NCBI RefSeq assembly: GCF_001428045.1
Contig: NZ_LMSD01000010.1
Location: forward strand, 2,385-66,384
Direction of reading: 5' to 3'
Source: Paenibacillus sp. Soil750
GTDB lineage: Bacteria; Bacillota; Bacilli; Paenibacillales; NBRC-103111
DNA: 64,000 nt
In this document: in pieces, positions 1 through 64,000 of the stretch
How positions within the stretch are numbered: the stretch's first letter is position 1
Layout of the letters: each line of letters opens with the position of its first letter
The notes under the pieces: generated by a model
Database searches by the model: none
What the model was told of the DNA's origin: nothing
The model's input: the letters and a program-made list of their open reading frames with translations, nothing else
Made by a program: the position numbers and the translations under genes

Positions 1-45
1 TGTCAAGGTACTATTTTAAATAAAATACTTTGTTCAGTCAGAAAT

Positions 46-94
46 GAAAAAAGCGGCAGCCACGGACCAGAAAATAAAGTCCATGACTGCCGCT
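46..94 (-). terminator. Rho-independent terminator of the first aldo/keto reductase
   Basis: A 16-bp inverted repeat (arms 52-67 and 79-94) is followed in the minus direction by a run of T. It lies just beyond the stop of the minus-strand reductase at 125. Confidence 0.85.
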
Positions 95-124
95 ATTTTG
101 TTGCAAATTCGAAAAGTTAATGTG

Positions 125-1078
<954 letters not shown>

Positions 1079-1160
1079 CTAATCCTCTCACTACCACTTA
1101 TGTAACAGAAAAATATGGCTTATAATCGAACTATGTAAAAATAGAAACAAGGAGAATCCA

Positions 1161-2081
1161 ATGTCTGAATTAATCGTTAAACAGCAGAAGGAGCTCTGCG
1201 AAATCATAGAGCGCTATGCACAAAAGGACGGTGTTCACCCAACTGCTATTCCATCCTTATTTTTCATACGTGTCTCGAAATCAGCCGGACAAAGCCATGG
1301 CGTGTACAAGCCTTCTTTTTGTATGGTAGTTCAAGGGGCGAAGGAAGTTTGGCTGGCACAGGAACACTTTAGGTACAGTCCTGCCGATTACCTTGTTGCA
1401 TCTGTTCATTTACCCGTTACCTCCCAAGTCACTGAAGCCACTCCCGAAGTTCCCTATTTGGGTTTCAAACTTGAATTTACATCGAGTCAAATCTTAGAGC
1501 TTCTACATGATACAGAATTTCGTATGGACCCCAAACAAAATCCGAAGCGAGCTATGTTTGTCAGCCAGATCGAATTATCTTTGTTAGATTCGGTTATTAG
1601 ATTAGCTCGTTTACTTGATAGTCCGAAAGATATTCCTGTGCTTGCTCCACTATTTACAAAGGAAATTCTTTATCGGGTGCTGCAAGGTCAGAATGGGATT
1701 ATTTTGGAGCAACTTGTTATGGAAGGAAGCTCAACCCATCAAATCACCCTTGCTATTGAACAAGTCATGAACAACTATGCCAGCCCCTTACGAATTGAAG
1801 AACTTGCCGAAATAGCGAATATGAGTATTTCTTCGTTACATAGACATTTTAAAGAAATCACTGCGATGAGCCCTCTTCAATTTCAAAAACAAATCCGGTT
1901 GCAGGAAGCTCGGCGCCTATTGCTAACAGAATCGGTGGATGCTTCTGAAGTTGCCTACCGGGTAGGCTACGAGAGTGCGTCTCAGTTTAGCCGTGAATAT
2001 TCTCGGATGTATGGTTATCCGCCCAAAGCTGACATGAAACGATTGAAGGAGCAGGGACCTGAGCAAGTATCCAATGTGTGA
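1161..2081 (+). CDS. AraC family transcriptional regulator
   Basis: A 306-residue DNA-binding regulator. The first ~190 residues resemble the AraC-type N-terminal cupin-like sensor domain (FCMVVQGAKEVWL, YLVASVHLPVTSQV). The C-terminal ~100 residues contain two helix-turn-helix motifs (IEELAEIANMSISSLHRHFK and VAYRVGYESASQFSREYSRM) typical of AraC/XylS. The start is set by an AAGGAG site before ATG 1161, and a TATAAT box lies at 1121-1126. It is divergent from one aldo/keto reductase and upstream of a CMD-like gene and a second reductase, which it probably regulates. The inducer is unknown. Confidence 0.9.
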   Translation: MSELIVKQQKELCEIIERYAQKDGVHPTAIPSLFFIRVSKSAGQSHGVYKPSFCMVVQGAKEVWLAQEHFRYSPADYLVASVHLPVTSQVTEATPEVPYLGFKLEFTSSQILELLHDTEFRMDPKQNPKRAMFVSQIELSLLDSVIRLARLLDSPKDIPVLAPLFTKEILYRVLQGQNGIILEQLVMEGSSTHQITLAIEQVMNNYASPLRIEELAEIANMSISSLHRHFKEITAMSPLQFQKQIRLQEARRLLLTESVDASEVAYRVGYESASQFSREYSRMYGYPPKADMKRLKEQGPEQVSNV

Positions 2082-2317
2082 GGTTCAAGCAATTCGTTCC
2101 ATCTACATCTAAAAGACCAAATAGAATCTCTCTCCGCGAGAGAAATAGGCAAACATTTAAGATGATCAGGATATCGCTTTCTTTTTGATTCATTGCATAA
2201 TTAAATTAAGCATGTATCGGAGGATATTTGCGGAACTCATTATATGTTGAAATATATCCAGAAACATACAAAGGCTAAGGCTTGATAAGTAGATCAAACG
2301 TGGAAGCAGGGATATGA

Positions 2318-2650
2318 ATGTCCGATTCTTCAAAAGAATTAACTATTGCACAGAAAAACTTCGGAGATTTTGCTCCAAAGATTGTTGAATTAACCGATGA
2401 TGTTTTATTCGGAGATATCTGGAAGCGTGAAGAGCTTTCGCCGCGAGACCGCAGTTTAATTACGATATCTAGTTTAATTACTGGCGGAAATACGCAACAA
2501 CTGAAAAATCATTTAAACTTAGCGAAACAAAACGGACTTACGGAAGAAGAACTAATCGAAGTCATGACTCATCTTGCTTTCTATGCAGGTTGGCCGAAGG
2601 CAATGTCAGCCCTGACGGTTGCAAAAGAGGTATTCTCGACCGAAAAATAA
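2318..2650 (+). CDS. carboxymuconolactone decarboxylase family protein
   Basis: A 110-residue small alpha-helical protein of the CMD/AhpD superfamily. The core motifs are LSPRDRSLITISSLITGG, HLNLAKQNGLTEEELIE and HLAFYAGWPKA. It lacks the CxxC of AhpD-type peroxidases, so it belongs with the cysteine-free, gamma-carboxymuconolactone-decarboxylase-like members, whose real substrates are mostly unknown. It is clearly paralogous to the protein at 6343-6666. The aldo/keto reductase at 2679 starts 28 bp downstream and is probably cotranscribed. Confidence 0.88.
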   Translation: MSDSSKELTIAQKNFGDFAPKIVELTDDVLFGDIWKREELSPRDRSLITISSLITGGNTQQLKNHLNLAKQNGLTEEELIEVMTHLAFYAGWPKAMSALTVAKEVFSTEK

Positions 2651-2678
2651 CAATAACGTGGGGAAAGAGGTGCTTATT

Positions 2679-3680
2679 GTGGAAATTCGATCTTTAGGAC
2701 AATCGGGATTAAAAGTAACGAATCTGTGTCTGGGTACGATGACATTTGGTAATCAGGCAGACCAAAAAACCTCATTCGAAATACTTAACAAGGCATTCGA
2801 TGCTGGAGTGAATTTTATTGATACGGCAGATGTGTATCCCATTGGGAGGGCTTCACAAGCCGTCGCGGGTGCAACCGAGTCGATTATCGGGGAATGGCTA
2901 GGAAGTAAACGAGACAAAGTGGTGTTAGCAACGAAGTGCTTCGGTGCGATGGGGCCAGGAGCAAATGATCGTGGGTTGAGTAGGAAGCATATCATAACAT
3001 CCGTCGAGGATAGCCTCCGCCGCCTAAAAACGGACTATCTTGACCTCTATCAAGCTCATCAATTTGACCCAAGCGTACCTATGGATGAAACTTTACGTGC
3101 GCTCGATGATCTCGCCACACAAGGCAAAGTTCGCTACATAGGTGTATCCAATTGGCGTGCGTGGCAAGTGGCGAAAGCAAACGGAATTGCTGACAGAAAA
3201 AATTACATCCGTCTTGTGAGCGTTCAGCCTCGCTACAATCTCTTGTTTCGCATGATTGAGGACGACTTGGTTCCAATGGCCCTTGATGAGGGGCTTGGCA
3301 TTATCAGTTACAACCCACTTGCGGGAGGGATGTTGACAGGCCGATACAGGAATAATGCAAGTGTGGAAGAGGGGACTCGTTTTGGACTCGGAAACAATGC
3401 GGGATCTTTGTATCAGGAACGTTATTGGCAAGAGGCACAGTTTGTCGCGGTTGAGAAGTACCAGGACTGGTGCCAAGAACGTAACTTTGATCCAACTACA
3501 ACGGCCGTGAGATGGGTTACACAGCAACCGGGAATCACCTCAGCCATCATTGGTGCGAGTCGTCCGGAACAGTTGGACGCTAGTCTGCGTGGTGCTCACA
3601 TGGATAAGTTAACGGAACAGGAGCTAGCTTGGCTCGATGGACTTTGGTTTAGTTTGCCTCGCCGACGCGAGTTTAGTTGA
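2679..3680 (+). CDS. aldo/keto reductase
   Basis: A 333-residue NADPH-dependent oxidoreductase of the larger AKR subgroup (YajO / general stress protein 69-like). The tetrad D48, Y53, K86 and H127 is visible, and VRWVTQQPGITSAIIGASRP near the C-terminus is the usual cofactor-binding end. The start is taken at GTG 2679 because GAGGTG lies 8 nt upstream; the reading frame also extends to 2619 inside the preceding gene, which has no ribosome site. Probably cotranscribed with the CMD-like gene at 2318. Confidence 0.9.
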   Translation: MEIRSLGQSGLKVTNLCLGTMTFGNQADQKTSFEILNKAFDAGVNFIDTADVYPIGRASQAVAGATESIIGEWLGSKRDKVVLATKCFGAMGPGANDRGLSRKHIITSVEDSLRRLKTDYLDLYQAHQFDPSVPMDETLRALDDLATQGKVRYIGVSNWRAWQVAKANGIADRKNYIRLVSVQPRYNLLFRMIEDDLVPMALDEGLGIISYNPLAGGMLTGRYRNNASVEEGTRFGLGNNAGSLYQERYWQEAQFVAVEKYQDWCQERNFDPTTTAVRWVTQQPGITSAIIGASRPEQLDASLRGAHMDKLTEQELAWLDGLWFSLPRRREFS

Positions 3681-3718
3681 AATCCAGGTGAACAATGCGA
3701 TAAGTGAACGATTAAACC

Positions 3719-3755
3719 AGGAACACCTGTTATCTTAACAGGTGTTCCTTTTTTG
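3719..3755 (+). terminator. Rho-independent terminator
   Basis: A 13-bp inverted repeat (AGGAACACCTGTT / AACAGGTGTTCCT) with a 4-5 nt loop is followed by TTTTTT. It ends the AraC/CMD/reductase block. Confidence 0.92.
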
Positions 3756-3803
3756 CGGCCGGTTATCGAAGTACATAACCAGCACTTGCTAGATACATGC
3801 TTC

Positions 3804-3965
3804 CTACACTTTCGGTTGCTCCAGCAACGAATGCTCAATAATCATTCCGGATAGATGCCGCAGTACCATCGAGACGCCACCGTGAGCAATGCCAAGCTCG
3901 CCAAGATCCGAACAGTAGATCTCCAGATTCAGAAGGAAGCGCTCCGGAATCATTTCGCGTTCGTT
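3804..3965 (-). pseudogene. possible C-terminal remnant of a ROK-family protein
   Basis: Minus-strand codons here read as a plausible protein end (ERFLLNLEIYCSDLGELG, then HGGVSMVLRHL). The LGxxGxxxGGxxxVL pattern resembles the C-terminus of ROK-family repressors or kinases. Upstream the frame runs into repeat DNA with no ribosome site and no ROK N-terminal domain. I read it as debris of a lost gene. Similarity is by eye over about 35 residues, so it could be chance. Confidence 0.3.
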
Positions 3966-3989
3966 TCCTGTATGCGAATAGGGGCAAAG

Positions 3990-4163
3990 CTGCGAAAGTA
4001 CACTTTTTTCGGGGGAAACGGCTGCATATCGATAAATACGTGCAAAAGAGCATCCTTTTTGCACCGAAAGGGCCAAATAGAGGCGTGTCGGCCGAAATTG
4101 TTGCACTTTCGCACGTATTTCTAATCGAGAGGTTCAATCGAGAAAAAGGTTGCACTTTTGCAA
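3990..4163. repeat. mirrored four-unit intergenic repeat, unit TGCRAAAGTRCA
   Basis: Four copies of a 12-bp unit occur at 3991-4002 and 4041-4052 (forward) and at 4102-4113 and 4151-4162 (inverted). Consecutive copies in each arm start 49-50 bp apart, and the whole is symmetric about 4077. The longer match of GTGCAAAAG..CATCCTTTTT with the reverse of 4142-4162 shows that similarity extends past the 12-bp core. It lies in a 700-bp stretch without a convincing gene. Confidence 0.75.
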
Positions 4164-4199
4164 TTTTGAACTTTTCACGACACGCAGAAAGTGATTTGG

Positions 4200-4256
4200 A
4201 GACAAAAGAAGGCCCACGCTACCTGGATGGCTCATGGGACCTTCTTTTTGCATTTC
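4200..4256. terminator. bidirectional terminator-like hairpin
   Basis: AAAAGAAGGCCCA pairs with TGGGACCTTCTTTTT around a ~20-nt loop. T-runs occur on both sides, so it could act in either direction. Apart from the repeat and the ROK-like remnant, 3756-4380 holds nothing else I can support. Confidence 0.6.
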
Positions 4257-4380
4257 ATGCGGAGCTGTAACGCATAGTCCAGTCTCAATAATGGTTTCTA
4301 TTAAAAATGCTGGCACCTAATCAAAGGGTATACCAGCTCTTCTGACATTTCGCTTATAATGAAGTCGAATAAGGACTTGA

Positions 4381-4926
4381 ATGGGGGCTGATTTTGTGCA
4401 ACTAATCAGAAAAATTACAGATAACGATATCCTAGGCAGTGGACCAACTGAATTCCTAAATACCATCTCTCGATTCGGATCAAGAGGAGTTGTAGTCGAT
4501 AAGCCGTTAAACGTTGCCATGATGTATATGTCCAAAACGAACATGTACAAACTACCTGGCGGTGGGGTAGATGAAGGAGAAGATGCAAGGGATGCCTTTC
4601 TACGTGAAATCCAGGAAGAGACGGGTTATGAAGCTGAAATCATTCATGAATTGGGGTATATCGAAGAGCATAAAAACAGAAATAAGTATTTGCAATTCTC
4701 CTACTGTTATATAGCAAATGCGAAAGCTAGATTCGGCGATACCAAGCTTACTGAAAACGAGATCCAGCTAGGGATGGCCGTTCAATGGATGTCATTAGAT
4801 CAAGCACTGGACGTGATGAATGATTCTCTGTTAACTTGTACCGATTATTCATCCAAATTTATGCTTTTGAGAGATATGACGATACTTAAAGAGGCCGTAC
4901 GCATATTAACTGGGAAGGCTGTGTAA
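4381..4926 (+). CDS. Nudix hydrolase
   Basis: A 181-residue pyrophosphohydrolase. A perfect Nudix box GX5EX7REUXEEXGU spans residues 61-83 (G61, E67, R75, E76, E79, E80, G82), giving the Mg2+ site that cleaves a nucleoside diphosphate linked to another moiety. The substrate cannot be read from the sequence. ATG 4381 has AAGGA a few bases upstream; GTG 4396 is an alternative with GGGGG before it. Convergent with the LysR gene at 4941. Confidence 0.9.
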   Translation: MGADFVQLIRKITDNDILGSGPTEFLNTISRFGSRGVVVDKPLNVAMMYMSKTNMYKLPGGGVDEGEDARDAFLREIQEETGYEAEIIHELGYIEEHKNRNKYLQFSYCYIANAKARFGDTKLTENEIQLGMAVQWMSLDQALDVMNDSLLTCTDYSSKFMLLRDMTILKEAVRILTGKAV

Positions 4927-4940
4927 AAGTAGAAAGACGC

Positions 4941-5822
4941 TCAGGAGTCGTTCAATACCTTTTTCAAAAGTTGTAAGAACAATTGCTTATGAGAGAAGGG
5001 AGTTACGTGCTGTCCGCGAAGCAGTAAGATCCCGATGGGGATCACTGGTTCATCCCATGCAATATCAATTCTCACCACTTCTGGGATCAAAGGAGTCGAA
5101 TCCAGAACGAGACCCACTGCCAGCGTTCCTTTTGCAAAATGGGGAATGGCTGAAATTTGGTTTAGGGTATGAAGATTGGGAAGCGTTACTTCGTAATGAG
5201 ATAGTAATTTGGTTATTTGTGAGTAATAGAGACATGTGGGTCCCCCTGAGATGAGGGGGTAATGAAGAAGCTCACGGAAAGTAACGCGATTTCGTTCCAG
5301 CAGTGGATGACTTCGGTCAACAACAATAGCTATTTTCTCATGATAAAGAGGTTCGAAAAAGAATGGCGACGAATCGGACGGTTCACCGCAAATTGCGAAA
5401 TCTAGCTCTTTTTTGATAATCGATTGTGATAATGTATCTGTATTCCCCATCGTGAATTGACAGGAGATTCGTGGCTTCTGTTCGAGAAATAGCCGCATGG
5501 TGCTTGGGAGTAGCTTCTGCATGGCAGATTCGATTCCGCCTACGTGCAAGTTGCCGATCTCATCATGCTGTAAGGCTTTGGTCAGATTGCTAACATCGTT
5601 CCAATGTTGAATGAGTTTATCAATCTCCAACGCGAATCGCTTCCCAGCACTCGTCAGTTCGACGTCCCATCCCCTGTTGAAAAGTTGTACGCCAATTTCC
5701 TTCTCTAATCGTTGCATTTGGTTCGATATCGTAGATTGTGCATAATTCAATTTCTCCGCTGCACGAGAGAACGTCCCCTCTTTAAGAATGGTTTGAAAAG
5801 TGATTAATTCTTTTAAATCCAA
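4941..5822 (-). CDS. LysR family transcriptional regulator
   Basis: About 293 residues. The N-terminal winged helix-turn-helix (ELITFQTILKEGTFSRAAEK, LNYAQSTISNQMQRLEKEIG) is typical of LysR, followed by a ~200-residue periplasmic-binding-fold effector domain. I place the start at TTG 5822 because GGAGG lies ~10 nt upstream; the open frame extends to 5864 without a ribosome site. It is divergent from the tautomerase/CMD pair at 5936-6666, which by the usual LysR arrangement is its likely target. The effector is probably a small aromatic or carboxylic compound (inference). Confidence 0.9.
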   Translation of the reverse strand: MDLKELITFQTILKEGTFSRAAEKLNYAQSTISNQMQRLEKEIGVQLFNRGWDVELTSAGKRFALEIDKLIQHWNDVSNLTKALQHDEIGNLHVGGIESAMQKLLPSTMRLFLEQKPRISCQFTMGNTDTLSQSIIKKELDFAICGEPSDSSPFFFEPLYHEKIAIVVDRSHPLLERNRVTFRELLHYPLISGGPTCLYYSQITKLLSHYEVTLPNLHTLNQISAIPHFAKGTLAVGLVLDSTPLIPEVVRIDIAWDEPVIPIGILLLRGQHVTPFSHKQLFLQLLKKVLNDS

Positions 5823-5935
5823 ATCCCTCAAGCCTCCATCGATAAAATTGATTGAGATTATCATTTTATTCCATTATATAGATTAAGATGTGCGGAGTAC
5901 AATGTAGCTATCTCATCAAGGGAGTGATGCATGGT

Positions 5936-6346
5936 ATGCCATTCATAAGAGTCAGCTACTACGAGAACCAATATGATCATAAGAAGTTAGGACAGATCAG
6001 CCGAATTATCGGAAGCGAGTTGGTGGAGTACTTCAACGTTCCGGAAGACGATGTTTTTCAAGTATTTCATTCTCATAAGGAAGGTGAGTTCTATTATAGT
6101 CCTAGCTATCTAGGTGTCGAACGAAGCGATGGACTGCTATACATTCAAATAACACTGAAATCAGGGAGAACGACTTCGCAGAAGAAAGGTTTTTATAGCG
6201 CGCTAGCTGAACAATTATCCAATGAACTTCCTATGCGGAATGAAGATGTATTTGTTGTACTGGTGGATAATGAATTCGAGGATTGGTCATTCGGTAACGG
6301 AGAAGCACAGATGTTAAAAATGTCTAGGATAGGTGGTGTCCTATGA
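5936..6346 (+). CDS. tautomerase family protein
   Basis: A 136-residue protein resembling the larger tautomerase family (Tautomerase_2 type, about twice the size of 4-oxalocrotonate tautomerase). The start is chosen at ATG 5936 because this gives Met-Pro-Phe-Ile-Arg, so that removal of Met exposes the catalytic N-terminal proline; AAGGGAG lies upstream. Earlier in-frame starts at 5888 and 5927 would bury the proline. The stop overlaps the CMD gene by 4 nt (ATGA), indicating translational coupling. Probably acts on an enol/keto acid together with that partner. Confidence 0.85.
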   Translation: MPFIRVSYYENQYDHKKLGQISRIIGSELVEYFNVPEDDVFQVFHSHKEGEFYYSPSYLGVERSDGLLYIQITLKSGRTTSQKKGFYSALAEQLSNELPMRNEDVFVVLVDNEFEDWSFGNGEAQMLKMSRIGGVL

Positions 6347-6666
6347 CTCATCGGAAAATAGTGTCTACCGCAAGGGAAGCCTACGGGGAAATCGCACCAG
6401 CATTCGTTGCATACTCGGAGGACGTGCTTTTCGGAGATTTGTGGCGAAGGGAGCTGCTTTCTCTTCGGGATCGAAGCTTAGTCACGATTGCGGTGCTGGT
6501 CGCAGGAGGTATGACAGAACAACTACCGTATCATTTGCGGTTGGCTATAGAGAATGGCCTAAGCACAGAAGAATTAGTAGAAGCAATTACGCATATGGCC
6601 TTCTATGCAGGATGGCCTCGAGCGGCTTCGGCTCTTGGTATTGTACAGGGGTCGATAGAGCGGTGA
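6343..6666 (+). CDS. carboxymuconolactone decarboxylase family protein
   Basis: A 107-residue CMD-superfamily protein with LSLRDRSLVTIAVLVAGG, HLRLAIENGLSTEELVEA and HMAFYAGWPRA. There is no CxxC pair, so a peroxidase role is unlikely. It is paralogous to the protein at 2318-2650, with near-identical motifs in the same order. Its ATG overlaps the tautomerase stop by 4 nt. The pair divergent from a LysR gene looks like a small catabolic or detoxification operon. Confidence 0.88.
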   Translation: MTHRKIVSTAREAYGEIAPAFVAYSEDVLFGDLWRRELLSLRDRSLVTIAVLVAGGMTEQLPYHLRLAIENGLSTEELVEAITHMAFYAGWPRAASALGIVQGSIER

Positions 6667-6809
6667 TTTGGCGAATGTCGCAATCTTACACTTCCGATGG
6701 CATCAATATGAACTAAAAAATCGTTCTTCTATATGCTATTGTCAATCTATATTGAAATGAAGGGAAGTTCGGACTTCATACACTTTCATAGAGAGAAGGA
6801 TTGACAAGG

Positions 6810-7892
6810 ATGAGCAAAAAGCTGCGTATTGGGATAATCGGAACTGGGGGCATTGCCAAAGCCCATATATCCGCGTATAAAAAACTTGACTATGTAGAGA
6901 TTGTAGGTGTGGCCGATGTAATCCCAAGCAAGGCGTTAGCATTCGCACAGAAGGAAGGATTAACGGAAGCTGCTTCATTTGATAGCCATACGGATTTATT
7001 GCGCTTAGATTTGGATGGGGTCAGTATTTGTACGCCGAACGTTTCCCATCACGTAACGACTGTGGATTCTCTGCGCGCAGGAAAGAATGTGTTACTTGAG
7101 AAACCGATGTCGGTGACACTTCAAGAAGGTATCGAAATGACACAAGCGGCAAGTGAGAGCGGGAAGATGCTAACACTCGGTTTCCAGCCTCGCTATGATC
7201 CGAATATGAAACTGCTGCAAACGATTGTTCAATCAGGACGACTTGGCAATGTCTATTATGTAGAGACGGGAGGCGGGCGTCGTCGGGGTATGCCAGGCGG
7301 GACATTCATCAGCAAACAGCTCGCCGGAGCAGGTGCGATGGCGGATATTGGTTGTTACTCGCTAGACATGGCGCTGAATACGCTCGGATATCCTCGTCCG
7401 CTAACGGTGTCCGCATTTACGTCTAACCATTTCGGTACTAACTCTCTGTACCATCCGGAAGCGAGCAAGTTCGAAGTCGAAGATTTCGGGGTTGCGATGG
7501 TGCGCTTCGAGAATGATCTTGTGCTGCAATTCAAAATATCGTGGGCGATGCACATGGATACCCTTGGAGCAACGATGTTTCTCGGTACGGATGCGGGTCT
7601 TAAAGTGACTCCGGCTGGTGCTGGGCCGTGGTCAGGGGTGTGGGATGGCTCCGTAGGTTCCATCACGCTATTCCATGATGAATTCGGCGGACATACAGCG
7701 ACGCCAGTTCCGCTTGTCGAGCATAAATTGAATCTGTTCGATCAGAAAGTACACGATTTTGCCGAAGCAGTTCGGGATGGTCGACCAGCACCAATCCCTG
7801 GTGAGCAGATTCTAATCCAGCAAGCGATTATTGACGGCGTGCTGCGCTCCGCTGCGGCCCGTCGTGAGGTATCGGTGGAGTTGCCTCGCTGA
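6810..7892 (+). CDS. Gfo/Idh/MocA family oxidoreductase
   Basis: A 360-residue NAD(P)-dependent sugar or inositol dehydrogenase-type enzyme. The N-terminal Rossmann fold has IGIIGTGGIAKAHISAY, and LEKPMSVTLQEG carries the conserved EKP lysine. The C-terminal domain has the usual beta-sheet region. ATG 6810 has AGAAGGA at good spacing; TTG 6801 would touch the ribosome site. Monocistronic, with its own terminator at 7920. The substrate is unknown. Confidence 0.9.
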   Translation: MSKKLRIGIIGTGGIAKAHISAYKKLDYVEIVGVADVIPSKALAFAQKEGLTEAASFDSHTDLLRLDLDGVSICTPNVSHHVTTVDSLRAGKNVLLEKPMSVTLQEGIEMTQAASESGKMLTLGFQPRYDPNMKLLQTIVQSGRLGNVYYVETGGGRRRGMPGGTFISKQLAGAGAMADIGCYSLDMALNTLGYPRPLTVSAFTSNHFGTNSLYHPEASKFEVEDFGVAMVRFENDLVLQFKISWAMHMDTLGATMFLGTDAGLKVTPAGAGPWSGVWDGSVGSITLFHDEFGGHTATPVPLVEHKLNLFDQKVHDFAEAVRDGRPAPIPGEQILIQQAIIDGVLRSAAARREVSVELPR

Positions 7893-7919
7893 AATAGTGA
7901 AAAATGCGAAATAAAGAAA

Positions 7920-7950
7920 AGCAGCCAATGATGGCTGTTTTTTTTATTTT
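7920..7950 (+). terminator. Rho-independent terminator
   Basis: CAGCCA / TGGCTG stem with a 4-nt loop followed by eight T, just after the Gfo/Idh/MocA stop. Confidence 0.88.
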
Positions 7951-7958
7951 AAGTTTTA

Positions 7959-7985
7959 TGTCACAGATGGACAACGCCAGTTGTC
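7959..7985 (+). promoter_or_regulatory. ECF41-type promoter of the sigma factor gene
   Basis: TGTCACA, a 16-bp spacer, then TGTC. This closely matches the published ECF41 target consensus TGTCACA-n16-CGTC. It lies 66 bp before the sigma factor ATG and is repeated at 12783-12809, where seven extra spacer bases (CGCCAGT) are also shared. It implies autoregulation. Confidence 0.85.
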
Positions 7986-8051
7986 TTATCAAAGAACGCA
8001 TGTTTCTGTCAGAATGGCTGAGGTTTCTCTTAGGAAAGAAGGAGTGTTATT

Positions 8052-8960
8052 ATGCAAAGTTTCACGATGGATCACCCCGCAACGAACATGGAGGATTTGT
8101 ATACATCCTACAAACTTCATTTGTTTTCCATTGCGTACCGGATGCTTGGTTCTAGATCAGATGCAGAGGATATGGTGCAGGATTTATTCATAAGCATTCA
8201 TGGCCATATCCATGAGAATATTCATAATATCAAGTCATACTTAAGCAAAATGATGATTAACCGATGTTTGAATGAATTAAAGTCAGCACGGCGAAAAAGA
8301 ATTAGCTATGTGGGACATTGGCTGCCAGAACCAACGGTGCAGATCAACGAGGATAGTCCGTTGGAAAGCGTAGAGCGCCATGATACGATTTCTTATGCTT
8401 TTCTTATTCTGATGGATAAACTGACCCCATTGGAGAGAGCGGTGTTTATTCTTCGCGAAGTTTTTGCGTATGAACATAGTGAAATCGGCGAAATGTTTAA
8501 TAAAACGGAAGTGAATTGCCGGAAAATATTCAGTCGTGTCAAGAAGAAAGTAGATGTGTCCTCAGCAAAGCAGGCAAGCACATCCATCCGTCTGGTTGAA
8601 GAAAAGGAACTGGTGACACGATTCATTTCGGGAATTTCGAATGGTAACATTCAATCCTTGGTGGATATGTTAACAGAGGATGTCATCCTGATTGCGGATG
8701 GTGGAGGGAAAGTGTCAGCAGCTATCCAGCCTATATATAGGAAAGAACGCGTGCTCAAATTGTTGAGTGCTCTCTCTCAAAGTCGCTTTCCAGCATCGAA
8801 AGCGCAGCTTGTCGAGGTCAATGAGCAACCAGGAGTATTATTATCACAAGATGGTGTTCCAACTGGTGTCATTTGTTTTGAATGGGATGAACCAACCATG
8901 ACCATTCAACGTATTTACATTATTGTCAATCCAGATAAACTACAACATTTAGCTACTTGA
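8052..8960 (+). CDS. ECF41-family RNA polymerase sigma factor
   Basis: A 302-residue extracytoplasmic-function sigma factor with sigma-2 (about 15-82), sigma-4 (about 110-168) and a C-terminal SnoaL-like extension (about 180-302). All three hallmark motifs of group ECF41 are present: WLPEP at 90-94, DGGGK at 216-220 and NPDKL at 293-297. In this group the fused C-terminal domain replaces a separate anti-sigma factor, and none is encoded nearby. AAGGAG precedes the ATG. The matching promoter lies upstream of this gene and of the AhpD-like gene at 12845. The last 12 bp overlap the convergent gerB-like gene. Confidence 0.95.
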   Translation: MQSFTMDHPATNMEDLYTSYKLHLFSIAYRMLGSRSDAEDMVQDLFISIHGHIHENIHNIKSYLSKMMINRCLNELKSARRKRISYVGHWLPEPTVQINEDSPLESVERHDTISYAFLILMDKLTPLERAVFILREVFAYEHSEIGEMFNKTEVNCRKIFSRVKKKVDVSSAKQASTSIRLVEEKELVTRFISGISNGNIQSLVDMLTEDVILIADGGGKVSAAIQPIYRKERVLKLLSALSQSRFPASKAQLVEVNEQPGVLLSQDGVPTGVICFEWDEPTMTIQRIYIIVNPDKLQHLAT

Positions 8961-10061
8961 GGCTTTGCGGCGAAGTCGTATACCGCCAATTGCCCATAAA
9001 ATCAAAGGAATGATAATATAGACGGCAGGGTAAAAGAAGCTAATCAGAAACATGTTCTTAAGTGTAAACGAAAGCAGGAGACTGTGCGTGCTAAAGATTA
9101 CGTATAACAACAAGATGAAAGCCATGATGTATGAAATAAACTTCCAATTTTTAATTCCTGTCCACTCCGATATACCATAACTAAGGATAAACAAGCATAC
9201 GGCTAATTTGATGAAAGCACCAAGCAGCCAAAGTGGTATGAAAAAAGCATCGATATTCTGAATGAAATTGAGAATAGATACGAATTTGGTTAATGAGTAG
9301 ACAGGAGCTATTAATTTAGCAGCCACGTTAGGTCCAGTCACAAAGAGAAGAATCAGCGTGGTCAGAACACCCCATATCATCGCTACGGCTGTCCCCCATA
9401 GGATTGCTCTTGCAGCGGTTCGCTTGTTCTCAGCGAAAAAGAATAACATAAGAATGATCGATGGATCCATCATATAATTGTAAGAACGAAACGTGCCCTC
9501 CAGAATAAGCGTCCAACCTGAATCTGCATAGATGGGCAGAATCCGATTTACCTCCATATCCTGAGGATTCAAGAATAGCTGCACGAATAACATGAGGACG
9601 AAGAAAGGTCCAATCACTTCAGCGCAGCGGCTAATCGTCGTAATGCCACCTTTATAAATCGCATAAATAAGTAGAAATATCATAAACAGAACAATGACGA
9701 TCATCGGTGTGTTATGAACGAGAACTAAATTTACGAATTCGGCCATACCTCTGAGGATCGTAGACATTTGCATAAACCATAGTAGGAAATACCCAGTGAT
9801 GATTAGTTTACCAAGCCAAGTGCCAAATAGGTCTTTCATGAAATTAACCAGTGTTTTATCCTTGTTCTGTAAGCAAATTCGGAGCATCATCCATGTGATA
9901 GCCATCATAATTAGGCCACCGAGTAGAATGGAAATCCAGCAGTCCTGACGAGACTGTTCCGCGGCTAATTGGATGGGGAGGTAGGAAACCACGATGATGG
10001 AAGAAATACTAACCAGCCAAAACATTTGATAACCGCTTATTTTCATTTCCCTCGTTGTCAC
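8949..10061 (-). CDS. spore germination permease, GerB family
   Basis: Up to 370 residues with about ten hydrophobic segments, of the GerAB/GerKB family (amino-acid permease fold). It forms the B subunit of a germinant receptor in the spore inner membrane. The frame opens at GTG 10061 with AAGGA directly abutting it, so ATG 10046 is also possible. Last gene of a gerA-gerC-gerB operon reading leftwards; 12 nt separate it from gerC. The 3' end overlaps the ECF41 gene. Confidence 0.93.
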   Translation of the reverse strand: MTTREMKISGYQMFWLVSISSIIVVSYLPIQLAAEQSRQDCWISILLGGLIMMAITWMMLRICLQNKDKTLVNFMKDLFGTWLGKLIITGYFLLWFMQMSTILRGMAEFVNLVLVHNTPMIVIVLFMIFLLIYAIYKGGITTISRCAEVIGPFFVLMLFVQLFLNPQDMEVNRILPIYADSGWTLILEGTFRSYNYMMDPSIILMLFFFAENKRTAARAILWGTAVAMIWGVLTTLILLFVTGPNVAAKLIAPVYSLTKFVSILNFIQNIDAFFIPLWLLGAFIKLAVCLFILSYGISEWTGIKNWKFISYIMAFILLLYVIFSTHSLLLSFTLKNMFLISFFYPAVYIIIPLILWAIGGIRLRRKASSS

Positions 10062-10073
10062 TCCTTCCCTTTC

Positions 10074-11231
10074 TTATTTTAGTTGACCGCCAATCACACC
10101 GACGGATCTAATGTGGATATCCGCTTGGACGGAGGCTTCGACTTTCTTGAAATTTTCTCCCCAATCGTCCTTTTGAGACTTCCACCAGTAAGGATACTTG
10201 CGATGAAGATAGGCGCCTATACCGAAAACATCAGGTCCCCATTGTTGAACTTTCCCCAGTGCAAGTTGTAATTTGGATTGGATTTGCTGATTGAGGTACT
10301 TCTCGACTTCGATCATGTTAGTGACTTCGGACATGTCTAGGGAGGTCGTGTTTTCAAGAAGATAAGCTTGGGCCTTGACCTTGATAACAACCTGACGCGG
10401 ATCTTGGCCGCGAACAGATTGAATATGACGGCTAAGATGCGTTAATCGAAACGATAGGAAGCCATTGCCTTCTTTCCATGGAAACGTTACGCCTTGTGAG
10501 CTTCCTTTCCCCGACAACCAAGAGACATCTAACCCTTCGAAATCGTCCAGTATGCCACCAACTTTCAGTTTTTTGTTTAAAACAGCGTATCCGGATAATA
10601 CAGCTAACGGTTCCGCTTTTTTGGTGTTCACCTTTAGATTTTTGACTTGGAGAATCGGTACAAGAGAGCTGCTTTCCTGTGTTGCACTATCAATAATAAA
10701 TTGTCTGGTAGAGAAGCTCTTCATTCCGTTAATATGCAATTCTTTTCCGGCAGCGATGCTCGAGATATTTTCCAAAGGATGTTTAATCATAAGAAACTCC
10801 TTGGCACTGCTTCCTTTAATCATGAGTGTAACATCTCTTTGATTGTTGGCAGGGTCCCTGCCCAGCTTATCAAATAATTTGGTAACGTCATTCTTATTGA
10901 AAAACTCTTCACTGATCGCGATCAAAATGCGATGGCTCGTCATCAATCTACGGGACATTTCTCTTTGAATTTTCTGTGTTGCTTCAAAAACGTCCTTACC
11001 TTTGGCCGACATGACGAGGAAGCTATCGGAATCGCCAGATCCACTTTTAAAAGAATTCATCTTAGAGGGGATTGCGATTTGGTGGCTAACTTCAATATTC
11101 CCGTTCTCAGCATGATCAATGGCTGTCCCCATAACGAAAGCTAATTGATTCGGTTCCACAAAATCCGTGCAGCTGGTTAAAAGCAATACGAGATACATGG
11201 ACACGCATGTGTGGAGGACAACTCGGATCAT
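10074..11231 (-). CDS. germination lipoprotein, Ger(x)C family
   Basis: A 385-residue C subunit of a germinant receptor. The signal peptide ends in a lipobox (LLLTSC, lipidated Cys at position 21), so the protein should be anchored on the outer face of the spore inner membrane. It continues in normal GerAC manner (LAFVMGTAIDHAENGN). The ATG overlaps the gerA stop by 4 nt. Unlike its counterpart at 22625, this copy keeps the lipobox. Confidence 0.93.
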   Translation of the reverse strand: MIRVVLHTCVSMYLVLLLTSCTDFVEPNQLAFVMGTAIDHAENGNIEVSHQIAIPSKMNSFKSGSGDSDSFLVMSAKGKDVFEATQKIQREMSRRLMTSHRILIAISEEFFNKNDVTKLFDKLGRDPANNQRDVTLMIKGSSAKEFLMIKHPLENISSIAAGKELHINGMKSFSTRQFIIDSATQESSSLVPILQVKNLKVNTKKAEPLAVLSGYAVLNKKLKVGGILDDFEGLDVSWLSGKGSSQGVTFPWKEGNGFLSFRLTHLSRHIQSVRGQDPRQVVIKVKAQAYLLENTTSLDMSEVTNMIEVEKYLNQQIQSKLQLALGKVQQWGPDVFGIGAYLHRKYPYWWKSQKDDWGENFKKVEASVQADIHIRSVGVIGGQLK

Positions 11232-12676
11232 GTTGAACGTCCTTTCTTGTTGCGACCGTTCTTGATCCAGAAGGGGTAACGAATAAGCAGATCTCTAATC
11301 CGTTTGCCATCGAAGGGGGCTACTGGGCTTAAGTACGGTGTTCCAAAGGATTCCAGTGATACCAAATGGATCAACAAGAAAATAATGCCAAAGGCAAAGC
11401 CGACAAACCCTAAGAACCCTGAGATAAACAACATCAGATAACGGATTAAGCGAAAGGGGAGCGTGGCGCTGTATCTGGGAATTGTATAAGCGGCGACACC
11501 TGTTAACGAAATGACGATGATGATCGGCGTGGAAATGATGCCGGCTTCTACAGCGGCTTGTCCGATGACCAGGGCACCAATGATGCTGACGACAGGCCCG
11601 AGTTGATTGGGGAGATGAACGCCAGCCTCCTGTAAGCCATCGAAAATAAACATCATGAGGAATACCTCAATGACGGTGGGGAATGGCGTATTTTCCCGTG
11701 CTGTTGCGATACCAATCATGAGGTAACTCGGGACCATTTCGGGATGGAAGGTTGACAGTGCGACGTAGATAGCAGGTAAGGCGAATGAAATGAACGTCAT
11801 AATGTATCGGATCAGCCGAGTGATGATGACAAATATAAATCGCTCGAAATAGTCGTCTGCGGATTGAAGACCTGACCAGAGGGTAACAGGTAGAATAAGA
11901 GCAAAGGGGGTTCCATTCGTGAGCAGAGCGACCTTTCCCTCTATTAAACTTGCAGCTACGATATCAGGCCTCTCGGTATTCTGGATTTGCGAGAAGATGG
12001 AGAAGGAACTATTCTCCAGCCATTCTTCGAGATACGCGGAATCAATGATGCCGTCCATTTCGATTTTATCGAGTTTTTCTCTTACTTCTGTTAAAACTTT
12101 CTCATCAGCAAGTCCCTTCATATAGGCAAGAATCACATCAGTTTGTGTATATTTGCCAATTGTGTAAGACTCCATTTTCAGAAGCGGGTGAATGATCCTG
12201 CGTCTAATTAACGTCGTATTCGTGCGGATATGTTCCACGAAGCCTTCCTTGGAGCCTCGCAAGGTTGCTTCCTTCATTGGCTCTTGAATACCTCTTGTCT
12301 CGTATCCTTGGACTTGAGCAATGAGTGCAGAAGCTTCACCGTCCACCAAAATAGCTAAGCAGCCGTGCAGGATATGGTTAACCAAATCCGCTATGGATTT
12401 GTCGGTCTTGATATCTGTTAATGGCAACCATTCACGTCTGAACATCTCAGCAAGCGATTGTATACGATCAATGCCTTGCGGCAAGCCGCTGAAAATTAAC
12501 GGCTTCAGAATGTTATCTTCAATGCTTTGTAGGCGAGTCATGCCATCCAAATACACGAGTAGAAGTTGGGTTTCATCCATTAACTTAAAGGATCGAATGA
12601 CAATATCGGAGCAATCCTTGAACTGTTCGGTGAGATAGTCTTCATTCGTTTCTATACGCGTGCTGATTGCCTCCAA
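11228..12676 (-). CDS. spore germination protein, GerA family
   Basis: A 482-residue A subunit of a germinant receptor: a cytoplasmic N-terminal domain (about 1-280) followed by a membrane domain with about five helices (LIRYIMTFISFALPAIYVAL and the GALVIGQAAVEAG segment). TTG 12676 has GGAGG about 9 nt upstream. First gene of the gerA-gerC-gerB operon and divergent from the AhpD-like gene. Full length and intact, in contrast to the broken gerA at 20.0-21.5 kb, so it serves as an internal reference for that one. Confidence 0.94.
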   Translation of the reverse strand: MEAISTRIETNEDYLTEQFKDCSDIVIRSFKLMDETQLLLVYLDGMTRLQSIEDNILKPLIFSGLPQGIDRIQSLAEMFRREWLPLTDIKTDKSIADLVNHILHGCLAILVDGEASALIAQVQGYETRGIQEPMKEATLRGSKEGFVEHIRTNTTLIRRRIIHPLLKMESYTIGKYTQTDVILAYMKGLADEKVLTEVREKLDKIEMDGIIDSAYLEEWLENSSFSIFSQIQNTERPDIVAASLIEGKVALLTNGTPFALILPVTLWSGLQSADDYFERFIFVIITRLIRYIMTFISFALPAIYVALSTFHPEMVPSYLMIGIATARENTPFPTVIEVFLMMFIFDGLQEAGVHLPNQLGPVVSIIGALVIGQAAVEAGIISTPIIIVISLTGVAAYTIPRYSATLPFRLIRYLMLFISGFLGFVGFAFGIIFLLIHLVSLESFGTPYLSPVAPFDGKRIRDLLIRYPFWIKNGRNKKGRST

Positions 12677-12782
12677 AGATGATCCCCTCCAGTGCCTTCA
12701 ATCTCTGAGATAGTATGAACAGAGCGGAAAGTGCTTATGCAGAAATTGGCATGTATGAGAAGGGGGAGGGAGTGAAGATTTT

Positions 12783-12809
12783 TGTCACACATTGAAGTCG
12801 CCAGTTGTC
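12783..12809 (+). promoter_or_regulatory. ECF41-type promoter of the AhpD-like gene
   Basis: TGTCACA-n16-TGTC, the same layout as 7959-7985, with the spacer ending in the same CGCCAGT. It lies 36 bp before the ATG of the AhpD-like gene and identifies that gene as a direct target of the ECF41 factor. Confidence 0.87.
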
Positions 12810-12844
12810 TTCATAGTGTCAGAAAAAATAGGAGGTAATCACTT

Positions 12845-13324
12845 ATGACACAACGTTTAAATTATATGCAGCAATCACCGGAGCTTTTCAAAAAAATGCT
12901 GGAATTCAGCAACGCAGAACAGGGGAGTGCTGTTGAAGAGAAGATTCTTGATCTTGTTCACATCAGAGCTTCACAAATGAATGGTTGCGGATTCTGTCTA
13001 GACATGCACGTCAAACAAGCCAAGATCCATGGGGAAGGCGAGCTTCGTCTCTACCACATTGCAATATGGAGAGAATCGACACTGTTTACGCCCCGCGAGC
13101 GGGCTGCACTGGCTTGGACAGAAATTCTGACTAAGCTTCCTGAGCATGGTGTACCGGACGAATTGTATGATCGGGTACGAGGGCAGTTCTCTGAGAAAGA
13201 AATCTCAGATCTGACTTTCTCCGTAATGGCTATCAATGCTTGGAATCGCATCAACGTCGCTTTCAAGAATGTACCAGGCTCGGCTGATACAGCATTCGGA
13301 TTGACCAAAGCTGGCCTTAGCTAA
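12845..13324 (+). CDS. AhpD-like alkylhydroperoxidase / carboxymuconolactone decarboxylase family protein
   Basis: A 159-residue protein with a redox-active pair C48-G-F-C51 and H55 in the AhpD-type arrangement, so a thiol peroxidase or disulfide reductase activity is likely. CMD-like proteins are the best-known targets of ECF41 sigma factors, and an ECF41 promoter lies directly upstream. AGGAGG precedes the ATG by 9 nt. It shares a bidirectional terminator with the convergent surface-protein gene. Confidence 0.92.
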   Translation: MTQRLNYMQQSPELFKKMLEFSNAEQGSAVEEKILDLVHIRASQMNGCGFCLDMHVKQAKIHGEGELRLYHIAIWRESTLFTPRERAALAWTEILTKLPEHGVPDELYDRVRGQFSEKEISDLTFSVMAINAWNRINVAFKNVPGSADTAFGLTKAGLS

Positions 13325-13360
13325 TAACTGCCCCATTAGACTGTAGCTGGGGCATGACAA

Positions 13361-13404
13361 TACAAAAAGATCTGGTGCTTCGCGCATCCAGATCTTTTTT
13401 GTAT
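13361..13404. terminator. bidirectional terminator
   Basis: A long stem TACAAAAAGATCTGG.. / ..CCAGATCTTTTTTGTA with a short loop between the convergent AhpD-like and SLH genes. T-runs lie on both strands. Confidence 0.92.
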
Positions 13405-13412
13405 TGGTATTA

Positions 13413-16400
13413 TTATTGCAATGATGACTTCATTCTCTTCAATAAATTGTAGATCGACTTGGCACTCTCCGCACGGGATGTCGGGCCTTGTGGATCCAGA
13501 CGATGGTTATCTTTACCTTCGATTAAGCCAATGCGAACTGCTTTCGCTATAGCTTCTCTTGCCCAATCACTGATCGTGTCTTCATCCGTAAATGTCGGTT
13601 TCATGCTTACGGTTTCAGCGTGAGTCCCGCCGACCTCCGCAGCCCGTAGCAGCATGACCGCCATCTGTTCGCGGGATATCGTACGATCCGGGGCAAAGTT
13701 GTTACTTTCGGTTCCGTTCACGATACCGGCTTCAGCTAGTGCTGTGACGGCTTCGGCGTACCATGCATGTTCGGGGACGTCAGTAAATGAAGATCGATGT
13801 GCTGCTTTCAGATGCATAGTTCTTGTGAGTAACGCCGCAAATTCTGCTCGCGTTACGGCTCTGGCAGGTTCGAATGTCATATCGGTTACACCTTGAACGA
13901 TATGCTTAGCACTTAATACGGCGATGGCTGGCTTCGCCCAGTGTCCTTCAGGAACATCAGCGTAAAGCTTGTTGTACTCCAACATGATGTAAGTACTGAA
14001 GTGGTGCAGCTGAGCCTCCAAGACATCCCCTATTAATTCCCCACCGACGTACTCCACAACTCCGTTATTGTCGATATAATAAATGCCCAACAGATTTTTA
14101 TCCATCTGGGGGTTGATCTTAAAGGTAACAGTAATGGGAGTATCAAATGTTCTGATTTCTTTTTCCTCGCCATCACTGTTCACAATGCTCAGATGGAAGT
14201 CCACGGCATCGCTGGCGCTTCGTACAATTGCATTTTCCAAACCGTGGGCATGATTCAGCTGAGCGGTTATGTTGTCATCTGGCACTTTGTTTATTTTAAA
14301 AGAAACTAATCCGTCTTTACGTTCTCCCTCAGTCGCTTGTGCGGCAATTGCTTGTAGTGAATCCTTTGAAAGTGTTACCTTAAGATCCTCTCTGACGATT
14401 TCTAAAGAGCCGGTTTTGAGCAATTCTATCGTATTGGCCGGTAGTATAACTTGGTTTTTTTCACTCGATAACTTGAGTATAACTTTCCCGTTCGTCGAAG
14501 TTAAATCTTCTGGTTTTACAATGAGCGAGGTTGTTTCTAACTGTGGTGCTGCAGGTTGTGAAATAGGTTCTTGTGAATAGACAGGCTCCTGATTGTGCTC
14601 ATCAGTCGAATTCGTTACCGTTAAGGAAAATGTTGCTGTCCGGATGCCGTTGGATGCACGGATAACGGTTTCTCCATACGTTTTTGCATGAAGATATCCA
14701 GTTGCTGAGATTTCCGCAACACTCGGGTTGCTGCTCGCAAAGTGATATCCATGTGTAGCGTCCACTTGTGGCTTATTTCCCATTTCCTCTAGCACACTCG
14801 CCTGACCTTGAGTTCCTGCTATCATTGATGCGGCTAAGCCGTGAATGGAAGGGTTTCCGTAATTCGTCCACTGTGACAAATCAACCATCTGGAGTCGATC
14901 AAGCGTATAGTTAGCTGTATCTCGGTATTCGTTAGCACCGGACTCGAACAATAGATATAACTTTTCATCCCGTTCGATCATATTCTCCAACATAGGTGGA
15001 ACGAGCATATCGTTATTACCAGCCGATTTCGCATGACTATCCATATACCATACGGGTATATCGACAGCATTTACCTTCACGGTCGTATCGGCGGTTCCGT
15101 TAAAATCAGGTTTATTGTATTTCAAAAGATTGCTGTCCCTGCTCCGCGAATAGGACTGACTAAGCATGATGCTGTCATGCAGCATCGCCATTCCTTGTAT
15201 TTTATCCGGTATGGACAAAATCAAATCGGGAACAACCGTATTCGTTCCGTCATTTCTACCGGTTGGCAACACGTCGGTCTGGCTGTCTAAACGGTAACCA
15301 GCTACCCACGCGTATTGGTACGTATTGTCGCGGGTTAACAACTTATGGCTGGCAGCCGTCGTGTAGGTAGGTGGGTAGTAGTATTCTCCTACCCATAGAA
15401 CACCGTCTGCATAATTGGTAAAGGATGCGTTGGTGACCGTTGCAAACTTGCTTTCGAAGGACACACCGCCTTTATCCGGGGCATTGATTAGGTCTGCCTT
15501 GCTCAATTGATAAATAGTTGACCCAGAGGCAATCCAGACATGATCTTTACTGACGGCTACGTCGCCGGCATGGCCGTTATAAGGTACACTGCCATCATAT
15601 AGGTTTACATATTTGATCAATTGATCGGTTTGTGCATCGATGATCGACAGGGTGCTCGGACGTTTGTCTTCCATATAACTTGTGATGATAATCCAATCTT
15701 CATCTTTGTCGTATGCCATTCCTTGCGGAACGAAATCTTCAGCAAGTCCAGGAATAATGGCTCTTTCGCTGCTTACGTTCCATAGCATTTGGTAAGTCGA
15801 ATTAAATGGATTTATGGCTCTTTCCGTTTGTGTGATACGTTGGTGCGTTGGCGTTGCCACGACTACCGCAGATCTCAGCGATTCGTTGTCAGAGGAATCG
15901 AGTGCGGATATCTCGAAGGAATACGAGATTCCTCCTTGAAGCAGTGGCACATTTAACGTTGTTTGCCCTATAGGTAAGATGATGTCTAAGAGTCCATCTT
16001 TGTAAACTTTGTAAGCGTTGAGATCCGATTCTATATTGGCATTCCAACTAAGTGAAACTTTACCTTCACCAGCAACAACAGTGACGCCAGTCGGAGCGGC
16101 GGGGGCAAGATCGTCTGTTTTCGTTTTTGGAGGCACCTGTCCATCCTGTAATACACCAGGTGATGTGGATTGCATTGTGCCGACCTTCCTCATGGTTGTC
16201 GATCCGTCAAACGGATAAGCATAGGTGATTGTCTTTTTCTCTGCAAAATCGGTCGCACCGTTATCGTTATATGTTGCACGGATAATCTCCGTTCCATTCG
16301 GGTCGGAAATCGCAAGCGTTTGCTGACCAGCATTGATAAGACCGTTGACGTCATTTATTTTGAAAATGTTCCCTTGTGGCATGTACTTTTCTGAATATGT

Positions 16401-18680
16401 ATCGAAATAGTAGTGATTAAAATGCTCATCTGAATAGAAATCGAGTCCGACATTTCGAGTCCAAATGAGCTTAATTTCGCGCGGAGCGATCACGAACGAT
16501 TGGTCGATCGTTTTCTCCCAGCTTTTCGTCACATCAGCACTCGTAAATTGCAGCTTGTAACCCTCGAGATCTATCGAAGTATTGCTTGAATTGAAAATCT
16601 CCACGAATTCATAGGCATCATAACTGGTAGGTGCCCCAGAGGGTAAGTAGTTGCCTGTGTCCGGGGTAAGCTCTGTGATTAGAAGCTTAGGCGTCATAGC
16701 TCCTGAAGGTGTTACTGTTACGGTCTCGGAGTTCAACGATTCGTTGCCAGCTGTATCTATTGCTGTAATCGCGAACGTATAAGGGCGATTATTTTGCAAA
16801 TTAATGATAGTAGCGGTTGTATGATTTCCTAGCAGCGTTTGACTTAGAGTTCCATCCAAATACACATTGTAATAGGCGACATCTGCCTCAAGATTCGCGT
16901 TCCAGCTCAATTCGCTGCTGTTTGTTCTCGCTGTAGCCGTTAGTCCAGTAGGCGCGGCGGGTGCACTATGATCTGATGGCGATGGTGGCTGCTGAGCGGC
17001 AAACACGGAGCCCGGTGTTGCGGCTTCGGTATATCTTAGCTTTTGCAATATGATCGTTCCATCCGTCGGATAGGTGAAATTAGCCCCCCGATTTTCCCCG
17101 ACATCAACCGCGTCATAGGAAACCGTACTGATCGGTACATCGTTTGGAGCTGCAATGGATAACGTTCGAGGAGAGGCGTTGGCCATTCCTCCTAAAGCAT
17201 CGACTTCACTAAGCTGATCCGTGGTTAGGTTCGTGCCGTAGCTCGTATTAAAGCCTGCTAATGTAGCAGTATTCGTTGTGGAGTTACTTGTATTTTTGGC
17301 CCATAACACGACAGTTCCTTTGGGCTGAATTACGATATCGGACGTAATCGGCCATTTATAAACGGTCGGCGTCGAATAAATAACTTTATAGTCTTTTAAA
17401 TGAATCGGATCGCTGCTCGTATTATAGATTTCAACAAACTCATAGGCATCAGGTGTGCCGCTGGTCATATCAATCTTCAGGCTATCGGGTACTACTTCCG
17501 TAATCATTAGGGTAGGATAGAGTCGTGGTATAGTGGCGACTGCACCCGAAAGAGCTGATTCCTGGCCGACGTTATCCACAGCCGTAATCGTAAAATGATA
17601 CGTGATATCGTTTGTCAATCCGGTTACCTGGTACGTTGTACCAGTCACTGTACCGGAAATGTCATTACCGTTCATATAAATCTTATAACCAGATACATCG
17701 GATTCCGTGTTGGTATTCCAGGTAATAGTTGCCGACGCTGGGCCGGCAACCGCCATCAATCCTGTAGGCGTTGAGGGAGGAAGATCACCATTCGTTAGCG
17801 TGGTTGTCCTGACTAACGCACGCGGTGACTCGATTCCGCTCGTATTCTTTGCCGTGACTTGGAAATTATAGGCGGTTCCGCTTGTTAGGCCCACAATCGA
17901 ATATGTCGTACCCGTAACGGTGTAAGATTGCTGCGTCTCTGGCACATAAACGTTGTAACTTGCCAAATTCTCTTCCGTATTCGCGCTCCAACGTAACGCT
18001 ACGCTGTCTATAGATGGCGTTGCCGTCAGGTCCGCTGGGATTGCTGGTTTTATTCCGGGAGAAGCTATTTGTCCGTTTGCAACTTTGGTTGTATCCAGAT
18101 TTCCTGTGTATGTGTAAGTGACACTTTTATTGATGTTACCAGCGGTACCATCAGCGACGCCATCGTTAATAAAAGCTCCGCTAATCACATTTCCGCTGCC
18201 ATCGGCAAGGGCGACACGACGCTTCGACGAGTCATGTAGCCCTTGAGCGCTCGTCGTTAAAGCAATCTCGAATACATTAGTTGTGGTCAGATTAACACCA
18301 TAATTGAGGTTGAAGTCGGTTAACGGTACATTAGGATAATCGAATTTTTTTAACCAGAGGACCAAATAGCTTTTCGGTCCGATAGTTTTGTTGGATATTT
18401 TCCAAGTATTACCTGCTGTTGTGTAAGGTGACGCAGTATAGTACTGTAATTTGAAGTTATCGAGATCGATCGTCTCTGATGTACGGTTGAAGATCTCTAT
18501 ATATTCATAGGGTTGTCCTGAACCACTTGAAGCTGGAACGATCTCGGAGATCACCAAGTCAGAGGGACTTACTGTAGCAGCATGGGCTGCCGGGACGGTT
18601 CCCCATCCCGCGACTTGCAATGCCAACAACGCGGCTACTAAGCACTTCGCGAACATTTTCGAAAAACTTTTTTTGTACAA
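13413..18680 (-). CDS. large multidomain surface protein with lamin-tail, FN3 and SLH domains
   Basis: 1755 residues with an N-terminal signal peptide (cleavage near AAHA, residue ~34). Rough order: lamin-tail domain LTD1 35-200; two FN3 210-385; LTD2 387-550 (LMITEVVPDSL); FN3 570-660; LTD3 663-835 (LLITELTPDTG); FN3 845-940; propeller-like region 960-1290 (VPQGMAYDKDEDWIIITSYM); bacterial Ig-like 1300-1357; linker; three SLH repeats 1573-1755. The SLH repeats should hold it on the cell wall. The middle suggests binding or an enzymatic role that I cannot name. The leader carries a hairpin and a cre-like site. Confidence 0.9.
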   Translation of the reverse strand: MYKKSFSKMFAKCLVAALLALQVAGWGTVPAAHAATVSPSDLVISEIVPASSGSGQPYEYIEIFNRTSETIDLDNFKLQYYTASPYTTAGNTWKISNKTIGPKSYLVLWLKKFDYPNVPLTDFNLNYGVNLTTTNVFEIALTTSAQGLHDSSKRRVALADGSGNVISGAFINDGVADGTAGNINKSVTYTYTGNLDTTKVANGQIASPGIKPAIPADLTATPSIDSVALRWSANTEENLASYNVYVPETQQSYTVTGTTYSIVGLTSGTAYNFQVTAKNTSGIESPRALVRTTTLTNGDLPPSTPTGLMAVAGPASATITWNTNTESDVSGYKIYMNGNDISGTVTGTTYQVTGLTNDITYHFTITAVDNVGQESALSGAVATIPRLYPTLMITEVVPDSLKIDMTSGTPDAYEFVEIYNTSSDPIHLKDYKVIYSTPTVYKWPITSDIVIQPKGTVVLWAKNTSNSTTNTATLAGFNTSYGTNLTTDQLSEVDALGGMANASPRTLSIAAPNDVPISTVSYDAVDVGENRGANFTYPTDGTIILQKLRYTEAATPGSVFAAQQPPSPSDHSAPAAPTGLTATARTNSSELSWNANLEADVAYYNVYLDGTLSQTLLGNHTTATIINLQNNRPYTFAITAIDTAGNESLNSETVTVTPSGAMTPKLLITELTPDTGNYLPSGAPTSYDAYEFVEIFNSSNTSIDLEGYKLQFTSADVTKSWEKTIDQSFVIAPREIKLIWTRNVGLDFYSDEHFNHYYFDTYSEKYMPQGNIFKINDVNGLINAGQQTLAISDPNGTEIIRATYNDNGATDFAEKKTITYAYPFDGSTTMRKVGTMQSTSPGVLQDGQVPPKTKTDDLAPAAPTGVTVVAGEGKVSLSWNANIESDLNAYKVYKDGLLDIILPIGQTTLNVPLLQGGISYSFEISALDSSDNESLRSAVVVATPTHQRITQTERAINPFNSTYQMLWNVSSERAIIPGLAEDFVPQGMAYDKDEDWIIITSYMEDKRPSTLSIIDAQTDQLIKYVNLYDGSVPYNGHAGDVAVSKDHVWIASGSTIYQLSKADLINAPDKGGVSFESKFATVTNASFTNYADGVLWVGEYYYPPTYTTAASHKLLTRDNTYQYAWVAGYRLDSQTDVLPTGRNDGTNTVVPDLILSIPDKIQGMAMLHDSIMLSQSYSRSRDSNLLKYNKPDFNGTADTTVKVNAVDIPVWYMDSHAKSAGNNDMLVPPMLENMIERDEKLYLLFESGANEYRDTANYTLDRLQMVDLSQWTNYGNPSIHGLAASMIAGTQGQASVLEEMGNKPQVDATHGYHFASSNPSVAEISATGYLHAKTYGETVIRASNGIRTATFSLTVTNSTDEHNQEPVYSQEPISQPAAPQLETTSLIVKPEDLTSTNGKVILKLSSEKNQVILPANTIELLKTGSLEIVREDLKVTLSKDSLQAIAAQATEGERKDGLVSFKINKVPDDNITAQLNHAHGLENAIVRSASDAVDFHLSIVNSDGEEKEIRTFDTPITVTFKINPQMDKNLLGIYYIDNNGVVEYVGGELIGDVLEAQLHHFSTYIMLEYNKLYADVPEGHWAKPAIAVLSAKHIVQGVTDMTFEPARAVTRAEFAALLTRTMHLKAAHRSSFTDVPEHAWYAEAVTALAEAGIVNGTESNNFAPDRTISREQMAVMLLRAAEVGGTHAETVSMKPTFTDEDTISDWAREAIAKAVRIGLIEGKDNHRLDPQGPTSRAESAKSIYNLLKRMKSSLQ

Positions 18681-18785
18681 TGTTATTCCTCCATTTCGTT
18701 TGTGACAGTGAGAACGATAAATCCGGAAATCTCAGGAAAAAACGATGCATTTTATGCTACATGTCTACTCCTTTCTGCGAATGAA

Positions 18786-18836
18786 CAACAAAAAGCCCTA
18801 ACAACCACGATGGTATACATCGTTTGGTGTTAGGGC
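18786..18836 (-). terminator. leader hairpin/terminator upstream of the surface-protein gene
   Basis: GCCCTAACAACCACGATG (18795-18812) pairs with CATCGTTTGGTGTTAGGGC (18818-18836). In the minus direction it is followed by CTTTTTGTT. It sits ~110 bp upstream of the SLH gene start with no minus-strand gene before it, so it would act inside that gene's own leader, as an attenuator or a 5' stabilising hairpin. No known riboswitch consensus was recognised. Confidence 0.6.
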
Positions 18837-18856
18837 CTCTCATTATCTCCTGGCCA

Positions 18857-18888
18857 TGAAAACGCTTTTATTAAACTGTACGTTTAAT
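18857..18888 (-). promoter_or_regulatory. cre-like site and adjacent palindrome upstream of the surface-protein gene
   Basis: TGAAAACGCTTTTA (18857-18870) resembles the CcpA operator (cre). It abuts the inverted repeat ATTAAAC-tgtac-GTTTAAT (18870-18888). On the minus strand the palindrome supplies a TTTAAT that could be a -10 box directly before the cre. Confidence 0.5.
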
Positions 18889-18987
18889 ATACTAGGTTTC
18901 TTCACAAAAGGGAAGATAGACTTGGAGGATTCTTTTATTATTTAAAAAAAGCTCGGGAAACAGTTACCAATAGGCAGGAGGTTCATT

Positions 18988-19866
18988 GTGAAGTATCATT
19001 TAAGTCAGGGTGATAATAACATGTTCATTTCTCCTATGATGTTGTACAATGCCAAAAATAACCAGCCATTTGACAGTAAGAATCATATTGCGGAATTAAA
19101 ATTAGATGGTTTACGATGTATTCTTTCCCATATGGATAAACTGTATGTGTATACGAGACACAATGACTTAATAACGCATAAATTCCCTGAGCTATTAAGA
19201 TGTCCTGTACCGGAAGGCACCATACTGGATGGTGAATTAGTCGTGCTGGATGATCAAGGGAAACCTGATTTTGAAGCGATGTCCGCAAGGTTTTTATCTA
19301 GAAAAAATAAGAAACCTGTGGTTTTTTGTGCTTTTGACATTTTGCGATACAAAGGTATTGACGTCACGGGTTTAAGTTTGCTTAAGCGTAAAGAACTATT
19401 GAATCAGGCTTTTAAAGAAAATGAAAATTATAAAAAAGTTGAAATGTTTGAAGGAAATGCCATCGAGTATTATGAACAAGTTCGCGGCCGCGGGCTTGAG
19501 GGTATTATTATAAAATCCAAAAAAGAAAATTCCATTTATGAAATAAACAAACGCTCTATCCGCTGGCAAAAAGTAATCAATTGGACGTATGCAGATGTGT
19601 ACATTTCTGGTTATAGAAAAAATAATTTTGCCTTACTGGTCTCAATTGATGCAGCAGATGGATCTAAGTTTCCTGTAGGCATAGTTGAATCAGGCGTATC
19701 ACCTATCCACCAAAAAGTGATAGAAAGTGTGCAGAAACGCTTAGTTTTCAAGGAAGACAAGAATTTCGCCTATATGGAGCCACGGATTATGGCGAGGGTT
19801 AAAACTAGAAGCTGGACCCTAAGCGGGAGACTGCGTTCACCGGAATTTATGGAATTTGTTATCTAA
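18988..19866 (+). CDS. stand-alone ATP-dependent DNA ligase (LigB/YoqV-like)
   Basis: A 292-residue ligase. Motif I is K38-L-D-G with K38 as the expected adenylation nucleophile, and YTRHNDLIT, LDGELVVLDD and GLEGIIIKSK are the following nucleotidyltransferase motifs. The C-terminal ~90 residues form an OB-fold domain. The size and MFISPMMLYN opening resemble the small YoqV ligase of B. subtilis SPbeta. No Ku or LigD polymerase/nuclease domain is in the window. GTG 18988 has AGGAGG 6 nt upstream; ATG 19021 is the alternative. No phage genes surround it. Confidence 0.92.
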   Translation: MKYHLSQGDNNMFISPMMLYNAKNNQPFDSKNHIAELKLDGLRCILSHMDKLYVYTRHNDLITHKFPELLRCPVPEGTILDGELVVLDDQGKPDFEAMSARFLSRKNKKPVVFCAFDILRYKGIDVTGLSLLKRKELLNQAFKENENYKKVEMFEGNAIEYYEQVRGRGLEGIIIKSKKENSIYEINKRSIRWQKVINWTYADVYISGYRKNNFALLVSIDAADGSKFPVGIVESGVSPIHQKVIESVQKRLVFKEDKNFAYMEPRIMARVKTRSWTLSGRLRSPEFMEFVI

Positions 19867-19871
19867 ATCGT

Positions 19872-19919
19872 AAAAAGGCTGAATTCACTAGGGAAGATAA
19901 GGTGAGTTCAGTCTTTTTC
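19872..19919 (+). terminator. Rho-independent terminator of the ligase gene
   Basis: AAAAAGGCTGAATTCAC pairs with GTGAGTTCAGTCTTTTT around a 13-nt loop, directly after the ligase stop. Confidence 0.88.
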
Positions 19920-19997
19920 TGTATACATATACCCATTCATTTACATAATCAGCATCAATTCCGCGCATGATATTCCTACTATCGACACGTCAGGATT

Positions 19998-21523
19998 TTG
20001 GTGATTGCGACCATGTTTTCCATAAAAAATTTCTTATTTAAACCCAAACCTAAGATTAACGAGCCCTATGTGACGGCGACTACATCCTTTAATTTCGTAG
20101 CAGAATTGCCTCAAATGAACACACAATTTCAAGAAACGTTTCGTATGTTTCCTGATTTTGTTAGTAGAGAATTAACCCATAACATGACATATGGTGTTTA
20201 CTATCTAAGTAATTTGGTGGATTCGGAGCTTCTTTTCCAAGAAATCCTCGATCGATTAATTGAAATAGAAGAGCTGACTTCCCCTGAGAAGTTAGTGAAT
20301 TTGCTGCCAATAGGTCAGCTGTTATTGGACGATAATTGGTACCACATGCAGCAACATATCTTGCAAGGTTGGACGTATATCCACATTAGCGGGTATAAGT
20401 ATGGCCTTCTGGCCAACACGATAAAACGAAGAGAACGAGCGTTGACTAAGCCTGAAAATGAGAGTCAAATTCTAGGGCCACAAATTGCTTTTACGGAAAA
20501 TTTGGAAACCAATTTGGCGCTGATCCATCAATATTTGCCTAACCCGGATTTATGCGAAATCGCAATAAATATGGGTGAAAATACGAAAACGAGCGTTCAC
20601 CTCGTCTACTTAAGCAACCGCGCTGATTTAGAAATGGTGACTCATATCTATAACCGCATTCAGGCGTTAGATCTGGAAGCGCTATTAGATGCAACGATTT
20701 TAGCTCAGTGGCTGGAAGATAATCCTAGCTCTGCTTTTCCGCAAATGATCACGACTGAGAGGGTAGATAGAGCGATATTTCCACTTCTAGAGGGAAAGGC
20801 TGTTATCGCCGTTAGCGGCAGTCCGCAGATCATCATTTGCCCCAACACTTTTTTTGATTTTTTTAAATCAATTGAAGATTATTACTATAGATGGCTTACG
20901 GGCCTGTTGTGGGTATTGCGATATCCCTCTTCGCTACAGCCACGTATGTAGCTGCACTTACCTACCATTACGAAGTAATTCCGGAGGCACTTCTGGTCCC
21001 TCTTGCTCAGTCTCGCGCTAGAGTACCTTTTCCTCCACTTGTAGAAGCGCTAATGCTGGAAATGATTATTCAGCTATTAAGCGAAGCTGGTGCAAGACTA
21101 CCATCCAAAGTAGGTCAGACGATGGGCATTGTTGGTGGTATTGTCATTGGACAGGCGGCGGTACAAGCTGGATTCACTAGCAATATTTTAATCATCATTG
21201 TTGCGTTGAGTGCCTTATCCTCGTTCACTACGCCAGTGTTTGCCATGGCAAATACGATCCGTATTATTCGGTTTCCAGTTATCCTATCCGCAGGCATAAT
21301 GGGTGGTCTAGGTATTGCTGTTAGCATTGCTTTTTTAGTTCTACATTTACTGCGGCAATCTAGTCTGGGACAACCTTATTTCTACCCTCCTTATTCAATT
21401 GAAAATAAAAACAAACGAGATGGTCTCATAAGGATTCCATACAAATTGGCCCCGAAACGCTCCGTATTCGCCAATAATGGGGAGAACAACAACCTGAAGG
21501 GAAACACGGATATCGATGAGTAA
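19998..21523 (+). pseudogene. frameshifted spore germination gene, GerA family
   Basis: Two frames together encode one GerA protein. The first (start TTG 19998 or GTG 20001, stop 20951) carries the N-terminal domain up to FFDFFKSIEDYYYRW and LRY. The second (open before 20891 to 21523) resumes with ISLFATATYVAALTYH and the rest of the membrane domain. Against the intact copy at 11228 (RLIRYIMTFISFALPAIYVAL), about four residues (IMTF) are missing between RY and IS, so the break is most simply a small out-of-frame deletion near 20920-20930. Separate functional peptides are unlikely, because the second lacks the N-terminal domain and a ribosome site. A sequencing error is possible. Confidence 0.82.
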
Positions 21524-22628
21524 AACACAACAAACCTACATGTATAGCAGTTTTTTACTCATGTTTATTATCCATGATGCTCTGGTGGGGGTTGGTCTCC
21601 CTGGTTATCAAAGAATAGTGTTTGGAATAGTAGGCCATGATGCGTGGATTGCTGTCTTGATTGCAGGTATCGTAACTCAGCTCGTTGTCTGGCTGATGAT
21701 TAGAACATTGGCGAAATTCCCAAATAAGGACCTCTATGAAATTCATTTACTAGTCTACGGAAAATCGCTCGGCAATGTCTTGAATCTCATCTATATCGTT
21801 TATTTCTTATTCGCTACGATTATTGTGATGCGCAATTATATTGAAATGATTCAGGTCTGGTTATTTCCTAACGCTCCGCAGTGGGTACTTTCGTTATTGA
21901 TTACAAGTATCGTTTTTTATGGTGTAAATGGAGGCATACGAACGATTGTAGGGGCATGCTTCGCTTTTGTGACGCTCACGGTTTGGCTCATCTTTCTACT
22001 TTACTTCCCTTTGAGATATGCGGATTGGACAGGGGTATTACCCCTACTTGAAACAGATCTAAAGCATCTGAGTAAAGGAGTTCTTTCGATGTCGTTCACT
22101 ATGACGGGATTTGAAATTCTCTATTTTATTTATCCGTATGCCAGAGATAAGTCCAAAGTCCAACGGTATTCCCAAATTGGTTTAATGAGTGTCACTTTGG
22201 TGTACACAACTGTCATGTTTGTTTCTATTGTATTCTTCAGTGGGGGTGAACTTTTGAAGACAGATTGGGCTACGTTTACCATGTTGAAAATTATCAAATT
22301 TCCTTTCTTAGAACGGTTTGAGTATATAGGCGTTAGTTTGTGGCTCTTAGTGATAGTTCCTAATCTGCTCATGTACAGCTGGGCGGCGACCAAAGGGCTC
22401 AAACGTACGTTTTTATGGAAACAAAAATACTGGCTGTATCTATTTATGGGAGTTGCTTGTATCGCTTGTTCGTTCATTGACTCCCGGATACAGATTAATC
22501 AAATTAATGATTTTTTTGCTAAGTGGGCTGTTTATATTGTATATGTGTATCCGGTGTTTCTCTTTGGAATTGTCCATATATATTTCTGGAGGCAGAAGAA
22601 AAAGAGTCAGACAGAGGTGAACGAATGA
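21516..22628 (+). CDS. spore germination permease, GerB family
   Basis: 370 residues with about ten membrane segments, a B subunit of a germinant receptor. Its ATG overlaps the gerA stop by 8 nt, and its stop overlaps gerC by 4 nt. Operon order here is A-B-C, unlike A-C-B at 8.9-12.7 kb. The gene itself is intact despite the frameshift in gerA. Confidence 0.93.
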   Translation: MSKTQQTYMYSSFLLMFIIHDALVGVGLPGYQRIVFGIVGHDAWIAVLIAGIVTQLVVWLMIRTLAKFPNKDLYEIHLLVYGKSLGNVLNLIYIVYFLFATIIVMRNYIEMIQVWLFPNAPQWVLSLLITSIVFYGVNGGIRTIVGACFAFVTLTVWLIFLLYFPLRYADWTGVLPLLETDLKHLSKGVLSMSFTMTGFEILYFIYPYARDKSKVQRYSQIGLMSVTLVYTTVMFVSIVFFSGGELLKTDWATFTMLKIIKFPFLERFEYIGVSLWLLVIVPNLLMYSWAATKGLKRTFLWKQKYWLYLFMGVACIACSFIDSRIQINQINDFFAKWAVYIVYVYPVFLFGIVHIYFWRQKKKSQTEVNE

Positions 22629-23749
22629 AAAGATTCAATATCATTTTCTTTATGTTGCTGGTATGCATTTTAGTTAGCAGCTTACATTTAGAGACAAATG
22701 TGTTGGAGAAATTAGGAATGACGATAGCAGCAGGGTATGACCGAGGTGAAGGGGAAAAAATTAATGCTACCTATGTGATTCATCAGATCGATCCTAGTTC
22801 CAAATCATCTGTCATGACGATCACCTCTGAGGGGCTGACAAGTAAAGGAGCTCGCGTTGCTGCGAACCGTAAGTCGAATAAGAAGGTCGTTTCAGGTCAG
22901 CTTCGGGTCGCCATTTATGATTATAAACTTGCCCAGGCTGGACTCTTGCCATTGGTAGACACCTTATTTCGAGACGCCTCCATTGCTAGTACGGTTTATA
23001 TGGCTATCAGTAAAGACAGAGCAGAAGATCTATTAATGCATAAATATACTCAGTTCCCGGATGTCGGAACCTTTATTGTAGACGACATTCACCAGAATAT
23101 TATGGATGAACAGATGGTTTCAGGCACACTTCATGAATTCCTCTCTACCTTATATTCTACAGCAGATCCCATGGTACCGCTGCTACAACGAAAAGGCGAT
23201 TCCATAGAGTTGAAAGATGTGGCTGTTTTCAGTGGTGACAAACTGGTAGGTACAGTAGCCCCAAGGGAAGCTTTCTTCCTCAAGACAATACGGGATCGTT
23301 TTAAAGCGGGGAGTATCGAACTGTCCTTAGACTCGGATCAATTAGGTGATATCGCGAAGAAAGTACAAGATAAGACCGTACGTGTTGTGGTGGAGAATAT
23401 ATCTAGCGATAGCAGTAAAAAGTTGATCAGCCAGAACCCACTTAAGTTTCAGGTCAATATCAAATTGAAGGGAATGCTTACGGAAAGCTCTGCGCAGCTC
23501 GATCTCGGTAAAGCCAGTGTCATTCAAGCCCTGCAAAAAGGAATGAATGAAGAATCAGAAAAGCAAATAAATGGTTTACTAAAGAAATTAACTTCCTTAA
23601 ATTCGGATCCGATCGGATTTGGCGAAATTTTTCGGAGCCGAGTTTACCACTCGAATCTGACGAGTGAAACATGGCATGAGATGTATAAATCTGCATCCTA
23701 TGATGTTCATGTAGACATGAAAATCGTGCGGCTGGGACAGATACAATAA
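22625..23749 (+). CDS. germination protein, Ger(x)C family, without an evident lipobox
   Basis: 374 residues from ATG 22625, which has GAGGTG upstream and overlaps the gerB stop; the frame extends upstream to 22523 inside gerB. The body matches Ger(x)C proteins (LEKLGMTIAAGYD near the N-terminus, then the three-domain region). The usual lipobox ending in Gly/Ser-Cys before the mature start is missing. The only N-terminal Cys is C13, preceded by Val, which does not fit. The hydrophobic N-terminus may act as an uncleaved anchor. Confidence 0.88.
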   Translation: MKRFNIIFFMLLVCILVSSLHLETNVLEKLGMTIAAGYDRGEGEKINATYVIHQIDPSSKSSVMTITSEGLTSKGARVAANRKSNKKVVSGQLRVAIYDYKLAQAGLLPLVDTLFRDASIASTVYMAISKDRAEDLLMHKYTQFPDVGTFIVDDIHQNIMDEQMVSGTLHEFLSTLYSTADPMVPLLQRKGDSIELKDVAVFSGDKLVGTVAPREAFFLKTIRDRFKAGSIELSLDSDQLGDIAKKVQDKTVRVVVENISSDSSKKLISQNPLKFQVNIKLKGMLTESSAQLDLGKASVIQALQKGMNEESEKQINGLLKKLTSLNSDPIGFGEIFRSRVYHSNLTSETWHEMYKSASYDVHVDMKIVRLGQIQ

Positions 23750-23762
23750 GAGATAAAAAGAG

Positions 23763-23791
23763 TTGCCAATTAAACTGTAACCTGATAGTAT
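23763..23791 (+). promoter_or_regulatory. sigma-A promoter of the FMN riboswitch transcript
   Basis: TTGCCA (23763-23768), 17-bp spacer, TAGTAT (23786-23791). Transcription would start ~13 bp before the riboswitch. Confidence 0.6.
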
Positions 23792-23810
23792 ACACTTAAT
23801 CGAATATGAA

Positions 23811-23955
23811 CCTTCGGGGTTGGGTGCAATTCCCTACCGGCGGTGAGGATACATGTATGCATGTATCTCCAGCCCGCGACTCCTGGCCAGTAATGGCTGG
23901 GACTGACTTGGTGTAATTCCAAGGCCGACGGTATAGTCCGGATGAGAGAAGGTGA
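23811..23955 (+). ncRNA. FMN riboswitch (RFN element)
   Basis: The conserved RFN blocks occur in order: CCTTCGGGG at 23811, GGGTGCAATTCCCTACCGGC from 23821, AGCCCGCGA near 23872, GGTGTAATTCC near 23910, GCCGACGGTATAGTCCGGAT from 23923 and GAGAAGG. It binds FMN and switches off the downstream gene when flavin is abundant. It is followed by a hairpin that can serve as the expression platform. Confidence 0.97.
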
Positions 23956-24000
23956 AGAACAAACTTGTTAAATTTCATTATTTAACAGGTCTGTTTGTCA

Positions 24001-24038
24001 ATGCCCCCGCTATCAACATGAGCGGGGGTATTGTTCTT
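24001..24038 (+). terminator. riboswitch expression-platform hairpin
   Basis: GCCCCCGCT (24003-24011) pairs with AGCGGGGGT (24021-24029), followed by the U-rich ATTGTTCTT. It lies between the RFN element and the start at 24081, where an FMN-dependent terminator is expected. Confidence 0.75.
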
Positions 24039-24080
24039 CGAGAAGGTTCAATTCAAAACGTTCTTTAGGAGGTTTTTGAA

Positions 24081-25049
24081 TTGGAAAATGTAGTTAAGTT
24101 TGGTAGTAAAGGTGCGCTTTCTCCATCCACGCGTACGAGTGGGATGAGCGGGATCTGGTATGTCGCACTTGGCGCAACCCTGTGGGGACTAGATCCACTA
24201 TTTCGCATCTTATTATTGAAAAGTTTTACCTCGGCGCAAATCGTGTTCATCGAACATGTTCTATTGGCTATTTACGCTGTGCCCGTATTAATGAAATATC
24301 GCCGTACGTTAACAGGTAAGCTCTCTCTTACTGTTATTGGCGCACTGCTGTTCATTTCTTGGGGGGGATCGGCGATTGCCACCATTCTATTCACCGCGGC
24401 TTTCTCTCATGGCAGCGCCAATGCGATCTTGCTTCTGCAGAAATTACAGCCCTTATTCGCAATTATCTTAGCTCGTGTGCTGCTCAAAGAGACGTTGCCG
24501 TCGAAGTTTTTTGCCTATATCGGGGTGGCCTTGTTAGGGACCTATCTGCTTACGTTCGGCCTCGACTTGCCTGGCATGGGTTTGAAGGATTTAGGTACAA
24601 TAAGCTGCTTATTCTCCATATTGGCAGCTGTTTTGTGGGGGGGTTCAACGGTAATGGGGAAATATCTGCTTCAGAAAAAGTTGGATTTCCCTGTCGTGAC
24701 TTCACTTCGCTTCTTGCTGGCACTTCCACTTCTATCGATTGTTCTGTTAGCAAGTGGTGACCATTGGGCGCTGAACAGTTCGAGCGGTGAACTGACGATT
24801 ATTGCGGTAAATTTGCTGTTCCAAGCCTTTTTCCCAGGCCTGCTTAGCATGCTGCTATATTATAAAGGTTTGTCCTCCACCAAAGCGTTCTTTGCGACGC
24901 TAGCTGAACTTGCCTTCCCTGCAGTGGGGGTCTGTATGAACTGGCTCGTATTTGGTCAAAAGCTGACGATAGGTCAGTTGCTTGGGTTTATACTTATCTG
25001 GTTGACGCTATGGTTTATGAGTCGGAAGAGCAACCAGAGGGGGCAATAG
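24081..25049 (+). CDS. EamA-family transporter under FMN riboswitch control, probable riboflavin importer
   Basis: 322 residues with ten predicted membrane segments in two EamA (drug/metabolite transporter) repeats, the second beginning near LGTISCLFSILAAVLWGGST. TTG 24081 has AGGAGG 8 nt upstream. The only regulatory element ahead of it is an FMN riboswitch, so flavin is the most likely cargo. FMN-riboswitch-linked members of this superfamily (ImpX/RibN type) are known or proposed riboflavin importers. Export or a related substrate cannot be excluded. It is not a member of the usual RibU family. Confidence 0.88.
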   Translation: MENVVKFGSKGALSPSTRTSGMSGIWYVALGATLWGLDPLFRILLLKSFTSAQIVFIEHVLLAIYAVPVLMKYRRTLTGKLSLTVIGALLFISWGGSAIATILFTAAFSHGSANAILLLQKLQPLFAIILARVLLKETLPSKFFAYIGVALLGTYLLTFGLDLPGMGLKDLGTISCLFSILAAVLWGGSTVMGKYLLQKKLDFPVVTSLRFLLALPLLSIVLLASGDHWALNSSSGELTIIAVNLLFQAFFPGLLSMLLYYKGLSSTKAFFATLAELAFPAVGVCMNWLVFGQKLTIGQLLGFILIWLTLWFMSRKSNQRGQ

Positions 25050-25105
25050 ACGCTAGGGAAGGAATTTCTAGTAACCCCCCTCCCAACTCCCATCTTTTCA
25101 AAAAA

Positions 25106-25146
25106 TGTATAACATGATATATTAATATCAACATATGATATAACAT
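25106..25146 (+). promoter_or_regulatory. candidate operator upstream of the GntR/LacI regulator
   Basis: The near-palindrome GATATATTAATATC (25116-25129) is flanked by two direct copies of TATAACAT (25108-25115 and 25139-25146). It lies within 70 bp upstream of the regulator start, where an autoregulatory site would be expected. Confidence 0.4.
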
Positions 25147-25173
25147 TTGGTTGGGAGTAGGGAGTGGGGAGCA

Positions 25174-26304
25174 ATGTCGATAGATTCAAGACCCATTTAT
25201 GAGCGAATTTATGAAACGCTGCGGGAAGAGATTCTACAACGCAAATATAACATTGGAGACCGCGTTCCTTCCGAGAAGGAATTGGCCGATGACTATAACG
25301 TGAGCCGGATCACAAGTAAGAAAGCGCTGGAGATGCTGGCGGAAGTTGGACTGATCGTCCGTAAGCCGGGGAAGGGCTCTTTTGTCGCGGATGAAAGCGA
25401 GCCATCAGCGGAAGCGTTGTCTTCCGAGGATCGGGCCAAACATAACTTGATCGGCCTTGTCATCACGGATTTCGGCAATACGTTTGGGACGGAAATGATT
25501 TACGGCATGGAGCGTGCCTCGGCCGACAACGACAGTTTCCTTGTGCTGCGCCGTTCTTTCGGCTTGCCTGAGAATGAAGAGAAAGCGATTCGTTCGTTTC
25601 TCGAATTAGGCGTGGATGGCATCATTGTATTTCCTGCGCAAGGGGAGTTCTACAATGCGGAAATCCTGAAGTTAGTCATTCAGCAATTCCCTTTAGTGTT
25701 GGTGGACCGTCACCTTAAGGGGGTAGCGGCAGCTTCGATCAGTACAGATAACATCAGTGCTGCACGCACAGGTACGGATTACTTGCTTGATTTGGGCCAT
25801 AAGCAAATCTGCTTACTCACGCCGCCGCCTATGGATACAACGGCGATCGAAGATCGGATTGAGGGCTTCGTACGCGCTCACGCGGAACGCGGGGTTCTCG
25901 TGGACCGATCCCTGTGGTTGGACGAAATTACGTCTACGCTTCCGAATTCGTTCCATCAACCCAACATTAATCAAGATATCGAGATGATCAAGACGCTTTT
26001 GCGGAGCAATCCGCACATTACAGCTTTATTCGCGATGGAATATAATATAGCCTTACTAGCCAAGGCAGCGGTGGAGCAGATGGAACTTCAGATACCAGGG
26101 GACATTTCTATCCTATGTTTCGATAGTCCACCAACTACGCTGGGCAGCGGCTATCGGTTTACACACATGATTCAGAATGAGGATGAAATCGGCAAGCTGG
26201 CTGTTGAGAACGTGCTGAAGCTCAAGCGCGGTGAGAAAGTGTCGAATAGAACGACTTTGGACGCCAAGCTAATCATCGGAGAGTCTACAGGTCCAGCTAG
26301 ATGA
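25174..26304 (+). CDS. GntR-type regulator with LacI-like sugar-binding domain (AraR-like)
   Basis: 376 residues. The N-terminal GntR winged helix (about 5-75) reads YERIYETLREEILQ, then VPSEKELADDYNVSRITSKK. The C-terminal ~270 residues form a periplasmic-binding-protein-like sensor (LIGLVITDFGNTFGTEMIYGM, SILCFDSPP). This GntR plus LacI-sensor architecture is that of the arabinose repressor AraR. ATG 25174 has AGGGAG 9 nt upstream; an in-frame start at 25147 lacks a site. Located just before the GH125/ABC/GH76 genes, it is the probable repressor of that locus, with a mannose-containing sugar as effector (inference). Confidence 0.9.
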   Translation: MSIDSRPIYERIYETLREEILQRKYNIGDRVPSEKELADDYNVSRITSKKALEMLAEVGLIVRKPGKGSFVADESEPSAEALSSEDRAKHNLIGLVITDFGNTFGTEMIYGMERASADNDSFLVLRRSFGLPENEEKAIRSFLELGVDGIIVFPAQGEFYNAEILKLVIQQFPLVLVDRHLKGVAAASISTDNISAARTGTDYLLDLGHKQICLLTPPPMDTTAIEDRIEGFVRAHAERGVLVDRSLWLDEITSTLPNSFHQPNINQDIEMIKTLLRSNPHITALFAMEYNIALLAKAAVEQMELQIPGDISILCFDSPPTTLGSGYRFTHMIQNEDEIGKLAVENVLKLKRGEKVSNRTTLDAKLIIGESTGPAR

Positions 26305-26349
26305 CTGAAATATCGGAACCACCTACAGCCAAATAGTAAGGCCTACACC

Positions 26350-26381
26350 AGAGATTGCTAAACTAGCAATCTCTTTCTTTT
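26350..26381 (+). terminator. Rho-independent terminator
   Basis: AGAGATTGCT / AGCAATCTCT stem with a 4-nt loop followed by TTCTTTTC. It separates the regulator from the mannan operon. Confidence 0.88.
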
Positions 26382-26437
26382 CGAGGTTAGTATATTAACT
26401 TAATTAAATGATATGCAAATAGTATAATAAATACATA

Positions 26438-26487
26438 TTGACATAACCTTAATTGGTCGCCTATAATCATAAATGTAAGCGTTTTAT
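26438..26487 (+). promoter_or_regulatory. promoter with cre-like site for the mannan operon
   Basis: TTGACA (26438-26443), 18-bp spacer, TATAAT (26462-26467). A cre-like TGTAAGCGTTTTAT (26474-26487) covers the expected transcription start, which is a typical position for CcpA repression. The last bases deviate from the cre consensus (TA/AT rather than CA). Confidence 0.7.
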
Positions 26488-26516
26488 TTCCAAGTTAAGG
26501 GAGATGATTCACCCGA

Positions 26517-27832
26517 TGAGGAAATCTGCTATGCTGCCGACATCTATGTACAATCTCATTGATCATGTAAGTAAAGAGCTGCATCATCTAGAGCGGCCGA
26601 AGCTGGCTGCCATGTTTGGCGAATGCTTCGCGAATACATTTCAAACCACGATTGGGCAGCTGGAAGACGGTTCAACGTTCGTTATAACAGGTGATATACC
26701 AGCCATGTGGCTGCGCGATTCTTCTGCCCAAGTTCGGACGTATCTGCTGCTAGCACAAGAAGATCCCCTCATCGCCGATATGATTGAAGGTGTCGTGAGA
26801 AGGCAAGTTCAGTATATTGGGCTTGATCCGTACGCGAATGCTTTCAATAAAGAACCACATGGCGCAGGCCACCAGCAGGACATCACAGCCATGAGCCCAT
26901 GGATTTGGGAACGTAAATATGAAATTGATTCTCTCTGCTACCCCATTCAGCTCAGTTACTTCTTATGGAAGGTAACGGGCCGCATCTCACATTTTACGGA
27001 CGAATTTCGAGCAGCCGTTCTTTCCATCCTTCAGCTTTGGCGAGTAGAGCAATCCCATGAAACCCATTCCCCTTATCGCTTCCAACGGTTGAACTGTCCA
27101 CCTACAGATACCTTAACAAGAGAAGGACTCGGCAGCGCAGTTGGCTATACCGGCATGACTTGGTCTGGTTTTCGCCCTAGTGACGACGCTTGTACATATG
27201 GCTATTTGGTGCCAGCTAACATGTTCGCCGTCGTGGTGCTTGGCTACCTTGGAGAGATCGCGGATAAAGTTTGGATGGACCGTACTATAAGTGACGAAGC
27301 CCTTCAATTAGCTGCTGAAATTAGAGATGGGATCGAGGCATACGGAACCATCCCGCATCCTACGCTAGGTGTCATGTATGCTTACGAGACTGACGGCCTT
27401 GGAGGCTATCATCTGATGGATGATGCCAATGTTCCCAGCTTGCTCTCCATCCCGTACTTAGGCTACACAGAAATGTCGGATCCGACGTATCAGCGCACGC
27501 GGAGCTTCATTCTAAGTGAAGAGAATCCTTACTTTTATCAAGGGGAAGTTGCGCAAGGCATTGGTAGTCCGCACACACCCGAGCGTTACATTTGGCCCAT
27601 TTCACTTGCTATTCAGGGACTCACGGCTTCCAGCCAAGAAGAAAAGCTTCGACTATTAGATCTACTGGCTGCTACAGATGCTGGAACAGGGTTCATGCAT
27701 GAAGGCTTTCATGTGGACGATCCTGCGAAGTTTACGCGACCTTGGTTTTCCTGGGCAAACGCGATGTTTAGTGAGCTGGTATTGGATGTATGCGGTCTTT
27801 CGATTATGAAAATAGTTCGGTCATCATGCTAG
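26517..27832 (+). CDS. GH125 exo-alpha-1,6-mannosidase (metal-independent alpha-mannosidase)
   Basis: 438 residues from ATG 26517; AAGGGAG lies ~13 nt upstream and would abut the earlier ATG 26505. The sequence fits GH125 (DUF1237): FVITGDIPAMWLRDSSAQVR near residue 60, IDSLCYPIQLSYFLWK, SDDACTYGYLVPANMF and the C-terminal FSWANAMFSELVLD. There is no signal peptide, so it should act in the cytoplasm, releasing mannose from short alpha-1,6-mannosides brought in by the ABC importer encoded next. It is first in the probable operon that continues to 32291. Confidence 0.93.
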
Positions 27833-27905
27833 GTTATGTGGGGGTAACCCTTTTTAACATAGGCAGTGAAAAGTAGCTTGTTTCATATAAAAGGGAGGAA
27901 GAATA

Positions 27906-29240
27906 ATGAAAAAATGGATGACTGTGATTACCGCTATGACACTAACGCTTAGCTTAGCAGCTTGTACGTCCAAAACCGACACGAATCAAACGACAGCAAG
28001 TACGAAGCCTGAGGGGACAACGGCTCCTGCAGCTACGGCATCAACCGCACCAGCGGCCAAAGCGCCAGTAGAAATTACCTTCTGGGGTGACTGGGGTGGA
28101 GAAGGTGAAAAGCAGTTCGTCATGATGGCGGATGCCTTCAATAAATCGCAGGACAAAATTAAAGTGAAATACGTGCTGCAGGAAGACATGATTACGAAGT
28201 TTCTGACTGCTGCGACCTCAGGCGGCTCTCCGGATGTGATGTTCTGGGATAGATGGCGGACATCTCTATATGCTTCCAAGAATGTCCTTCACCCCATCGA
28301 CGAATATATGAAGAGAGACAACATTAAGCGTACTGATTACTACGATGAAGCGCTCAAAGAACTATCTGCCGGTGATAAACTGTACGGTCTTCCTTTAACA
28401 GTGGATGCTAGAGCACTCTTTTATAATAAGAAATTATTCGCTGAGAAAGGACTTCAACCGCCCAAAACGTGGGAAGAGCTGGAGAATGCGGCTAAGCAGT
28501 TGACCGTATGGGAAGGCGATAAACTGGTTCGCTCCGGGATGTCAATGAATGATAATGGCCTGTTCAATATGTGGTTGCAGCAAGCAGGCGGCTCCATGAT
28601 AACTAGTGATATGAAGAAAACAAACTTCAATAACGACCAAGGTAAGCAGGTGCTGGATTTCTGGGATAAACTGATCAACAAAGATAAGGTATATAAAGTT
28701 GGTTTTGAAAAAGGGTTAGGTGAAGGCACCGATGCCTTCGTCACAGGTAAAGTAGCGATGACCTACACAGGTCCTTGGATGTTGTCTACGTATAAAAAAT
28801 ATGGCAAAGAGCTTGATTTCGGCGTTGTGCCTCCACCAGCAGGACCTGGCGGCGGTAAAGGAAGCGTCATGGGCGGCTTCGGTCTCGTAATTCCTGCGGG
28901 CTCTAAACACAAAGAAGAGGCATGGGAATTCGAGAAATGGTGGTTAGCGAATAAAGACAATGCGCTCTTATGGGCTAAAACCAGTATGAACCTGCCTGGC
29001 TTCAAGCCAGCGATGCAGGATCCATTCTTCAAGGATGACCCGAACTGGAAGCCATTCATGGATACGCTGGAATTCGCGAAGATTCGTCCGCAGCACCCCG
29101 GTTACTCCGTCATGGAAGTGGATGGATTGATGCCGAACCTGGATCTATTCGTTCAAGGCAAGCAAGACGCGGCAACGACCCTGAAGAAGGGGCAAGAGCA
29201 AGGAGATAAGCTGCTGGATCAGAACGCGGCAGGCAAGTAA
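27906..29240 (+). CDS. ABC sugar transporter, substrate-binding lipoprotein
   Basis: 444 residues. The signal peptide ends with lipobox LSLAAC (Cys20), followed by a Thr/Ala/Pro linker and a family-1 extracellular solute-binding domain (ITFWGDWGGEGEKQF, MFWDRWRTS, GKVAMTYTGPWMLSTY). It should sit on the outer membrane face and capture oligosaccharides. Followed by two permease genes and GH76, so alpha-1,6-manno-oligosaccharides are the likely ligand. No ATPase gene is present, so a shared MsmX-type ATPase encoded elsewhere is expected. Confidence 0.95.
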   Translation: MKKWMTVITAMTLTLSLAACTSKTDTNQTTASTKPEGTTAPAATASTAPAAKAPVEITFWGDWGGEGEKQFVMMADAFNKSQDKIKVKYVLQEDMITKFLTAATSGGSPDVMFWDRWRTSLYASKNVLHPIDEYMKRDNIKRTDYYDEALKELSAGDKLYGLPLTVDARALFYNKKLFAEKGLQPPKTWEELENAAKQLTVWEGDKLVRSGMSMNDNGLFNMWLQQAGGSMITSDMKKTNFNNDQGKQVLDFWDKLINKDKVYKVGFEKGLGEGTDAFVTGKVAMTYTGPWMLSTYKKYGKELDFGVVPPPAGPGGGKGSVMGGFGLVIPAGSKHKEEAWEFEKWWLANKDNALLWAKTSMNLPGFKPAMQDPFFKDDPNWKPFMDTLEFAKIRPQHPGYSVMEVDGLMPNLDLFVQGKQDAATTLKKGQEQGDKLLDQNAAGK

Positions 29241-29298
29241 ATAGAGGCACACGGGGAAGGTGAACCTGATCTTCCCCTTTCTTGTAAGGAGGAAACCT

Positions 29299-30186
29299 AT
29301 GGCATCCGTCAGCAAGCTTAGCCGACATCAAGCTAGAATGGGATACTTTTTCATTACGCCGACAATATTCCTGTTTGTCATATTTACGGTAATTCCCGTG
29401 ATTATGGCGCTGTACTTAAGCTTCACGAATTATGACATCGTAAGCAAAAATGATTTTGTAGGCTTGGTCAACTATAAACGACTCGTGGATGATCCGACAT
29501 TTTGGACGACATTGAAAAATGTCTTATTCTATTCGGTGCTGTATATTCCCTTGAATATCGCAATTTCGTTGTCCATGGCTGTGCTCTTTATGCGTAAACG
29601 AATCGGAGTGAAATTATTCCGCACAGCAGGTTATTTACCGACGTTAACATCAGGCGTTGCAGCTGCAACGGTCTGGATTTGGCTGCTGAATCCTGAATTT
29701 GGACTCGTGAATGAGCTGCTGAGCAAAATTGGCATTACAGGACCCTCGTGGCTGGGGGAAATGCCCTATGCGATGATCTCCATCGTATTCGTGACCTTAT
29801 GGCAATCCGTTGGTGCGAACATGATCATTTATTTGGCCGGATTGAACGGTGTTCCCGAGCATCTGTACGAATCGGCAAAGCTGGACGGCGCGAATGCTTG
29901 GCAATCGTTCCGCTACATTACTTGGCCCGTTCTAAGGCCGACGACTTTTTTTGTCAGTACTATGGCGATTATTGGCGCACTTCAACTCTTCGATCAAGCC
30001 TATGTCTTGACCAAGGGCGGTCCTGCGAACTCGACCAAGACGACCGTGTACTATATTTATCAGCAAGGCTTTGGGCAGTTACAAATGGGATACGCAGACG
30101 CTATGGCCTTCGCCTTATCGCTTCTGATCTTAATATTCTCACTCATGAATATGAAGCTTAACAAAGAAGAAGACGCCATGATCTAG
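29299..30186 (+). CDS. ABC sugar transporter permease (MalF type)
   Basis: 295 residues with six membrane segments. The EAA loop, YESAKLDGANAWQSFRYITW, is the ATPase docking site. ATG 29299 has AAGGAGG upstream; the frame opens at 29260 without a site. It is 58 bp after the binding protein and 11 bp before the second permease. Confidence 0.95.
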   Translation: MASVSKLSRHQARMGYFFITPTIFLFVIFTVIPVIMALYLSFTNYDIVSKNDFVGLVNYKRLVDDPTFWTTLKNVLFYSVLYIPLNIAISLSMAVLFMRKRIGVKLFRTAGYLPTLTSGVAAATVWIWLLNPEFGLVNELLSKIGITGPSWLGEMPYAMISIVFVTLWQSVGANMIIYLAGLNGVPEHLYESAKLDGANAWQSFRYITWPVLRPTTFFVSTMAIIGALQLFDQAYVLTKGGPANSTKTTVYYIYQQGFGQLQMGYADAMAFALSLLILIFSLMNMKLNKEEDAMI

Positions 30187-30197
30187 GAGGGTGGATT

Positions 30198-31064
30198 ATG
30201 AAACCAAAGTATTTGTATACGACGATTCTGTACCTCATTTCCATCGCAGTCTGTCTAGTCATGGTGATCCCTTTTGTTTGGAGTTTAATCACTTCAGTTA
30301 GGCAGGATGAAGAGATTTTCATGCTTCCGATCAGGTGGATTCCTTCCAGCTTGACGATGTCACATTACACGAAAGCTTTCGACCTAGTCCCGTTTGGACT
30401 GTATTTCAAAAATTCGTTTTACTTAGCCTTTATGGGTGTCCTGTTCAATCTATTGTTAGGTTCATTGAGCGGGTACGCGTTCGCTAAGCTTCGGTTTAGA
30501 GGCCGTGACACGATGTTCAAAATATTGCTCGCCGCCATGATGATTCCTGGAGTCGTAACCTTGATCCCGCAATTTTTTGTGCTCAAGCATATTCCCTTCG
30601 TGGGCGGGAATGACTGGCTTGGCGGAGGCGGGAATGGCCTGTTGAATACGTTCTGGGCTGTTATTTTGCCAGGAGCTTCGGGATCATTCGCTGTCTTCTT
30701 TATGCGGCAGTTCTTCGTATCCTTACCGAGTGATCTGCAAGAGGTGTCACGCATCGAGGGGAGCGGGGAGCTGCGCATTTATTGGAACATTTATATGCCG
30801 CTGGCGAAGCCGGCTTTAGCCACATTAGGCATTTTCACTTTCCAGGCAGGCTGGAATAGCTTCCTAGGTCCTCTTATTATGCTGAACGATCCCGCTAAGA
30901 AAACAATTCAGTTAGGCTTAGCTGCATTTACGTATAACAAGCAGGTTGATTTCGGACCTTTGATGGCAGGTGCTTTAATTGCAGTGGTTCCCATTCTAAT
31001 CCTCTTCCTGTTATTACAGAAGTATTTCGTGCAGGGGATTGCTTTTACAGGGACCAAGGGATAA
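30198..31064 (+). CDS. ABC sugar transporter permease (MalG type)
   Basis: 288 residues with six membrane segments and the EAA-type loop LQEVSRIEGSGELRIYWNIY. It pairs with the preceding permease. The ribosome site AGGAGGG lies upstream of the ATG, and the GH76 gene follows after 24 bp. Confidence 0.95.
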   Translation: MKPKYLYTTILYLISIAVCLVMVIPFVWSLITSVRQDEEIFMLPIRWIPSSLTMSHYTKAFDLVPFGLYFKNSFYLAFMGVLFNLLLGSLSGYAFAKLRFRGRDTMFKILLAAMMIPGVVTLIPQFFVLKHIPFVGGNDWLGGGGNGLLNTFWAVILPGASGSFAVFFMRQFFVSLPSDLQEVSRIEGSGELRIYWNIYMPLAKPALATLGIFTFQAGWNSFLGPLIMLNDPAKKTIQLGLAAFTYNKQVDFGPLMAGALIAVVPILILFLLLQKYFVQGIAFTGTKG

Positions 31065-31088
31065 AACACAAGTCAGACTCGAAGGTGA

Positions 31089-32291
31089 ATGGAATTGAAC
31101 AAGCGATGGAACAAGCGATGGAACATGCGAATAGCCATAGCGGCTTTCGGAATTGGGTTAATCATAGTGGCAATCTGGGGAGTGATGAACATGGGGAATG
31201 AGCATATCGTGACGGATGGACAGGTGAATGAAGAAGCTAAGACTGAAACCTGGGAGAAGCGAGCAGCATTAGCGCAAGCAGGATTGATGAAGCAATATTG
31301 GAACAGTAAGCGGAACTTATTCGATAATTTATCGCCGTGCAACGATTTGTGCAATGAGAAGTTTCACTATTGGTGGCAAGCCCATGGCGTAGATGCGTTG
31401 GTGGATGCTTATCTAAGAACGGGAGGTAGCGAGGTTAAAGGCTATTTGGCCAATATGTACCAAGGTATGTTAGATCGCAATGGCGGTGCTTGGCCGAATG
31501 ATTTCTATGATGATATGGAGTGGTTAGCAATAGCATGGCTTCGAGCTTATGAGGCGACAAGGGAAGACAAGTATAAACAAGCGGCACTGCTGCTATGGGA
31601 AGATATTAAGACAGGATGGAATGAGGAGCAAGGCGGAGGTATTGCTTGGCGTAAGCCGCAGATGGATTATAAGAATACACCGGCGAATGCCCCAGCAGTC
31701 ATTCTAGCAGCGAGATTGTATCAGCAGTTTGGCGATGCGGAGGACTTGGCATGGGCCAAGAAGATCTACGACTGGCAGAAGGCGAACCTCGTGGATCCCG
31801 AATCAGGCTTTGTCTGGGACGGGAAAAACCGTGAGGGTGACGGCAAGATCGATAAGAGCTGGGAGTTCTCTTACTGCCAAGGTGTTTACATAGGAGCGGG
31901 CGTTGAGCTATTTCGAGCAACGGGAGACAGGAGCTATGTGGCGGACGCATCGCGAACCGCTCAAGCATCCAAAGCTAGATTGACCTCTCCGATCACGGGC
32001 ATGCTGCCTAGTGAAAGCAATGGCGATGGAGGCCTGTTCAAGGGTATATTTGTCCGCTATTTGGCTGAACTTGTGCTAGTGGACCCGAGCCAGAAAGAGT
32101 CGCTGGACCTATTAGTAACCAATGCGAATAGCCTCTGGTCTTACGGGAGAGATGAGCAGCGCCAGATGTTCAGTAAGTCGTGGGCCACTTCGCCGGAACC
32201 AGCGGAGGATTTAAGCGTTAATTTAAGCGGCGTCATGTTGTTGGAAAGAATGGCTGTTTTGGAGGAGAAGGGTTTGCTGAAAGAGCGTTGA
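31089..32291 (+). CDS. GH76 endo-alpha-1,6-mannanase, membrane-anchored
   Basis: About 400 residues. An N-terminal membrane helix (about 13-33) has no lipobox or clear cleavage site, so it is probably a signal anchor. The GH76 domain (about 55-395) carries the catalytic Asp pair D141-D142 in FYDDMEWLAIAWLRAYE, plus WWQAHGVDALVDAY and SYCQGVYIGAG. ATG 31089 lies only 2 nt from GAAGGTG, so TTG 31095 is the better-spaced start. Last gene of the importer operon; its stop codon is the first TGA of the heptanucleotide array that follows. Confidence 0.93.
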   Translation: MELNKRWNKRWNMRIAIAAFGIGLIIVAIWGVMNMGNEHIVTDGQVNEEAKTETWEKRAALAQAGLMKQYWNSKRNLFDNLSPCNDLCNEKFHYWWQAHGVDALVDAYLRTGGSEVKGYLANMYQGMLDRNGGAWPNDFYDDMEWLAIAWLRAYEATREDKYKQAALLLWEDIKTGWNEEQGGGIAWRKPQMDYKNTPANAPAVILAARLYQQFGDAEDLAWAKKIYDWQKANLVDPESGFVWDGKNREGDGKIDKSWEFSYCQGVYIGAGVELFRATGDRSYVADASRTAQASKARLTSPITGMLPSESNGDGGLFKGIFVRYLAELVLVDPSQKESLDLLVTNANSLWSYGRDEQRQMFSKSWATSPEPAEDLSVNLSGVMLLERMAVLEEKGLLKER

Positions 32292-32501
32292 ACGCTGAAC
32301 GCTGAGTGCTGAGTGCTGAGTGCTGAGTGCTGAGAGCTGAGAGCTGAGAACTGAGAGCTGAGAGCTGAGAGCTGAGAGCTGAGAGCTGAGAGCTGAGTGC
32401 TGAGAGCTGAGAGCTGAGAGCTGAGAGCTGAGAGCTGAATGCTGAATGCTGAGAGCTGAGAGCTGAGAACTGAGAGCTGAGAGCTGAGAGCTGACTGCTG
32501 A
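32292..32501. repeat. tandem heptanucleotide array, 30 units of xxGCTGA
   Basis: Exactly 30 units of 7 bp with no interruption. The commonest is GAGCTGA (18 units), with GTGCTGA (5), ACGCTGA (2), ATGCTGA (2), GAACTGA (2) and CTGCTGA (1). The GAGCTGA blocks are interrupted by variant units in a patchwork, which suggests expansion by slippage or unequal exchange. It begins immediately after the GH76 stop codon. On the minus strand all three frames are open and read the same heptapeptide SALSSQL. Confidence 0.95.
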
Positions 32502-32529
32502 CCGCAAACCGCAAACCGCAGACCGCAGA
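32502..32529. repeat. second heptanucleotide array, four units CCGCARA
   Basis: Two CCGCAAA and two CCGCAGA units follow the 30-unit array in the same 7-bp register, so the two unit types form one continuous heptad tract of 34 units. Confidence 0.85.
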
Positions 32530-32556
32530 ACCCACGCTCCCTTGCTCAATACTAGC

Positions 32557-32739
32557 TAACGGACATGAGAGCCGCTATTTGCCTATAATATGAGGTTTTG
32601 ACAATCTAACGGACACAGATGACGTTATTTCATGGAATCCATCAACAAGTGGGGGATTATTACCATAATAACGTCCATCATGTCCGTTAAATTCTGAAAC
32701 AAGCTAATTTGCTAGAAATAACGGTCGTGATGTCCGTTA
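32557..32739. repeat. mirrored four-unit intergenic repeat, unit TAACGGACAnnAnnnNCGTTATTT
   Basis: Four ~24-bp units: forward at 32557-32580 and 32607-32630, inverted at 32667-32689 and 32716-32739. Units in each arm are spaced exactly 50 bp, and the whole is perfectly symmetric about 32648. The 26-bp spacers are only weakly similar between arms, so the units rather than a whole hairpin appear conserved. It lies between the two GH76 genes, in 600 bp without a gene. Confidence 0.85.
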
Positions 32740-32826
32740 GAATATCAGTGGACCTAGGCAATTTGCAAGAAAGGAGCTACAGATACGCAGGATGGAGGAA
32801 ATTCATTCGAGAGGAGGTGAATTTGA

Positions 32827-32846
32827 TATATTTGTAAGCGCATTCA
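32827..32846 (+). promoter_or_regulatory. -10 box and cre-like site of the secreted GH76 gene
   Basis: TATATT (32827-32832) is directly followed by TGTAAGCGCATTCA (32833-32846), a good match to the CcpA cre consensus TGWAANCGNTNWCA. No clear -35 box was identified. Confidence 0.6.
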
Positions 32847-32903
32847 TTCGCGAGTTCAGTCGATCTTTGCACTCATCTTTTAATAGAAACGGAGTTGTTG
32901 GAC

Positions 32904-34472
32904 ATGAGTCTAGTACAAAGAACAGCAGCCAAATGGGTAAGCATGTGTTTGGTCATGGTCTTATTTCTTACGGTTTTGGGAGGCGCCAATCGCGCTTCTG
33001 CTTTCACGACAGCCAATGCGGATACAGCGATGACGTCTTTCGTAAACACGTTTTATGATGCATCGGCTAAATACTTCTACACGAACAGCGATCATCAGAT
33101 TCAAGCTGCCCATGCTTATGGTCCGAACGGAGGACTCTACACGGATTTCTGGTGGGAGGCTCAGCTGTGGGAAACGGTGATGGATGCTTATCAACGTACA
33201 GGAAACAGCACATATCGTACTATGATCGATGATATTTACACGGGCTTCAATGCGAAATACACGAACATGGTAGCGAACCAGTTTAATGATGACCTCGGCT
33301 GGTGGGCGCTTGCCTGTCTGCGTGCCTATGAGATTACGGGAACACAAGAATATTTGAACCGCGGCTCCTTTCTCTTCGATCACGTCTATGCCAGCTGGGA
33401 TACCTCTTATTATGGCGGCGGAATTTGGTGGAGATCGGATGCGCAGAATCCGGCAACCAGCACCAACGCTCAGAAAAATATGGCTACCAACGCGCCTATG
33501 GTCATGACCGCCATTAAGCTGAAAAATGCTTACAATAACGCCAGTTATTTAACGAAAGCGCAGCAAATCTACAGTTGGATTCAAACGAAACTAGTCAATG
33601 GCAGCAAGGTAAATGATCACATGGAAGGTACAGGAGCCGGGATCGTGAAGGATTGGGACTTTACGTACAATTACGGTACTTATCTAGGTGCAGCTACAGC
33701 GTTATACATGGCTACGGGTACAGCTAGTTATTTGACGGATGCGAATAATGCTGCTAATTACGTCATCAACAAAATGACCTCGGCTACCACACTATTATAT
33801 GAAGGGGAAAATGACGCCCCTGGTTTCAAAATGGTTTTTGCACGCAACCTGAACCAGCTTCGCGTACAGGCGAGTCAGTCTCAATATCTCAACTTTCTGC
33901 AGCAAAATGCCACACAAGCGTGGAACCATAGACGTACATCCGATGGGATCATCGGCAGTGATTGGACAGCGCCAACGGGCTCTTCCTACATTCAAAGCTT
34001 AGCAGCCGCAGCAGGAGCTTCCATTCTACAACTTGCGCCCGCAGATAATTACACAGGAAACATTGCTGGCAACGGGGTGTATGAAGCCGAGAATGCAAGA
34101 CGTACCTTAGCAAGCGGCAGCGGCATGATCAATGAAAGCACACAGACTGGCTTTAATGGCCGGGGCTATGTGTCAGGTTGGAATACGAACGGCACGACCA
34201 TCGATTTCTATGTGAATCAGAATACGGCCGGTACCAAAACCATTACATTCCGTTACGCGGCAGCGACTGGAAATGCGAGCCGTTACGTGAATGTGAATGG
34301 TGTTGATGTGGCTGCGAATCTCACCTTCAATGGAACCTCGAACTGGAGTACCTGGAACACCGTCTCCTTAACGGTTTCGTTAGCAGCGGGGTCTAATACG
34401 ATCAGACTTGGATTTGCTAGTTCGAAAGGTAATACGAACTATTTGAATATAGACCAATTGTCTGGCTTATAA
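32904..34472 (+). CDS. secreted GH76 endo-alpha-1,6-mannanase with carbohydrate-binding module
   Basis: 522 residues. The signal peptide should be cleaved after ASA33. The GH76 domain (about 35-375) has the catalytic pair D129-D130 in FNDDLGWWALACLRAYE. A C-terminal ~135-residue module beginning VYEAENARRTL resembles CBM6/CBM35 (GYVSGWNTNGTTIDFYV, ends YLNIDQLSGL). The enzyme is released outside to cut alpha-1,6-mannan backbone, as in fungal cell walls. ATG 32904 has GGAG 9 nt upstream; TTG 32895 is in frame but poorly spaced. Separate from the importer operon, with its own cre-like promoter and a terminator at 34537. Confidence 0.94.
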   Translation: MSLVQRTAAKWVSMCLVMVLFLTVLGGANRASAFTTANADTAMTSFVNTFYDASAKYFYTNSDHQIQAAHAYGPNGGLYTDFWWEAQLWETVMDAYQRTGNSTYRTMIDDIYTGFNAKYTNMVANQFNDDLGWWALACLRAYEITGTQEYLNRGSFLFDHVYASWDTSYYGGGIWWRSDAQNPATSTNAQKNMATNAPMVMTAIKLKNAYNNASYLTKAQQIYSWIQTKLVNGSKVNDHMEGTGAGIVKDWDFTYNYGTYLGAATALYMATGTASYLTDANNAANYVINKMTSATTLLYEGENDAPGFKMVFARNLNQLRVQASQSQYLNFLQQNATQAWNHRRTSDGIIGSDWTAPTGSSYIQSLAAAAGASILQLAPADNYTGNIAGNGVYEAENARRTLASGSGMINESTQTGFNGRGYVSGWNTNGTTIDFYVNQNTAGTKTITFRYAAATGNASRYVNVNGVDVAANLTFNGTSNWSTWNTVSLTVSLAAGSNTIRLGFASSKGNTNYLNIDQLSGL

Positions 34473-34536
34473 AAAATCTTGAAAATGGAGGAAGTTATGA
34501 TTAAAGAAGCGGGAAATCAAATATGAAATAGACCAT

Positions 34537-34578
34537 AGGAAGCCCAGGGATGAAGGATGTCCTTGGGTTTCTTTTTTC
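34537..34578 (+). terminator. Rho-independent terminator
   Basis: AGGAAGCCCAGGGA pairs with TCCTTGGGTTTCTT, followed by TTTTTT, after the secreted GH76 gene. Confidence 0.88.
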
Positions 34579-34678
34579 GAGTTTCTAGCATAGGATTAGG
34601 TTAAAAATTTGCACTAGTAAAATAATGTAAGATGATTTAAGCTTGACTCATTGATTGTGATGAGGAGGGTTATGAAGG

Positions 34679-35479
34679 ATGGAAATCAAATTATTTAAAG
34701 CACTGTGGGGCATGGAAGGCTCGCTAGAATCCCAATTTGAACGAATTGCAGAAGCGGGTTATATGGGAATTGAGGCACCAATGCCGACACTTGCGGAAGA
34801 AGAACAATTCCGAAAGCTTCTGGAGAAGCATCAATTGGACTATATTGCGATGGTATTTACCCAGGGTCCTGATCATGTAACTTCTTTTGCCGAGCAAGTG
34901 GCACGTGCTGTATCATTTCAACCTATTAGCATTACTTCACATAGTGCCAAAGATTCGATGCCCTTGGAAGAGCAAGTCGAATTCTTTCGTAAAGCGGCTG
35001 CCATTGAGAAGCAAAATGGGATTGCGATTGGGCATGAGACTCATCGCGGCAGAGCCTTGTATAATCCATGGGAAACGGGCAGACTGCTAGATGCCGTGCC
35101 TGAGATCAATCTAACAGCTGATTACAGCCACTGGTGCTGTGTAACCGAGACCACCTTAGAGAATCAAGAGGAGAATTTGCGCAAGTCCTTCTCACGCGTA
35201 CAGCATATTCACGGTCGCGTAGGTTACGCACAGGGACCGCAAGTACCAGACCCGCGAGCACCGGAGTATGCGCATGAATTGCAGCGGCACATGAGTTGGT
35301 GGGATAGCATCGTACAAGCGAAGAAGGATGCTGGACTAACAACAGTCACCTTTACACCAGAGTTCGGTCCTCCAGGTTATTTACACACCTTACCGTTTAC
35401 GAACCAACCTGTTGCAGATTTATGGGACGTTTGCCTTTGGATGGGAAAACATTTCAAAGGACACTATAAGAGTATCTAA
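34679..35479 (+). CDS. sugar phosphate isomerase/epimerase family protein
   Basis: A 266-residue TIM-barrel protein of the xylose-isomerase-like (AP_endonuc_2) superfamily. Metal-ligand-type motifs are visible: GIAIGHETHRGRALYNPWET, LTADYSHWCC, IHGRVGY and VTFTPEFGPPGY. The exact reaction cannot be predicted. It lies next to the mannan genes but has its own upstream region, so a role in sugar metabolism is plausible but unproven. Confidence 0.85.
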   Translation: MEIKLFKALWGMEGSLESQFERIAEAGYMGIEAPMPTLAEEEQFRKLLEKHQLDYIAMVFTQGPDHVTSFAEQVARAVSFQPISITSHSAKDSMPLEEQVEFFRKAAAIEKQNGIAIGHETHRGRALYNPWETGRLLDAVPEINLTADYSHWCCVTETTLENQEENLRKSFSRVQHIHGRVGYAQGPQVPDPRAPEYAHELQRHMSWWDSIVQAKKDAGLTTVTFTPEFGPPGYLHTLPFTNQPVADLWDVCLWMGKHFKGHYKSI

Positions 35480-35508
35480 TCCTATTACTCTCAGTTGAAG
35501 GTATAATC

Positions 35509-36858
35509 ATGCTTAAAAAACTACAGAAAATGCCTGCGTCAAGACTTATTGTTATCGCTTATCTAATTGGCATATTTCTTATCGCCATCCTTCTTAAATT
35601 ACCTATCAGTTTAAAAGCGGGCGCCACAATCTCCTTTGTGGACGCCCTCTTTACATCAGCTAGTGCTGTCAGTGTAACCGGTCTGACAACGGTTGGTATC
35701 AATGAAACGCTCAGTAGTTTCGGCGTTGGTGTACTTATCGTCGCTTTTCAATTCGGTGGGATCGGCGTCATGACGTTGGGGAGCTTCTATTGGCTATTGT
35801 TTGGGCAGGAAATCGGCTTACTGCAGCGGAAGATGATTATGATTGACCAGAATCGTAATAATTTATCTGGATTGGTTCAGTTAATGAAGCTAGTGCTGGG
35901 CTTTACGCTGATTCTAGAGGCGATTAGTACATTGGCATTTGGCTTGTATTTCTATTTTACAGGAGAGTACGGGTCGATTTGGAGTGCATTGTACTATGGG
36001 ATGTTTCATACCATTTCGGCGTTTACGAATGCTGGATTTGATCTGTTCGGTAATTCTTTGCTTAATTATTCGAGTGATTATTTCGTTCAAGCACTTACGA
36101 TGTTCTTGATTGTATTAGGCGGGATTGGGTTTCCAGTACTGGCTGAGCTGCGAGAATATTTTTGGGGTGGGCATAAGAATTTCCGTTTCTCCCTTTTTAC
36201 CAAGCTGACACTCGTTACGACATCGGTATTGTTATTGTTTGGGACGATTGGCTTCTGGTTGATGGAGCGAACGCATGCGTTGGCAGGGATGAGCTGGCAT
36301 GGGAAAATACTTACGGCACTCTTCACATCCGTCACATCGCGCAGCGCTGGACTTACAACCATTGATATGTCTACTATTACAGAGGCAAGCTTGTTGCTTG
36401 TTTCTATCTTAATGTTTATTGGGGCAAGCCCATCCAGCATGGGGGGCGGTGTTCGAACAACGACCGTAGCCGTTATTGTACTGGCCCTTATTGCGTATGC
36501 GCGCGGGGAGAAAGAACCAAAGGTATTCGGTCGGATGATAAGCCAAGAGGATTCACTCAAAAGCTTTGTGTTTTTCCTAACGGGTATAGCACTGCTTCTC
36601 GGTGGGATCTTCATTCTCCTGATAGCTGAACCGAACCGGTGGGGAGTGTCTGCGATCCTATTCGAGGTGGCGTCTGCGTTCGGTACGTGCGGTTTATCCA
36701 CGGGAATCACCGCAGATCTTGGTACCTTTAGCAAAATCTCGCTTATCGTGCTCATGTTTATCGGAAGGATCGGATTGTTTCTATTCTATTCCTTATTTAC
36801 CAACGGTAAGAAGAAACCTCTCATCCGCTTTCCAGAAGAAAAGCTAATCATTGGTTGA
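35509..36858 (+). CDS. K+ transporter membrane subunit, KtrB/KtrD-type
   Basis: 449 residues forming the four-repeat K+ channel fold. The selectivity-filter glycines occur in SVTGLTTVG, FTNAGFDLFG, SRSAGLTTID and GTCGLSTGI. It imports K+, probably Na+-coupled, and normally needs a cytoplasmic KtrA/KtrC RCK gating subunit, which is not in this window. Terminator at 36884. Confidence 0.93.
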   Translation: MLKKLQKMPASRLIVIAYLIGIFLIAILLKLPISLKAGATISFVDALFTSASAVSVTGLTTVGINETLSSFGVGVLIVAFQFGGIGVMTLGSFYWLLFGQEIGLLQRKMIMIDQNRNNLSGLVQLMKLVLGFTLILEAISTLAFGLYFYFTGEYGSIWSALYYGMFHTISAFTNAGFDLFGNSLLNYSSDYFVQALTMFLIVLGGIGFPVLAELREYFWGGHKNFRFSLFTKLTLVTTSVLLLFGTIGFWLMERTHALAGMSWHGKILTALFTSVTSRSAGLTTIDMSTITEASLLLVSILMFIGASPSSMGGGVRTTTVAVIVLALIAYARGEKEPKVFGRMISQEDSLKSFVFFLTGIALLLGGIFILLIAEPNRWGVSAILFEVASAFGTCGLSTGITADLGTFSKISLIVLMFIGRIGLFLFYSLFTNGKKKPLIRFPEEKLIIG

Positions 36859-36883
36859 GCGGTCAGGCAACTCAACACATATT

Positions 36884-36917
36884 AACCGAGAAGGATCTAC
36901 GATCCTCCTCGGTTTTT
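36884..36917 (+). terminator. Rho-independent terminator of the Ktr gene
   Basis: AACCGAGAAGGATC pairs with GATCCTCCTCGGTT, followed by TTTTC. Confidence 0.88.
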
Positions 36918-37034
36918 CATTTTGAATAAGGCTTATCTCTTTAAACATTTCTTTTTCAGTCTGCCCCAGGAAATACTGGATATTTCAAACCTTTTCTGTA
37001 GATTAGCGCATAGGAAGGGATAGGCACTTTCCCC

Positions 37035-37057
37035 TATACTTAGTGTAAGCGTTTTAT
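37035..37057 (+). promoter_or_regulatory. -10 box and cre-like site of the sulfatase gene
   Basis: TATACT (37035-37040) is followed 3 bp later by TGTAAGCGTTTTAT (37044-37057), identical over 14 bp to the site in front of GH125 at 26474-26487. It implies shared catabolite control of sulfatase and mannan genes. Confidence 0.65.
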
Positions 37058-37077
37058 CCGAAAAGGGGGATTTACTT

Positions 37078-38538
37078 TTGAGCCGACGCCCGAACATTCT
37101 ATTCGTCACGACAGACCAACAACGATACGATTGCCTTGGGATAGCTGATTCCATGCATCCCGTTATGACACCACACTTGGATCAACTAGCGTGCGAAGGG
37201 ATCCGTTTCACAAGTGCATATTCCGATTGTCCGCTTTGCATCCCATCCCGGACGTCGATGATGACTGGCCAAGCTGCCTATCATCATGGTGTAGCCAAGA
37301 ATGGGGAGTTTCGTATTCCTGAGGATTCGAAAATGACCTTGCCTGGCAGGTTGAGCACCGCTGGCTATCAAACGCATGCTGCTGGCAAGATGCAGTTCAT
37401 TCCACCAAGGAATCGAAATGGCTTTGAACGGATGAGACTCGTTCCAGAAGATTATGTGAACTACCTTGAAACCACGGAATATCGAGGATTATATCGTGGT
37501 CATGGTATGGGTGGAAACGAAGTATATCCCGTTTATAATTCAGTTCCCATTCCATATTCAGCAACACATTGGACAGTGAATGAGTCGATCGACTTTTTGC
37601 GTCAGCGTGATTCTGAGATGCCTTTCTTCCTATGGACCAGCTTCGAAGCGCCACATCCACCCTATGACCCGCCAGAATCCTTTGTCAGACTCTATGACGG
37701 TGTGGACATTTCGTCGCCGGTAGCTGCAGCTTGGAATACATCGGAGGAGGTTCCTGAATGGGTTCGTACGAGGAAGAAGAGTCATAAAATAGATGTTTTA
37801 CCTCCACACATCGTAAGTATGGCAAGGAAGCATTATTACGCGCAACTGACTCATATTGATTATGAACTAGGACGATTATTTGGTGAATTAAAAAGCAAGC
37901 AGCTGTGGGATAACACAGTTGTTATCTTTACTTCAGACCATGGAGAGATGCTGGGGGACCACGGGTTATTTCACAAAACCTGCTTCTACGAAGCTTCATC
38001 CAAAGTTCCCTTCCTTTTGAAGCCGCCGAAAGATTGGCAGGGAGCCCTAACCACCTCGACTGTTAGCGCAACACCTATCATATTGGCTGATATTTACCCG
38101 ACTGTGCTTGAATTTGCTGGATGCCTGCAGGAGGATGATCAGAAAAGAGACGGATGCAGCTTACTGAATTTGACCTCATTATCAGAGGAGCGCCCGTGGA
38201 TTTATGGCTATATGAATGATCTGGATGGATTGTATATGGTAACGAACGGCGAGTGGAAATATCTCTATTATGTCTGCGGGGGGAGTGAGCAGTTGTTCGA
38301 CCTCGTGCAGGATCCAGAAGAAAGAAATGATCTTAGTCAGGATTCAAATACTAGGAGTTGCGATATGCTGGAGACGTTGAGAACGTTGTTAACGACGAAG
38401 TTTCCTGAATTACTCGCTAACGATACAGTTGAAAAAAGGATGCTCTTCCACACACAGCCCAATCTAACTGAAGAGCACTTGAAAGCGACGAATCCATTCG
38501 CCTGGCGAGGTCCAATGCGTTACGGCGGTCAGTGGTAG
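37078..38538 (+). CDS. sulfatase (formylglycine type)
   Basis: A 486-residue type I sulfatase. The signature C54-I-P-S-R58 contains the cysteine expected to become formylglycine, and metal ligands appear in the N-terminal NILFVTTDQQRYD and in VIFTSDHGEMLGDHGLFHK. No signal peptide is visible, so it should be cytoplasmic and act on an imported sulfated sugar, unless the start is misplaced. TTG 37078 has AAGGGGG 8 nt upstream. A cre-like site precedes it. No maturase for the cysteine is in the window. Confidence 0.93.
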   Translation: MSRRPNILFVTTDQQRYDCLGIADSMHPVMTPHLDQLACEGIRFTSAYSDCPLCIPSRTSMMTGQAAYHHGVAKNGEFRIPEDSKMTLPGRLSTAGYQTHAAGKMQFIPPRNRNGFERMRLVPEDYVNYLETTEYRGLYRGHGMGGNEVYPVYNSVPIPYSATHWTVNESIDFLRQRDSEMPFFLWTSFEAPHPPYDPPESFVRLYDGVDISSPVAAAWNTSEEVPEWVRTRKKSHKIDVLPPHIVSMARKHYYAQLTHIDYELGRLFGELKSKQLWDNTVVIFTSDHGEMLGDHGLFHKTCFYEASSKVPFLLKPPKDWQGALTTSTVSATPIILADIYPTVLEFAGCLQEDDQKRDGCSLLNLTSLSEERPWIYGYMNDLDGLYMVTNGEWKYLYYVCGGSEQLFDLVQDPEERNDLSQDSNTRSCDMLETLRTLLTTKFPELLANDTVEKRMLFHTQPNLTEEHLKATNPFAWRGPMRYGGQW

Positions 38539-38600
38539 CCAAGTCAACAGCCCACACGCGGACCAGAAGGAGGTGTCGGAGACGTCTCAATGGAAATTTT

Positions 38601-38631
38601 TTGAATACCATAAGTTGTAAAATGTTATAAT
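38601..38631 (+). promoter_or_regulatory. sigma-A-like promoter ahead of the TerD genes
   Basis: TTGAAT (38601-38606), 19-bp spacer, extended -10 TGTTATAAT with TATAAT at 38626-38631. The predicted start lies only a few bases before the hairpin at 38641. Confidence 0.5.
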
Positions 38632-38640
38632 AAGATAAAA

Positions 38641-38676
38641 CGCAGCCTAGGATCGTCCTGTGGCTGTTTTTCTTTT
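38641..38676 (+). terminator. hairpin with T-run between sulfatase and terD
   Basis: CAGCC..AGGA-tcg-TCCT..GGCTG followed by TTTTTCTTTT. It can be the sulfatase terminator, but it lies downstream of the promoter at 38601 and could therefore also attenuate terD transcription. Confidence 0.7.
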
Positions 38677-38809
38677 GAATTCTGGGGGATTTTGACTACT
38701 GAAGTCGAATTCACAAATAATTTACCCAGGAAAGTGAAACGTGATTGAATTTCATGCGTATCAGATAAGGGAGTTCACTAAAACAGGTAAGCGAAGGGAG
38801 GTGACCTCG

Positions 38810-39409
38810 TTGACAATCAGTTTAGTCAAAGGTCAAAAGATTGATTTAACAAAAGGTAACGCAGGTCTTTCTAAAGTTGTGGTTGGATTGGGTTGGGATC
38901 CTGCAGTTGTTGAGAAGAAGGGGTTCTTCGGCTCTAAGAAATCGGCAGTTGAGATCGATTGTGACGCTTCCGTGATTTTATTGGATGAAAAGGGAAGAAT
39001 AACCAACCAGAAACATGTGATTTATTTTGCTAATCTACAAAGCCCTGATGGTTCAGTCGTTCACTCTGGTGACAACCGTACCGGAGATGGCGATGGTGAC
39101 GATGAGACAATTTCTATTAATTTAGGACAAGTTCCTGCAGATGTGAGTAAAATCGCATTCGTCGTGAATATCTACGACTGCGTGAATAGAAAGCAGGATT
39201 TCGGTCTCATTCAATCAGCTTATATCCGTGTATTGAATGGTGCTAATCAACAAGAGTTGGTTAAGTTTAACTTAACTGATGACTACTCAGGTAAATCATC
39301 CCTTATTGTTGGTGAAATCTACCGACATGGCGGCGAATGGAAATTCAGTGCAATTGGTGAAGGAAGTACAGATACTACCATTGGACAATTGGTCAAAAGA
39401 TATCAATAA
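38810..39409 (+). CDS. TerD family protein (TerD-1)
   Basis: A 199-residue cytosolic TerD-type Ca2+-binding protein. It opens LTISLVKGQKIDLTKG and has the acidic metal-binding loop DNRTGDGDGDDE. It carries an extra segment (VEKKGFFGSKKSAVEIDCDAS, split by charged residues) not present in TerD-2. The start is TTG 38810 with AGGGAGGTG 6 nt upstream; the frame reaches back to 38741 but those residues precede the TerD domain. First gene of the Ter region; TerD proteins act in membrane-associated stress complexes with TerC. Confidence 0.92.
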   Translation: MTISLVKGQKIDLTKGNAGLSKVVVGLGWDPAVVEKKGFFGSKKSAVEIDCDASVILLDEKGRITNQKHVIYFANLQSPDGSVVHSGDNRTGDGDGDDETISINLGQVPADVSKIAFVVNIYDCVNRKQDFGLIQSAYIRVLNGANQQELVKFNLTDDYSGKSSLIVGEIYRHGGEWKFSAIGEGSTDTTIGQLVKRYQ

Positions 39410-39447
39410 TGGCACAGCCAAATCCTATATAAAGAGAGGTATTTCAC

Positions 39448-40029
39448 ATGTCTATTTCATTATCTAAAGGTCAGAAAGTCGATTTAACGAAAACAAACCC
39501 AGGTTTGACGAAAGTTCTTGTTGGCTTAGGATGGGACACGAACAAATATGATGGCGGTAAGGATTTCGATTTGGATGCTTCCATTTTTGCAGCGAATGCT
39601 GCTGGTAAAGTTGGCAACGAATCCGATTTTATTTTCTACAACAACACTAAAAATGCGAATGGTTCTATCGAGCACAAAGGTGACAATCGTACAGGAGCAG
39701 GCGATGGTGATGATGAAGTTATCTCCATTGATCTTAGCGCAGTACCTGCTGAAACAGAGAAAATCGCATTCTGCATTACGATTCATGATGCGGAAGCAAG
39801 AGCTCAAAACTTTGGACAAGTTTCCAATGCGTATGTGCGTGTGCTAAATGAGGGATCTGGCGCGGAATTAATTCGTTTTGATCTTGGTGAGGATTTCTCC
39901 ATTGAAACAGGCGTTGTTATCGGTGAACTTTACCGCAATAACGGCGAGTGGAAATTTAGCGCAATCGGCAGCGGTTATAAAGACGGATTAGCAGGCTTGG
40001 CACGTGATTATGGTTTACAAACTTCCTAA
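39448..40029 (+). CDS. TerD family protein (TerD-2)
   Basis: A 193-residue canonical TerD protein: [42 protein letters not shown] and [16 protein letters not shown]. It is highly similar to YceD/YceE of B. subtilis. It follows TerD-1 by 38 bp with GAGAGGT before the ATG, so it is probably cotranscribed. A hairpin at about 40047-40077 lacks a real T-run and may allow read-through to terC. Confidence 0.94.
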
Positions 40030-40247
40030 TAGGAAGTCTAATGTAATAGGGTGGTGCTTTCCGGAGCATCACCCTCCCTACTCTTCTTAATCAATTCAAC
40101 TCGAGAAATGGTTTCATTTGACCAGCTTTGTTGCGTTATGGATTGGAATTCAATGATCCGAGTAGACGAATCGTGTAATCGGTGAATGAGATAGATGAGG
40201 AAGATCGCGTCAGGATGATTAGCAATTAAAACAGGGGGTCCATCTTA

Positions 40248-40994
40248 ATGTCAGACTTTTTCCAAAGTTTTGTAGATAATTTCATGAATTTCTTTAGCTG
40301 GGATGTGCTCTCAGCAACACTAACTGATCCCGTAAACTGGGGGATTATCGGTACACTCGTCCTTCTCGAAGGATTGCTATCCGCAGATAATGCGCTAGTA
40401 CTTGCTGTAATGGTTAAGCATTTGCCGAAGCAACAACAGAAACGAGCTTTATTTTATGGTCTATTAGGAGCCTACATATTTAGGTTTATCGCCATTGGTG
40501 TGGGTACGTTCTTAGTACAGATTACCTGGATTAAGGTAGCCGGTGGGGCGTATCTCCTTTGGATTGCTTATAGTAATCTCTTCATGAAGAAGCATAGCGA
40601 CGAAGACGGGGAAGTCAAGAATAAAGGTCTTTCCTTCTGGCGTACCGTTCTTGCCGTAGAAATCATGGATATCGCATTCAGTGTCGATAGCGTTCTTGCC
40701 GCATTTGGTGTGAGCGACAAGGTATGGGTATTGTTCTTAGGTGGTATCTTAGGCGTCCTCATGATGAGAGGCGTGGCACAAGTCTTCTTGAAGCTCATTG
40801 ACAAGATTCCGGAACTGGAGAGAACAGCGTTTATCTTAATTATCGTCATCGGTCTTAAAATGATTGCTGGAGCATTCGGCTTCCACATCTCACATGTGAT
40901 CTTCTTCTCCGTCATTATTGCCTTGTTCGGAGGAACGATCATTCTAAGCATGCTTCGTAAAAAGAACAAGTCTGGATCCGTAAAAGAATCTTAA
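40248..40994 (+). CDS. TerC family integral membrane protein (YceF-like)
   Basis: A 248-residue membrane protein with about seven helices and the conserved acidic residues of the family (LLEGLLSADNALVLAVMVKHL, VEIMDIAFSVDSVLAAFGV). TerC proteins are implicated in metal (Mn2+) efflux or metalation at the membrane and partner with TerD. GGGGGT precedes the ATG by 8 nt. No yybP-ykoY riboswitch was recognised in the 218 bp upstream. Confidence 0.93.
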   Translation: MSDFFQSFVDNFMNFFSWDVLSATLTDPVNWGIIGTLVLLEGLLSADNALVLAVMVKHLPKQQQKRALFYGLLGAYIFRFIAIGVGTFLVQITWIKVAGGAYLLWIAYSNLFMKKHSDEDGEVKNKGLSFWRTVLAVEIMDIAFSVDSVLAAFGVSDKVWVLFLGGILGVLMMRGVAQVFLKLIDKIPELERTAFILIIVIGLKMIAGAFGFHISHVIFFSVIIALFGGTIILSMLRKKNKSGSVKES

Positions 40995-41018
40995 TCTTAT
41001 TTATAATTGTAGACAATG

Positions 41019-41050
41019 GACAATCCCTCCTCTATGGAGGGATTGTTTAT
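41019..41050 (+). terminator. terminator-like hairpin after terC
   Basis: ACAATCCCTCC / GGAGGGATTGT stem with a 5-nt loop but a weak T-tract (TTTATTG). It separates terC from the biosynthetic operon, possibly only partially. Confidence 0.6.
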
Positions 41051-41074
41051 TGAAATAAAGAGGGAGGAATCGGC

Positions 41075-42178
41075 ATGCGATATTTCAATTATTTAACCGC
41101 GGATGAAGAGAAAGCTTTATTTTATTTACCGCCGAATTCCTTCCATAATCATTCGCACAAAGACATTTTAGCTCATTCTGTCGGTGCTGCTCTGTACATG
41201 CCAGCGACCCGACGTACGTTCGCAGAAGATATTGCTTTTGGTAAAATCGAAGGCTTAGTGTCCGTTGTTCTTGATCTGGAGGATGCTGTAGGTGATAACG
41301 AAGTGCATGCTGCAGAAGAATCGCTTATTGGACAAATGAATCAGATCGCCCATTGGATGGAAGTTGGTATTGTAAGTGCAGAGAATCTGCCGCTGATATT
41401 CATTCGTGTAAGAAGCGTGAATCAATTAAACTATGTGCTAGAGAGACTGGAAGAGCATGTAGCCCTTCTAACGGGTATTGTGTTCCCGAAATTTACTGTG
41501 GAAAATGGCGAGGATTATTTTCAAATTCTAGAAAATTACAATGATGAGAAATCGGCATCTGCACCAATTTTATATGGATTACCGATTCTGGAATCTGCCT
41601 CGATTATTTATAAAGAAAGCCGCACTTTTACCTTATTGGCGATTAACGAAATTATAACGAATTTTAAGGATTTGGTCTTGAACATCCGGATTGGCGCAAC
41701 TGACTTTTCAAGCTTATTTGGGCTGAGACGAAGTCCGGACAGAACGATTTATGACATCGCCCCGATACGGGATTGTGTCGCTGATATTATTAATATTTTT
41801 GGTCGTATGGAAGCCAACAACGTGATTTCTGGACCTGTTTGGGAATATTTCGGTGTGAAGGGACTCCTACATGAAGTGATGCTGGATAAAGAGAATGGCT
41901 TGATCGGTAAAACAATTATTCATCCTACGCACATTAAGCCAGTGCAAGCTCTCTACGCGGTCACACATGAAGAATATACGGATGCTATAAGCATTCTGAA
42001 GAACAATCATGGCGACCTTGGAGTTATGAAGAGTGTCTACGGCAATAAAATGAATGAATTCAAACCCCATTTCAATTGGGCGAAACGTATTCTTTTACGA
42101 TCACAAGTTTATGGGGTGCTGCATGAACAACAAACCTTTGATGGATTACTCACTAGGCCTAACCGAGCGTACGTATAA
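41075..42178 (+). CDS. CitE-like (HpcH/HpaI aldolase family) C-C bond lyase of the Ter operon
   Basis: A 367-residue TIM-barrel lyase. The hallmark VVLDLEDAVGDNEVHAAEESL motif is present, along with IFIRVRSV, GIVFPKFT, IRIGATDFSSLFGLRR and IHPTHIKPVQALY, giving the Mg2+ and acyl/keto-acid site. The exact substrate is unknown. It is first in a five-gene operon (41075-46493) with overlapping genes; this set is found next to terD/terC in many bacteria and is predicted to build a nucleoside-like metabolite. Confidence 0.9.
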   Translation: MRYFNYLTADEEKALFYLPPNSFHNHSHKDILAHSVGAALYMPATRRTFAEDIAFGKIEGLVSVVLDLEDAVGDNEVHAAEESLIGQMNQIAHWMEVGIVSAENLPLIFIRVRSVNQLNYVLERLEEHVALLTGIVFPKFTVENGEDYFQILENYNDEKSASAPILYGLPILESASIIYKESRTFTLLAINEIITNFKDLVLNIRIGATDFSSLFGLRRSPDRTIYDIAPIRDCVADIINIFGRMEANNVISGPVWEYFGVKGLLHEVMLDKENGLIGKTIIHPTHIKPVQALYAVTHEEYTDAISILKNNHGDLGVMKSVYGNKMNEFKPHFNWAKRILLRSQVYGVLHEQQTFDGLLTRPNRAYV

Positions 42179-43538
42179 AATAGCAGGCGATTTGGAGCTG
42201 CACGTCACCGTGACTTCCAATCCCCACAACATACCGCTCGACGCCTTATTCGCGATGGCGGCGAGAATTAATAAGAAACGATCTTTTTTGTTTGTAAGCA
42301 AAGTGTTAGGCAAACATATCCCGGTGAATCCGTACACGTCATTGTTAAGTGGAACTACTTTAGCGATATTATTGCAGGAAGCGTTACAAGGAACGAAGTT
42401 AGAAGAGAAGGTACAGCTGGCTGTTGAGGGGCTAGTATACTCGGATAAAGCGGAAACGGCCTATAAAGCGATTATGTCTGAACGTTTACCATTAAAGCAG
42501 CCTATTGCTTTCATTGGATTTGCGGAAACAGCGACGGCCATTGGGCATGCGGTCTATGAAGCTTTTGGGCAAGGAAGCCATTATTTGCACACGACACGTG
42601 AAGTGATCGAAGAATCACCGTCCATTCTGCAATTCCAAGAAGAACACTCGCATGCTACAGATCACTATGGATATTCGGATAATCCTGCCATTCTTGCGCA
42701 GCCTGATATTCTCGTTCTCGTCGATGATGAAATTACGACAGGCCGAACGTCGCTTAATATCATTCGCGACCTGCAAGGGAAATACCCTAAGAAAATGTAC
42801 TACGTGTTAGCACTGCTGGATTGGCGGACAGAGGAAGACATCCTACAATTTGCCCAGTTGGAGCAGGAATTGCATATTACGATTCACGTCATCTCATTAA
42901 TTCGCGGGAATACGAAGGTAGTTGGCTCTAGCGAAAGCTTGCCATTGCAAGCACCTAGCCCTTTACCTGAGGAGCGCACAGAACTTCTGCAAATTTCTTA
43001 TGTGAATCAACTATTCTCCCACGCTCCTTATGCAGGTAACAGGCCCTATTTGCAACATAGCGGAAGGTTCGGACTTACCCCCTCCAATACCGCACAACTG
43101 GATCGTTCCATCACGCAGACGGCCGAGCTGCTCAAACGTAAACGTACAGGGAACAAGACACTCTGTGTGGGCACGGGGGAGTTTATGTATATCCCGATGC
43201 GTATTGCTGCTGAGATGGGGTCAGGGGTGTCTTATCAATCGACGACACGCAGCCCTATTCATGTCATGGAGCACCGAGACTATGCGGTGAAATATGGTCA
43301 TGCCTTCCCTTCTCCAGAAGATGAACAAGTCGTGCACTTCTTCTACAATATCCCGTACGGCACGTATCAGGAGCTCTTTCTTTTTATGGAAAGAGAAGCT
43401 TCCCCTTCATCTATGGAGCCGATTCTGCGAATTCTCCAAGCAAAGGGACTGCATACCCTGCATATCGTCTTCTTCTCGCCTCAATCGGTCGATTGGAAGG
43501 AGGCTACGGTATGGAAGCTTGGCAATCCAGACGCATAG
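42123..43538 (+). CDS. phosphoribosyltransferase with TRSP domain
   Basis: 471 residues. The N-terminal half is a PRTase with the PRPP-binding loop LVLVDDEITTGRTSLN (about residues 200-215). The C-terminal half is the TRSP domain, with the naming motif at T375-R-S-P378. ATG 42123 has GGGGTG upstream and overlaps the lyase gene by 56 nt; the longer frame from 42054 is not supported by a ribosome site. It should transfer phosphoribose in the predicted Ter-linked nucleoside-like pathway. Confidence 0.9.
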   Translation: MNNKPLMDYSLGLTERTYKIAGDLELHVTVTSNPHNIPLDALFAMAARINKKRSFLFVSKVLGKHIPVNPYTSLLSGTTLAILLQEALQGTKLEEKVQLAVEGLVYSDKAETAYKAIMSERLPLKQPIAFIGFAETATAIGHAVYEAFGQGSHYLHTTREVIEESPSILQFQEEHSHATDHYGYSDNPAILAQPDILVLVDDEITTGRTSLNIIRDLQGKYPKKMYYVLALLDWRTEEDILQFAQLEQELHITIHVISLIRGNTKVVGSSESLPLQAPSPLPEERTELLQISYVNQLFSHAPYAGNRPYLQHSGRFGLTPSNTAQLDRSITQTAELLKRKRTGNKTLCVGTGEFMYIPMRIAAEMGSGVSYQSTTRSPIHVMEHRDYAVKYGHAFPSPEDEQVVHFFYNIPYGTYQELFLFMEREASPSSMEPILRILQAKGLHTLHIVFFSPQSVDWKEATVWKLGNPDA

Positions 43539-44644
43539 ATGACCCCCAACCAATGGGGAGTTATCCACCTGGTGATGTGACATTTCTACTGAAGGATATC
43601 AGCAACATCAAGCTGGAAGTCGCCTTAGATGCCAGAGAGCGAGCTATCCAATCTGGAACGCACTATTCGGAAATGCTTCCTCAGGAACATCTGCCTTCCT
43701 CTGATTATTTGAACCTATATCAAGAAACACTCGAGCTGTCTGCAGAGAAAGTAGCCGTATCCGTAGGTGTGGTAGCTGAGCTTATCCGAACAAACAAAGG
43801 GCCGAACACGGTCCTCGTTTCCTTGGCTAGAGCGGGCACACCTGTAGGCATTCTGATCAAGCGATACTTGCAAGAGATCCACCAGATGAACCTGCCGCAT
43901 TATAGTATCTCGATTATTCGAGGCAAGGGGATTGATGAGAACGCTCTCTTGTACATGTTGCAGAAACATCCGGGTGCAAGGCTGCAATTCATTGATGGGT
44001 GGACAGGCAAGGGGGCCATTCGTAAAGTGCTTACCCAAGCTTGTGGCAAAATGGCAAGGGATTACGGGATCATCCTAGACGATGATCTAGCGGTACTCGC
44101 CGATCCTGGGCATTGTACAGACATGTTCGGAACCCGTGAGGACTTTCTCATTCCGAGTGCATGCCTAAACTCGACGGTCTCCGGTTTAATGAGTCGTACC
44201 GTGCTGCGCGACGATTTAATTGGGCCCCATGATTTTCATGGCTCGAAATATTACAAAGAATGGTTGGATCACGATCAGTCTAATCATTTCATCGGATCGA
44301 TTGTTCCTTTTTTCAACAAGGTGACTAAGGAAGCTCAGGAGATGGCTCAATCTTTTGTGACCCATCCACCTGAAATTTCCTGGCATGGCCTTCGGGATAT
44401 CCAAGCGATTCAGACGACCTATCAGATGGCAGATATCAACTTGATTAAGCCTGGTGTGGGAGAAACGACTCGTGTTCTGCTTAGGAGAGTACCGTGGCGG
44501 ATCTTGGTAGATCGCATGGATAATCCGCATATTCGGCATATCTTGCTGCTAGCTGAGGCACGCGGTGTACCTGTTGAGGTGTATCCAGGCCTCACGTATT
44601 CATGTTGCGGCCTCATACAATCTGTGAAAGGGGATGCCGAATGA
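43511..44644 (+). CDS. StiP-family protein with PELOTA-like RNA-binding domain
   Basis: 377 residues. The body belongs to the family annotated 'cysteine protease StiP' but is PRTase-like (TVLVSLARAGTPVGILIKRY, SIIRGKGIDENAL, FIDGWTGKGAIRKVL). The C-terminal ~100 residues (LIKPGVGETTRVLLRRVPW, ILLLAEARGVPVEVY) fit the PELOTA RNA-binding domain. ATG 43511 has AAGGAGG 7 nt upstream and overlaps the previous gene by 28 nt. A second PRTase-type enzyme in one operon suggests modification of a base, nucleotide or RNA; the protease label is doubtful. Confidence 0.87.
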   Translation: MEAWQSRRIDDPQPMGSYPPGDVTFLLKDISNIKLEVALDARERAIQSGTHYSEMLPQEHLPSSDYLNLYQETLELSAEKVAVSVGVVAELIRTNKGPNTVLVSLARAGTPVGILIKRYLQEIHQMNLPHYSISIIRGKGIDENALLYMLQKHPGARLQFIDGWTGKGAIRKVLTQACGKMARDYGIILDDDLAVLADPGHCTDMFGTREDFLIPSACLNSTVSGLMSRTVLRDDLIGPHDFHGSKYYKEWLDHDQSNHFIGSIVPFFNKVTKEAQEMAQSFVTHPPEISWHGLRDIQAIQTTYQMADINLIKPGVGETTRVLLRRVPWRILVDRMDNPHIRHILLLAEARGVPVEVYPGLTYSCCGLIQSVKGDAE

Positions 44645-45474
44645 TTTATGCCAGTGATTTAGATCAGACCTTAATCTATTCCCAGCCACCAGAACGTGCG
44701 GAGCACTTGGGAGATCGTATCATGGTTGCCGAGCTGATCGATGGCAAAGTGAGATCCTATATGTCCTCCAGCACATATCAACGATTGCAAGAGCTGATGA
44801 ATGAACTCATTTTCATCCCAGTGACAACGCGAACGATTGCCCAATATGAGCGAATACATCTCATCAGTCAAATTCTGAAACCCCAATATGCGGTTACAAG
44901 CAACGGGGGGAATATGTTGATCGACGGCAAGGTGGATATGGAGTGGCGAGATCTTGTCAGGACGCGTGTCAGCGAGACGAGTGCTCCTGTCGAGGATGTT
45001 CGCCAAGTTATGCATAGCGTTCTAAGCCAGGACTGGGTGATCAGCTCAAGTTGGTGCGATGATCTCTTCTACTCCCATATCGTCGAGCGCGACCGCATGC
45101 CTGTGCAGGAAATAGCCGATTTGAGCAACCAGTTGAAGGATATGGGCTGGCGCACTTCTGTTCAAGGAAGGAAGGTCTACATCGTCCCTGAGGCCGTGAG
45201 CAAGGGTGCAGCAGTCGCACATCTGAAGCAAATACTTGATGGTCGGAAAGTCATTGCTTCCGGTGATTCCCTACTGGATCAGAGCTTGTTAGACATCGCT
45301 GATTACGCGATTGCTCCAGGTCATGGAGAGTTATTTCGCCAAGAACAAATAACCCCATCCGGGATATACAGATTTACGGAGGAATCCGGCATTTTTGCAG
45401 CTGATGACATCACCACATTTGTTCATTCCACACATAGCGAGCACCGAATGTTGCTCATAAAGGAGCCCTCATGA
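44641..45474 (+). CDS. HAD superfamily hydrolase of the Ter operon
   Basis: A 277-residue HAD phosphatase. The nucleophile motif is D6-L-D8-Q-T in MIYASDLDQTLIYS, and the C-terminal motif IVIASGDSLLDQSLL is visible (read as KVIASGDSLLDQSLL), with SNGGNMLIDG typical of the Cof/SPP type. The ATG overlaps the StiP stop by 4 nt (ATGA); an upstream in-frame start at 44602 lies inside StiP. Likely role: dephosphorylation of a pathway intermediate. Confidence 0.9.
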   Translation: MIYASDLDQTLIYSQPPERAEHLGDRIMVAELIDGKVRSYMSSSTYQRLQELMNELIFIPVTTRTIAQYERIHLISQILKPQYAVTSNGGNMLIDGKVDMEWRDLVRTRVSETSAPVEDVRQVMHSVLSQDWVISSSWCDDLFYSHIVERDRMPVQEIADLSNQLKDMGWRTSVQGRKVYIVPEAVSKGAAVAHLKQILDGRKVIASGDSLLDQSLLDIADYAIAPGHGELFRQEQITPSGIYRFTEESGIFAADDITTFVHSTHSEHRMLLIKEPS

Positions 45475-46493
45475 AAAAAGTATGGTTTAACCGCTGGTTC
45501 TCTGTTGCTTATCATTACATGAACAGCATCCGTAACAATGAGGATGGGGCTCAGTTTAAGATGTATGCAACACATCCCGATCGAACCCACATGGCGCTGC
45601 AAGCAGCGGACTTTGCAGATACAGAGCCTGTTCTTGGCGATGACGACTATGTAGAATTTGCACTGAATTTTTGTAAACAACATGGGATTGATGTGTTTAT
45701 TCCTAGGCTGCATATGTACGCGATTGCCAAGCATATCGATGAATTTGAGAAAATCGGTACACGTGTAACGGTTTGTCGTGATCTGGAGCTCTTAGAAAAT
45801 CTCATGGAAAAGCAGAAATTCTACGAATCCATCCGGCCTAAGGGAATCGTAGCGATTCCTGATTATCATGTGGTGAATACGGCGGAGGAATTTCTTAGGG
45901 CGAACGATGCGCTTACAGCGGCTGGTCATGACGTCTGTATGAAGCCAACGAATGGTGAGGGCGGCAATGGATTTCGGATTATCAGCAATAAGCGGAATGC
46001 GCTCACTGATATGTTTGGACCGGTAATGCCGTATCTCACGAAAGAGCAAGCCTATCAGAACTTATCGACTGTGGAACGTTTTGATGACGTCATGGTTATG
46101 GAAGTACTGGGTGGCCATGAATACAGCATCGATTGCTTAGCTTCCGCGTCTGGTGAGCTTCTTGCTGCTGTCCCGCGTCGTAAGGCGGATGGACGATTGA
46201 GGTTGTTGGAGGAAGTACCAGAGCTGATTGAACTTGCTAACCGGGTAGCTGCTACCTACCGCATTCCATTTAATTATAATATTCAAGTTAAATACAATCA
46301 GGGTGTACCGAAGCTGTTGGAGATTAATCCGCGGATGTCAGGCGGGTTACATGTCACTTGTTTATCAGGCATTAACTTCCCTTATTTAGCTGTAAAATCG
46401 CTGCTTGGCGATCATGTTGAAGTCCAAAAGCCAACCTTCGGCCTATTGGCAAGCCATATTGAGCAATATGTTATTATGAATCTCGGTGAATAA
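45471..46493 (+). CDS. ATP-grasp ligase of the Ter operon
   Basis: A 340-residue ATP-grasp enzyme. The ATP-binding region reads DVCMKPTNGEGGNGFRII (about residues 155-172), with VMEVLGGHEYSIDCLA and KLLEINPRMSGGLHVT as the metal-binding end. It should form an amide or similar bond between a carboxylate and an amine in the last step of the pathway. The ATG overlaps the HAD stop by 4 nt (ATGA). Confidence 0.92.
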   Translation: MKKVWFNRWFSVAYHYMNSIRNNEDGAQFKMYATHPDRTHMALQAADFADTEPVLGDDDYVEFALNFCKQHGIDVFIPRLHMYAIAKHIDEFEKIGTRVTVCRDLELLENLMEKQKFYESIRPKGIVAIPDYHVVNTAEEFLRANDALTAAGHDVCMKPTNGEGGNGFRIISNKRNALTDMFGPVMPYLTKEQAYQNLSTVERFDDVMVMEVLGGHEYSIDCLASASGELLAAVPRRKADGRLRLLEEVPELIELANRVAATYRIPFNYNIQVKYNQGVPKLLEINPRMSGGLHVTCLSGINFPYLAVKSLLGDHVEVQKPTFGLLASHIEQYVIMNLGE

Positions 46494-46563
46494 TCACTGC
46501 CGCGCATCATATCTTTGATAAGAGATGATCATTTCGTATCAATCAGCAAAGAGGGTGCGCGGT

Positions 46564-46665
46564 ATGATCGTAGGCGGAATTATCTTATTCGGAATTATTG
46601 TCACGTTAATCGTCATAGCAAGTGCAGAGAAAGCGGAATATGTGTCCAATTTTATCGATAAATAG
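46564..46665 (+). CDS. small membrane protein, 33 residues
   Basis: ATG 46564 has GAGGGTG 6 nt upstream. The product is one hydrophobic helix (IVGGIILFGIIVTLIVIA) with a short charged tail (EKAEYVSNFIDK). A terminator follows 9 bp after the stop. I do not recognise the family. Location right after the ATP-grasp gene suggests, but does not prove, cotranscription with the Ter operon. Confidence 0.65.
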   Translation: MIVGGIILFGIIVTLIVIASAEKAEYVSNFIDK

Positions 46666-46673
46666 TCATCTTT

Positions 46674-46699
46674 GAAGCCTGAAAAGGTTTCTTTTTTTT
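46674..46699 (+). terminator. Rho-independent terminator ending the Ter operon
   Basis: GAAGCC / GGTTTC stem (one G-T pair) followed by eight T. Confidence 0.8.
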
Positions 46700-46754
46700 G
46701 CTTCGATTTGGTAGAATAGAAGATAGGTAGTTTACTATGTGAAGGAGATTTAAC

Positions 46755-47363
46755 ATGCTGCAATTAAGCGATAGTCAACTTGCAACAATGTGGAGTCAAG
46801 GAGATGCGAAAGCGTTTAATCGACTTCTGGAGCTGTATAAGGACAGAATTTATCGATTAGCTTTTCGTATGCTTAGAAATAAATCAGATTCCGAAGATGT
46901 TGTTCAGGAGACTTTTTTGCGTGCACATTTGAATTCACACCGATTTGACGCTACCAAAAACTTCTCGAGCTGGATCTTTAGCATAGGCAAAAATGTCACG
47001 ATTGATCTGATGCGGAAGAAGAAAAAAGAACTCTCCATGGATACAAGTGGGTTTCCATCCCATGATGAACGTCCCCTGATTGAGAAGTTGGTGAGTCATG
47101 AGAAGACGCCTGAGCTTCAGCTTATTGAACAAGAAACATATAGCCAGGTAGAACAAATGATTCAAGATCTGCCAGACAAATATAAAGACCTTATTGTTTA
47201 CAAATATTATTTGGATATGTCCTTAGAAGACATCAGCCGAGAAGTGAATTTACCTGTTTCTACGATTAAAACGAGGCTTTTCCGTGGCCGGAATTATATC
47301 AAAAGAAAATGGGGATCCTTATTCTTCATGCTGCATAGCTTATCCACGATGATCATTTTATAA
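46755..47363 (+). CDS. ECF RNA polymerase sigma factor (SigW-like)
   Basis: 202 residues with sigma-2 (AFRMLRNKSDSEDVVQETFL, FSSWIFSIGKNVTIDLMRKK) and sigma-4 (DLPDKYKDLIVYKYYLDMSL, VSTIKTRLFRGRNYIKRKW). It resembles the SigW group. The C-terminal ~15 residues are unusually hydrophobic (LFFMLHSLSTMIIL). No anti-sigma factor gene follows; the next gene is a pentapeptide-repeat protein after a terminator. TerCD-type operons are SigW-controlled in B. subtilis, so control of the neighbouring Ter genes is possible, but I see no clear ECF promoter there. Confidence 0.92.
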   Translation: MLQLSDSQLATMWSQGDAKAFNRLLELYKDRIYRLAFRMLRNKSDSEDVVQETFLRAHLNSHRFDATKNFSSWIFSIGKNVTIDLMRKKKKELSMDTSGFPSHDERPLIEKLVSHEKTPELQLIEQETYSQVEQMIQDLPDKYKDLIVYKYYLDMSLEDISREVNLPVSTIKTRLFRGRNYIKRKWGSLFFMLHSLSTMIIL

Positions 47364-47366
47364 AGG

Positions 47367-47390
47367 TAAGCCGGTAAGGCTTATTTTTTT
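47367..47390 (+). terminator. Rho-independent terminator
   Basis: TAAGCC / GGCTTA stem with a 5-nt loop followed by TTTTTTT after the ECF sigma gene. Confidence 0.82.
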
Positions 47391-47420
47391 GCCCATTACC
47401 TGATGTTAAAGGAGTTATTC

Positions 47421-48065
47421 ATGAGTAATCCTAAATTAGATGCACCCAAAATGCCTAAAGAATTGCCCGTCATAACCTTGCAAGAAGGAAAATTTGAACC
47501 TGAGGATAGTTTTCATACTGGCATCATTAGTGATTGTGTCATTGATAATCAGTCAGCCTATAAGGTCGCCTTTGATAAAGTTATTTTTCGCAATGTGACA
47601 TTCACACGAATAGCGATGAAAGAAATTGAATTTACAGATGTTATTTTTGATCGATGTGATTTATCGAATGTCGACTTTACAGAAGCAACGATACATAGAA
47701 CGGAATTTCGGAATTGCAAAATTATCGGCATGGATCTTACTGGATCTACATTACGAAACATCCTTTTTCAAGATTGCTTAGGGGATTTTGCAACCTTCCG
47801 AATGGCAAATCTCAAACAAATCACGTTTCATACGTGTTCTTTAAACAACTCAGATTTTTATGAAGCGACTTTGCAAAAGCTACAATTTGAGGTTTGTCAA
47901 TTGGAACAAGCACAATTTACGGGTACGAAACTGGATGGAATCGATCTCAGCACATGTGAATTCACAAGCTTAGGTGTAAGTATTGAGGATCTGCGAGGAT
48001 GCATCATTTCTAGAGAACAGGCTTCGGTATTTGTAAGTCTTTTTGGGATCAAACTAAAGGAATAG
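47421..48065 (+). CDS. pentapeptide repeat protein
   Basis: 214 residues. From about residue 40 to 200 the sequence runs in five-residue periods centred on Leu/Phe (FDRCDLSNVDFTEATIHRTE, then MDLTGSTLRNILFQDC), predicting a right-handed quadrilateral beta-helix. Function cannot be read from the repeats; some relatives protect gyrase. ATG 47421 has AAAGGAG 6 nt upstream; the frame opens at 47403 without a site. The nucleotidase gene follows after 26 bp. Confidence 0.88.
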   Translation: MSNPKLDAPKMPKELPVITLQEGKFEPEDSFHTGIISDCVIDNQSAYKVAFDKVIFRNVTFTRIAMKEIEFTDVIFDRCDLSNVDFTEATIHRTEFRNCKIIGMDLTGSTLRNILFQDCLGDFATFRMANLKQITFHTCSLNNSDFYEATLQKLQFEVCQLEQAQFTGTKLDGIDLSTCEFTSLGVSIEDLRGCIISREQASVFVSLFGIKLKE

Positions 48066-48091
48066 AGGCAAGGTGAATGGAGGGTTAGACG

Positions 48092-48655
48092 GTGAAACTT
48101 GGATTTGATATTGATGATACCCTCATTAATCTAAGAGAGCATGCGTTTCATATTTATAATCAGAAGCTGCAGCAGGACATTGGGCTAGATGTATTTCATG
48201 CTTTGCCTACGATGGAAATTCACAGTGCTTTTGGACTAACCAAGGAAGAAGGCGGGAAGTTGTGGTACAGCTTACGTGATGAGATTTATTATTCAGACTG
48301 TGCGTTATTCCCCCACGCGCGTGAGGTTTTGAACAGGCTGGTGGAGCAAGGTCATGAGGTGTATTACATTACGGCTCGAGCCAAAGAGCATACGGAGCGC
48401 ACACGACAATGGTTGATCGACCATGGATTTCCTGTCGCAGAGGGGCATTTCTTCTGTGGGATGAGTGATTCCGAGAAAGTACATATCATAGAGGCACTAG
48501 AGTTGGATTATTATTTTGATGATAAACCGACCGTTCTGGAGACATTAGCGCACCTGCCTGTCCGCATTTGTGTGAAGGACAGATCCTATAATCAACATCT
48601 GGAATTGCCTCGGATTACGTCTTGGGACGAGCTTGATGAGCTTATGAAGGGTTAA
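48092..48655 (+). CDS. 5'-nucleotidase, HAD family (NT5C/YqfW-like)
   Basis: 187 residues. The HAD nucleophile motif is in LGFDIDDTLINLREH, followed by VYYITARAKEHTERTRQWL and YYFDDKPTVLETLA. This fits the NT5C-type (deoxy)nucleotidase group with a small cap, which dephosphorylates nucleoside monophosphates. GTG 48092 has GGAGGG about 8 nt upstream. Confidence 0.85.
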   Translation: MKLGFDIDDTLINLREHAFHIYNQKLQQDIGLDVFHALPTMEIHSAFGLTKEEGGKLWYSLRDEIYYSDCALFPHAREVLNRLVEQGHEVYYITARAKEHTERTRQWLIDHGFPVAEGHFFCGMSDSEKVHIIEALELDYYFDDKPTVLETLAHLPVRICVKDRSYNQHLELPRITSWDELDELMKG

Positions 48656-48702
48656 AAAAGTGAACAGGTGCTCGCATCGTTACAACACGATTCGAGCACC
48701 TG
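48655..48702 (-). terminator. terminator hairpin, minus direction
   Basis: CAGGTGCTCG (48665-48674) pairs with CGAGCACCTG (48693-48702), followed on the minus strand by GTTCACTTTTTT. It would terminate the lost minus-strand gene at 48680. Confidence 0.75.
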
Positions 48703-48796
48703 GCTGAGGGGAGAGCAGATCTTGCTCTCCCTCTTTTTCTAGCTGTTGGAGCAGCGCATCTGTATCCCGTTTCGGGGCATGGACGAGCAGCTTGTA
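48680..48796 (-). pseudogene. C-terminal gene remnant, unknown family
   Basis: The minus strand contains an open stretch of 38 codons ending in TAA (48682-48680), reading KLLVHAPKRDTDALLQQLEK, then GEQDLLSPQPGARIVL. It has normal protein-like composition and is followed by a strong terminator hairpin (48665-48702) with a T-run in the same direction. Immediately upstream is an in-frame stop and then the C-depleted tract. I infer that the 5' part of a gene was lost and only its 3' end and terminator survive. I do not recognise the family. Confidence 0.45.
48706..48739 (+). terminator. Rho-independent terminator, plus direction
   Basis: GAGGGGAGAGCA / TGCTCTCCCTC stem followed by TTTTT. It probably ends the pentapeptide/nucleotidase transcript. 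Confidence 0.82.
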
Positions 48797-48799
48797 TTA

Positions 48800-49007
48800 G
48801 TGGGGAGAAGGGCAGGTAGGGAAGAGCAAATTGGGAACGTAGTGAGTAAGGAAGGGGAGTGCAATGAGGAAAAGTAGTTCATAAGAAATAGGGGAGTGGA
48901 ATTGGTAAGTTAGTGCGTGGAAAAGGTTAGTGTAGTTGGGTTAAGTGGGGGGTTGATTAGGGGGGCGTATGTTAGTTAGGAATGAGGGATGGTTGAGGAT
49001 TGGATCG
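48800..49007 (+). other. C-depleted, G-rich non-coding tract
   Basis: Only 8 C occur in about 208 bases on this strand, against frequent G-runs (GGGG, and GGGGGG twice around 48947-48965). There is no usable reading frame, repeat unit or known RNA motif. It fills the gap between the remnant at 48680 and yunB. Confidence 0.8.
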
Positions 49008-49093
49008 TCTTTTTCAAAACATGTCCGCATAAGGTAGTACTAATGAATTATGGCGAATAAGTAGGAATTGGTCACGGAGAAAGGGGGAGACGC

Positions 49094-49861
49094 ATGCTGC
49101 AGAGACGACGATGGAGGAGCAGGCCAACTGTGAAAACAAGCCGTAAAAAAGTACTGTGGATTGGTTTGCTCATCTTAGTCTTGTTTTGCATTCAGTTTTT
49201 TATTTTTATAGAACGGAATCTAAGACCGCCTTTGATGAATCTGGCGAAGGTTAGGGTTAAGCAGATTGCAACGCAAGCGATAAATAGTGCAATCGCCGAT
49301 CATGTGGCAGGGGGAACGAATGCTGAGCAATTAATTGATTGGAAAATGGATAAAAACAATAAAATTACAGGTTTTATGTTGAATTATAATGAGCATATGA
49401 GGATTACTTCGGAGGCAATTAAAACGGTCCAAGGGGAGTTGAATAATCTGGAAAGTATTGCAGATCATATTCCCCTTGGGCAGGCTATGAATAGTGCTAT
49501 TCTCGCTTCTTTTGGCCCAGACATCCCGATCAGATTACTTCCTGTTGGTAGTGTGAAGGTGGATTTAAACACACGAACTCAAAATGCTGGTATTAATATG
49601 GTGATGTTTGAAGTATATGTACACATTGTTGCTGAGGTTTCAGTTATTATCCCATTTGATTCAGAAACTGAAATTGTAGAAACCGAAATTCCTATTTCCT
49701 ATTCGCTTGTTGTGGGGGATGTACCTACTTACTACTATGACAATAAAGGTAATCCAGTGGGAAGTTCGAAGGATGGCAGCCCGCCGAGCATAACGTTACC
49801 AACTATTCCGCTCTCAGGGGCAACGAATTCAACGCCAAAGGAGGGCGCTATCAAGCCATAA
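49094..49861 (+). CDS. yunB: sporulation protein YunB
   Basis: 255 residues with one N-terminal membrane helix (about 20-42) and an extracytoplasmic domain (VRVKQIATQAINSAIADHV, SFGPDIPIRLLPVGSVKVD, ETEIPISYSLVVGDVPTYYY), matching YunB, a mother-cell-expressed sporulation protein. It lies beside lytH as in B. subtilis, though here the two are convergent and share a terminator. Confidence 0.93.
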   Translation: MLQRRRWRSRPTVKTSRKKVLWIGLLILVLFCIQFFIFIERNLRPPLMNLAKVRVKQIATQAINSAIADHVAGGTNAEQLIDWKMDKNNKITGFMLNYNEHMRITSEAIKTVQGELNNLESIADHIPLGQAMNSAILASFGPDIPIRLLPVGSVKVDLNTRTQNAGINMVMFEVYVHIVAEVSVIIPFDSETEIVETEIPISYSLVVGDVPTYYYDNKGNPVGSSKDGSPPSITLPTIPLSGATNSTPKEGAIKP

Positions 49862-49865
49862 GCCC

Positions 49866-49903
49866 CAAAAAATAAACCCACCGTGAAAAGTGGGTTTATT
49901 TCT
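49866..49903. terminator. bidirectional terminator between yunB and lytH
   Basis: AATAAACCCAC / GTGGGTTTATT stem with A and T runs on both sides. Confidence 0.88.
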
Positions 49904-50951
49904 TTCTACCACGATCTTCGCGCTCCCATCTTCGTAGGGATGGATAAGGATCGTAGCTCCACTCTGTTGAGCCGTTATCACGGTATAGTCCGAAATGAAG
50001 ATGAGGAGGAAATTTACCAGATGTACCTGGTTTTCCATAACCGGAGCTGCCGACCCAACCGATGGTTTGTCCGGGCTTGACGATATCGTTTATTTTGAGC
50101 GTTTTTTGAAAGCCGGAAAGGTGGGCGTAGTAGTGATAAATGTTGTTTAGATCACGAATGCCTACCCGCCAGCCACCGTAGGGGTTCCATCCTTTAATTT
50201 CAACGATGCCATAGCAAGTGCTTCTAACAGGAACACCGTAGCCAGCGAACAGATCAGTGCCTTCATGAGTACGGTGCCCACCCCAGCCGCGACTATCTCC
50301 CCACGTGCTGCGATAAGAATAGTCGGATGTAACAGGCAGTGGGAATGCATGAGCATTTGCCTCTAATGTGCCTAAAGACTCATAGATCGCAGCGAATTGA
50401 CGGATGCGTTCTACGCTACGTGCGTTGTGGTAATAATTCCAAAGGTTCATTTGTAAGTTATCAACTTTTGTTCCATTATTGCCTAAGATCGCTGCCATAG
50501 CGGCTAGTACATCTAAATCGTTGGCCCGGTCAGCGATGCCATCTCCCGATCCATCCCGCCCTAAACCATGGAAAAAGGTAATACTTTTCAAATTGGAATC
50601 TTGTGGATCTGGATTGAGCATACCCACCCAAACAAGTTCTGAAAAATAAATATTCGTAATGCTTTGTTGAACTGTTCTTTTTTTTGCAGTGTTCATGGTT
50701 TTCTCATACTGATCTACAGCAGCTAGGTATGTCCAAGGGATACCTGTAAGTAAGCTTATTTTTTCAAAAAGCTCTTTTCGCTCCGATTGTGAAGGTTTGG
50801 TCGGTTGGGAGCTAGGTATTGGTGCTATCTGATCATTTGTCATAGCTGATGATACATCCATATTTGAAAAAGGCGGTAATGTGATTGTTGATAGGAGGAG
50901 GCTAAGGACGAGAACCTTTGACCAAAATGCTCTGCTTTGCATCTCTATCAT
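49896..50951 (-). CDS. lytH: M23 family peptidase, LytH-like sporulation endopeptidase
   Basis: 351 residues with an N-terminal signal or anchor segment and a C-terminal LytM/M23 domain (about 215-345). The Zn2+ ligands appear in HEGTDLFAGYG (H and D) and PHLHFGLYRD (HxH). Next to yunB, this corresponds to LytH (YunA), which trims cortex peptide side chains to L-Ala during sporulation. Naming rests on domain plus neighbourhood. Confidence 0.88.
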   Translation of the reverse strand: MIEMQSRAFWSKVLVLSLLLSTITLPPFSNMDVSSAMTNDQIAPIPSSQPTKPSQSERKELFEKISLLTGIPWTYLAAVDQYEKTMNTAKKRTVQQSITNIYFSELVWVGMLNPDPQDSNLKSITFFHGLGRDGSGDGIADRANDLDVLAAMAAILGNNGTKVDNLQMNLWNYYHNARSVERIRQFAAIYESLGTLEANAHAFPLPVTSDYSYRSTWGDSRGWGGHRTHEGTDLFAGYGVPVRSTCYGIVEIKGWNPYGGWRVGIRDLNNIYHYYAHLSGFQKTLKINDIVKPGQTIGWVGSSGYGKPGTSGKFPPHLHFGLYRDNGSTEWSYDPYPSLRRWEREDRGRKK

Positions 50952-51058
50952 CCTTCCTGAAATGTTAGTTCTTAGGATGTACGGATGTCTTGTTGTTTAT
51001 CCTTCGATCTTTCGTTACCGCGGGATATTTGCTATGATGCCAATAAGAGGTGGGAAAA

Positions 51059-51553
51059 GTGACTTTTAACCATAGAGAAGAGCATATTGACGATCATATG
51101 TTATTAGTTCAAGCCAATTTGGACGATATGAATCCTGAGTGGATGACTTATGTGATGGATAAGCTTTTTGATGCAGGTGCTAATGATGTATACATGGTAC
51201 CCATCATTATGAAACGAGGACGTCCTGGAATCATGCTGAATGTATTAGTGGATGAGGGGCGTTTGTCTCTGATTGAGGAGATTATTTTTAGTGAAACGAC
51301 CACTCTGGGCATTCGATATCTGCATGCATCTTGTCATCGATTAGCCAGAGAATTTGAGCATGTAGAAACACCTTGGGGACCCTTAACGGTAAAAGTTGGT
51401 TATCACGCAGGGAAATTAGTGCAATTTGCACCTGAATTTAAGGAATGTGAACATGTAGCAAGGATGCATGAAGTACCGCTGAAGATGGTTTATGAAGAAG
51501 TTAGGTTATTATTCTTGCAACAACAGAGACAAAAAAACGCTCTTCCATTGTGA
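51059..51553 (+). CDS. larC2: LarC C-terminal domain protein (LarC2), nickel insertion
   Basis: 164 residues matching only the C-terminal third of LarC: VQANLDDMNPEWMTYVMDKL, DVYMVPIIMKRGRPGIMLNV, SETTTLGIRYLHASCHRLAR and PEFKECEHVARMHEVPLKMV. LarC inserts Ni into the pincer nucleotide cofactor in a CTP-dependent step. Here this half is a separate gene, convergent with larC1. GTG 51059 has AAGAGGTG 6 nt upstream; GTG 51050 is in frame but is part of that site. It has its own start and does not depend on ribosomal frameshifting. Confidence 0.9.
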   Translation: MTFNHREEHIDDHMLLVQANLDDMNPEWMTYVMDKLFDAGANDVYMVPIIMKRGRPGIMLNVLVDEGRLSLIEEIIFSETTTLGIRYLHASCHRLAREFEHVETPWGPLTVKVGYHAGKLVQFAPEFKECEHVARMHEVPLKMVYEEVRLLFLQQQRQKNALPL

Positions 51554-51570
51554 TGGAAGGGCGTTTGTCA
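51531..51570. terminator. terminator between larC2 and larC1
   Basis: AAACGCTCTTCCAT pairs with ATGGAAGGGCGTTT around TGTG. The stronger T-run (seven T) is on the minus strand, so it mainly ends the lar operon; it overlaps the last codons of larC2. Confidence 0.85.
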
Positions 51571-51578
51571 TGTCTACG

Positions 51579-52637
51579 CTATTGTGGGGTGCCAGGTGTG
51601 GCATCGCCATGATGCGTGTGAGTATGAGAGTGATCATGATGATGATGATCGTGATCGTGATCGTGATCGTGATCGTGATCGTGATCGTGATCGTGATCGT
51701 GATCGTGATCGTGATCGTGATCGTGTTTATGATCATGGCTGTGTGAATGATTATCATGTTTATGCGCATGATCATGTTGGTGGTGATGATCATCGTGTGT
51801 ATGCGTATGTTCATGATGGTGGTGATGGTCGTCATGCGTGTGTGTATGTTCATGACTATGATCATGCGCTAGATGCTCATGACTAACTTGCCATTTACCA
51901 ATAAACGGATCAATTCTACCAACTACAACACGCAGTACATTGGGTTGCTTTGGCAAGTCTCTAGTGCCTGCACCATAGCCAATATGATCAACTACCATGG
52001 GCGGGAAGCTTTTGGAGAACTCATCAACAATTCCTGAAATTATACCGGCTCCAGTTGGGGTTGTCATTTCTAAACTATAAGGAGTTGAAGCGATAGGTAA
52101 GCCTCTCATCATTTCCAATGTGGCAGGAGCGGGTACTGGATAAATACCGTGATCGATATGTATGGTACCGGATCCTAGTGGCACTGGAGACGAGAAAATA
52201 CGCTCGATTTGCAACGAGTCGATGGCTAATGCAACACCTACGATGTCGACAATAGAATCAATGGCACCGACTTCATGAAAATGTACTTTTTCAATAGGGG
52301 TCCCGTGAATCTTAGCTTCGGAAATTGCGATTTTTTCGAAAATTGCCAAGCTTAGTGCGGTAACACGCTCATTGAATTCTGCTTTTTGAATGGCACCGAC
52401 GATTTCTGAATAATGTCTGTGTTTCTTTGGAGGATGTTCCGGATCGAGTATGACATCCAGCTTAAGGGCAGAAATGCCGCGTTTCACTACGCGCTTCCAT
52501 TCCAAGGTGTAGGGCTCTAGTTTGATTTTGGAAAGCTCATCCTCAATGTAAGCACGATCTGCTCCCGCATCAACCAAAGCGCCAAGGGTCATATCGCCGC
52601 TAATTCCAGAGAAGCAGTCCAAATATAAAATGCGCAT
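51579..52637 (-). CDS. larC1: LarC N-terminal domain protein (LarC1) with His-rich tail
   Basis: 352 residues. The first ~265 match LarC1 (ILYLDCFSGISGDMTLGALV, HFHEVGAIDSIVDIVGVALA, FSSPVPLGSGTIHIDHGIYP, EMTTPTGAGIISGI). The last ~90 are a His/Asp-rich tail ending in about 13 His-Asp repeats, a probable nickel store or delivery segment as in other Ni chaperones. The LarC2 domain that normally follows is absent and encoded on the other strand. It begins 9 bp after larB. Confidence 0.93.
   Translation of the reverse strand: MRILYLDCFSGISGDMTLGALVDAGADRAYIEDELSKIKLEPYTLEWKRVVKRGISALKLDVILDPEHPPKKHRHYSEIVGAIQKAEFNERVTALSLAIFEKIAISEAKIHGTPIEKVHFHEVGAIDSIVDIVGVALAIDSLQIERIFSSPVPLGSGTIHIDHGIYPVPAPATLEMMRGLPIASTPYSLEMTTPTGAGIISGIVDEFSKSFPPMVVDHIGYGAGTRDLPKQPNVLRVVVGRIDPFIGKWQVSHEHLAHDHSHEHTHTHDDHHHHHEHTHTHDDHHHQHDHAHKHDNHSHSHDHKHDHDHDHDHDHDHDHDHDHDHDHDHDHHHHDHSHTHTHHGDATPGTPQ
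51647..51724. repeat. hexanucleotide microsatellite (GATCGT)13 inside larC1
   Basis: Thirteen perfect copies of GATCGT, encoding alternating Asp and His on the minus strand. Unit changes keep the frame, so slippage would alter only the length of the metal-binding tail. Confidence 0.95.
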
Positions 52638-52646
52638 GGTTGTAAT

Positions 52647-53420
52647 TCACGCTCGTTTCGACATATTTTTGTTAATGAGTCCCGCATAATAACCACCGCC
52701 AAAACCATTGTCGATGTTAACGACAGAGATCCCCGGCGAGCAGCTATTGAGCATGGATAGCAGCGGTGCGATCCCGGCAAGGTTCGCACCGTACCCAATA
52801 CTCGTCGGCACAGCGACGATGGGTTTAGACACAAGCCCGCCCATGACGCTGGCGAGTGCGCCCTCCATGCCGGCAACTACCACAATCGCGTTCGCACCGC
52901 GAATGAGCTCGAGCCGGCGGAAGAGCCGGTGAATGCCAGCGACACCCACGTCGTATATACGTTCAACGTGGCTGCCTAGGCATTCTGCTGTAAGAGCTGC
53001 CTCCTCCGCCACAGGGAGGTCGGAGGTGCCTGCGCACACGACGGCGATATAGCCATCGTGGACTTTGAGCAGCGGGCGCTTAAACCAAGTGAGCGCCCGT
53101 GCGGTTTCGTGGTAGGTGACACCTTCCACGTTGGCTACCACATAGGCGGCTTTGGCCGCGTCGACGCGTGTGGCGAGCACGCGGTCGGTATGCTCCATCA
53201 GCCGCCGGAAAATGGCCTCGATCTGCTCGGGCGTCTTGCCTTCCCCGAAAATGACCTCGGGGAAGCCTGTACGCTTCTCGCGATCGATGTCGAGCTGCGC
53301 AAATCCAAGATCAAGATTGGCGGGACCTGACCCGCCTTCCTTGATGATTTGCTTCTTGGCTTCGTCGATGTCCAGATCGCCGGCCTGGACGAGTTTTAGG
53401 ATCTTCTCTAAGTCCATCAT
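52647..53420 (-). CDS. larB: nickel pincer cofactor biosynthesis protein LarB
   Basis: 257 residues. The C-terminal ~130 residues are the PurE/AIR-carboxylase-like domain (VVCAGTSDLPVAEEAALTAE, VVAGMEGALASVMGGL, PIVAVPTSIGYGA). LarB carboxylates and hydrolyses nicotinic acid adenine dinucleotide to the pyridinium dicarboxylate mononucleotide. Its ATG overlaps the larE stop by 4 nt. Confidence 0.95.
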   Translation of the reverse strand: MMDLEKILKLVQAGDLDIDEAKKQIIKEGGSGPANLDLGFAQLDIDREKRTGFPEVIFGEGKTPEQIEAIFRRLMEHTDRVLATRVDAAKAAYVVANVEGVTYHETARALTWFKRPLLKVHDGYIAVVCAGTSDLPVAEEAALTAECLGSHVERIYDVGVAGIHRLFRRLELIRGANAIVVVAGMEGALASVMGGLVSKPIVAVPTSIGYGANLAGIAPLLSMLNSCSPGISVVNIDNGFGGGYYAGLINKNMSKRA

Positions 53421-54265
53421 AAGGAAGCTTCTTTCACCTTATCTTTCGTTTCTTGAGATAGCACTTCATTCATACTGCCTGTGCGGTAGCCTTGCAAATC
53501 TAATGTGACATACGTAAAGCCAAGTTTGCTGAATTTCTCATAGATCGCATCGCGATGTTCAACGACTTTGTGAATCTCATCTGGCATGACTTCGATTCGA
53601 GCAATCTTCTCGTGATGACGCACGCGTACCTGATAGAGACCCAGTTGGGAAAGGAAATACTCGCCTTCATCCAATTGGTCAATCTTCCACTTCTCGATTT
53701 GCGTACCATAAGGTATACGAGAGGATAAGCAGGCAAAGGAAGGTTTGTTCCATGTGCTCAGCCCAAGCTCTTTGGAAAGCGCTCGGATCTCGTCTTTGGT
53801 TAAGCCGGCTTCTTGCAGCGTACTGCGGACGCCTTGCTCATTCTTCGCCTGTAGTCCTGGTCTATAGTCACCTAGGTCGTCGACATTGGAACCATCCAAG
53901 AGAAACGGATAGCCCAGTTCCTTCGCGATGTCTTGTAAATGGGAATAAAGCCCCGTCTTGCAGTGGTAACAACGATCAGGATTATTGGCAACGAAATTCG
54001 CGTTCTCCAATTCCTTTACCTCTGTTTTGTGCAAGCGAACGCCAAATTGTTCAGCTAGTTGTGCAGCGGCATCGAACTCCCTCGTGGGAAACGTTTCAGA
54101 TGCTGCGGTTACGGCAAGGACTTGGTCACCAAGCTCTTGCTGAGCACGTTTGAGGACGAATGTACTGTCAACCCCTCCGGAGAAGGCGACGATGACACGA
54201 CCCATGTTTCTTAAAATTTCACCAAGCTTGCGATCTTTCTCGCGAGTCACTTCAGTTATGCTCAT
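53417..54265 (-). CDS. larE: ATP-dependent sacrificial sulfur transferase LarE
   Basis: 282 residues with a PP-loop SGGVDS at 29-34. Cysteines occur in DRCYHCKTG and in ACLSSRIPYG, the latter being the region of the sulfur-donating Cys of LarE. It converts the carboxylates of the LarB product to thiocarboxylates. The start is ATG 54265 with GGAGG 8 nt upstream; the frame extends to 54319 without support. First gene of larE-larB-larC1. No lactate racemase (LarA) gene is in the window, so the user of the cofactor lies elsewhere. Confidence 0.93.
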   Translation of the reverse strand: MSITEVTREKDRKLGEILRNMGRVIVAFSGGVDSTFVLKRAQQELGDQVLAVTAASETFPTREFDAAAQLAEQFGVRLHKTEVKELENANFVANNPDRCYHCKTGLYSHLQDIAKELGYPFLLDGSNVDDLGDYRPGLQAKNEQGVRSTLQEAGLTKDEIRALSKELGLSTWNKPSFACLSSRIPYGTQIEKWKIDQLDEGEYFLSQLGLYQVRVRHHEKIARIEVMPDEIHKVVEHRDAIYEKFSKLGFTYVTLDLQGYRTGSMNEVLSQETKDKVKEASL

Positions 54266-54355
54266 GTTTCTTTCCTCCCATACAGCCTTTATGTAGTAAG
54301 CTGAGCTGTTTTGGTCCATCTAAACAAGTGTATCACAAGTGAACCCCAAAGTGGA

Positions 54356-54383
54356 TTGTTTTGTCAGTCATTCATGTTATAAT
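54356..54383 (+). promoter_or_regulatory. sigma-A promoter of lipA
   Basis: TTGTTT (54356-54361), 16-bp spacer, TATAAT (54378-54383), 40 bp before the lipA ATG. Confidence 0.65.
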
Positions 54384-54422
54384 AACATCATTGAGAAACC
54401 AAATAAAAAGGCGGGAATTACA

Positions 54423-55298
54423 ATGCCTAGAAAAGTATTAGAGAGAAAACCAGACTGGTTAAAGATCAATCTTAAGACCGATGAGAATTTCAAAGAAATT
54501 AAATCCATGATGCGTTCCAAGACGTTGCATACAGTTTGTGAAGAAGCCAAATGTCCGAACATTCATGAATGCTGGGCGAATCGGACAGCGACTTTTATGA
54601 TATTAGGTGATATTTGTACGCGTGCTTGTCGCTTTTGTGCAGTTAAAACAGGTCTCCCAACTGAGCTTGATTTGGAAGAACCGGAACGTGTTGCAGATGC
54701 AGCGCTACAAATGGGGCTTCGTCATTGTGTTGTTACTTCGGTGGCACGCGATGATTTAACAGATGGCGGTGCCATGATTTTCGCAGAGACGATCAAAGCG
54801 ATCCGTCGTAAACTGCCAATGTGCACAGTTGAGGTGTTGATTCCTGACTTCCTAGGTCGAGAAGAATCACTAGCTACCGTGCTTGAGGCAAAGCCAGATA
54901 TTCTGAATCACAATATGGAAACGGTTGAGCGGATGTCAGACCGCGTCCGTTCCAAAGCGAAATACCGTCGTTCACTTGAGTTGTTGCAACGTTCTAAACG
55001 GATAGCCCCGAACATTCCAACGAAATCCAGTGTCATGATTGGTGTAGGGGAAGAGTGGGACGAGCTGCTACAAACGATGGAAGATCTGCGTGAAGTGGAT
55101 TGTGATATTATGACGATCGGTCAATATCTGCAGCCGTCTACGACGCACTTATCTGTTTCTAAGTATTACACACCTGAACAGTTTGCTATGTTGAAGGAAG
55201 AGGGCATGAAACGTGGCTTTAAGCACGTGGAGTCGGGCCCGCTGGTTCGCAGTTCCTATCATGCACATGAACAGGTGAAAGCAGCATCAAGCGTTTAG
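54423..55298 (+). CDS. lipA: lipoyl synthase
   Basis: A 291-residue radical-SAM enzyme inserting two sulfurs into protein-bound octanoyl groups. Both [4Fe-4S] cysteine sets are present: auxiliary C39, C44, C50 and radical-SAM C65, C69, C72 (CTRACRFC). The C-terminal [10 protein letters not shown] holds the conserved RSSYHA motif. ATG 54423 begins the family's usual [14 protein letters not shown]; the frame opens at 54339, upstream of the -10 box. yutD follows, as in B. subtilis. Confidence 0.97.
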
Positions 55299-55346
55299 AA
55301 TTCGTATTCAATGAACGGATCATAGAAAGGAGAGCTTCCTACCACC

Positions 55347-55667
55347 ATGATTCATATTGCCAATAAAACATACGAGCTTGTTACCGACCACAAAAATGGT
55401 TGGAATTTCGAAGTGTTCAAGGAACGCTTCAGCGAAGTGTTGGAGCGGTACGATTATATTGTGGGCGATTGGGGATATAGTCAATTACGACTGAGAGGTT
55501 TTTTTAAAGAAATCCACCCAAAAGCGACCAAAGAATCCTCCATCGCAGCTCTTCAAGATTACTTGAATGAGTACTGCAACTTCGGCTGTGCTTACTTTAT
55601 TATCGAGAAAGTAAATGCACCTAAACAACAAATACCGTCTGAAGTTATTAGTTCAACAACGGTTTAA
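55347..55667 (+). CDS. yutD: YutD family protein
   Basis: A 106-residue conserved Firmicute protein of unknown function (KNGWNFEVFKERFSEVLERY, YIVGDWGYSQLRLRGFF, YLNEYCNFGCAYFIIEK). It follows lipA by 48 bp and is probably cotranscribed. Terminator at 55686. Confidence 0.9.
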   Translation: MIHIANKTYELVTDHKNGWNFEVFKERFSEVLERYDYIVGDWGYSQLRLRGFFKEIHPKATKESSIAALQDYLNEYCNFGCAYFIIEKVNAPKQQIPSEVISSTTV

Positions 55668-55685
55668 ATCAGCCATGAACCAAAT

Positions 55686-55733
55686 AACGCCATCTGAACT
55701 CCAACAAGTGTGGAGAGCAGATGGCGTTTTTCT
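55686..55733 (+). terminator. terminator between yutD and ppnK
   Basis: AACGCCATCTG / CAGATGGCGTT stem with additional inner ACTCC..GGAG pairing, followed by TTTTC. It lies between convergent genes. Confidence 0.9.
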
Positions 55734-55751
55734 CATACATACGTTTAAAGC

Positions 55752-56564
55752 TTATTTTACTTCAAGCCCAACGAAGGCCTCGCGGACACGATTCCAGAAA
55801 GGAAACGGACGGAAACGTGCGAACTTTACTTTCACATTGGAAGCAACTCGGCAACGAATGGAAACGACATCGGCGCGCTGCATATATAAGTGGTCCAGCG
55901 ACAAGAGCATATTCTGTTGTGCTTTTGGATATATGTCACAGTGGTGATGCTTCGGTAAAATCATCGATGAACCCAGTGTTCGATACACGCGATTGTTAAT
56001 CGATGCGATCTCGGCAATTTGAATAGCTTCAAGTGATGGATGGACCATGGCGCCACCCAAGCTCTTGTTGTAAGCAGTGCTGCCTGCAGGAGAAGATATA
56101 CAGATACCGTCACCACGAAACATTTCAAACATTTCATCGTTTACGTGTAGTCTTGCGACTAGTGAAACTTCGATCCCGCGAATCGTAAACTCGTTAAGTG
56201 CGAGATGTGTTTCAACACCTTTGTCCGTCGTAATTTCGATTTCGACAACGGGGTAGCGCACGATTTGCAACTCCGCTGGTGTTGTGACACTAAACATTAA
56301 AGAAGCTAGATGATCTAATTCGTCAGGCTTCCAATCTGCAAAAAAGCCAAGATGCCCCGTATGGATCCCAACGAATGCGATATGATCTAACTTGTCCACA
56401 TATTTATGAAAGGCTTGGAGCATCGTGCCATCTCCGCCAATGGACAGGACGATATCGGGATGATCTTCATCCCTTGGCATGCCTTGCTTAGCGGCGAGAG
56501 CGTGGAAGCGTTCGGTCAGCCCCTTGGAGATGTCATCGCCTCGTTCAATGACGTTATATTTCAA
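55752..56564 (-). CDS. ppnK: NAD kinase
   Basis: 270 residues with the nucleotide-binding GGDGT motif at 43-47 and the second conserved block ICISSPAGSTAYNKSLGGAM. It phosphorylates NAD to NADP in the cytosol. TTG 56564 has AGGAGG 7 nt upstream. It follows the PilZ gene by 42 bp on the minus strand. Confidence 0.96.
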   Translation of the reverse strand: MKYNVIERGDDISKGLTERFHALAAKQGMPRDEDHPDIVLSIGGDGTMLQAFHKYVDKLDHIAFVGIHTGHLGFFADWKPDELDHLASLMFSVTTPAELQIVRYPVVEIEITTDKGVETHLALNEFTIRGIEVSLVARLHVNDEMFEMFRGDGICISSPAGSTAYNKSLGGAMVHPSLEAIQIAEIASINNRVYRTLGSSMILPKHHHCDIYPKAQQNMLLSLDHLYMQRADVVSIRCRVASNVKVKFARFRPFPFWNRVREAFVGLEVK

Positions 56565-56606
56565 TCTTGTTCCTCCTAAGAGTTTTCGTTTCGTAGAATT
56601 ATTGAC

Positions 56607-57278
56607 TTAATAATTGGAGCAGAAGGCATCAATCTCTTGGAGAATGGAGTCAGGCGTATGCCGAAATTCTGCGGCAACCCGATAGCTGTCGTTGCTGAAA
56701 TGCGTAACTCTTACAATTTCACCATAGACAGTCATAGGCTGAGAGACATTAGGGAGAATGAAGCTGAACTCCAGAATCAAAGGAAAGAAAAGACGATTGG
56801 ATGTGACAAAGGATAACCCGCCAACACTGATATCGAGGAGTTGTCCGGTAAAAGCGACACCCTTTTGAGCAGATAAGCTTCGTATGCCAGCGACACGCAG
56901 TGTTATCGGTGTGCGTAGTGTAAGCTTTGCACGAGGATGTCTGCGGTTTTGATGTTGAAAAACTTCCTCAGGAAGAGATAAGGTCAGAGAACAGATCGTT
57001 TTTTTGAGATCAAGCCCAATCAAATCGACATAAGCGTAATATAAAATGGCACCATCTTTGAAGGAAAATTCAACGAAAGAAACATGGTCGAGCTTGTCGA
57101 AGGGGTAAACACCCAATTGTTCAAGACATACGGTTATCGAATCTTCACTTATTTTGTCGATAGTAAAGTTATCTTCAAAGCAGAAAGGTTGTCCATCTTT
57201 ACTTTCACCAACAATGATAATATGACAATCCTGATTTGGCGAAAAGGAAGCCAATTCTAGTACCTTATTCCAATCCAT
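56607..57278 (-). CDS. PilZ domain protein (flagellar-brake-like)
   Basis: 223 residues. The N-terminal ~100 residues resemble the YcgR_2/YpfA-type domain. The C-terminal PilZ domain starts with NRRHPRAKLTLRTPITLRV, which contains an RxxxR-like c-di-GMP-binding motif, and LLDISVGGLSFVTS gives the D/NxSxxG motif. It is expected to bind c-di-GMP. A diguanylate cyclase is encoded at the right edge of the window. Confidence 0.88.
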   Translation of the reverse strand: MDWNKVLELASFSPNQDCHIIIVGESKDGQPFCFEDNFTIDKISEDSITVCLEQLGVYPFDKLDHVSFVEFSFKDGAILYYAYVDLIGLDLKKTICSLTLSLPEEVFQHQNRRHPRAKLTLRTPITLRVAGIRSLSAQKGVAFTGQLLDISVGGLSFVTSNRLFFPLILEFSFILPNVSQPMTVYGEIVRVTHFSNDSYRVAAEFRHTPDSILQEIDAFCSNY

Positions 57279-57363
57279 AGCATCACCAAGTCGTTAGATT
57301 TACATTCACATCTGCCTGTACATCCTGTAAATTCTCTTCTCATCATAATTTATCTAAGTCAAT

Positions 57364-57388
57364 AAGAAAAGCCCCAAACGGGGCTTTA
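57364..57388 (-). terminator. Rho-independent terminator after glgP
   Basis: AAAGCCCC / GGGGCTTT stem with an AAAC loop; on the minus strand it is followed by TCTTATT. It separates the ylbJ-glgP transcript from the PilZ gene. Confidence 0.82.
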
Positions 57389-57393
57389 GCTTA

Positions 57394-57470
57394 GGTTAAC
57401 CGATTTTACCACATAGGAAGTTAAGTTTTCGATACCGAAAACCGCTTTCCTATTGGCGATAAAACTTACC
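57394..57470. other. long imperfect hairpin in the glgP-pilZ gap
   Basis: Nested pairing: GTTTTCG / CGAAAAC at the top, ATAGGAA / TTCCTAT in the middle, and an imperfect outer stem with TTTTACC and TAAAACTTACC. It lies between glgP and its terminator, so it would be part of the glgP 3' UTR or a small RNA released from it. It does not match c-di-GMP riboswitch consensus by eye. Confidence 0.5.
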
Positions 57471-57522
57471 TCTAAACGCGGTCGCTCATCATTGAATGGC
57501 TTCGATAGAAGTTTTCTCATTA

Positions 57523-60117
57523 TTAAGACAAGGTGCTCGTAACGAGGGAGAGTTCAAACGAATGCGCAAAGTTGGATGAGATCGGACGCACACGAATCGA
57601 GAAGTGAGGCCCATGAACAAGATGGGATGGAATGGTAGCTTGGAAGCGCTGAGATTGCTCAATAAGTTCCCCAATAGGAGCCATGAGGATGATTCTCTGC
57701 TCCCACGTTTCGCCATTTTCTGCATAATAAATGACTTCTACTGCCGTATCCTGCGGCCAAATAGGGCCGAAATGGATTTGCGCCGTGATCTCTTTCGTTG
57801 ATGGGGGAATCTCATCTAAAGGGACGTCAGAAGTCGATTTGTCGGCATGATCATCAATATTCATGATTCTTACTTGATGCCAATTGCTGCGAATGAACTG
57901 CTTGTAATCGGCAACTTTGGTAGCCACATCATAATTGTCTGCGACAAAAAGACGAGCACGTTTGGCTGTTGGTACATACGAAAGATTCGTGTAGTCCTGC
58001 ACCATTCGGTGCGTGTTATAGACGGGACTGAGCGATTGAACGGACCGCTTCATACGTCCAATCCATTGATGAGGAATCTCACCCTGATTGTAGTAAAGAG
58101 GGATAATCTCATTCTCCAAAAGGTGATAAATTGCTTTCGTATTTTCTTTCTCCTGTGCAGCCCAGTCCGCGGCTCCCGCGGATCCGATAGCCCAACCATT
58201 CATACCGTTGTAGCCTTCCTCCCACCAGCCGTCCAGCACGCTGAAATTCAGAACGCCGTTCATGGCAGCTTTCTGGCCGCTGGTTCCGCTAGCCTCTAGG
58301 GGTCTGCGAGGGTTGTTTAGCCATACGTCGACACCTTGAACGAGATAGCGAGCCATGTTGATATCATAATTCTCAAGAATAACGACTTTACCGAGAAACT
58401 CTTTTAACTGAGAGATGCGGTAAATTTCTCGGATGAGATCTTGGCCAGGGTAATCAGCAGGGTGGGCTTTACCCGCAAATATAAATTGCACGGGTCTCTC
58501 AGGATTATTGATTAATTTCTTGAGGCGATACAAATCATTGAAAATTAGATTGGCCCGTTTGTAGGTAGCGAAGCGTCTGGCGAACCCAATTGTAAGGGCT
58601 TTAGGATTTAAATAGTGTCGAACCTCTTCAATCCGTTCTTCGGATTCCCCGTTACGTTTACGTTGCTCCATCAGACTATTGCGAGCATAACGTACTAAAT
58701 CTTCTTTCAAATGCTGATGGACCTTCCAAATGGATTCATCGGGAATAACCTCGATTTGTGCCCATTGATGCTCGTTAGACTGCTCTGCTCGCCATGTGCC
58801 AGGGAGGAATCGATCGAAGAGTTCCTTCCAAGCAGGGGCGGTCCACGTATCTAAGTGAACACCGTTCGTGATAGAACTGATCGGCACCTCACTGGCATCG
58901 ATATGACCATGGAATTCCTTGAACATTTCGCGTGAAACCTGCCCATGCAGCTTGCTGACGCCATTGCGCAGTCCCGCTGTATTCATCGCCAGGTGTGTCA
59001 TATTGAATTGACCGGACTTATGATCAAGCCCTAATGAAATAATGCTTTGTTTATGCTTAGGCAGCTCGCTGAAAAGGTGACTGAGATAGTGTTCCACCAT
59101 CCCGACGGAGAACGTATCATGACCTGCAGGAACAGGCGTATGGGTCGTGAACACGGTGGCAGAGCGCACGGTCTCTACCGCAACATGAAAAGGGAGGCCC
59201 AAGTGAAGCAGTTCCTTCAACCGTTCTAACGTCAGGAAAGCCGCGTGACCTTCATTAATGTGGTACACATTCGGGTAAATACCGAGTGCACGGAGTACTT
59301 TGACACCACCGATTCCCAGCACCATTTCCTGGGCGATCCGCATATCTTGATTGCCGCCATACAGCTGCGCGGTCAACTCTTTATCTGTGTCATTATTGGC
59401 TTCGTGGTCAGTATCCAGCAAAAAGACCAAGTTGCGTCCTACTTTAGCAGCCCAAACCAAGACGGTGATCGTGCGACCAGAGATATCAAGTGAGACCGTG
59501 AGCTGCTGGCCATTCTGAAGTACCGGACGAATCGGTAATCGCTCAAAATCATAGGGAAATAATTCACTCTGCTGACTGCCGCTAGCATCAATCTTCTGCG
59601 TGAAATATCCTTTTTTATAGAGTAAGCCCACGCCTGCAAGCGGTAATCCAAGGTCACTGGAAGATTTGATATGATCACCGGCAAGAATGCCGAGCCCGCC
59701 TGAATAAATCGGAAGCGATTCATGAAAACCAAACTCAGCAGAGAAATAAGCAATTTGCACACCAGCTTCAGCGGCATAGTTATTTGAATACCAACCGGGT
59801 TCATTCATATACGTATCAAATCTTAGCATGACTTGGCGATAACGCTCGACAAAATCAGTGTTCTGGCTTAATGCTTCAAGCTGGGGAGCTTCAAGCTCGT
59901 GAAGTAATCGAACGGGATTGTGACCGAGGGCTTTCCAACGGCCAGAGTCCATGCTTTCAAAAAGCTGCAGCGCATCATGATTCCAACTGAACCATAAATT
60001 AAAAGCTAGCTCGCGAAGTCGCTCAATTGCCTGCGGTAAACCTCTCGCCTCTTGGGGGTCGGCTGCTATCATATCTGAATATTCTCTCCCTTTATAAACA
60101 TCATCATAGTTACCCAT
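57523..60117 (-). CDS. glgP: alpha-glucan (glycogen) phosphorylase
   Basis: 864 residues of the DUF3417-containing alpha-glucan phosphorylase family (AgpA type, GT35). The N-terminal domain is LRELAFNLWFSWNHDALQLF, and EASGTSGQKAAMNGVLNFSV is the region near the PLP and phosphate site. It releases glucose-1-phosphate from stored glucan. ATG 60117 lies 1 nt after the ylbJ stop with GGTGG upstream; the frame also opens at 60144 inside ylbJ. No other glycogen gene is in the window. Confidence 0.92.
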   Translation of the reverse strand: MGNYDDVYKGREYSDMIAADPQEARGLPQAIERLRELAFNLWFSWNHDALQLFESMDSGRWKALGHNPVRLLHELEAPQLEALSQNTDFVERYRQVMLRFDTYMNEPGWYSNNYAAEAGVQIAYFSAEFGFHESLPIYSGGLGILAGDHIKSSSDLGLPLAGVGLLYKKGYFTQKIDASGSQQSELFPYDFERLPIRPVLQNGQQLTVSLDISGRTITVLVWAAKVGRNLVFLLDTDHEANNDTDKELTAQLYGGNQDMRIAQEMVLGIGGVKVLRALGIYPNVYHINEGHAAFLTLERLKELLHLGLPFHVAVETVRSATVFTTHTPVPAGHDTFSVGMVEHYLSHLFSELPKHKQSIISLGLDHKSGQFNMTHLAMNTAGLRNGVSKLHGQVSREMFKEFHGHIDASEVPISSITNGVHLDTWTAPAWKELFDRFLPGTWRAEQSNEHQWAQIEVIPDESIWKVHQHLKEDLVRYARNSLMEQRKRNGESEERIEEVRHYLNPKALTIGFARRFATYKRANLIFNDLYRLKKLINNPERPVQFIFAGKAHPADYPGQDLIREIYRISQLKEFLGKVVILENYDINMARYLVQGVDVWLNNPRRPLEASGTSGQKAAMNGVLNFSVLDGWWEEGYNGMNGWAIGSAGAADWAAQEKENTKAIYHLLENEIIPLYYNQGEIPHQWIGRMKRSVQSLSPVYNTHRMVQDYTNLSYVPTAKRARLFVADNYDVATKVADYKQFIRSNWHQVRIMNIDDHADKSTSDVPLDEIPPSTKEITAQIHFGPIWPQDTAVEVIYYAENGETWEQRIILMAPIGELIEQSQRFQATIPSHLVHGPHFSIRVRPISSNFAHSFELSLVTSTLS

Positions 60118-60118
60118 A

Positions 60119-61357
60119 TTATCTTGTTCCACCAACCTTTTCATACACCAGTCTAAGTAAGGAATATGCGAGGAAGAGACTCATGATGACAGCAAAAGCA
60201 CCAACAAAGACCATCGCACTTATCGGGAAAATAAGCTTTAGATAGCTCAAAACGGGTGAATTCGCCTCATAGTGCGGCAAGAATACAGCCTGGGGACTTC
60301 GAAATCGCTGCATAGGCTCCCAAATCAGGAGAACAATAGCAGCAGAGAGAATGCCATGAAGGAGGCGGGCGAAAAGGAACGGAAGATAGCGCATGTTGGT
60401 ATGACTTAATAAGCTGACAATTTGAGCATGCACGGACATGCCGGCCCAGGAGAGGATGAAGGCGCCAATCGCGACTTTACTGGAAAGGGCCATCGAAGCG
60501 GGGGCACTTCCTGCAGCTTTTGCGCCGAGTGTGACTTCGAATAACCCATTCATGACGGCTTGTGAGAGCTCGTGAGGTAATCCTGTAATGGATAAGAGGG
60601 ATGTAATCAACCAATAGAACACATTCATAACCTGGGCAGAGGTAAGCACCTCTAGAACGACAGAGAAGAAGACAACAAGTCCACCTACAACGAACATTAA
60701 TCGGAGAGAGTGGAGAATGGATTCGCTTAACAAAATACCTAAAGATCTTCCATCTCGTATTCTCGCGTTATGCATGGTCTCGAAGGCTTGTTTCCATATA
60801 GGGCCACTCTCCCTAGGCTGCCCAGGAGTAGGTAAGGCTTTCCGGCCGTGAAAACGCATGATGAGGCCAATCATGAACGAGCCTCCATAGTGGGCAATGG
60901 CCAAAATAAAAGCTAATGTGGCGTCATGGAAAAAGCCAATCGACACAGCTCCGATTAGAAATATTGGATCCGAGCTCGTTGTAAAGGCAACAAGCCGTTC
61001 GCCTTCTTCCCGGTTAACCAGCTTTTGTTCCCAGAGCTGAGCAGTTAACTTAGCCGCTACGGGATATCCAGCGGCAAAACCCATTGCCATTACGAATCCG
61101 CCAATCCCAGGGATACGGAAGACGGGACGCATCATCGGATCAAGCAGTGTACCGAAGAAATGAACGATCCCGAAGCCAAGCATAATTTCGGAAATAACGA
61201 AGAAGGGGAACAGGGCTGGGAAGAGCACGTCCCACCAAATGGAAACGCCGCGTAAAGCGGCTTGAAAACCGTCATGCGGGAATAGAACCAAGCATACAAT
61301 GATGCCTATAATAACGAATGACATAAGCAAGGCTGGGGTGAAGTTTTGTTTCGGCAT
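60119..61357 (-). CDS. ylbJ: sporulation integral membrane protein YlbJ
   Basis: 412 residues with about eight to ten membrane segments of the nucleoside-recognition/YlbJ type (ISIWWDVLFPALFPFFVISE read as VSIWWDVLFPALFPFFVISE, VMAMGFAAGYPVAAKLTAQL, SSDPIFLIGAVSIGFFHDAT). YlbJ is needed for normal spore formation in B. subtilis. The start is taken at ATG 61357 with AGGAGG 12 nt upstream; the longer frame from 61384 would include that ribosome site as codons. glgP follows after 1 nt. Confidence 0.9.
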   Translation of the reverse strand: MPKQNFTPALLMSFVIIGIIVCLVLFPHDGFQAALRGVSIWWDVLFPALFPFFVISEIMLGFGIVHFFGTLLDPMMRPVFRIPGIGGFVMAMGFAAGYPVAAKLTAQLWEQKLVNREEGERLVAFTTSSDPIFLIGAVSIGFFHDATLAFILAIAHYGGSFMIGLIMRFHGRKALPTPGQPRESGPIWKQAFETMHNARIRDGRSLGILLSESILHSLRLMFVVGGLVVFFSVVLEVLTSAQVMNVFYWLITSLLSITGLPHELSQAVMNGLFEVTLGAKAAGSAPASMALSSKVAIGAFILSWAGMSVHAQIVSLLSHTNMRYLPFLFARLLHGILSAAIVLLIWEPMQRFRSPQAVFLPHYEANSPVLSYLKLIFPISAMVFVGAFAVIMSLFLAYSLLRLVYEKVGGTR

Positions 61358-61567
61358 AGACGGTAGATACCTCCTCTTATTCAACTATATGAATAAGCTT
61401 GGACATACATGCCGTCCCGAATTTCATGAAATAGTAGGTAGATGAGCACCTATGTCCAAGTAGGACTGTATGGTCGTTTATTTTGGTTCATGGGACTGTT
61501 CAGTCCTTGTTTTTATGGTAAAATAGAACTAGTAAAACTTAAATCCTATACAGCGGGAGTGATTCAA

Positions 61568-61666
61568 ATGACAGGTGTCATTGCCGGATTGGTAGTCTGC
61601 ATGTTCGTGTTTGTCATTCGAGAAACGCTCATGCGCGCAGGGGACGAGGATTTAGAGAACTATTGA
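61568..61666 (+). CDS. small membrane protein, 32 residues
   Basis: ATG 61568 has GGGAG 8 nt upstream. The product is one hydrophobic helix (VIAGLVVCMFVFVI) followed by a charged tail (RETLMRAGDEDLENY). The frame opens at 61442, but those residues lack a ribosome site. The globin gene starts 24 bp later, so it may be its operon partner. Family not recognised. Confidence 0.6.
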   Translation: MTGVIAGLVVCMFVFVIRETLMRAGDEDLENY

Positions 61667-61690
61667 ATACGAATTGCGAGGTTTCTTGGT

Positions 61691-62083
61691 ATGTCAGAGA
61701 GCAAAAACAGAACCATATTTGAGTTAATGGGGGGGGCGGAGACGGTAAGTCGTTTGGTAGAGGCCTTCTATCCGAAAGTACAGCAGCACCCGTTACTTTC
61801 GCCGCTTTTTCCTGCTAACATAGACCCAGTTATAGAGAAACAGACGTTGTTTCTAACCCAATTTTTCGGTGGCCCAACCTTGTACTCCGATCGCCACGGT
61901 CATCCGATGATGCGAGCTAGGCATATGCCTTTTCCGATTACAAGAGAGCGTGCGGATGCATGGTTAGCTTGTATGACGGAAGCGATGGCTGACATAGGCA
62001 TGCCGGATGATTTACAGGATTTTCTCATAGAACGGCTTAGAGGTTCTGCCTATCATTTCATCAACACACCTGAGGAAGACTAG
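61691..62083 (+). CDS. truncated hemoglobin, group II (YjbI-like)
   Basis: A 130-residue 2-on-2 globin. The proximal His lies in MMRARHMPFPIT, the group II Trp in DAWLACMTEAM, and the FFGGP segment is typical of bacterial trHbII. It binds haem and O2, with possible roles in oxygen or peroxide chemistry. ATG 61691 has GAGG 9 nt upstream. Confidence 0.92.
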   Translation: MSESKNRTIFELMGGAETVSRLVEAFYPKVQQHPLLSPLFPANIDPVIEKQTLFLTQFFGGPTLYSDRHGHPMMRARHMPFPITRERADAWLACMTEAMADIGMPDDLQDFLIERLRGSAYHFINTPEED

Positions 62084-62131
62084 TCCATTCTTCCTAAACA
62101 ATATTAATTAGGGAAAAAGGCGGGAGTTCAA

Positions 62132-62833
62132 GTGGTCGAACCCTTATATGAGATATCAGTGACATGCACCTACTGTACTAATACGTTTAAGTCGAAGAAG
62201 GTTCGACCTAGCTTTAAGAAAGCAAGTAAATCTGATTCAGATTTCTGCCTTCACTATAAGGATGTTAATCCTGATTACTACGTTGTACGTATCTGTCCTT
62301 TCTGCGGGTACGCACATACAGAGAACTTCTCGGATAAATGGACTCCGGGAGAACGAGCTGTATTTCATGAAAAAGTAGCTCAGAACTGGTCGATGCGCGA
62401 TTATTGCAGGGAGAGAACGTGGGAAGATTCCCTTCAGTGTTTTAAGCTAGCACTTCTAAGTGCGCAAATCAAAAACGAGAAGTCACGCGTGATTGCTGGA
62501 TTATTGCATCATTTGGCTTGGCTTTACCGGGTTAAAGGCGACTGGGAGCAAGAAGAACGTTTCCTCTCATTTGCACTAGATGCGTACGTGAATGTCTTCG
62601 AAACCGAAGGTATGGATTTGAATAACGCGAAGCTCATGTATCTAATGGGCGAGTTGAACCGGCGATTAAAACGTTTTCCCGATGCGGTTAAATGGTTTTC
62701 ACGGATTATTAATGATCGTAAGATTATGGATGCCGGGATGATTAGGGCTAGTCGCGAACAATGGGTGACAACGCGAGAAGATATGCTTGCTATGCGTTTA
62801 GAACTGCCGGATGAGATGAAACAAGCTACGTAA
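62132..62833 (+). CDS. DUF2225 domain-containing protein
   Basis: 233 residues. Two zinc-ribbon-like cysteine pairs occur near the N-terminus (CTYC and CPFC in RICPFCGYAHTENF). The C-terminal ~130 residues are helical and TPR-like (LLHHLAWLYRVKGDWEQEER, YLMGELNRRLKRFPDAVKWF). The family is common in Bacilli and of unknown function. GTG 62132 has GGGAG 5 nt upstream. Confidence 0.92.
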   Translation: MVEPLYEISVTCTYCTNTFKSKKVRPSFKKASKSDSDFCLHYKDVNPDYYVVRICPFCGYAHTENFSDKWTPGERAVFHEKVAQNWSMRDYCRERTWEDSLQCFKLALLSAQIKNEKSRVIAGLLHHLAWLYRVKGDWEQEERFLSFALDAYVNVFETEGMDLNNAKLMYLMGELNRRLKRFPDAVKWFSRIINDRKIMDAGMIRASREQWVTTREDMLAMRLELPDEMKQAT

Positions 62834-62859
62834 ATGCACAATAAATCGGCAAGAAAATA

Positions 62860-62917
62860 AAATGAACGCCTAGCCATGACACGGTATCTAACCGGATGGT
62901 TAAGCGTTCATTTTTTG
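62860..62917. terminator. bidirectional terminator
   Basis: AATGAACGCCTAGCCAT pairs with the GGTTAAGCGTTCATT side and is followed by T-runs; it serves the convergent DUF2225 and diguanylate cyclase genes and overlaps the last codons of the cyclase. Confidence 0.85.
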
Positions 62918-64000
62918 TGTGATTCCCTGTGGCTGCTTGAATAGTGTGGGACGGTTTTTGCCAGTATGCTTGGATTGATAGAGGGCGTGATCGGCTTCCG
63001 AGATCAGTGTTTTAAGATCCATGTGTGGAGATTCAGCTGTTGAGATTCCGATAGAAATAGAGATGGGAGCCGCTTCCAAGCCGTTTTTTTTGTAGAGAAA
63101 TAATTCCGCAATGGAGGTACATAAGGTTTGGCCGTAGTTAAGGACTCGAGCAGGATCTGTTTCCGTACAGAGCAGAATAAATTCTTCTCCCCCATACCTT
63201 GCCAGGTAATCTTGCTCATGTATCAAATGACGAAGAACAGAACTTACTTCTTGGAGTAATTGATCGCCTTCTAAATGTCCGAATCGATCGTTATACAGCT
63301 TGAAATTATCGAGATCAATCATCATGATAGATACTTTACGCTTATGTAATGTACTCTGAGCGATAGGCATAAAACTTCTTAAGTTGGGCAGCTTGGTTAA
63401 ACCATCTTGATTCGCTTGCATTTCAAGCTTGCGTTGCAGTCGCCAATTGTTGTTCTCGTCATTCACCATAATGATGATCATGAAGAGGGTGGCGGACGTA
63501 ATGGCAAACATGAACAATTGATCAAGGGTATATGACCAAGATAAGCTGCGTTCCAGAAAGCTGTGGGTAAGTATACGCATAATGAAAACGAAACCACATA
63601 TTTGTAGAGCGAGTCGAATAGGTATGTCCAAGAAGCCATTTCGGTATTCTTTGTTATGGAAAAAGGAGCTAATGAAGGCTGGGGCAATGAGGTCTTGTGC
63701 GATGATGAACCAGGCTTGATTTTCTTGTGAGATTATACTAGTACCAGCAGGCAATATGGTCGAGAAGAGGGCAACAGGTAATCCGTATCGCAATCCGGCC
63801 ATGAAGATGGGTAACGAGCGTAGATCGATTAAGCCGAATGTCTCAGGAAGTGGAACCAGCATCATGATGATGCTGGCTAACCCTGTTAGCAAGGAGGCGA
63901 ATAGATGTTCGTGTGAATCAATTAACATCTTGCTATGAACTTTCAAGGCTAAATAATTTAAAGTCACTAATGTACATGCGCTTGTCAAAGGAATGAGGTA
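62900..64000 (-). CDS. diguanylate cyclase, membrane-bound (partial at window edge)
   Basis: At least 362 residues. The N-terminal part has six or so membrane helices of the LytS/YhcK 5TM type (FGLIDLRSLPIFMAGLRYGL). The C-terminal GGDEF domain (about 195-355) has the active-site RYGGEEFILLC, so it should make c-di-GMP. The frame is still open at base 64000 and the residues there look like the first membrane helix, so the 5' end probably lies outside the window. TTG 63988 is only the first possible internal start. Confidence 0.92.
   Translation of the reverse strand, partial: YLIPLTSACTLVTLNYLALKVHSKMLIDSHEHLFASLLTGLASIIMMLVPLPETFGLIDLRSLPIFMAGLRYGLPVALFSTILPAGTSIISQENQAWFIIAQDLIAPAFISSFFHNKEYRNGFLDIPIRLALQICGFVFIMRILTHSFLERSLSWSYTLDQLFMFAITSATLFMIIIMVNDENNNWRLQRKLEMQANQDGLTKLPNLRSFMPIAQSTLHKRKVSIMMIDLDNFKLYNDRFGHLEGDQLLQEVSSVLRHLIHEQDYLARYGGEEFILLCTETDPARVLNYGQTLCTSIAELFLYKKNGLEAAPISISIGISTAESPHMDLKTLISEADHALYQSKHTGKNRPTLFKQPQGITQKMNA

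What the first reader, a model, noticed from the sequence alone, without database searches (positions are those of the whole stretch)
38810..46493. Ter stress module with a nucleoside-like metabolite operon
TerD-TerD-TerC followed by CitE-like lyase, PRTase-TRSP, StiP-PELOTA, HAD and ATP-grasp genes with overlapping ends matches the gene set that comparative genomics linked to Ter systems and predicted to make a nucleoside-like compound. The product is, to my knowledge, not chemically established. The two PRTase-type proteins and the PELOTA domain hint at RNA or ribonucleotide chemistry.
Basis: partly seen in the sequence, partly recalled or inferred. Interest (0 to 1): 0.72.

Follow-up and report, generated by a model that had tools for sequence, protein, structure and literature searches.

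The report
Envelope-stress Ter operon making unknown riboside
A Paenibacillus-like bacterium carries a known but biochemically unsolved stress gene cluster whose enzymes look built to attach ribose to an unidentified small molecule, and its layout suggests when it is switched on and which steps form its core.

Summary
In detail: TerD (TTG start 38810), TerD, TerC, then CitE-like lyase, PRTase_2-TRSP, StiP-PELOTA, HAD and ATPgrasp_Ter, all above Pfam cut-offs. It is the Ter-linked biosynthetic module already described in print; an E. coli IncHI2 plasmid carries the same enzymes. So it is a new member of a known kind, product still unknown.

What the tools add. (1) CitE, PRTase_2 and StiP are all-or-none: the same 30 of 200 class genomes; all 30 have TerD, 16 the ATP-grasp. 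(2) PRTase and StiP are fused in 11 of 80 loci. (3) StiP, labelled a cysteine protease, models as a type I phosphoribosyltransferase (pLDDT 92) and has no cysteine shared by all 22 diverse members. (4) An exact SigW-type promoter starts the operon in 25 of 27 family-level loci, this one included (0.02 expected). (5) A terminator-like hairpin separates terC from the enzyme genes in 27 of 27 (2.6 in shuffles).

Best reading: an envelope-stress-controlled PRPP-dependent ribosylation pathway partnered with TerD. "Nucleoside-like" stays unproven; PRTase+HAD pairs also make O-ribosides.

The parts
38735..38760 (+). SigW-type ECF promoter, TGAAAC-N16-CGTA
   Evidence: Exact match (0.35 chance matches expected in the 64 kb for N15-18). 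An exact N16/17 site starts the operon in 25 of 27 family-level loci including the window, 0.02 expected from the density of other sites; the loci share ancestry.
38810..39409 (+). TerD domain protein 1 (TTG start)
   Evidence: PF02342 241.7 bits; ribosome-binding site read
39448..40029 (+). TerD domain protein 2
   Evidence: PF02342 277.6 bits
40248..40994 (+). TerC-family membrane protein, YkoY/MeeY type
   Evidence: PF03741 188.7 bits; TIGR03716 253 bits, cut-off 138.5
41014..41052 (+). 17-bp hairpin between terC and citE, terminator-like (leaky or regulated, inferred)
   Evidence: Fold -27.5 kcal/mol, z -4.27; a hairpin with T-containing tail at this junction in 27 of 27 family loci, shuffled mean 2.6. 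The window's own T tail is weak
41075..42178 (+). CitE-like C-C bond lyase/aldolase
   Evidence: PF15617 383.6 bits; E69-D70, P170..E173, G207..D210 and H283-P284 invariant in 20 of 20 sequences; profile hits RipC 3qll E 4.1e-8
42123..43538 (+). PRTase_2-TRSP protein (open frame from 42054; start 42123 inferred)
   Evidence: PF15609 236.7 and PF12500 145.9 bits; DDE..TG PRPP loop; model pLDDT 90.8, adenine PRTase Z 13.2
43511..44644 (+). StiP-PELOTA protein (open frame from 43493; start 43511 inferred)
   Evidence: PF11202 346.8 and PF15608 115.9 bits; model pLDDT 92.3; PRTase fold
44641..45474 (+). HAD-IIB phosphatase, sucrose-phosphate-phosphatase-like (open frame from 44602; start 44641 inferred)
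   Evidence: PF05116 38 bits; D19, D21, T75, R77, K201, G221, D226 invariant and D222, S223 at 90% or more in 22 sequences
45471..46493 (+). ATP-grasp ligase (ATPgrasp_Ter)
   Evidence: PF15632 152.7 bits; E-x-N-x-R-x-SGG invariant in 13 of 13; profile hits 2pn1 E 2.1e-14
46674..46691 (+). terminator-like hairpin with a run of T, probable end of the operon
   Evidence: 7-pair stem then TTTTTTTT; pattern match only
46755..47363 (+). ECF sigma factor, SigW-like; candidate regulator, not shown to be part of the operon
   Evidence: NF007223 188.6 bits, below its 209 cut-off

Best explanation
This is a two-tier envelope-stress operon. A SigW-type ECF sigma factor starts transcription at 38735-38760 (inferred from a conserved promoter). 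TerD, TerD and TerC are made first. A conserved hairpin after terC lets only part of the transcripts through (inferred) to five tightly coupled enzyme genes. These carry out a PRPP-dependent ribosylation: the CitE-like enzyme makes or trims the carbon skeleton of an acceptor, PRTase_2-TRSP and StiP use PRPP to attach ribose-5-phosphate in consecutive or joint steps, the HAD enzyme removes the 5-phosphate, and the ATP-grasp enzyme ligates an extra group where present. The resulting small ribosylated metabolite works with TerD, which was found in all 30 sampled genomes that have the module. Shown here: gene set, intact motifs, PRTase folds of both proteins (models), natural fusion of the two, all-or-none co-occurrence in the sample, promoter and hairpin conservation. 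Inferred: reaction order, substrates, product, the sigma factor that acts, and read-through.
For: Families over cut-off. PRTase_2 over cut-off, StiP, and C-C_Bond_Lyase at E below 1e-100 fall in the identical 30 of 200 class genomes; all 30 have TerD, and ATP-grasp hits of 150 bits or more lie in 16 of the 30 and in no other of the 200 (compared). Near StiP: PRT 45, HAD 45, CitE 43, TerD 45, TerC 37, ATP-grasp 34 of 45 loci; PRT 78, HAD 79, CitE 77, TerD 76, TerC 54, ATP-grasp 24 of 80 named loci. PRT-StiP fused in 11 of 80. StiP model: 34 of the 40 Foldseek rows with E up to 0.001 are HGPRT or PyrR, probability 0.99-1.00; Bcs3 CriT Z 11.4 over 202 residues and PyrR about Z 10. PRT model: APRT Z 13.2 over 175 residues. 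Promoter 25 of 27; hairpin 27 of 27. The B. subtilis yceC-yceH operon is in the SigmaW regulon (PMC3498285, passages). TerC relatives MeeF/MeeY export Mn and metalate secreted enzymes (PMC12096827, passages).
Against: No enzyme has been assayed and no metabolite measured in anything I saw. Loci and genomes share ancestry, so the counts are not independent events. Genome-wide the promoter pattern is only mildly enriched (33 sites against 22 for the reversed control), so the case rests on conserved position; it is found in only 3 of 14 loci of the wider phylum draw, 0 of 4 plasmid/phage records and 31 of 80 named loci. terC-citE is the only non-coding junction compared, and shuffles do not control for that; in the window the T tail is weak. 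Six of the 40 best Foldseek rows for StiP are PLP enzymes at probability 0.38-0.77, and TM-scores to the PRTases are modest, about 0.4-0.54 of the target. Tellurite resistance needs only terZ-F, or terC with terD or terE, without the enzymes (PMC8115787; PMC8779313; passages). ATP-grasp is missing near the module in 56 of 80 named loci and CitE from the phage copy. A shared fold shows no function.
Confidence: 0.55

Rival explanations
1. The product is an O-linked ribofuranoside, of a small molecule or of a cell-envelope glycan precursor, not a nucleoside. StiP acts like the glycan PRTase CriT of Bcs3: it moves ribose-5-phosphate from PRPP to a hydroxyl group and the HAD enzyme removes the phosphate.
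For: Polysaccharide ribosyltransferases are a PRPP-using PRTase-fold module plus a HAD phosphatase (PMC10299916; PMC12887879; passages). The top structural match of StiP is Bcs3 residues 639-947, inside CriT, Z 11.4 over 202 residues. CriT lacks the vicinal DD motif; StiP likewise has one acid in F-[VI]-D-G-W-T-G-[KR]-G. The HAD domain matches sucrose-phosphate phosphatase, 38 bits. Envelope-stress-type promoter.
Against: Bcs3 is not among the sequence matches of StiP at E up to 10. PRTase_2 has the canonical DDE..TG loop and is nearest to adenine PRTase. No glycan-polymerising gene among the ten neighbouring proteins scanned.
Confidence: 0.2
2. The module is a nucleoside signal pathway in the strict sense: it makes an N-riboside that reports phage or toxic attack, TerD or TerB sense it and TerC responds.
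For: Proposed for jumbo phages (PMC7824862, passage), where the copy in phage ME3 has TerC, TerD, PRTase, HAD and StiP but no CitE or ATP-grasp found. Adenine-PRTase-like fold of PRTase_2.
Against: No TerB among the proteins scanned beside the module here (not searched genome-wide). TerC is not near the module in 26 of 80 named loci. The CitE-like and ATP-grasp enzymes are not explained by a simple base-plus-PRPP reaction.
Confidence: 0.2
3. StiP acts on RNA: the PELOTA domain docks RNA and the PRTase domain modifies or salvages its ribose or base, so the operon is an RNA-repair or attenuation system; StiP may even control the hairpin upstream of citE, as PyrR controls its operon.
For: PELOTA_1 115.9 bits; L7Ae/Snu13-type proteins make up most of the sub-threshold list for that region; PyrR-like fold; conserved hairpin before citE.
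Against: L7Ae match not significant (best E 0.031). On the IncHI2 plasmid the enzyme genes are divergent from terC, and in phage ME3 other genes lie between terC and the enzymes, yet StiP is kept (hairpins there not examined). Hairpin sequences differ between genera and I saw no shared loop; I ran no K-turn search.
Confidence: 0.08
4. The enzymes run in the breakdown direction: a salvage pathway that clears damaged nucleotides or ribosides made under stress.
For: PRTases are reversible; HAD phosphatases and CitE-like lyases often act in degradation (general knowledge, no call).
Against: The ATP-grasp ligase suggests synthesis; constant pairing with TerD.
Confidence: 0.1
5. StiP is a cysteine protease, as the family name says, and the operon processes Ter proteins.
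For: Pfam and NCBI names. One cysteine is invariant in the 42 sequences of alignment A6.
Against: Across 22 diverse members the best-conserved cysteine reaches 82%; the E. coli, Pseudomonas, phage and L094 rows have other residues there. The model matches PRTases.
Confidence: 0.03

Closest known systems
Ter-associated biosynthetic module (predicted in Anantharaman, Iyer and Aravind 2012, title seen only; E. coli IncHI2 and Klebsiella ter loci)
   Same: Same enzyme set on the IncHI2 plasmid viewed: ATP-grasp, PRTase, HAD, StiP, CitE-like, beside TerD and TerC genes; a putative biosynthetic cluster is noted beside Klebsiella ter (PMC8115787, passages).
   Different: Here the enzymes lie downstream of terD-terD-terC on the same strand, behind a SigW-type promoter and a hairpin; on the IncHI2 plasmid they are divergent from the terZ operon, with TerB present.
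Bacillus subtilis yceCDEFGH operon
   Same: Stress operon with the TerC protein MeeF, under SigmaW among others (PMC3498285, passages; PMC10550928, passages); that its first genes are TerD paralogues is recalled.
   Different: B. subtilis is not among the control genomes that ring for StiP.
Polysaccharide ribosyltransferases (Hib Bcs3 CriT + CrpP; E. coli K13 KrkA)
   Same: PRPP-using PRTase fold plus HAD phosphatase; no vicinal acid pair in CriT or StiP.
   Different: No detectable sequence similarity, no polymerase partner seen, an added canonical PRTase, CitE and ATP-grasp.
PyrR (RNA-binding PRTase homologue)
   Same: StiP PRTase domain resembles it (Z about 10).
   Different: StiP has a separate PELOTA domain and sits among enzymes of an unknown pathway.

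Membership tests
Ter-linked biosynthetic module | TerD and TerC genes alongside | tested here: met
Ter-linked biosynthetic module | CitE-like lyase, PRTase_2-TRSP, StiP-PELOTA and HAD genes together | tested here: met
   around StiP, CitE in 43 of 45 and PRT and HAD in 45 of 45 loci
Ter-linked biosynthetic module | ATPgrasp_Ter ligase | tested here: met
   152.7 bits, cut-off 29.1; optional across the family
Ter-linked biosynthetic module | Makes a nucleoside-like metabolite | not testable with these tools
   Needs metabolomics and enzyme assays
Type I phosphoribosyltransferase (PRTase_2 protein) | PRPP loop with vicinal acids, DDE..TG | tested here: met
   D201 D202 E203 invariant in 40 of 40; D225 E226 T229 G230 invariant in 22 of 22, D224 at 90% or more
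Type I phosphoribosyltransferase (StiP) | PRTase fold | tested here: met
   Model pLDDT 92.3; HGPRT/PyrR in 34 of the 40 Foldseek rows with E up to 0.001, probability 0.99-1.00; Z about 10 over about 145 residues. Prediction, not an experimental structure
Type I phosphoribosyltransferase (StiP) | Canonical PRPP loop with two vicinal acids | tested here: not met
   F-[VI]-D-G-W-T-G-[KR]-G; single acid, 22 of 22. CriT also lacks the pair
Cysteine protease (StiP family name) | Conserved catalytic cysteine | tested here: not met
   Best cysteine 82% in 22 diverse sequences, replaced in E. coli, Pseudomonas, phage and L094 rows; invariant only in the 42 closer ones
Glycan PRTase + HAD ribosyltransferases (Bcs3 type) | Homology to CriT | tested here: inconclusive
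   Top VIA row Z 11.4, 202 residues, 7% identity, tied with others; no sequence hit
Glycan PRTase + HAD ribosyltransferases (Bcs3 type) | Neighbouring HAD phosphatase | tested here: met
   HAD in 45 of 45 and 79 of 80 loci
SigW orthologue (gene 46755-47363) | Score over the SigW equivalog cut-off | tested here: not met
   188.6 against 209; 166 against 243.1. A better candidate, 241.5 bits and also just below, lies at G000:C17
MeeF/MeeY-type TerC | TIGR03716 YkoY family | tested here: met
   253 bits, cut-off 138.5
MeeY (riboswitch-controlled TerC) | yybP-ykoY Mn riboswitch upstream | tested here: not met
   No such match in 34000-50000 at E up to 1

The most novel reading that the evidence does not exclude
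The long-predicted Ter nucleoside is not a nucleoside: StiP is a PRPP-dependent O-ribosyltransferase related in fold to capsule ribosyltransferases, and with PRTase_2 and the HAD phosphatase it makes a multi-ribosylated small molecule, or ribosylates an envelope precursor, on demand of SigW-type envelope stress. The dose is set by read-through of a conserved terminator between the Ter proteins and the enzymes.
Probability: 0.17. Interest if true: 0.75.

Novelty: new member of a known kind. Interest (0 to 1): 0.48.

Why it matters
Ter clusters are widespread: StiP relatives occur on 2,567 of 72,556 plasmid records searched, 2,205 of them in Klebsiella, Escherichia, Enterobacter and Salmonella. 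The Ter genes, though not yet the enzyme half, are linked in print to tellurite, phage and colicin resistance (PMC12054061, passage) and to gut fitness (PMC8115787, passages). The chemistry of the enzyme half has stayed a prediction in all I saw. The all-or-none enzyme core, the natural PRTase-StiP fusion, a corrected label for StiP and a defined candidate promoter turn that question into concrete assays in laboratory strains.

Tried and rejected
Cysteine protease reading of StiP: rejected for lack of a universally conserved cysteine and because of the fold. Riboswitch before terC: not found; the only Rfam row, whalefall-1 at 41021-41069, is below its gathering score (27.3 against 37) and covers part of the terC-citE hairpin. 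TelA: in the genome but on other contigs; TerB was not searched genome-wide. Pairing of the hairpin's 5' arm with the citE ribosome-binding site: looked possible by eye in the window's relatives, but the CCTCC arm is not kept in the Bacillaceae loci, so I dropped it. The downstream ECF gene as the dedicated regulator: 7 of the 19 other same-genus loci show no ECF copy in the fetched stretch yet keep the promoter, so SigW or a paralogue is as likely. A hunt in viral contigs gave 2 loci, one with the contig length of phage ME3 (234,900 bases) and evidently that phage again; the other (L192) was not analysed. phmmer of StiP and PRTase against the PDB gave nothing useful (best row for StiP an arginine decarboxylase, E 0.008). 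VIA rows do not exclude families that are not listed.

Limits. The 80 named loci are the best 80 of at least 596 and overlap the unnamed family set: L100 and L101 have the contig lengths of G037:C83 and G053:C1. Some absences may be contig edges (L136, L158, L161, L170); L112 and L167 lack PRT and CitE although flank is present. The HMMs were built here, starting from the window proteins, and were used on relatives of the sequences they were built from. In 'near' means from 250 bases before to 40 bases after the start of the first gene of a run of ter-module frames; the 1,132,530 bases count both strands. The shuffle controls are 5 rounds each, and the stretch tested (130 bases after the first gene) can reach into citE. 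In the phylum draw the HAD|ATP-grasp junction also had a hairpin in 2 of 3 loci. The hairpin pattern was tuned to the window's genus and missed others; one search is the count to use. Other Foldseek rows for PRTase_2 at E up to 0.001 include an ATP citrate lyase and a luciferase-like enzyme at lower probability. The strong-hit lists compared were read by me, using over-cut-off hits (PRTase_2, StiP, TerD), E below 1e-100 (lyase) and 150 bits or more (ATP-grasp). Set aside: 31 further PRTase_2 genomes, all under the cut-off; 25 further lyase genomes, 22 of them over the cut-off; and weaker ATP-grasp hits, which put 191 of 200 genomes over that profile's cut-off. One of the four extra TerD genomes (G169) has a frame with a stop inside.
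Full report
WHAT IS THERE. The window holds, on the + strand, terD (38810-39409), terD (39448-40029), terC (40248-40994), a CitE-like lyase (41075-42178), PRTase_2-TRSP (about 42123-43538), StiP-PELOTA (about 43511-44644), a HAD phosphatase (about 44641-45474) and ATPgrasp_Ter (45471-46493); all pass Pfam cut-offs. The closest named StiP relative found is from Paenibacillus oryzisoli, 89% identical (very near records may be left out there); the genome is 8.3 Mb. The enzyme genes overlap, the Ter genes do not. Catalytic motifs look intact: PRPP loop DDE..TG in PRTase_2, acid residues and HP motif in the lyase, DxD, K and GDS-D in the HAD enzyme, E-x-N-x-R-x-SGG in the ATP-grasp enzyme.

THE MODULE AS A UNIT. 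In 200 genomes drawn from the class, PRTase_2 over its cut-off, StiP (15 of 95 genera) and strong C-C_Bond_Lyase hits fall in exactly the same 30 genomes. TerD is in all 30 and in 4 others (G169, G459, G497, G553). Strong ATP-grasp hits are in 16, all inside the 30 (sets compared). In the 80 best named genome loci the counts are StiP 80, HAD 79, PRT 78, CitE 77, TerD 76, TerC 54, ATP-grasp 24. The two loci of the first set without CitE are Acinetobacter phage ME3 (L053) and a distant StiP relative (L094). So PRT, StiP and HAD form the core, CitE is nearly fixed, ATP-grasp is an added step, and TerD rather than TerC is the constant partner. In 11 of 80 named loci the PRTase-TRSP and StiP-PELOTA proteins are one polypeptide, which points to joint or consecutive steps. 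Genomes and loci share ancestry, so these are not independent events.

STIP IS A PHOSPHORIBOSYLTRANSFERASE FOLD. AlphaFold2 on 42 aligned sequences gives pLDDT 92.3, pTM 0.92. Of the 40 Foldseek rows with E up to 0.001, 34 are HGPRT or PyrR (best E 1.5e-5, probability 0.99-1.00, TM-score of the target about 0.4-0.54); the other 6 are PLP enzymes at probability 0.38-0.77. VIA-align gives Bcs3 Z 11.4 over 202 residues and PyrR/HGPRT about 9-10.5, mostly over 130-167 residues. No cysteine is conserved in more than 82% of 22 diverse members, though one is invariant in 42 closer ones. The PRPP-loop-like stretch F-[VI]-D-G-W-T-G-[KR]-G has one acid, not the usual pair. The matching region of Bcs3 is CriT, which transfers ribose-5-phosphate from PRPP to a hydroxyl and also lacks the vicinal acid pair; a HAD phosphatase then removes the phosphate (PMC10299916, passages; the general pairing in PMC12887879, passages). 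This is a lead: the Z values are tied and no sequence similarity was found. PRTase_2 models at pLDDT 90.8 and matches adenine PRTases, Z 13.2 over 175 residues.

REGULATION. An exact TGAAAC-N16-CGTA lies at 38735-38760. In the 27 family-level loci, window included, 27 exact N16/17 sites occur in 1.13 million bases (both strands counted), and 25 of them sit at the first gene of a ter run, one in each of 25 loci; 0.02 would be expected. The two loci without are L071 and L076. The figure is 31 of 80 in the named set (0.40 expected), 3 of 14 in the phylum draw and 0 of 4 on plasmid and phage records. Some spacers are near-identical between close relatives, others have diverged. Genome-wide in this genome the pattern is only mildly enriched, 33 against 22 for the reversed control. 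B. subtilis yceC-yceH is listed in the SigmaW regulon (PMC3498285, passages), so this extends a known control to loci with the enzyme genes. The adjacent ECF gene is SigW-like but below the SigW cut-offs.

A HAIRPIN BETWEEN THE TWO HALVES. At the terC-citE junction a hairpin with a T-containing tail is found in 27 of 27 family loci (mean 2.6 in shuffles), 37 of 49 named loci (7.0) and 2 of 5 in the phylum draw (0.4). At the other junctions of the family loci the counts are 0, 3, 4 and 1 of 27 (shuffles 4.2, 2.4, 2.2, 2.4); these junctions are coding and overlapping, so they are not a like-for-like control. In the window it folds at -27.5 kcal/mol, z -4.27. Stem sequences change between genera while pairing is kept by eye; I did not run a formal covariation count. 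The simplest reading is partial termination that keeps the enzymes below the Ter proteins.

FUNCTION. terZ-F alone gives tellurite resistance in E. coli (PMC8115787, passages), as do terC with terD or terE (PMC8779313, passages), so the enzymes are not needed for that. TerC relatives MeeF and MeeY export Mn and help metalate secreted enzymes (PMC12096827, passages). C. difficile TerD1 and TerD4 synthesis rises with metronidazole (PMC6262375, passages), and a C. difficile locus has the module without ATP-grasp or TerC nearby (L172). My best reading is an envelope-stress-induced ribosylation pathway whose product works with TerD.

NOVELTY. The gene set and the nucleoside prediction are known from the 2012 paper (not held; seen only in reference lists and citing passages) and the jumbo-phage paper (PMC7824862, passage). 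No measured product turned up in the held library with the searches (mostly listings). New here, as far as those searches go, are the conserved promoter and hairpin around the enzyme genes and the fold-based relabelling of StiP; the 2012 paper, which I could not read, may already contain parts of this.

Noticed in passing
window 46564-46665 (+): A 33-aa hydrophobic small open frame (MIVGGIILFGIIVTLIVIASAEKAEYVSNFIDK) between the ATP-grasp gene and the terminator-like hairpin; near-identical copies at the same place in 5 of the 26 other family-level loci scanned (L061, L066, L069, L070, L077), and a distant look-alike in L076.
   Followed up: partly
G000 contigs C4, C44, C41 (TerD) and C24, C34 (TelA): The genome has further TerD genes and two TelA genes away from this operon.
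   Followed up: no
window 47403-48065 (+): Pentapeptide-repeat protein directly after the ECF gene; a relative lies downstream of the module in all 19 other same-genus loci fetched.
   Followed up: no
window 56163-56187 (+): A second exact SigW-type promoter pattern, TGAAAC-N15-CGTA.
   Followed up: no
L053 1031-1801 and 2736-3362: In Acinetobacter phage ME3 the compact Ter module lies near genes annotated NAD synthetase and Appr-1-p processing protein, which may hint at NAD or ADP-ribose chemistry.
   Followed up: no
Neobacillus, Cytobacillus and related loci such as L122, L125, L131, L139, L141, near 12,200-12,270: A second exact SigW-type site downstream of the HAD gene, in loci that have a further TerD group there; the distance to those TerD starts was not measured.
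   Followed up: partly
L112 and L167: Loci with StiP and HAD but no PRTase or CitE in the fetched flank; possible degraded or rearranged modules.
   Followed up: partly
G508:C8:126349-128376: PRTase_2 and StiP hits share one 846-aa open frame, another natural fusion outside the 80 named loci.
   Followed up: no
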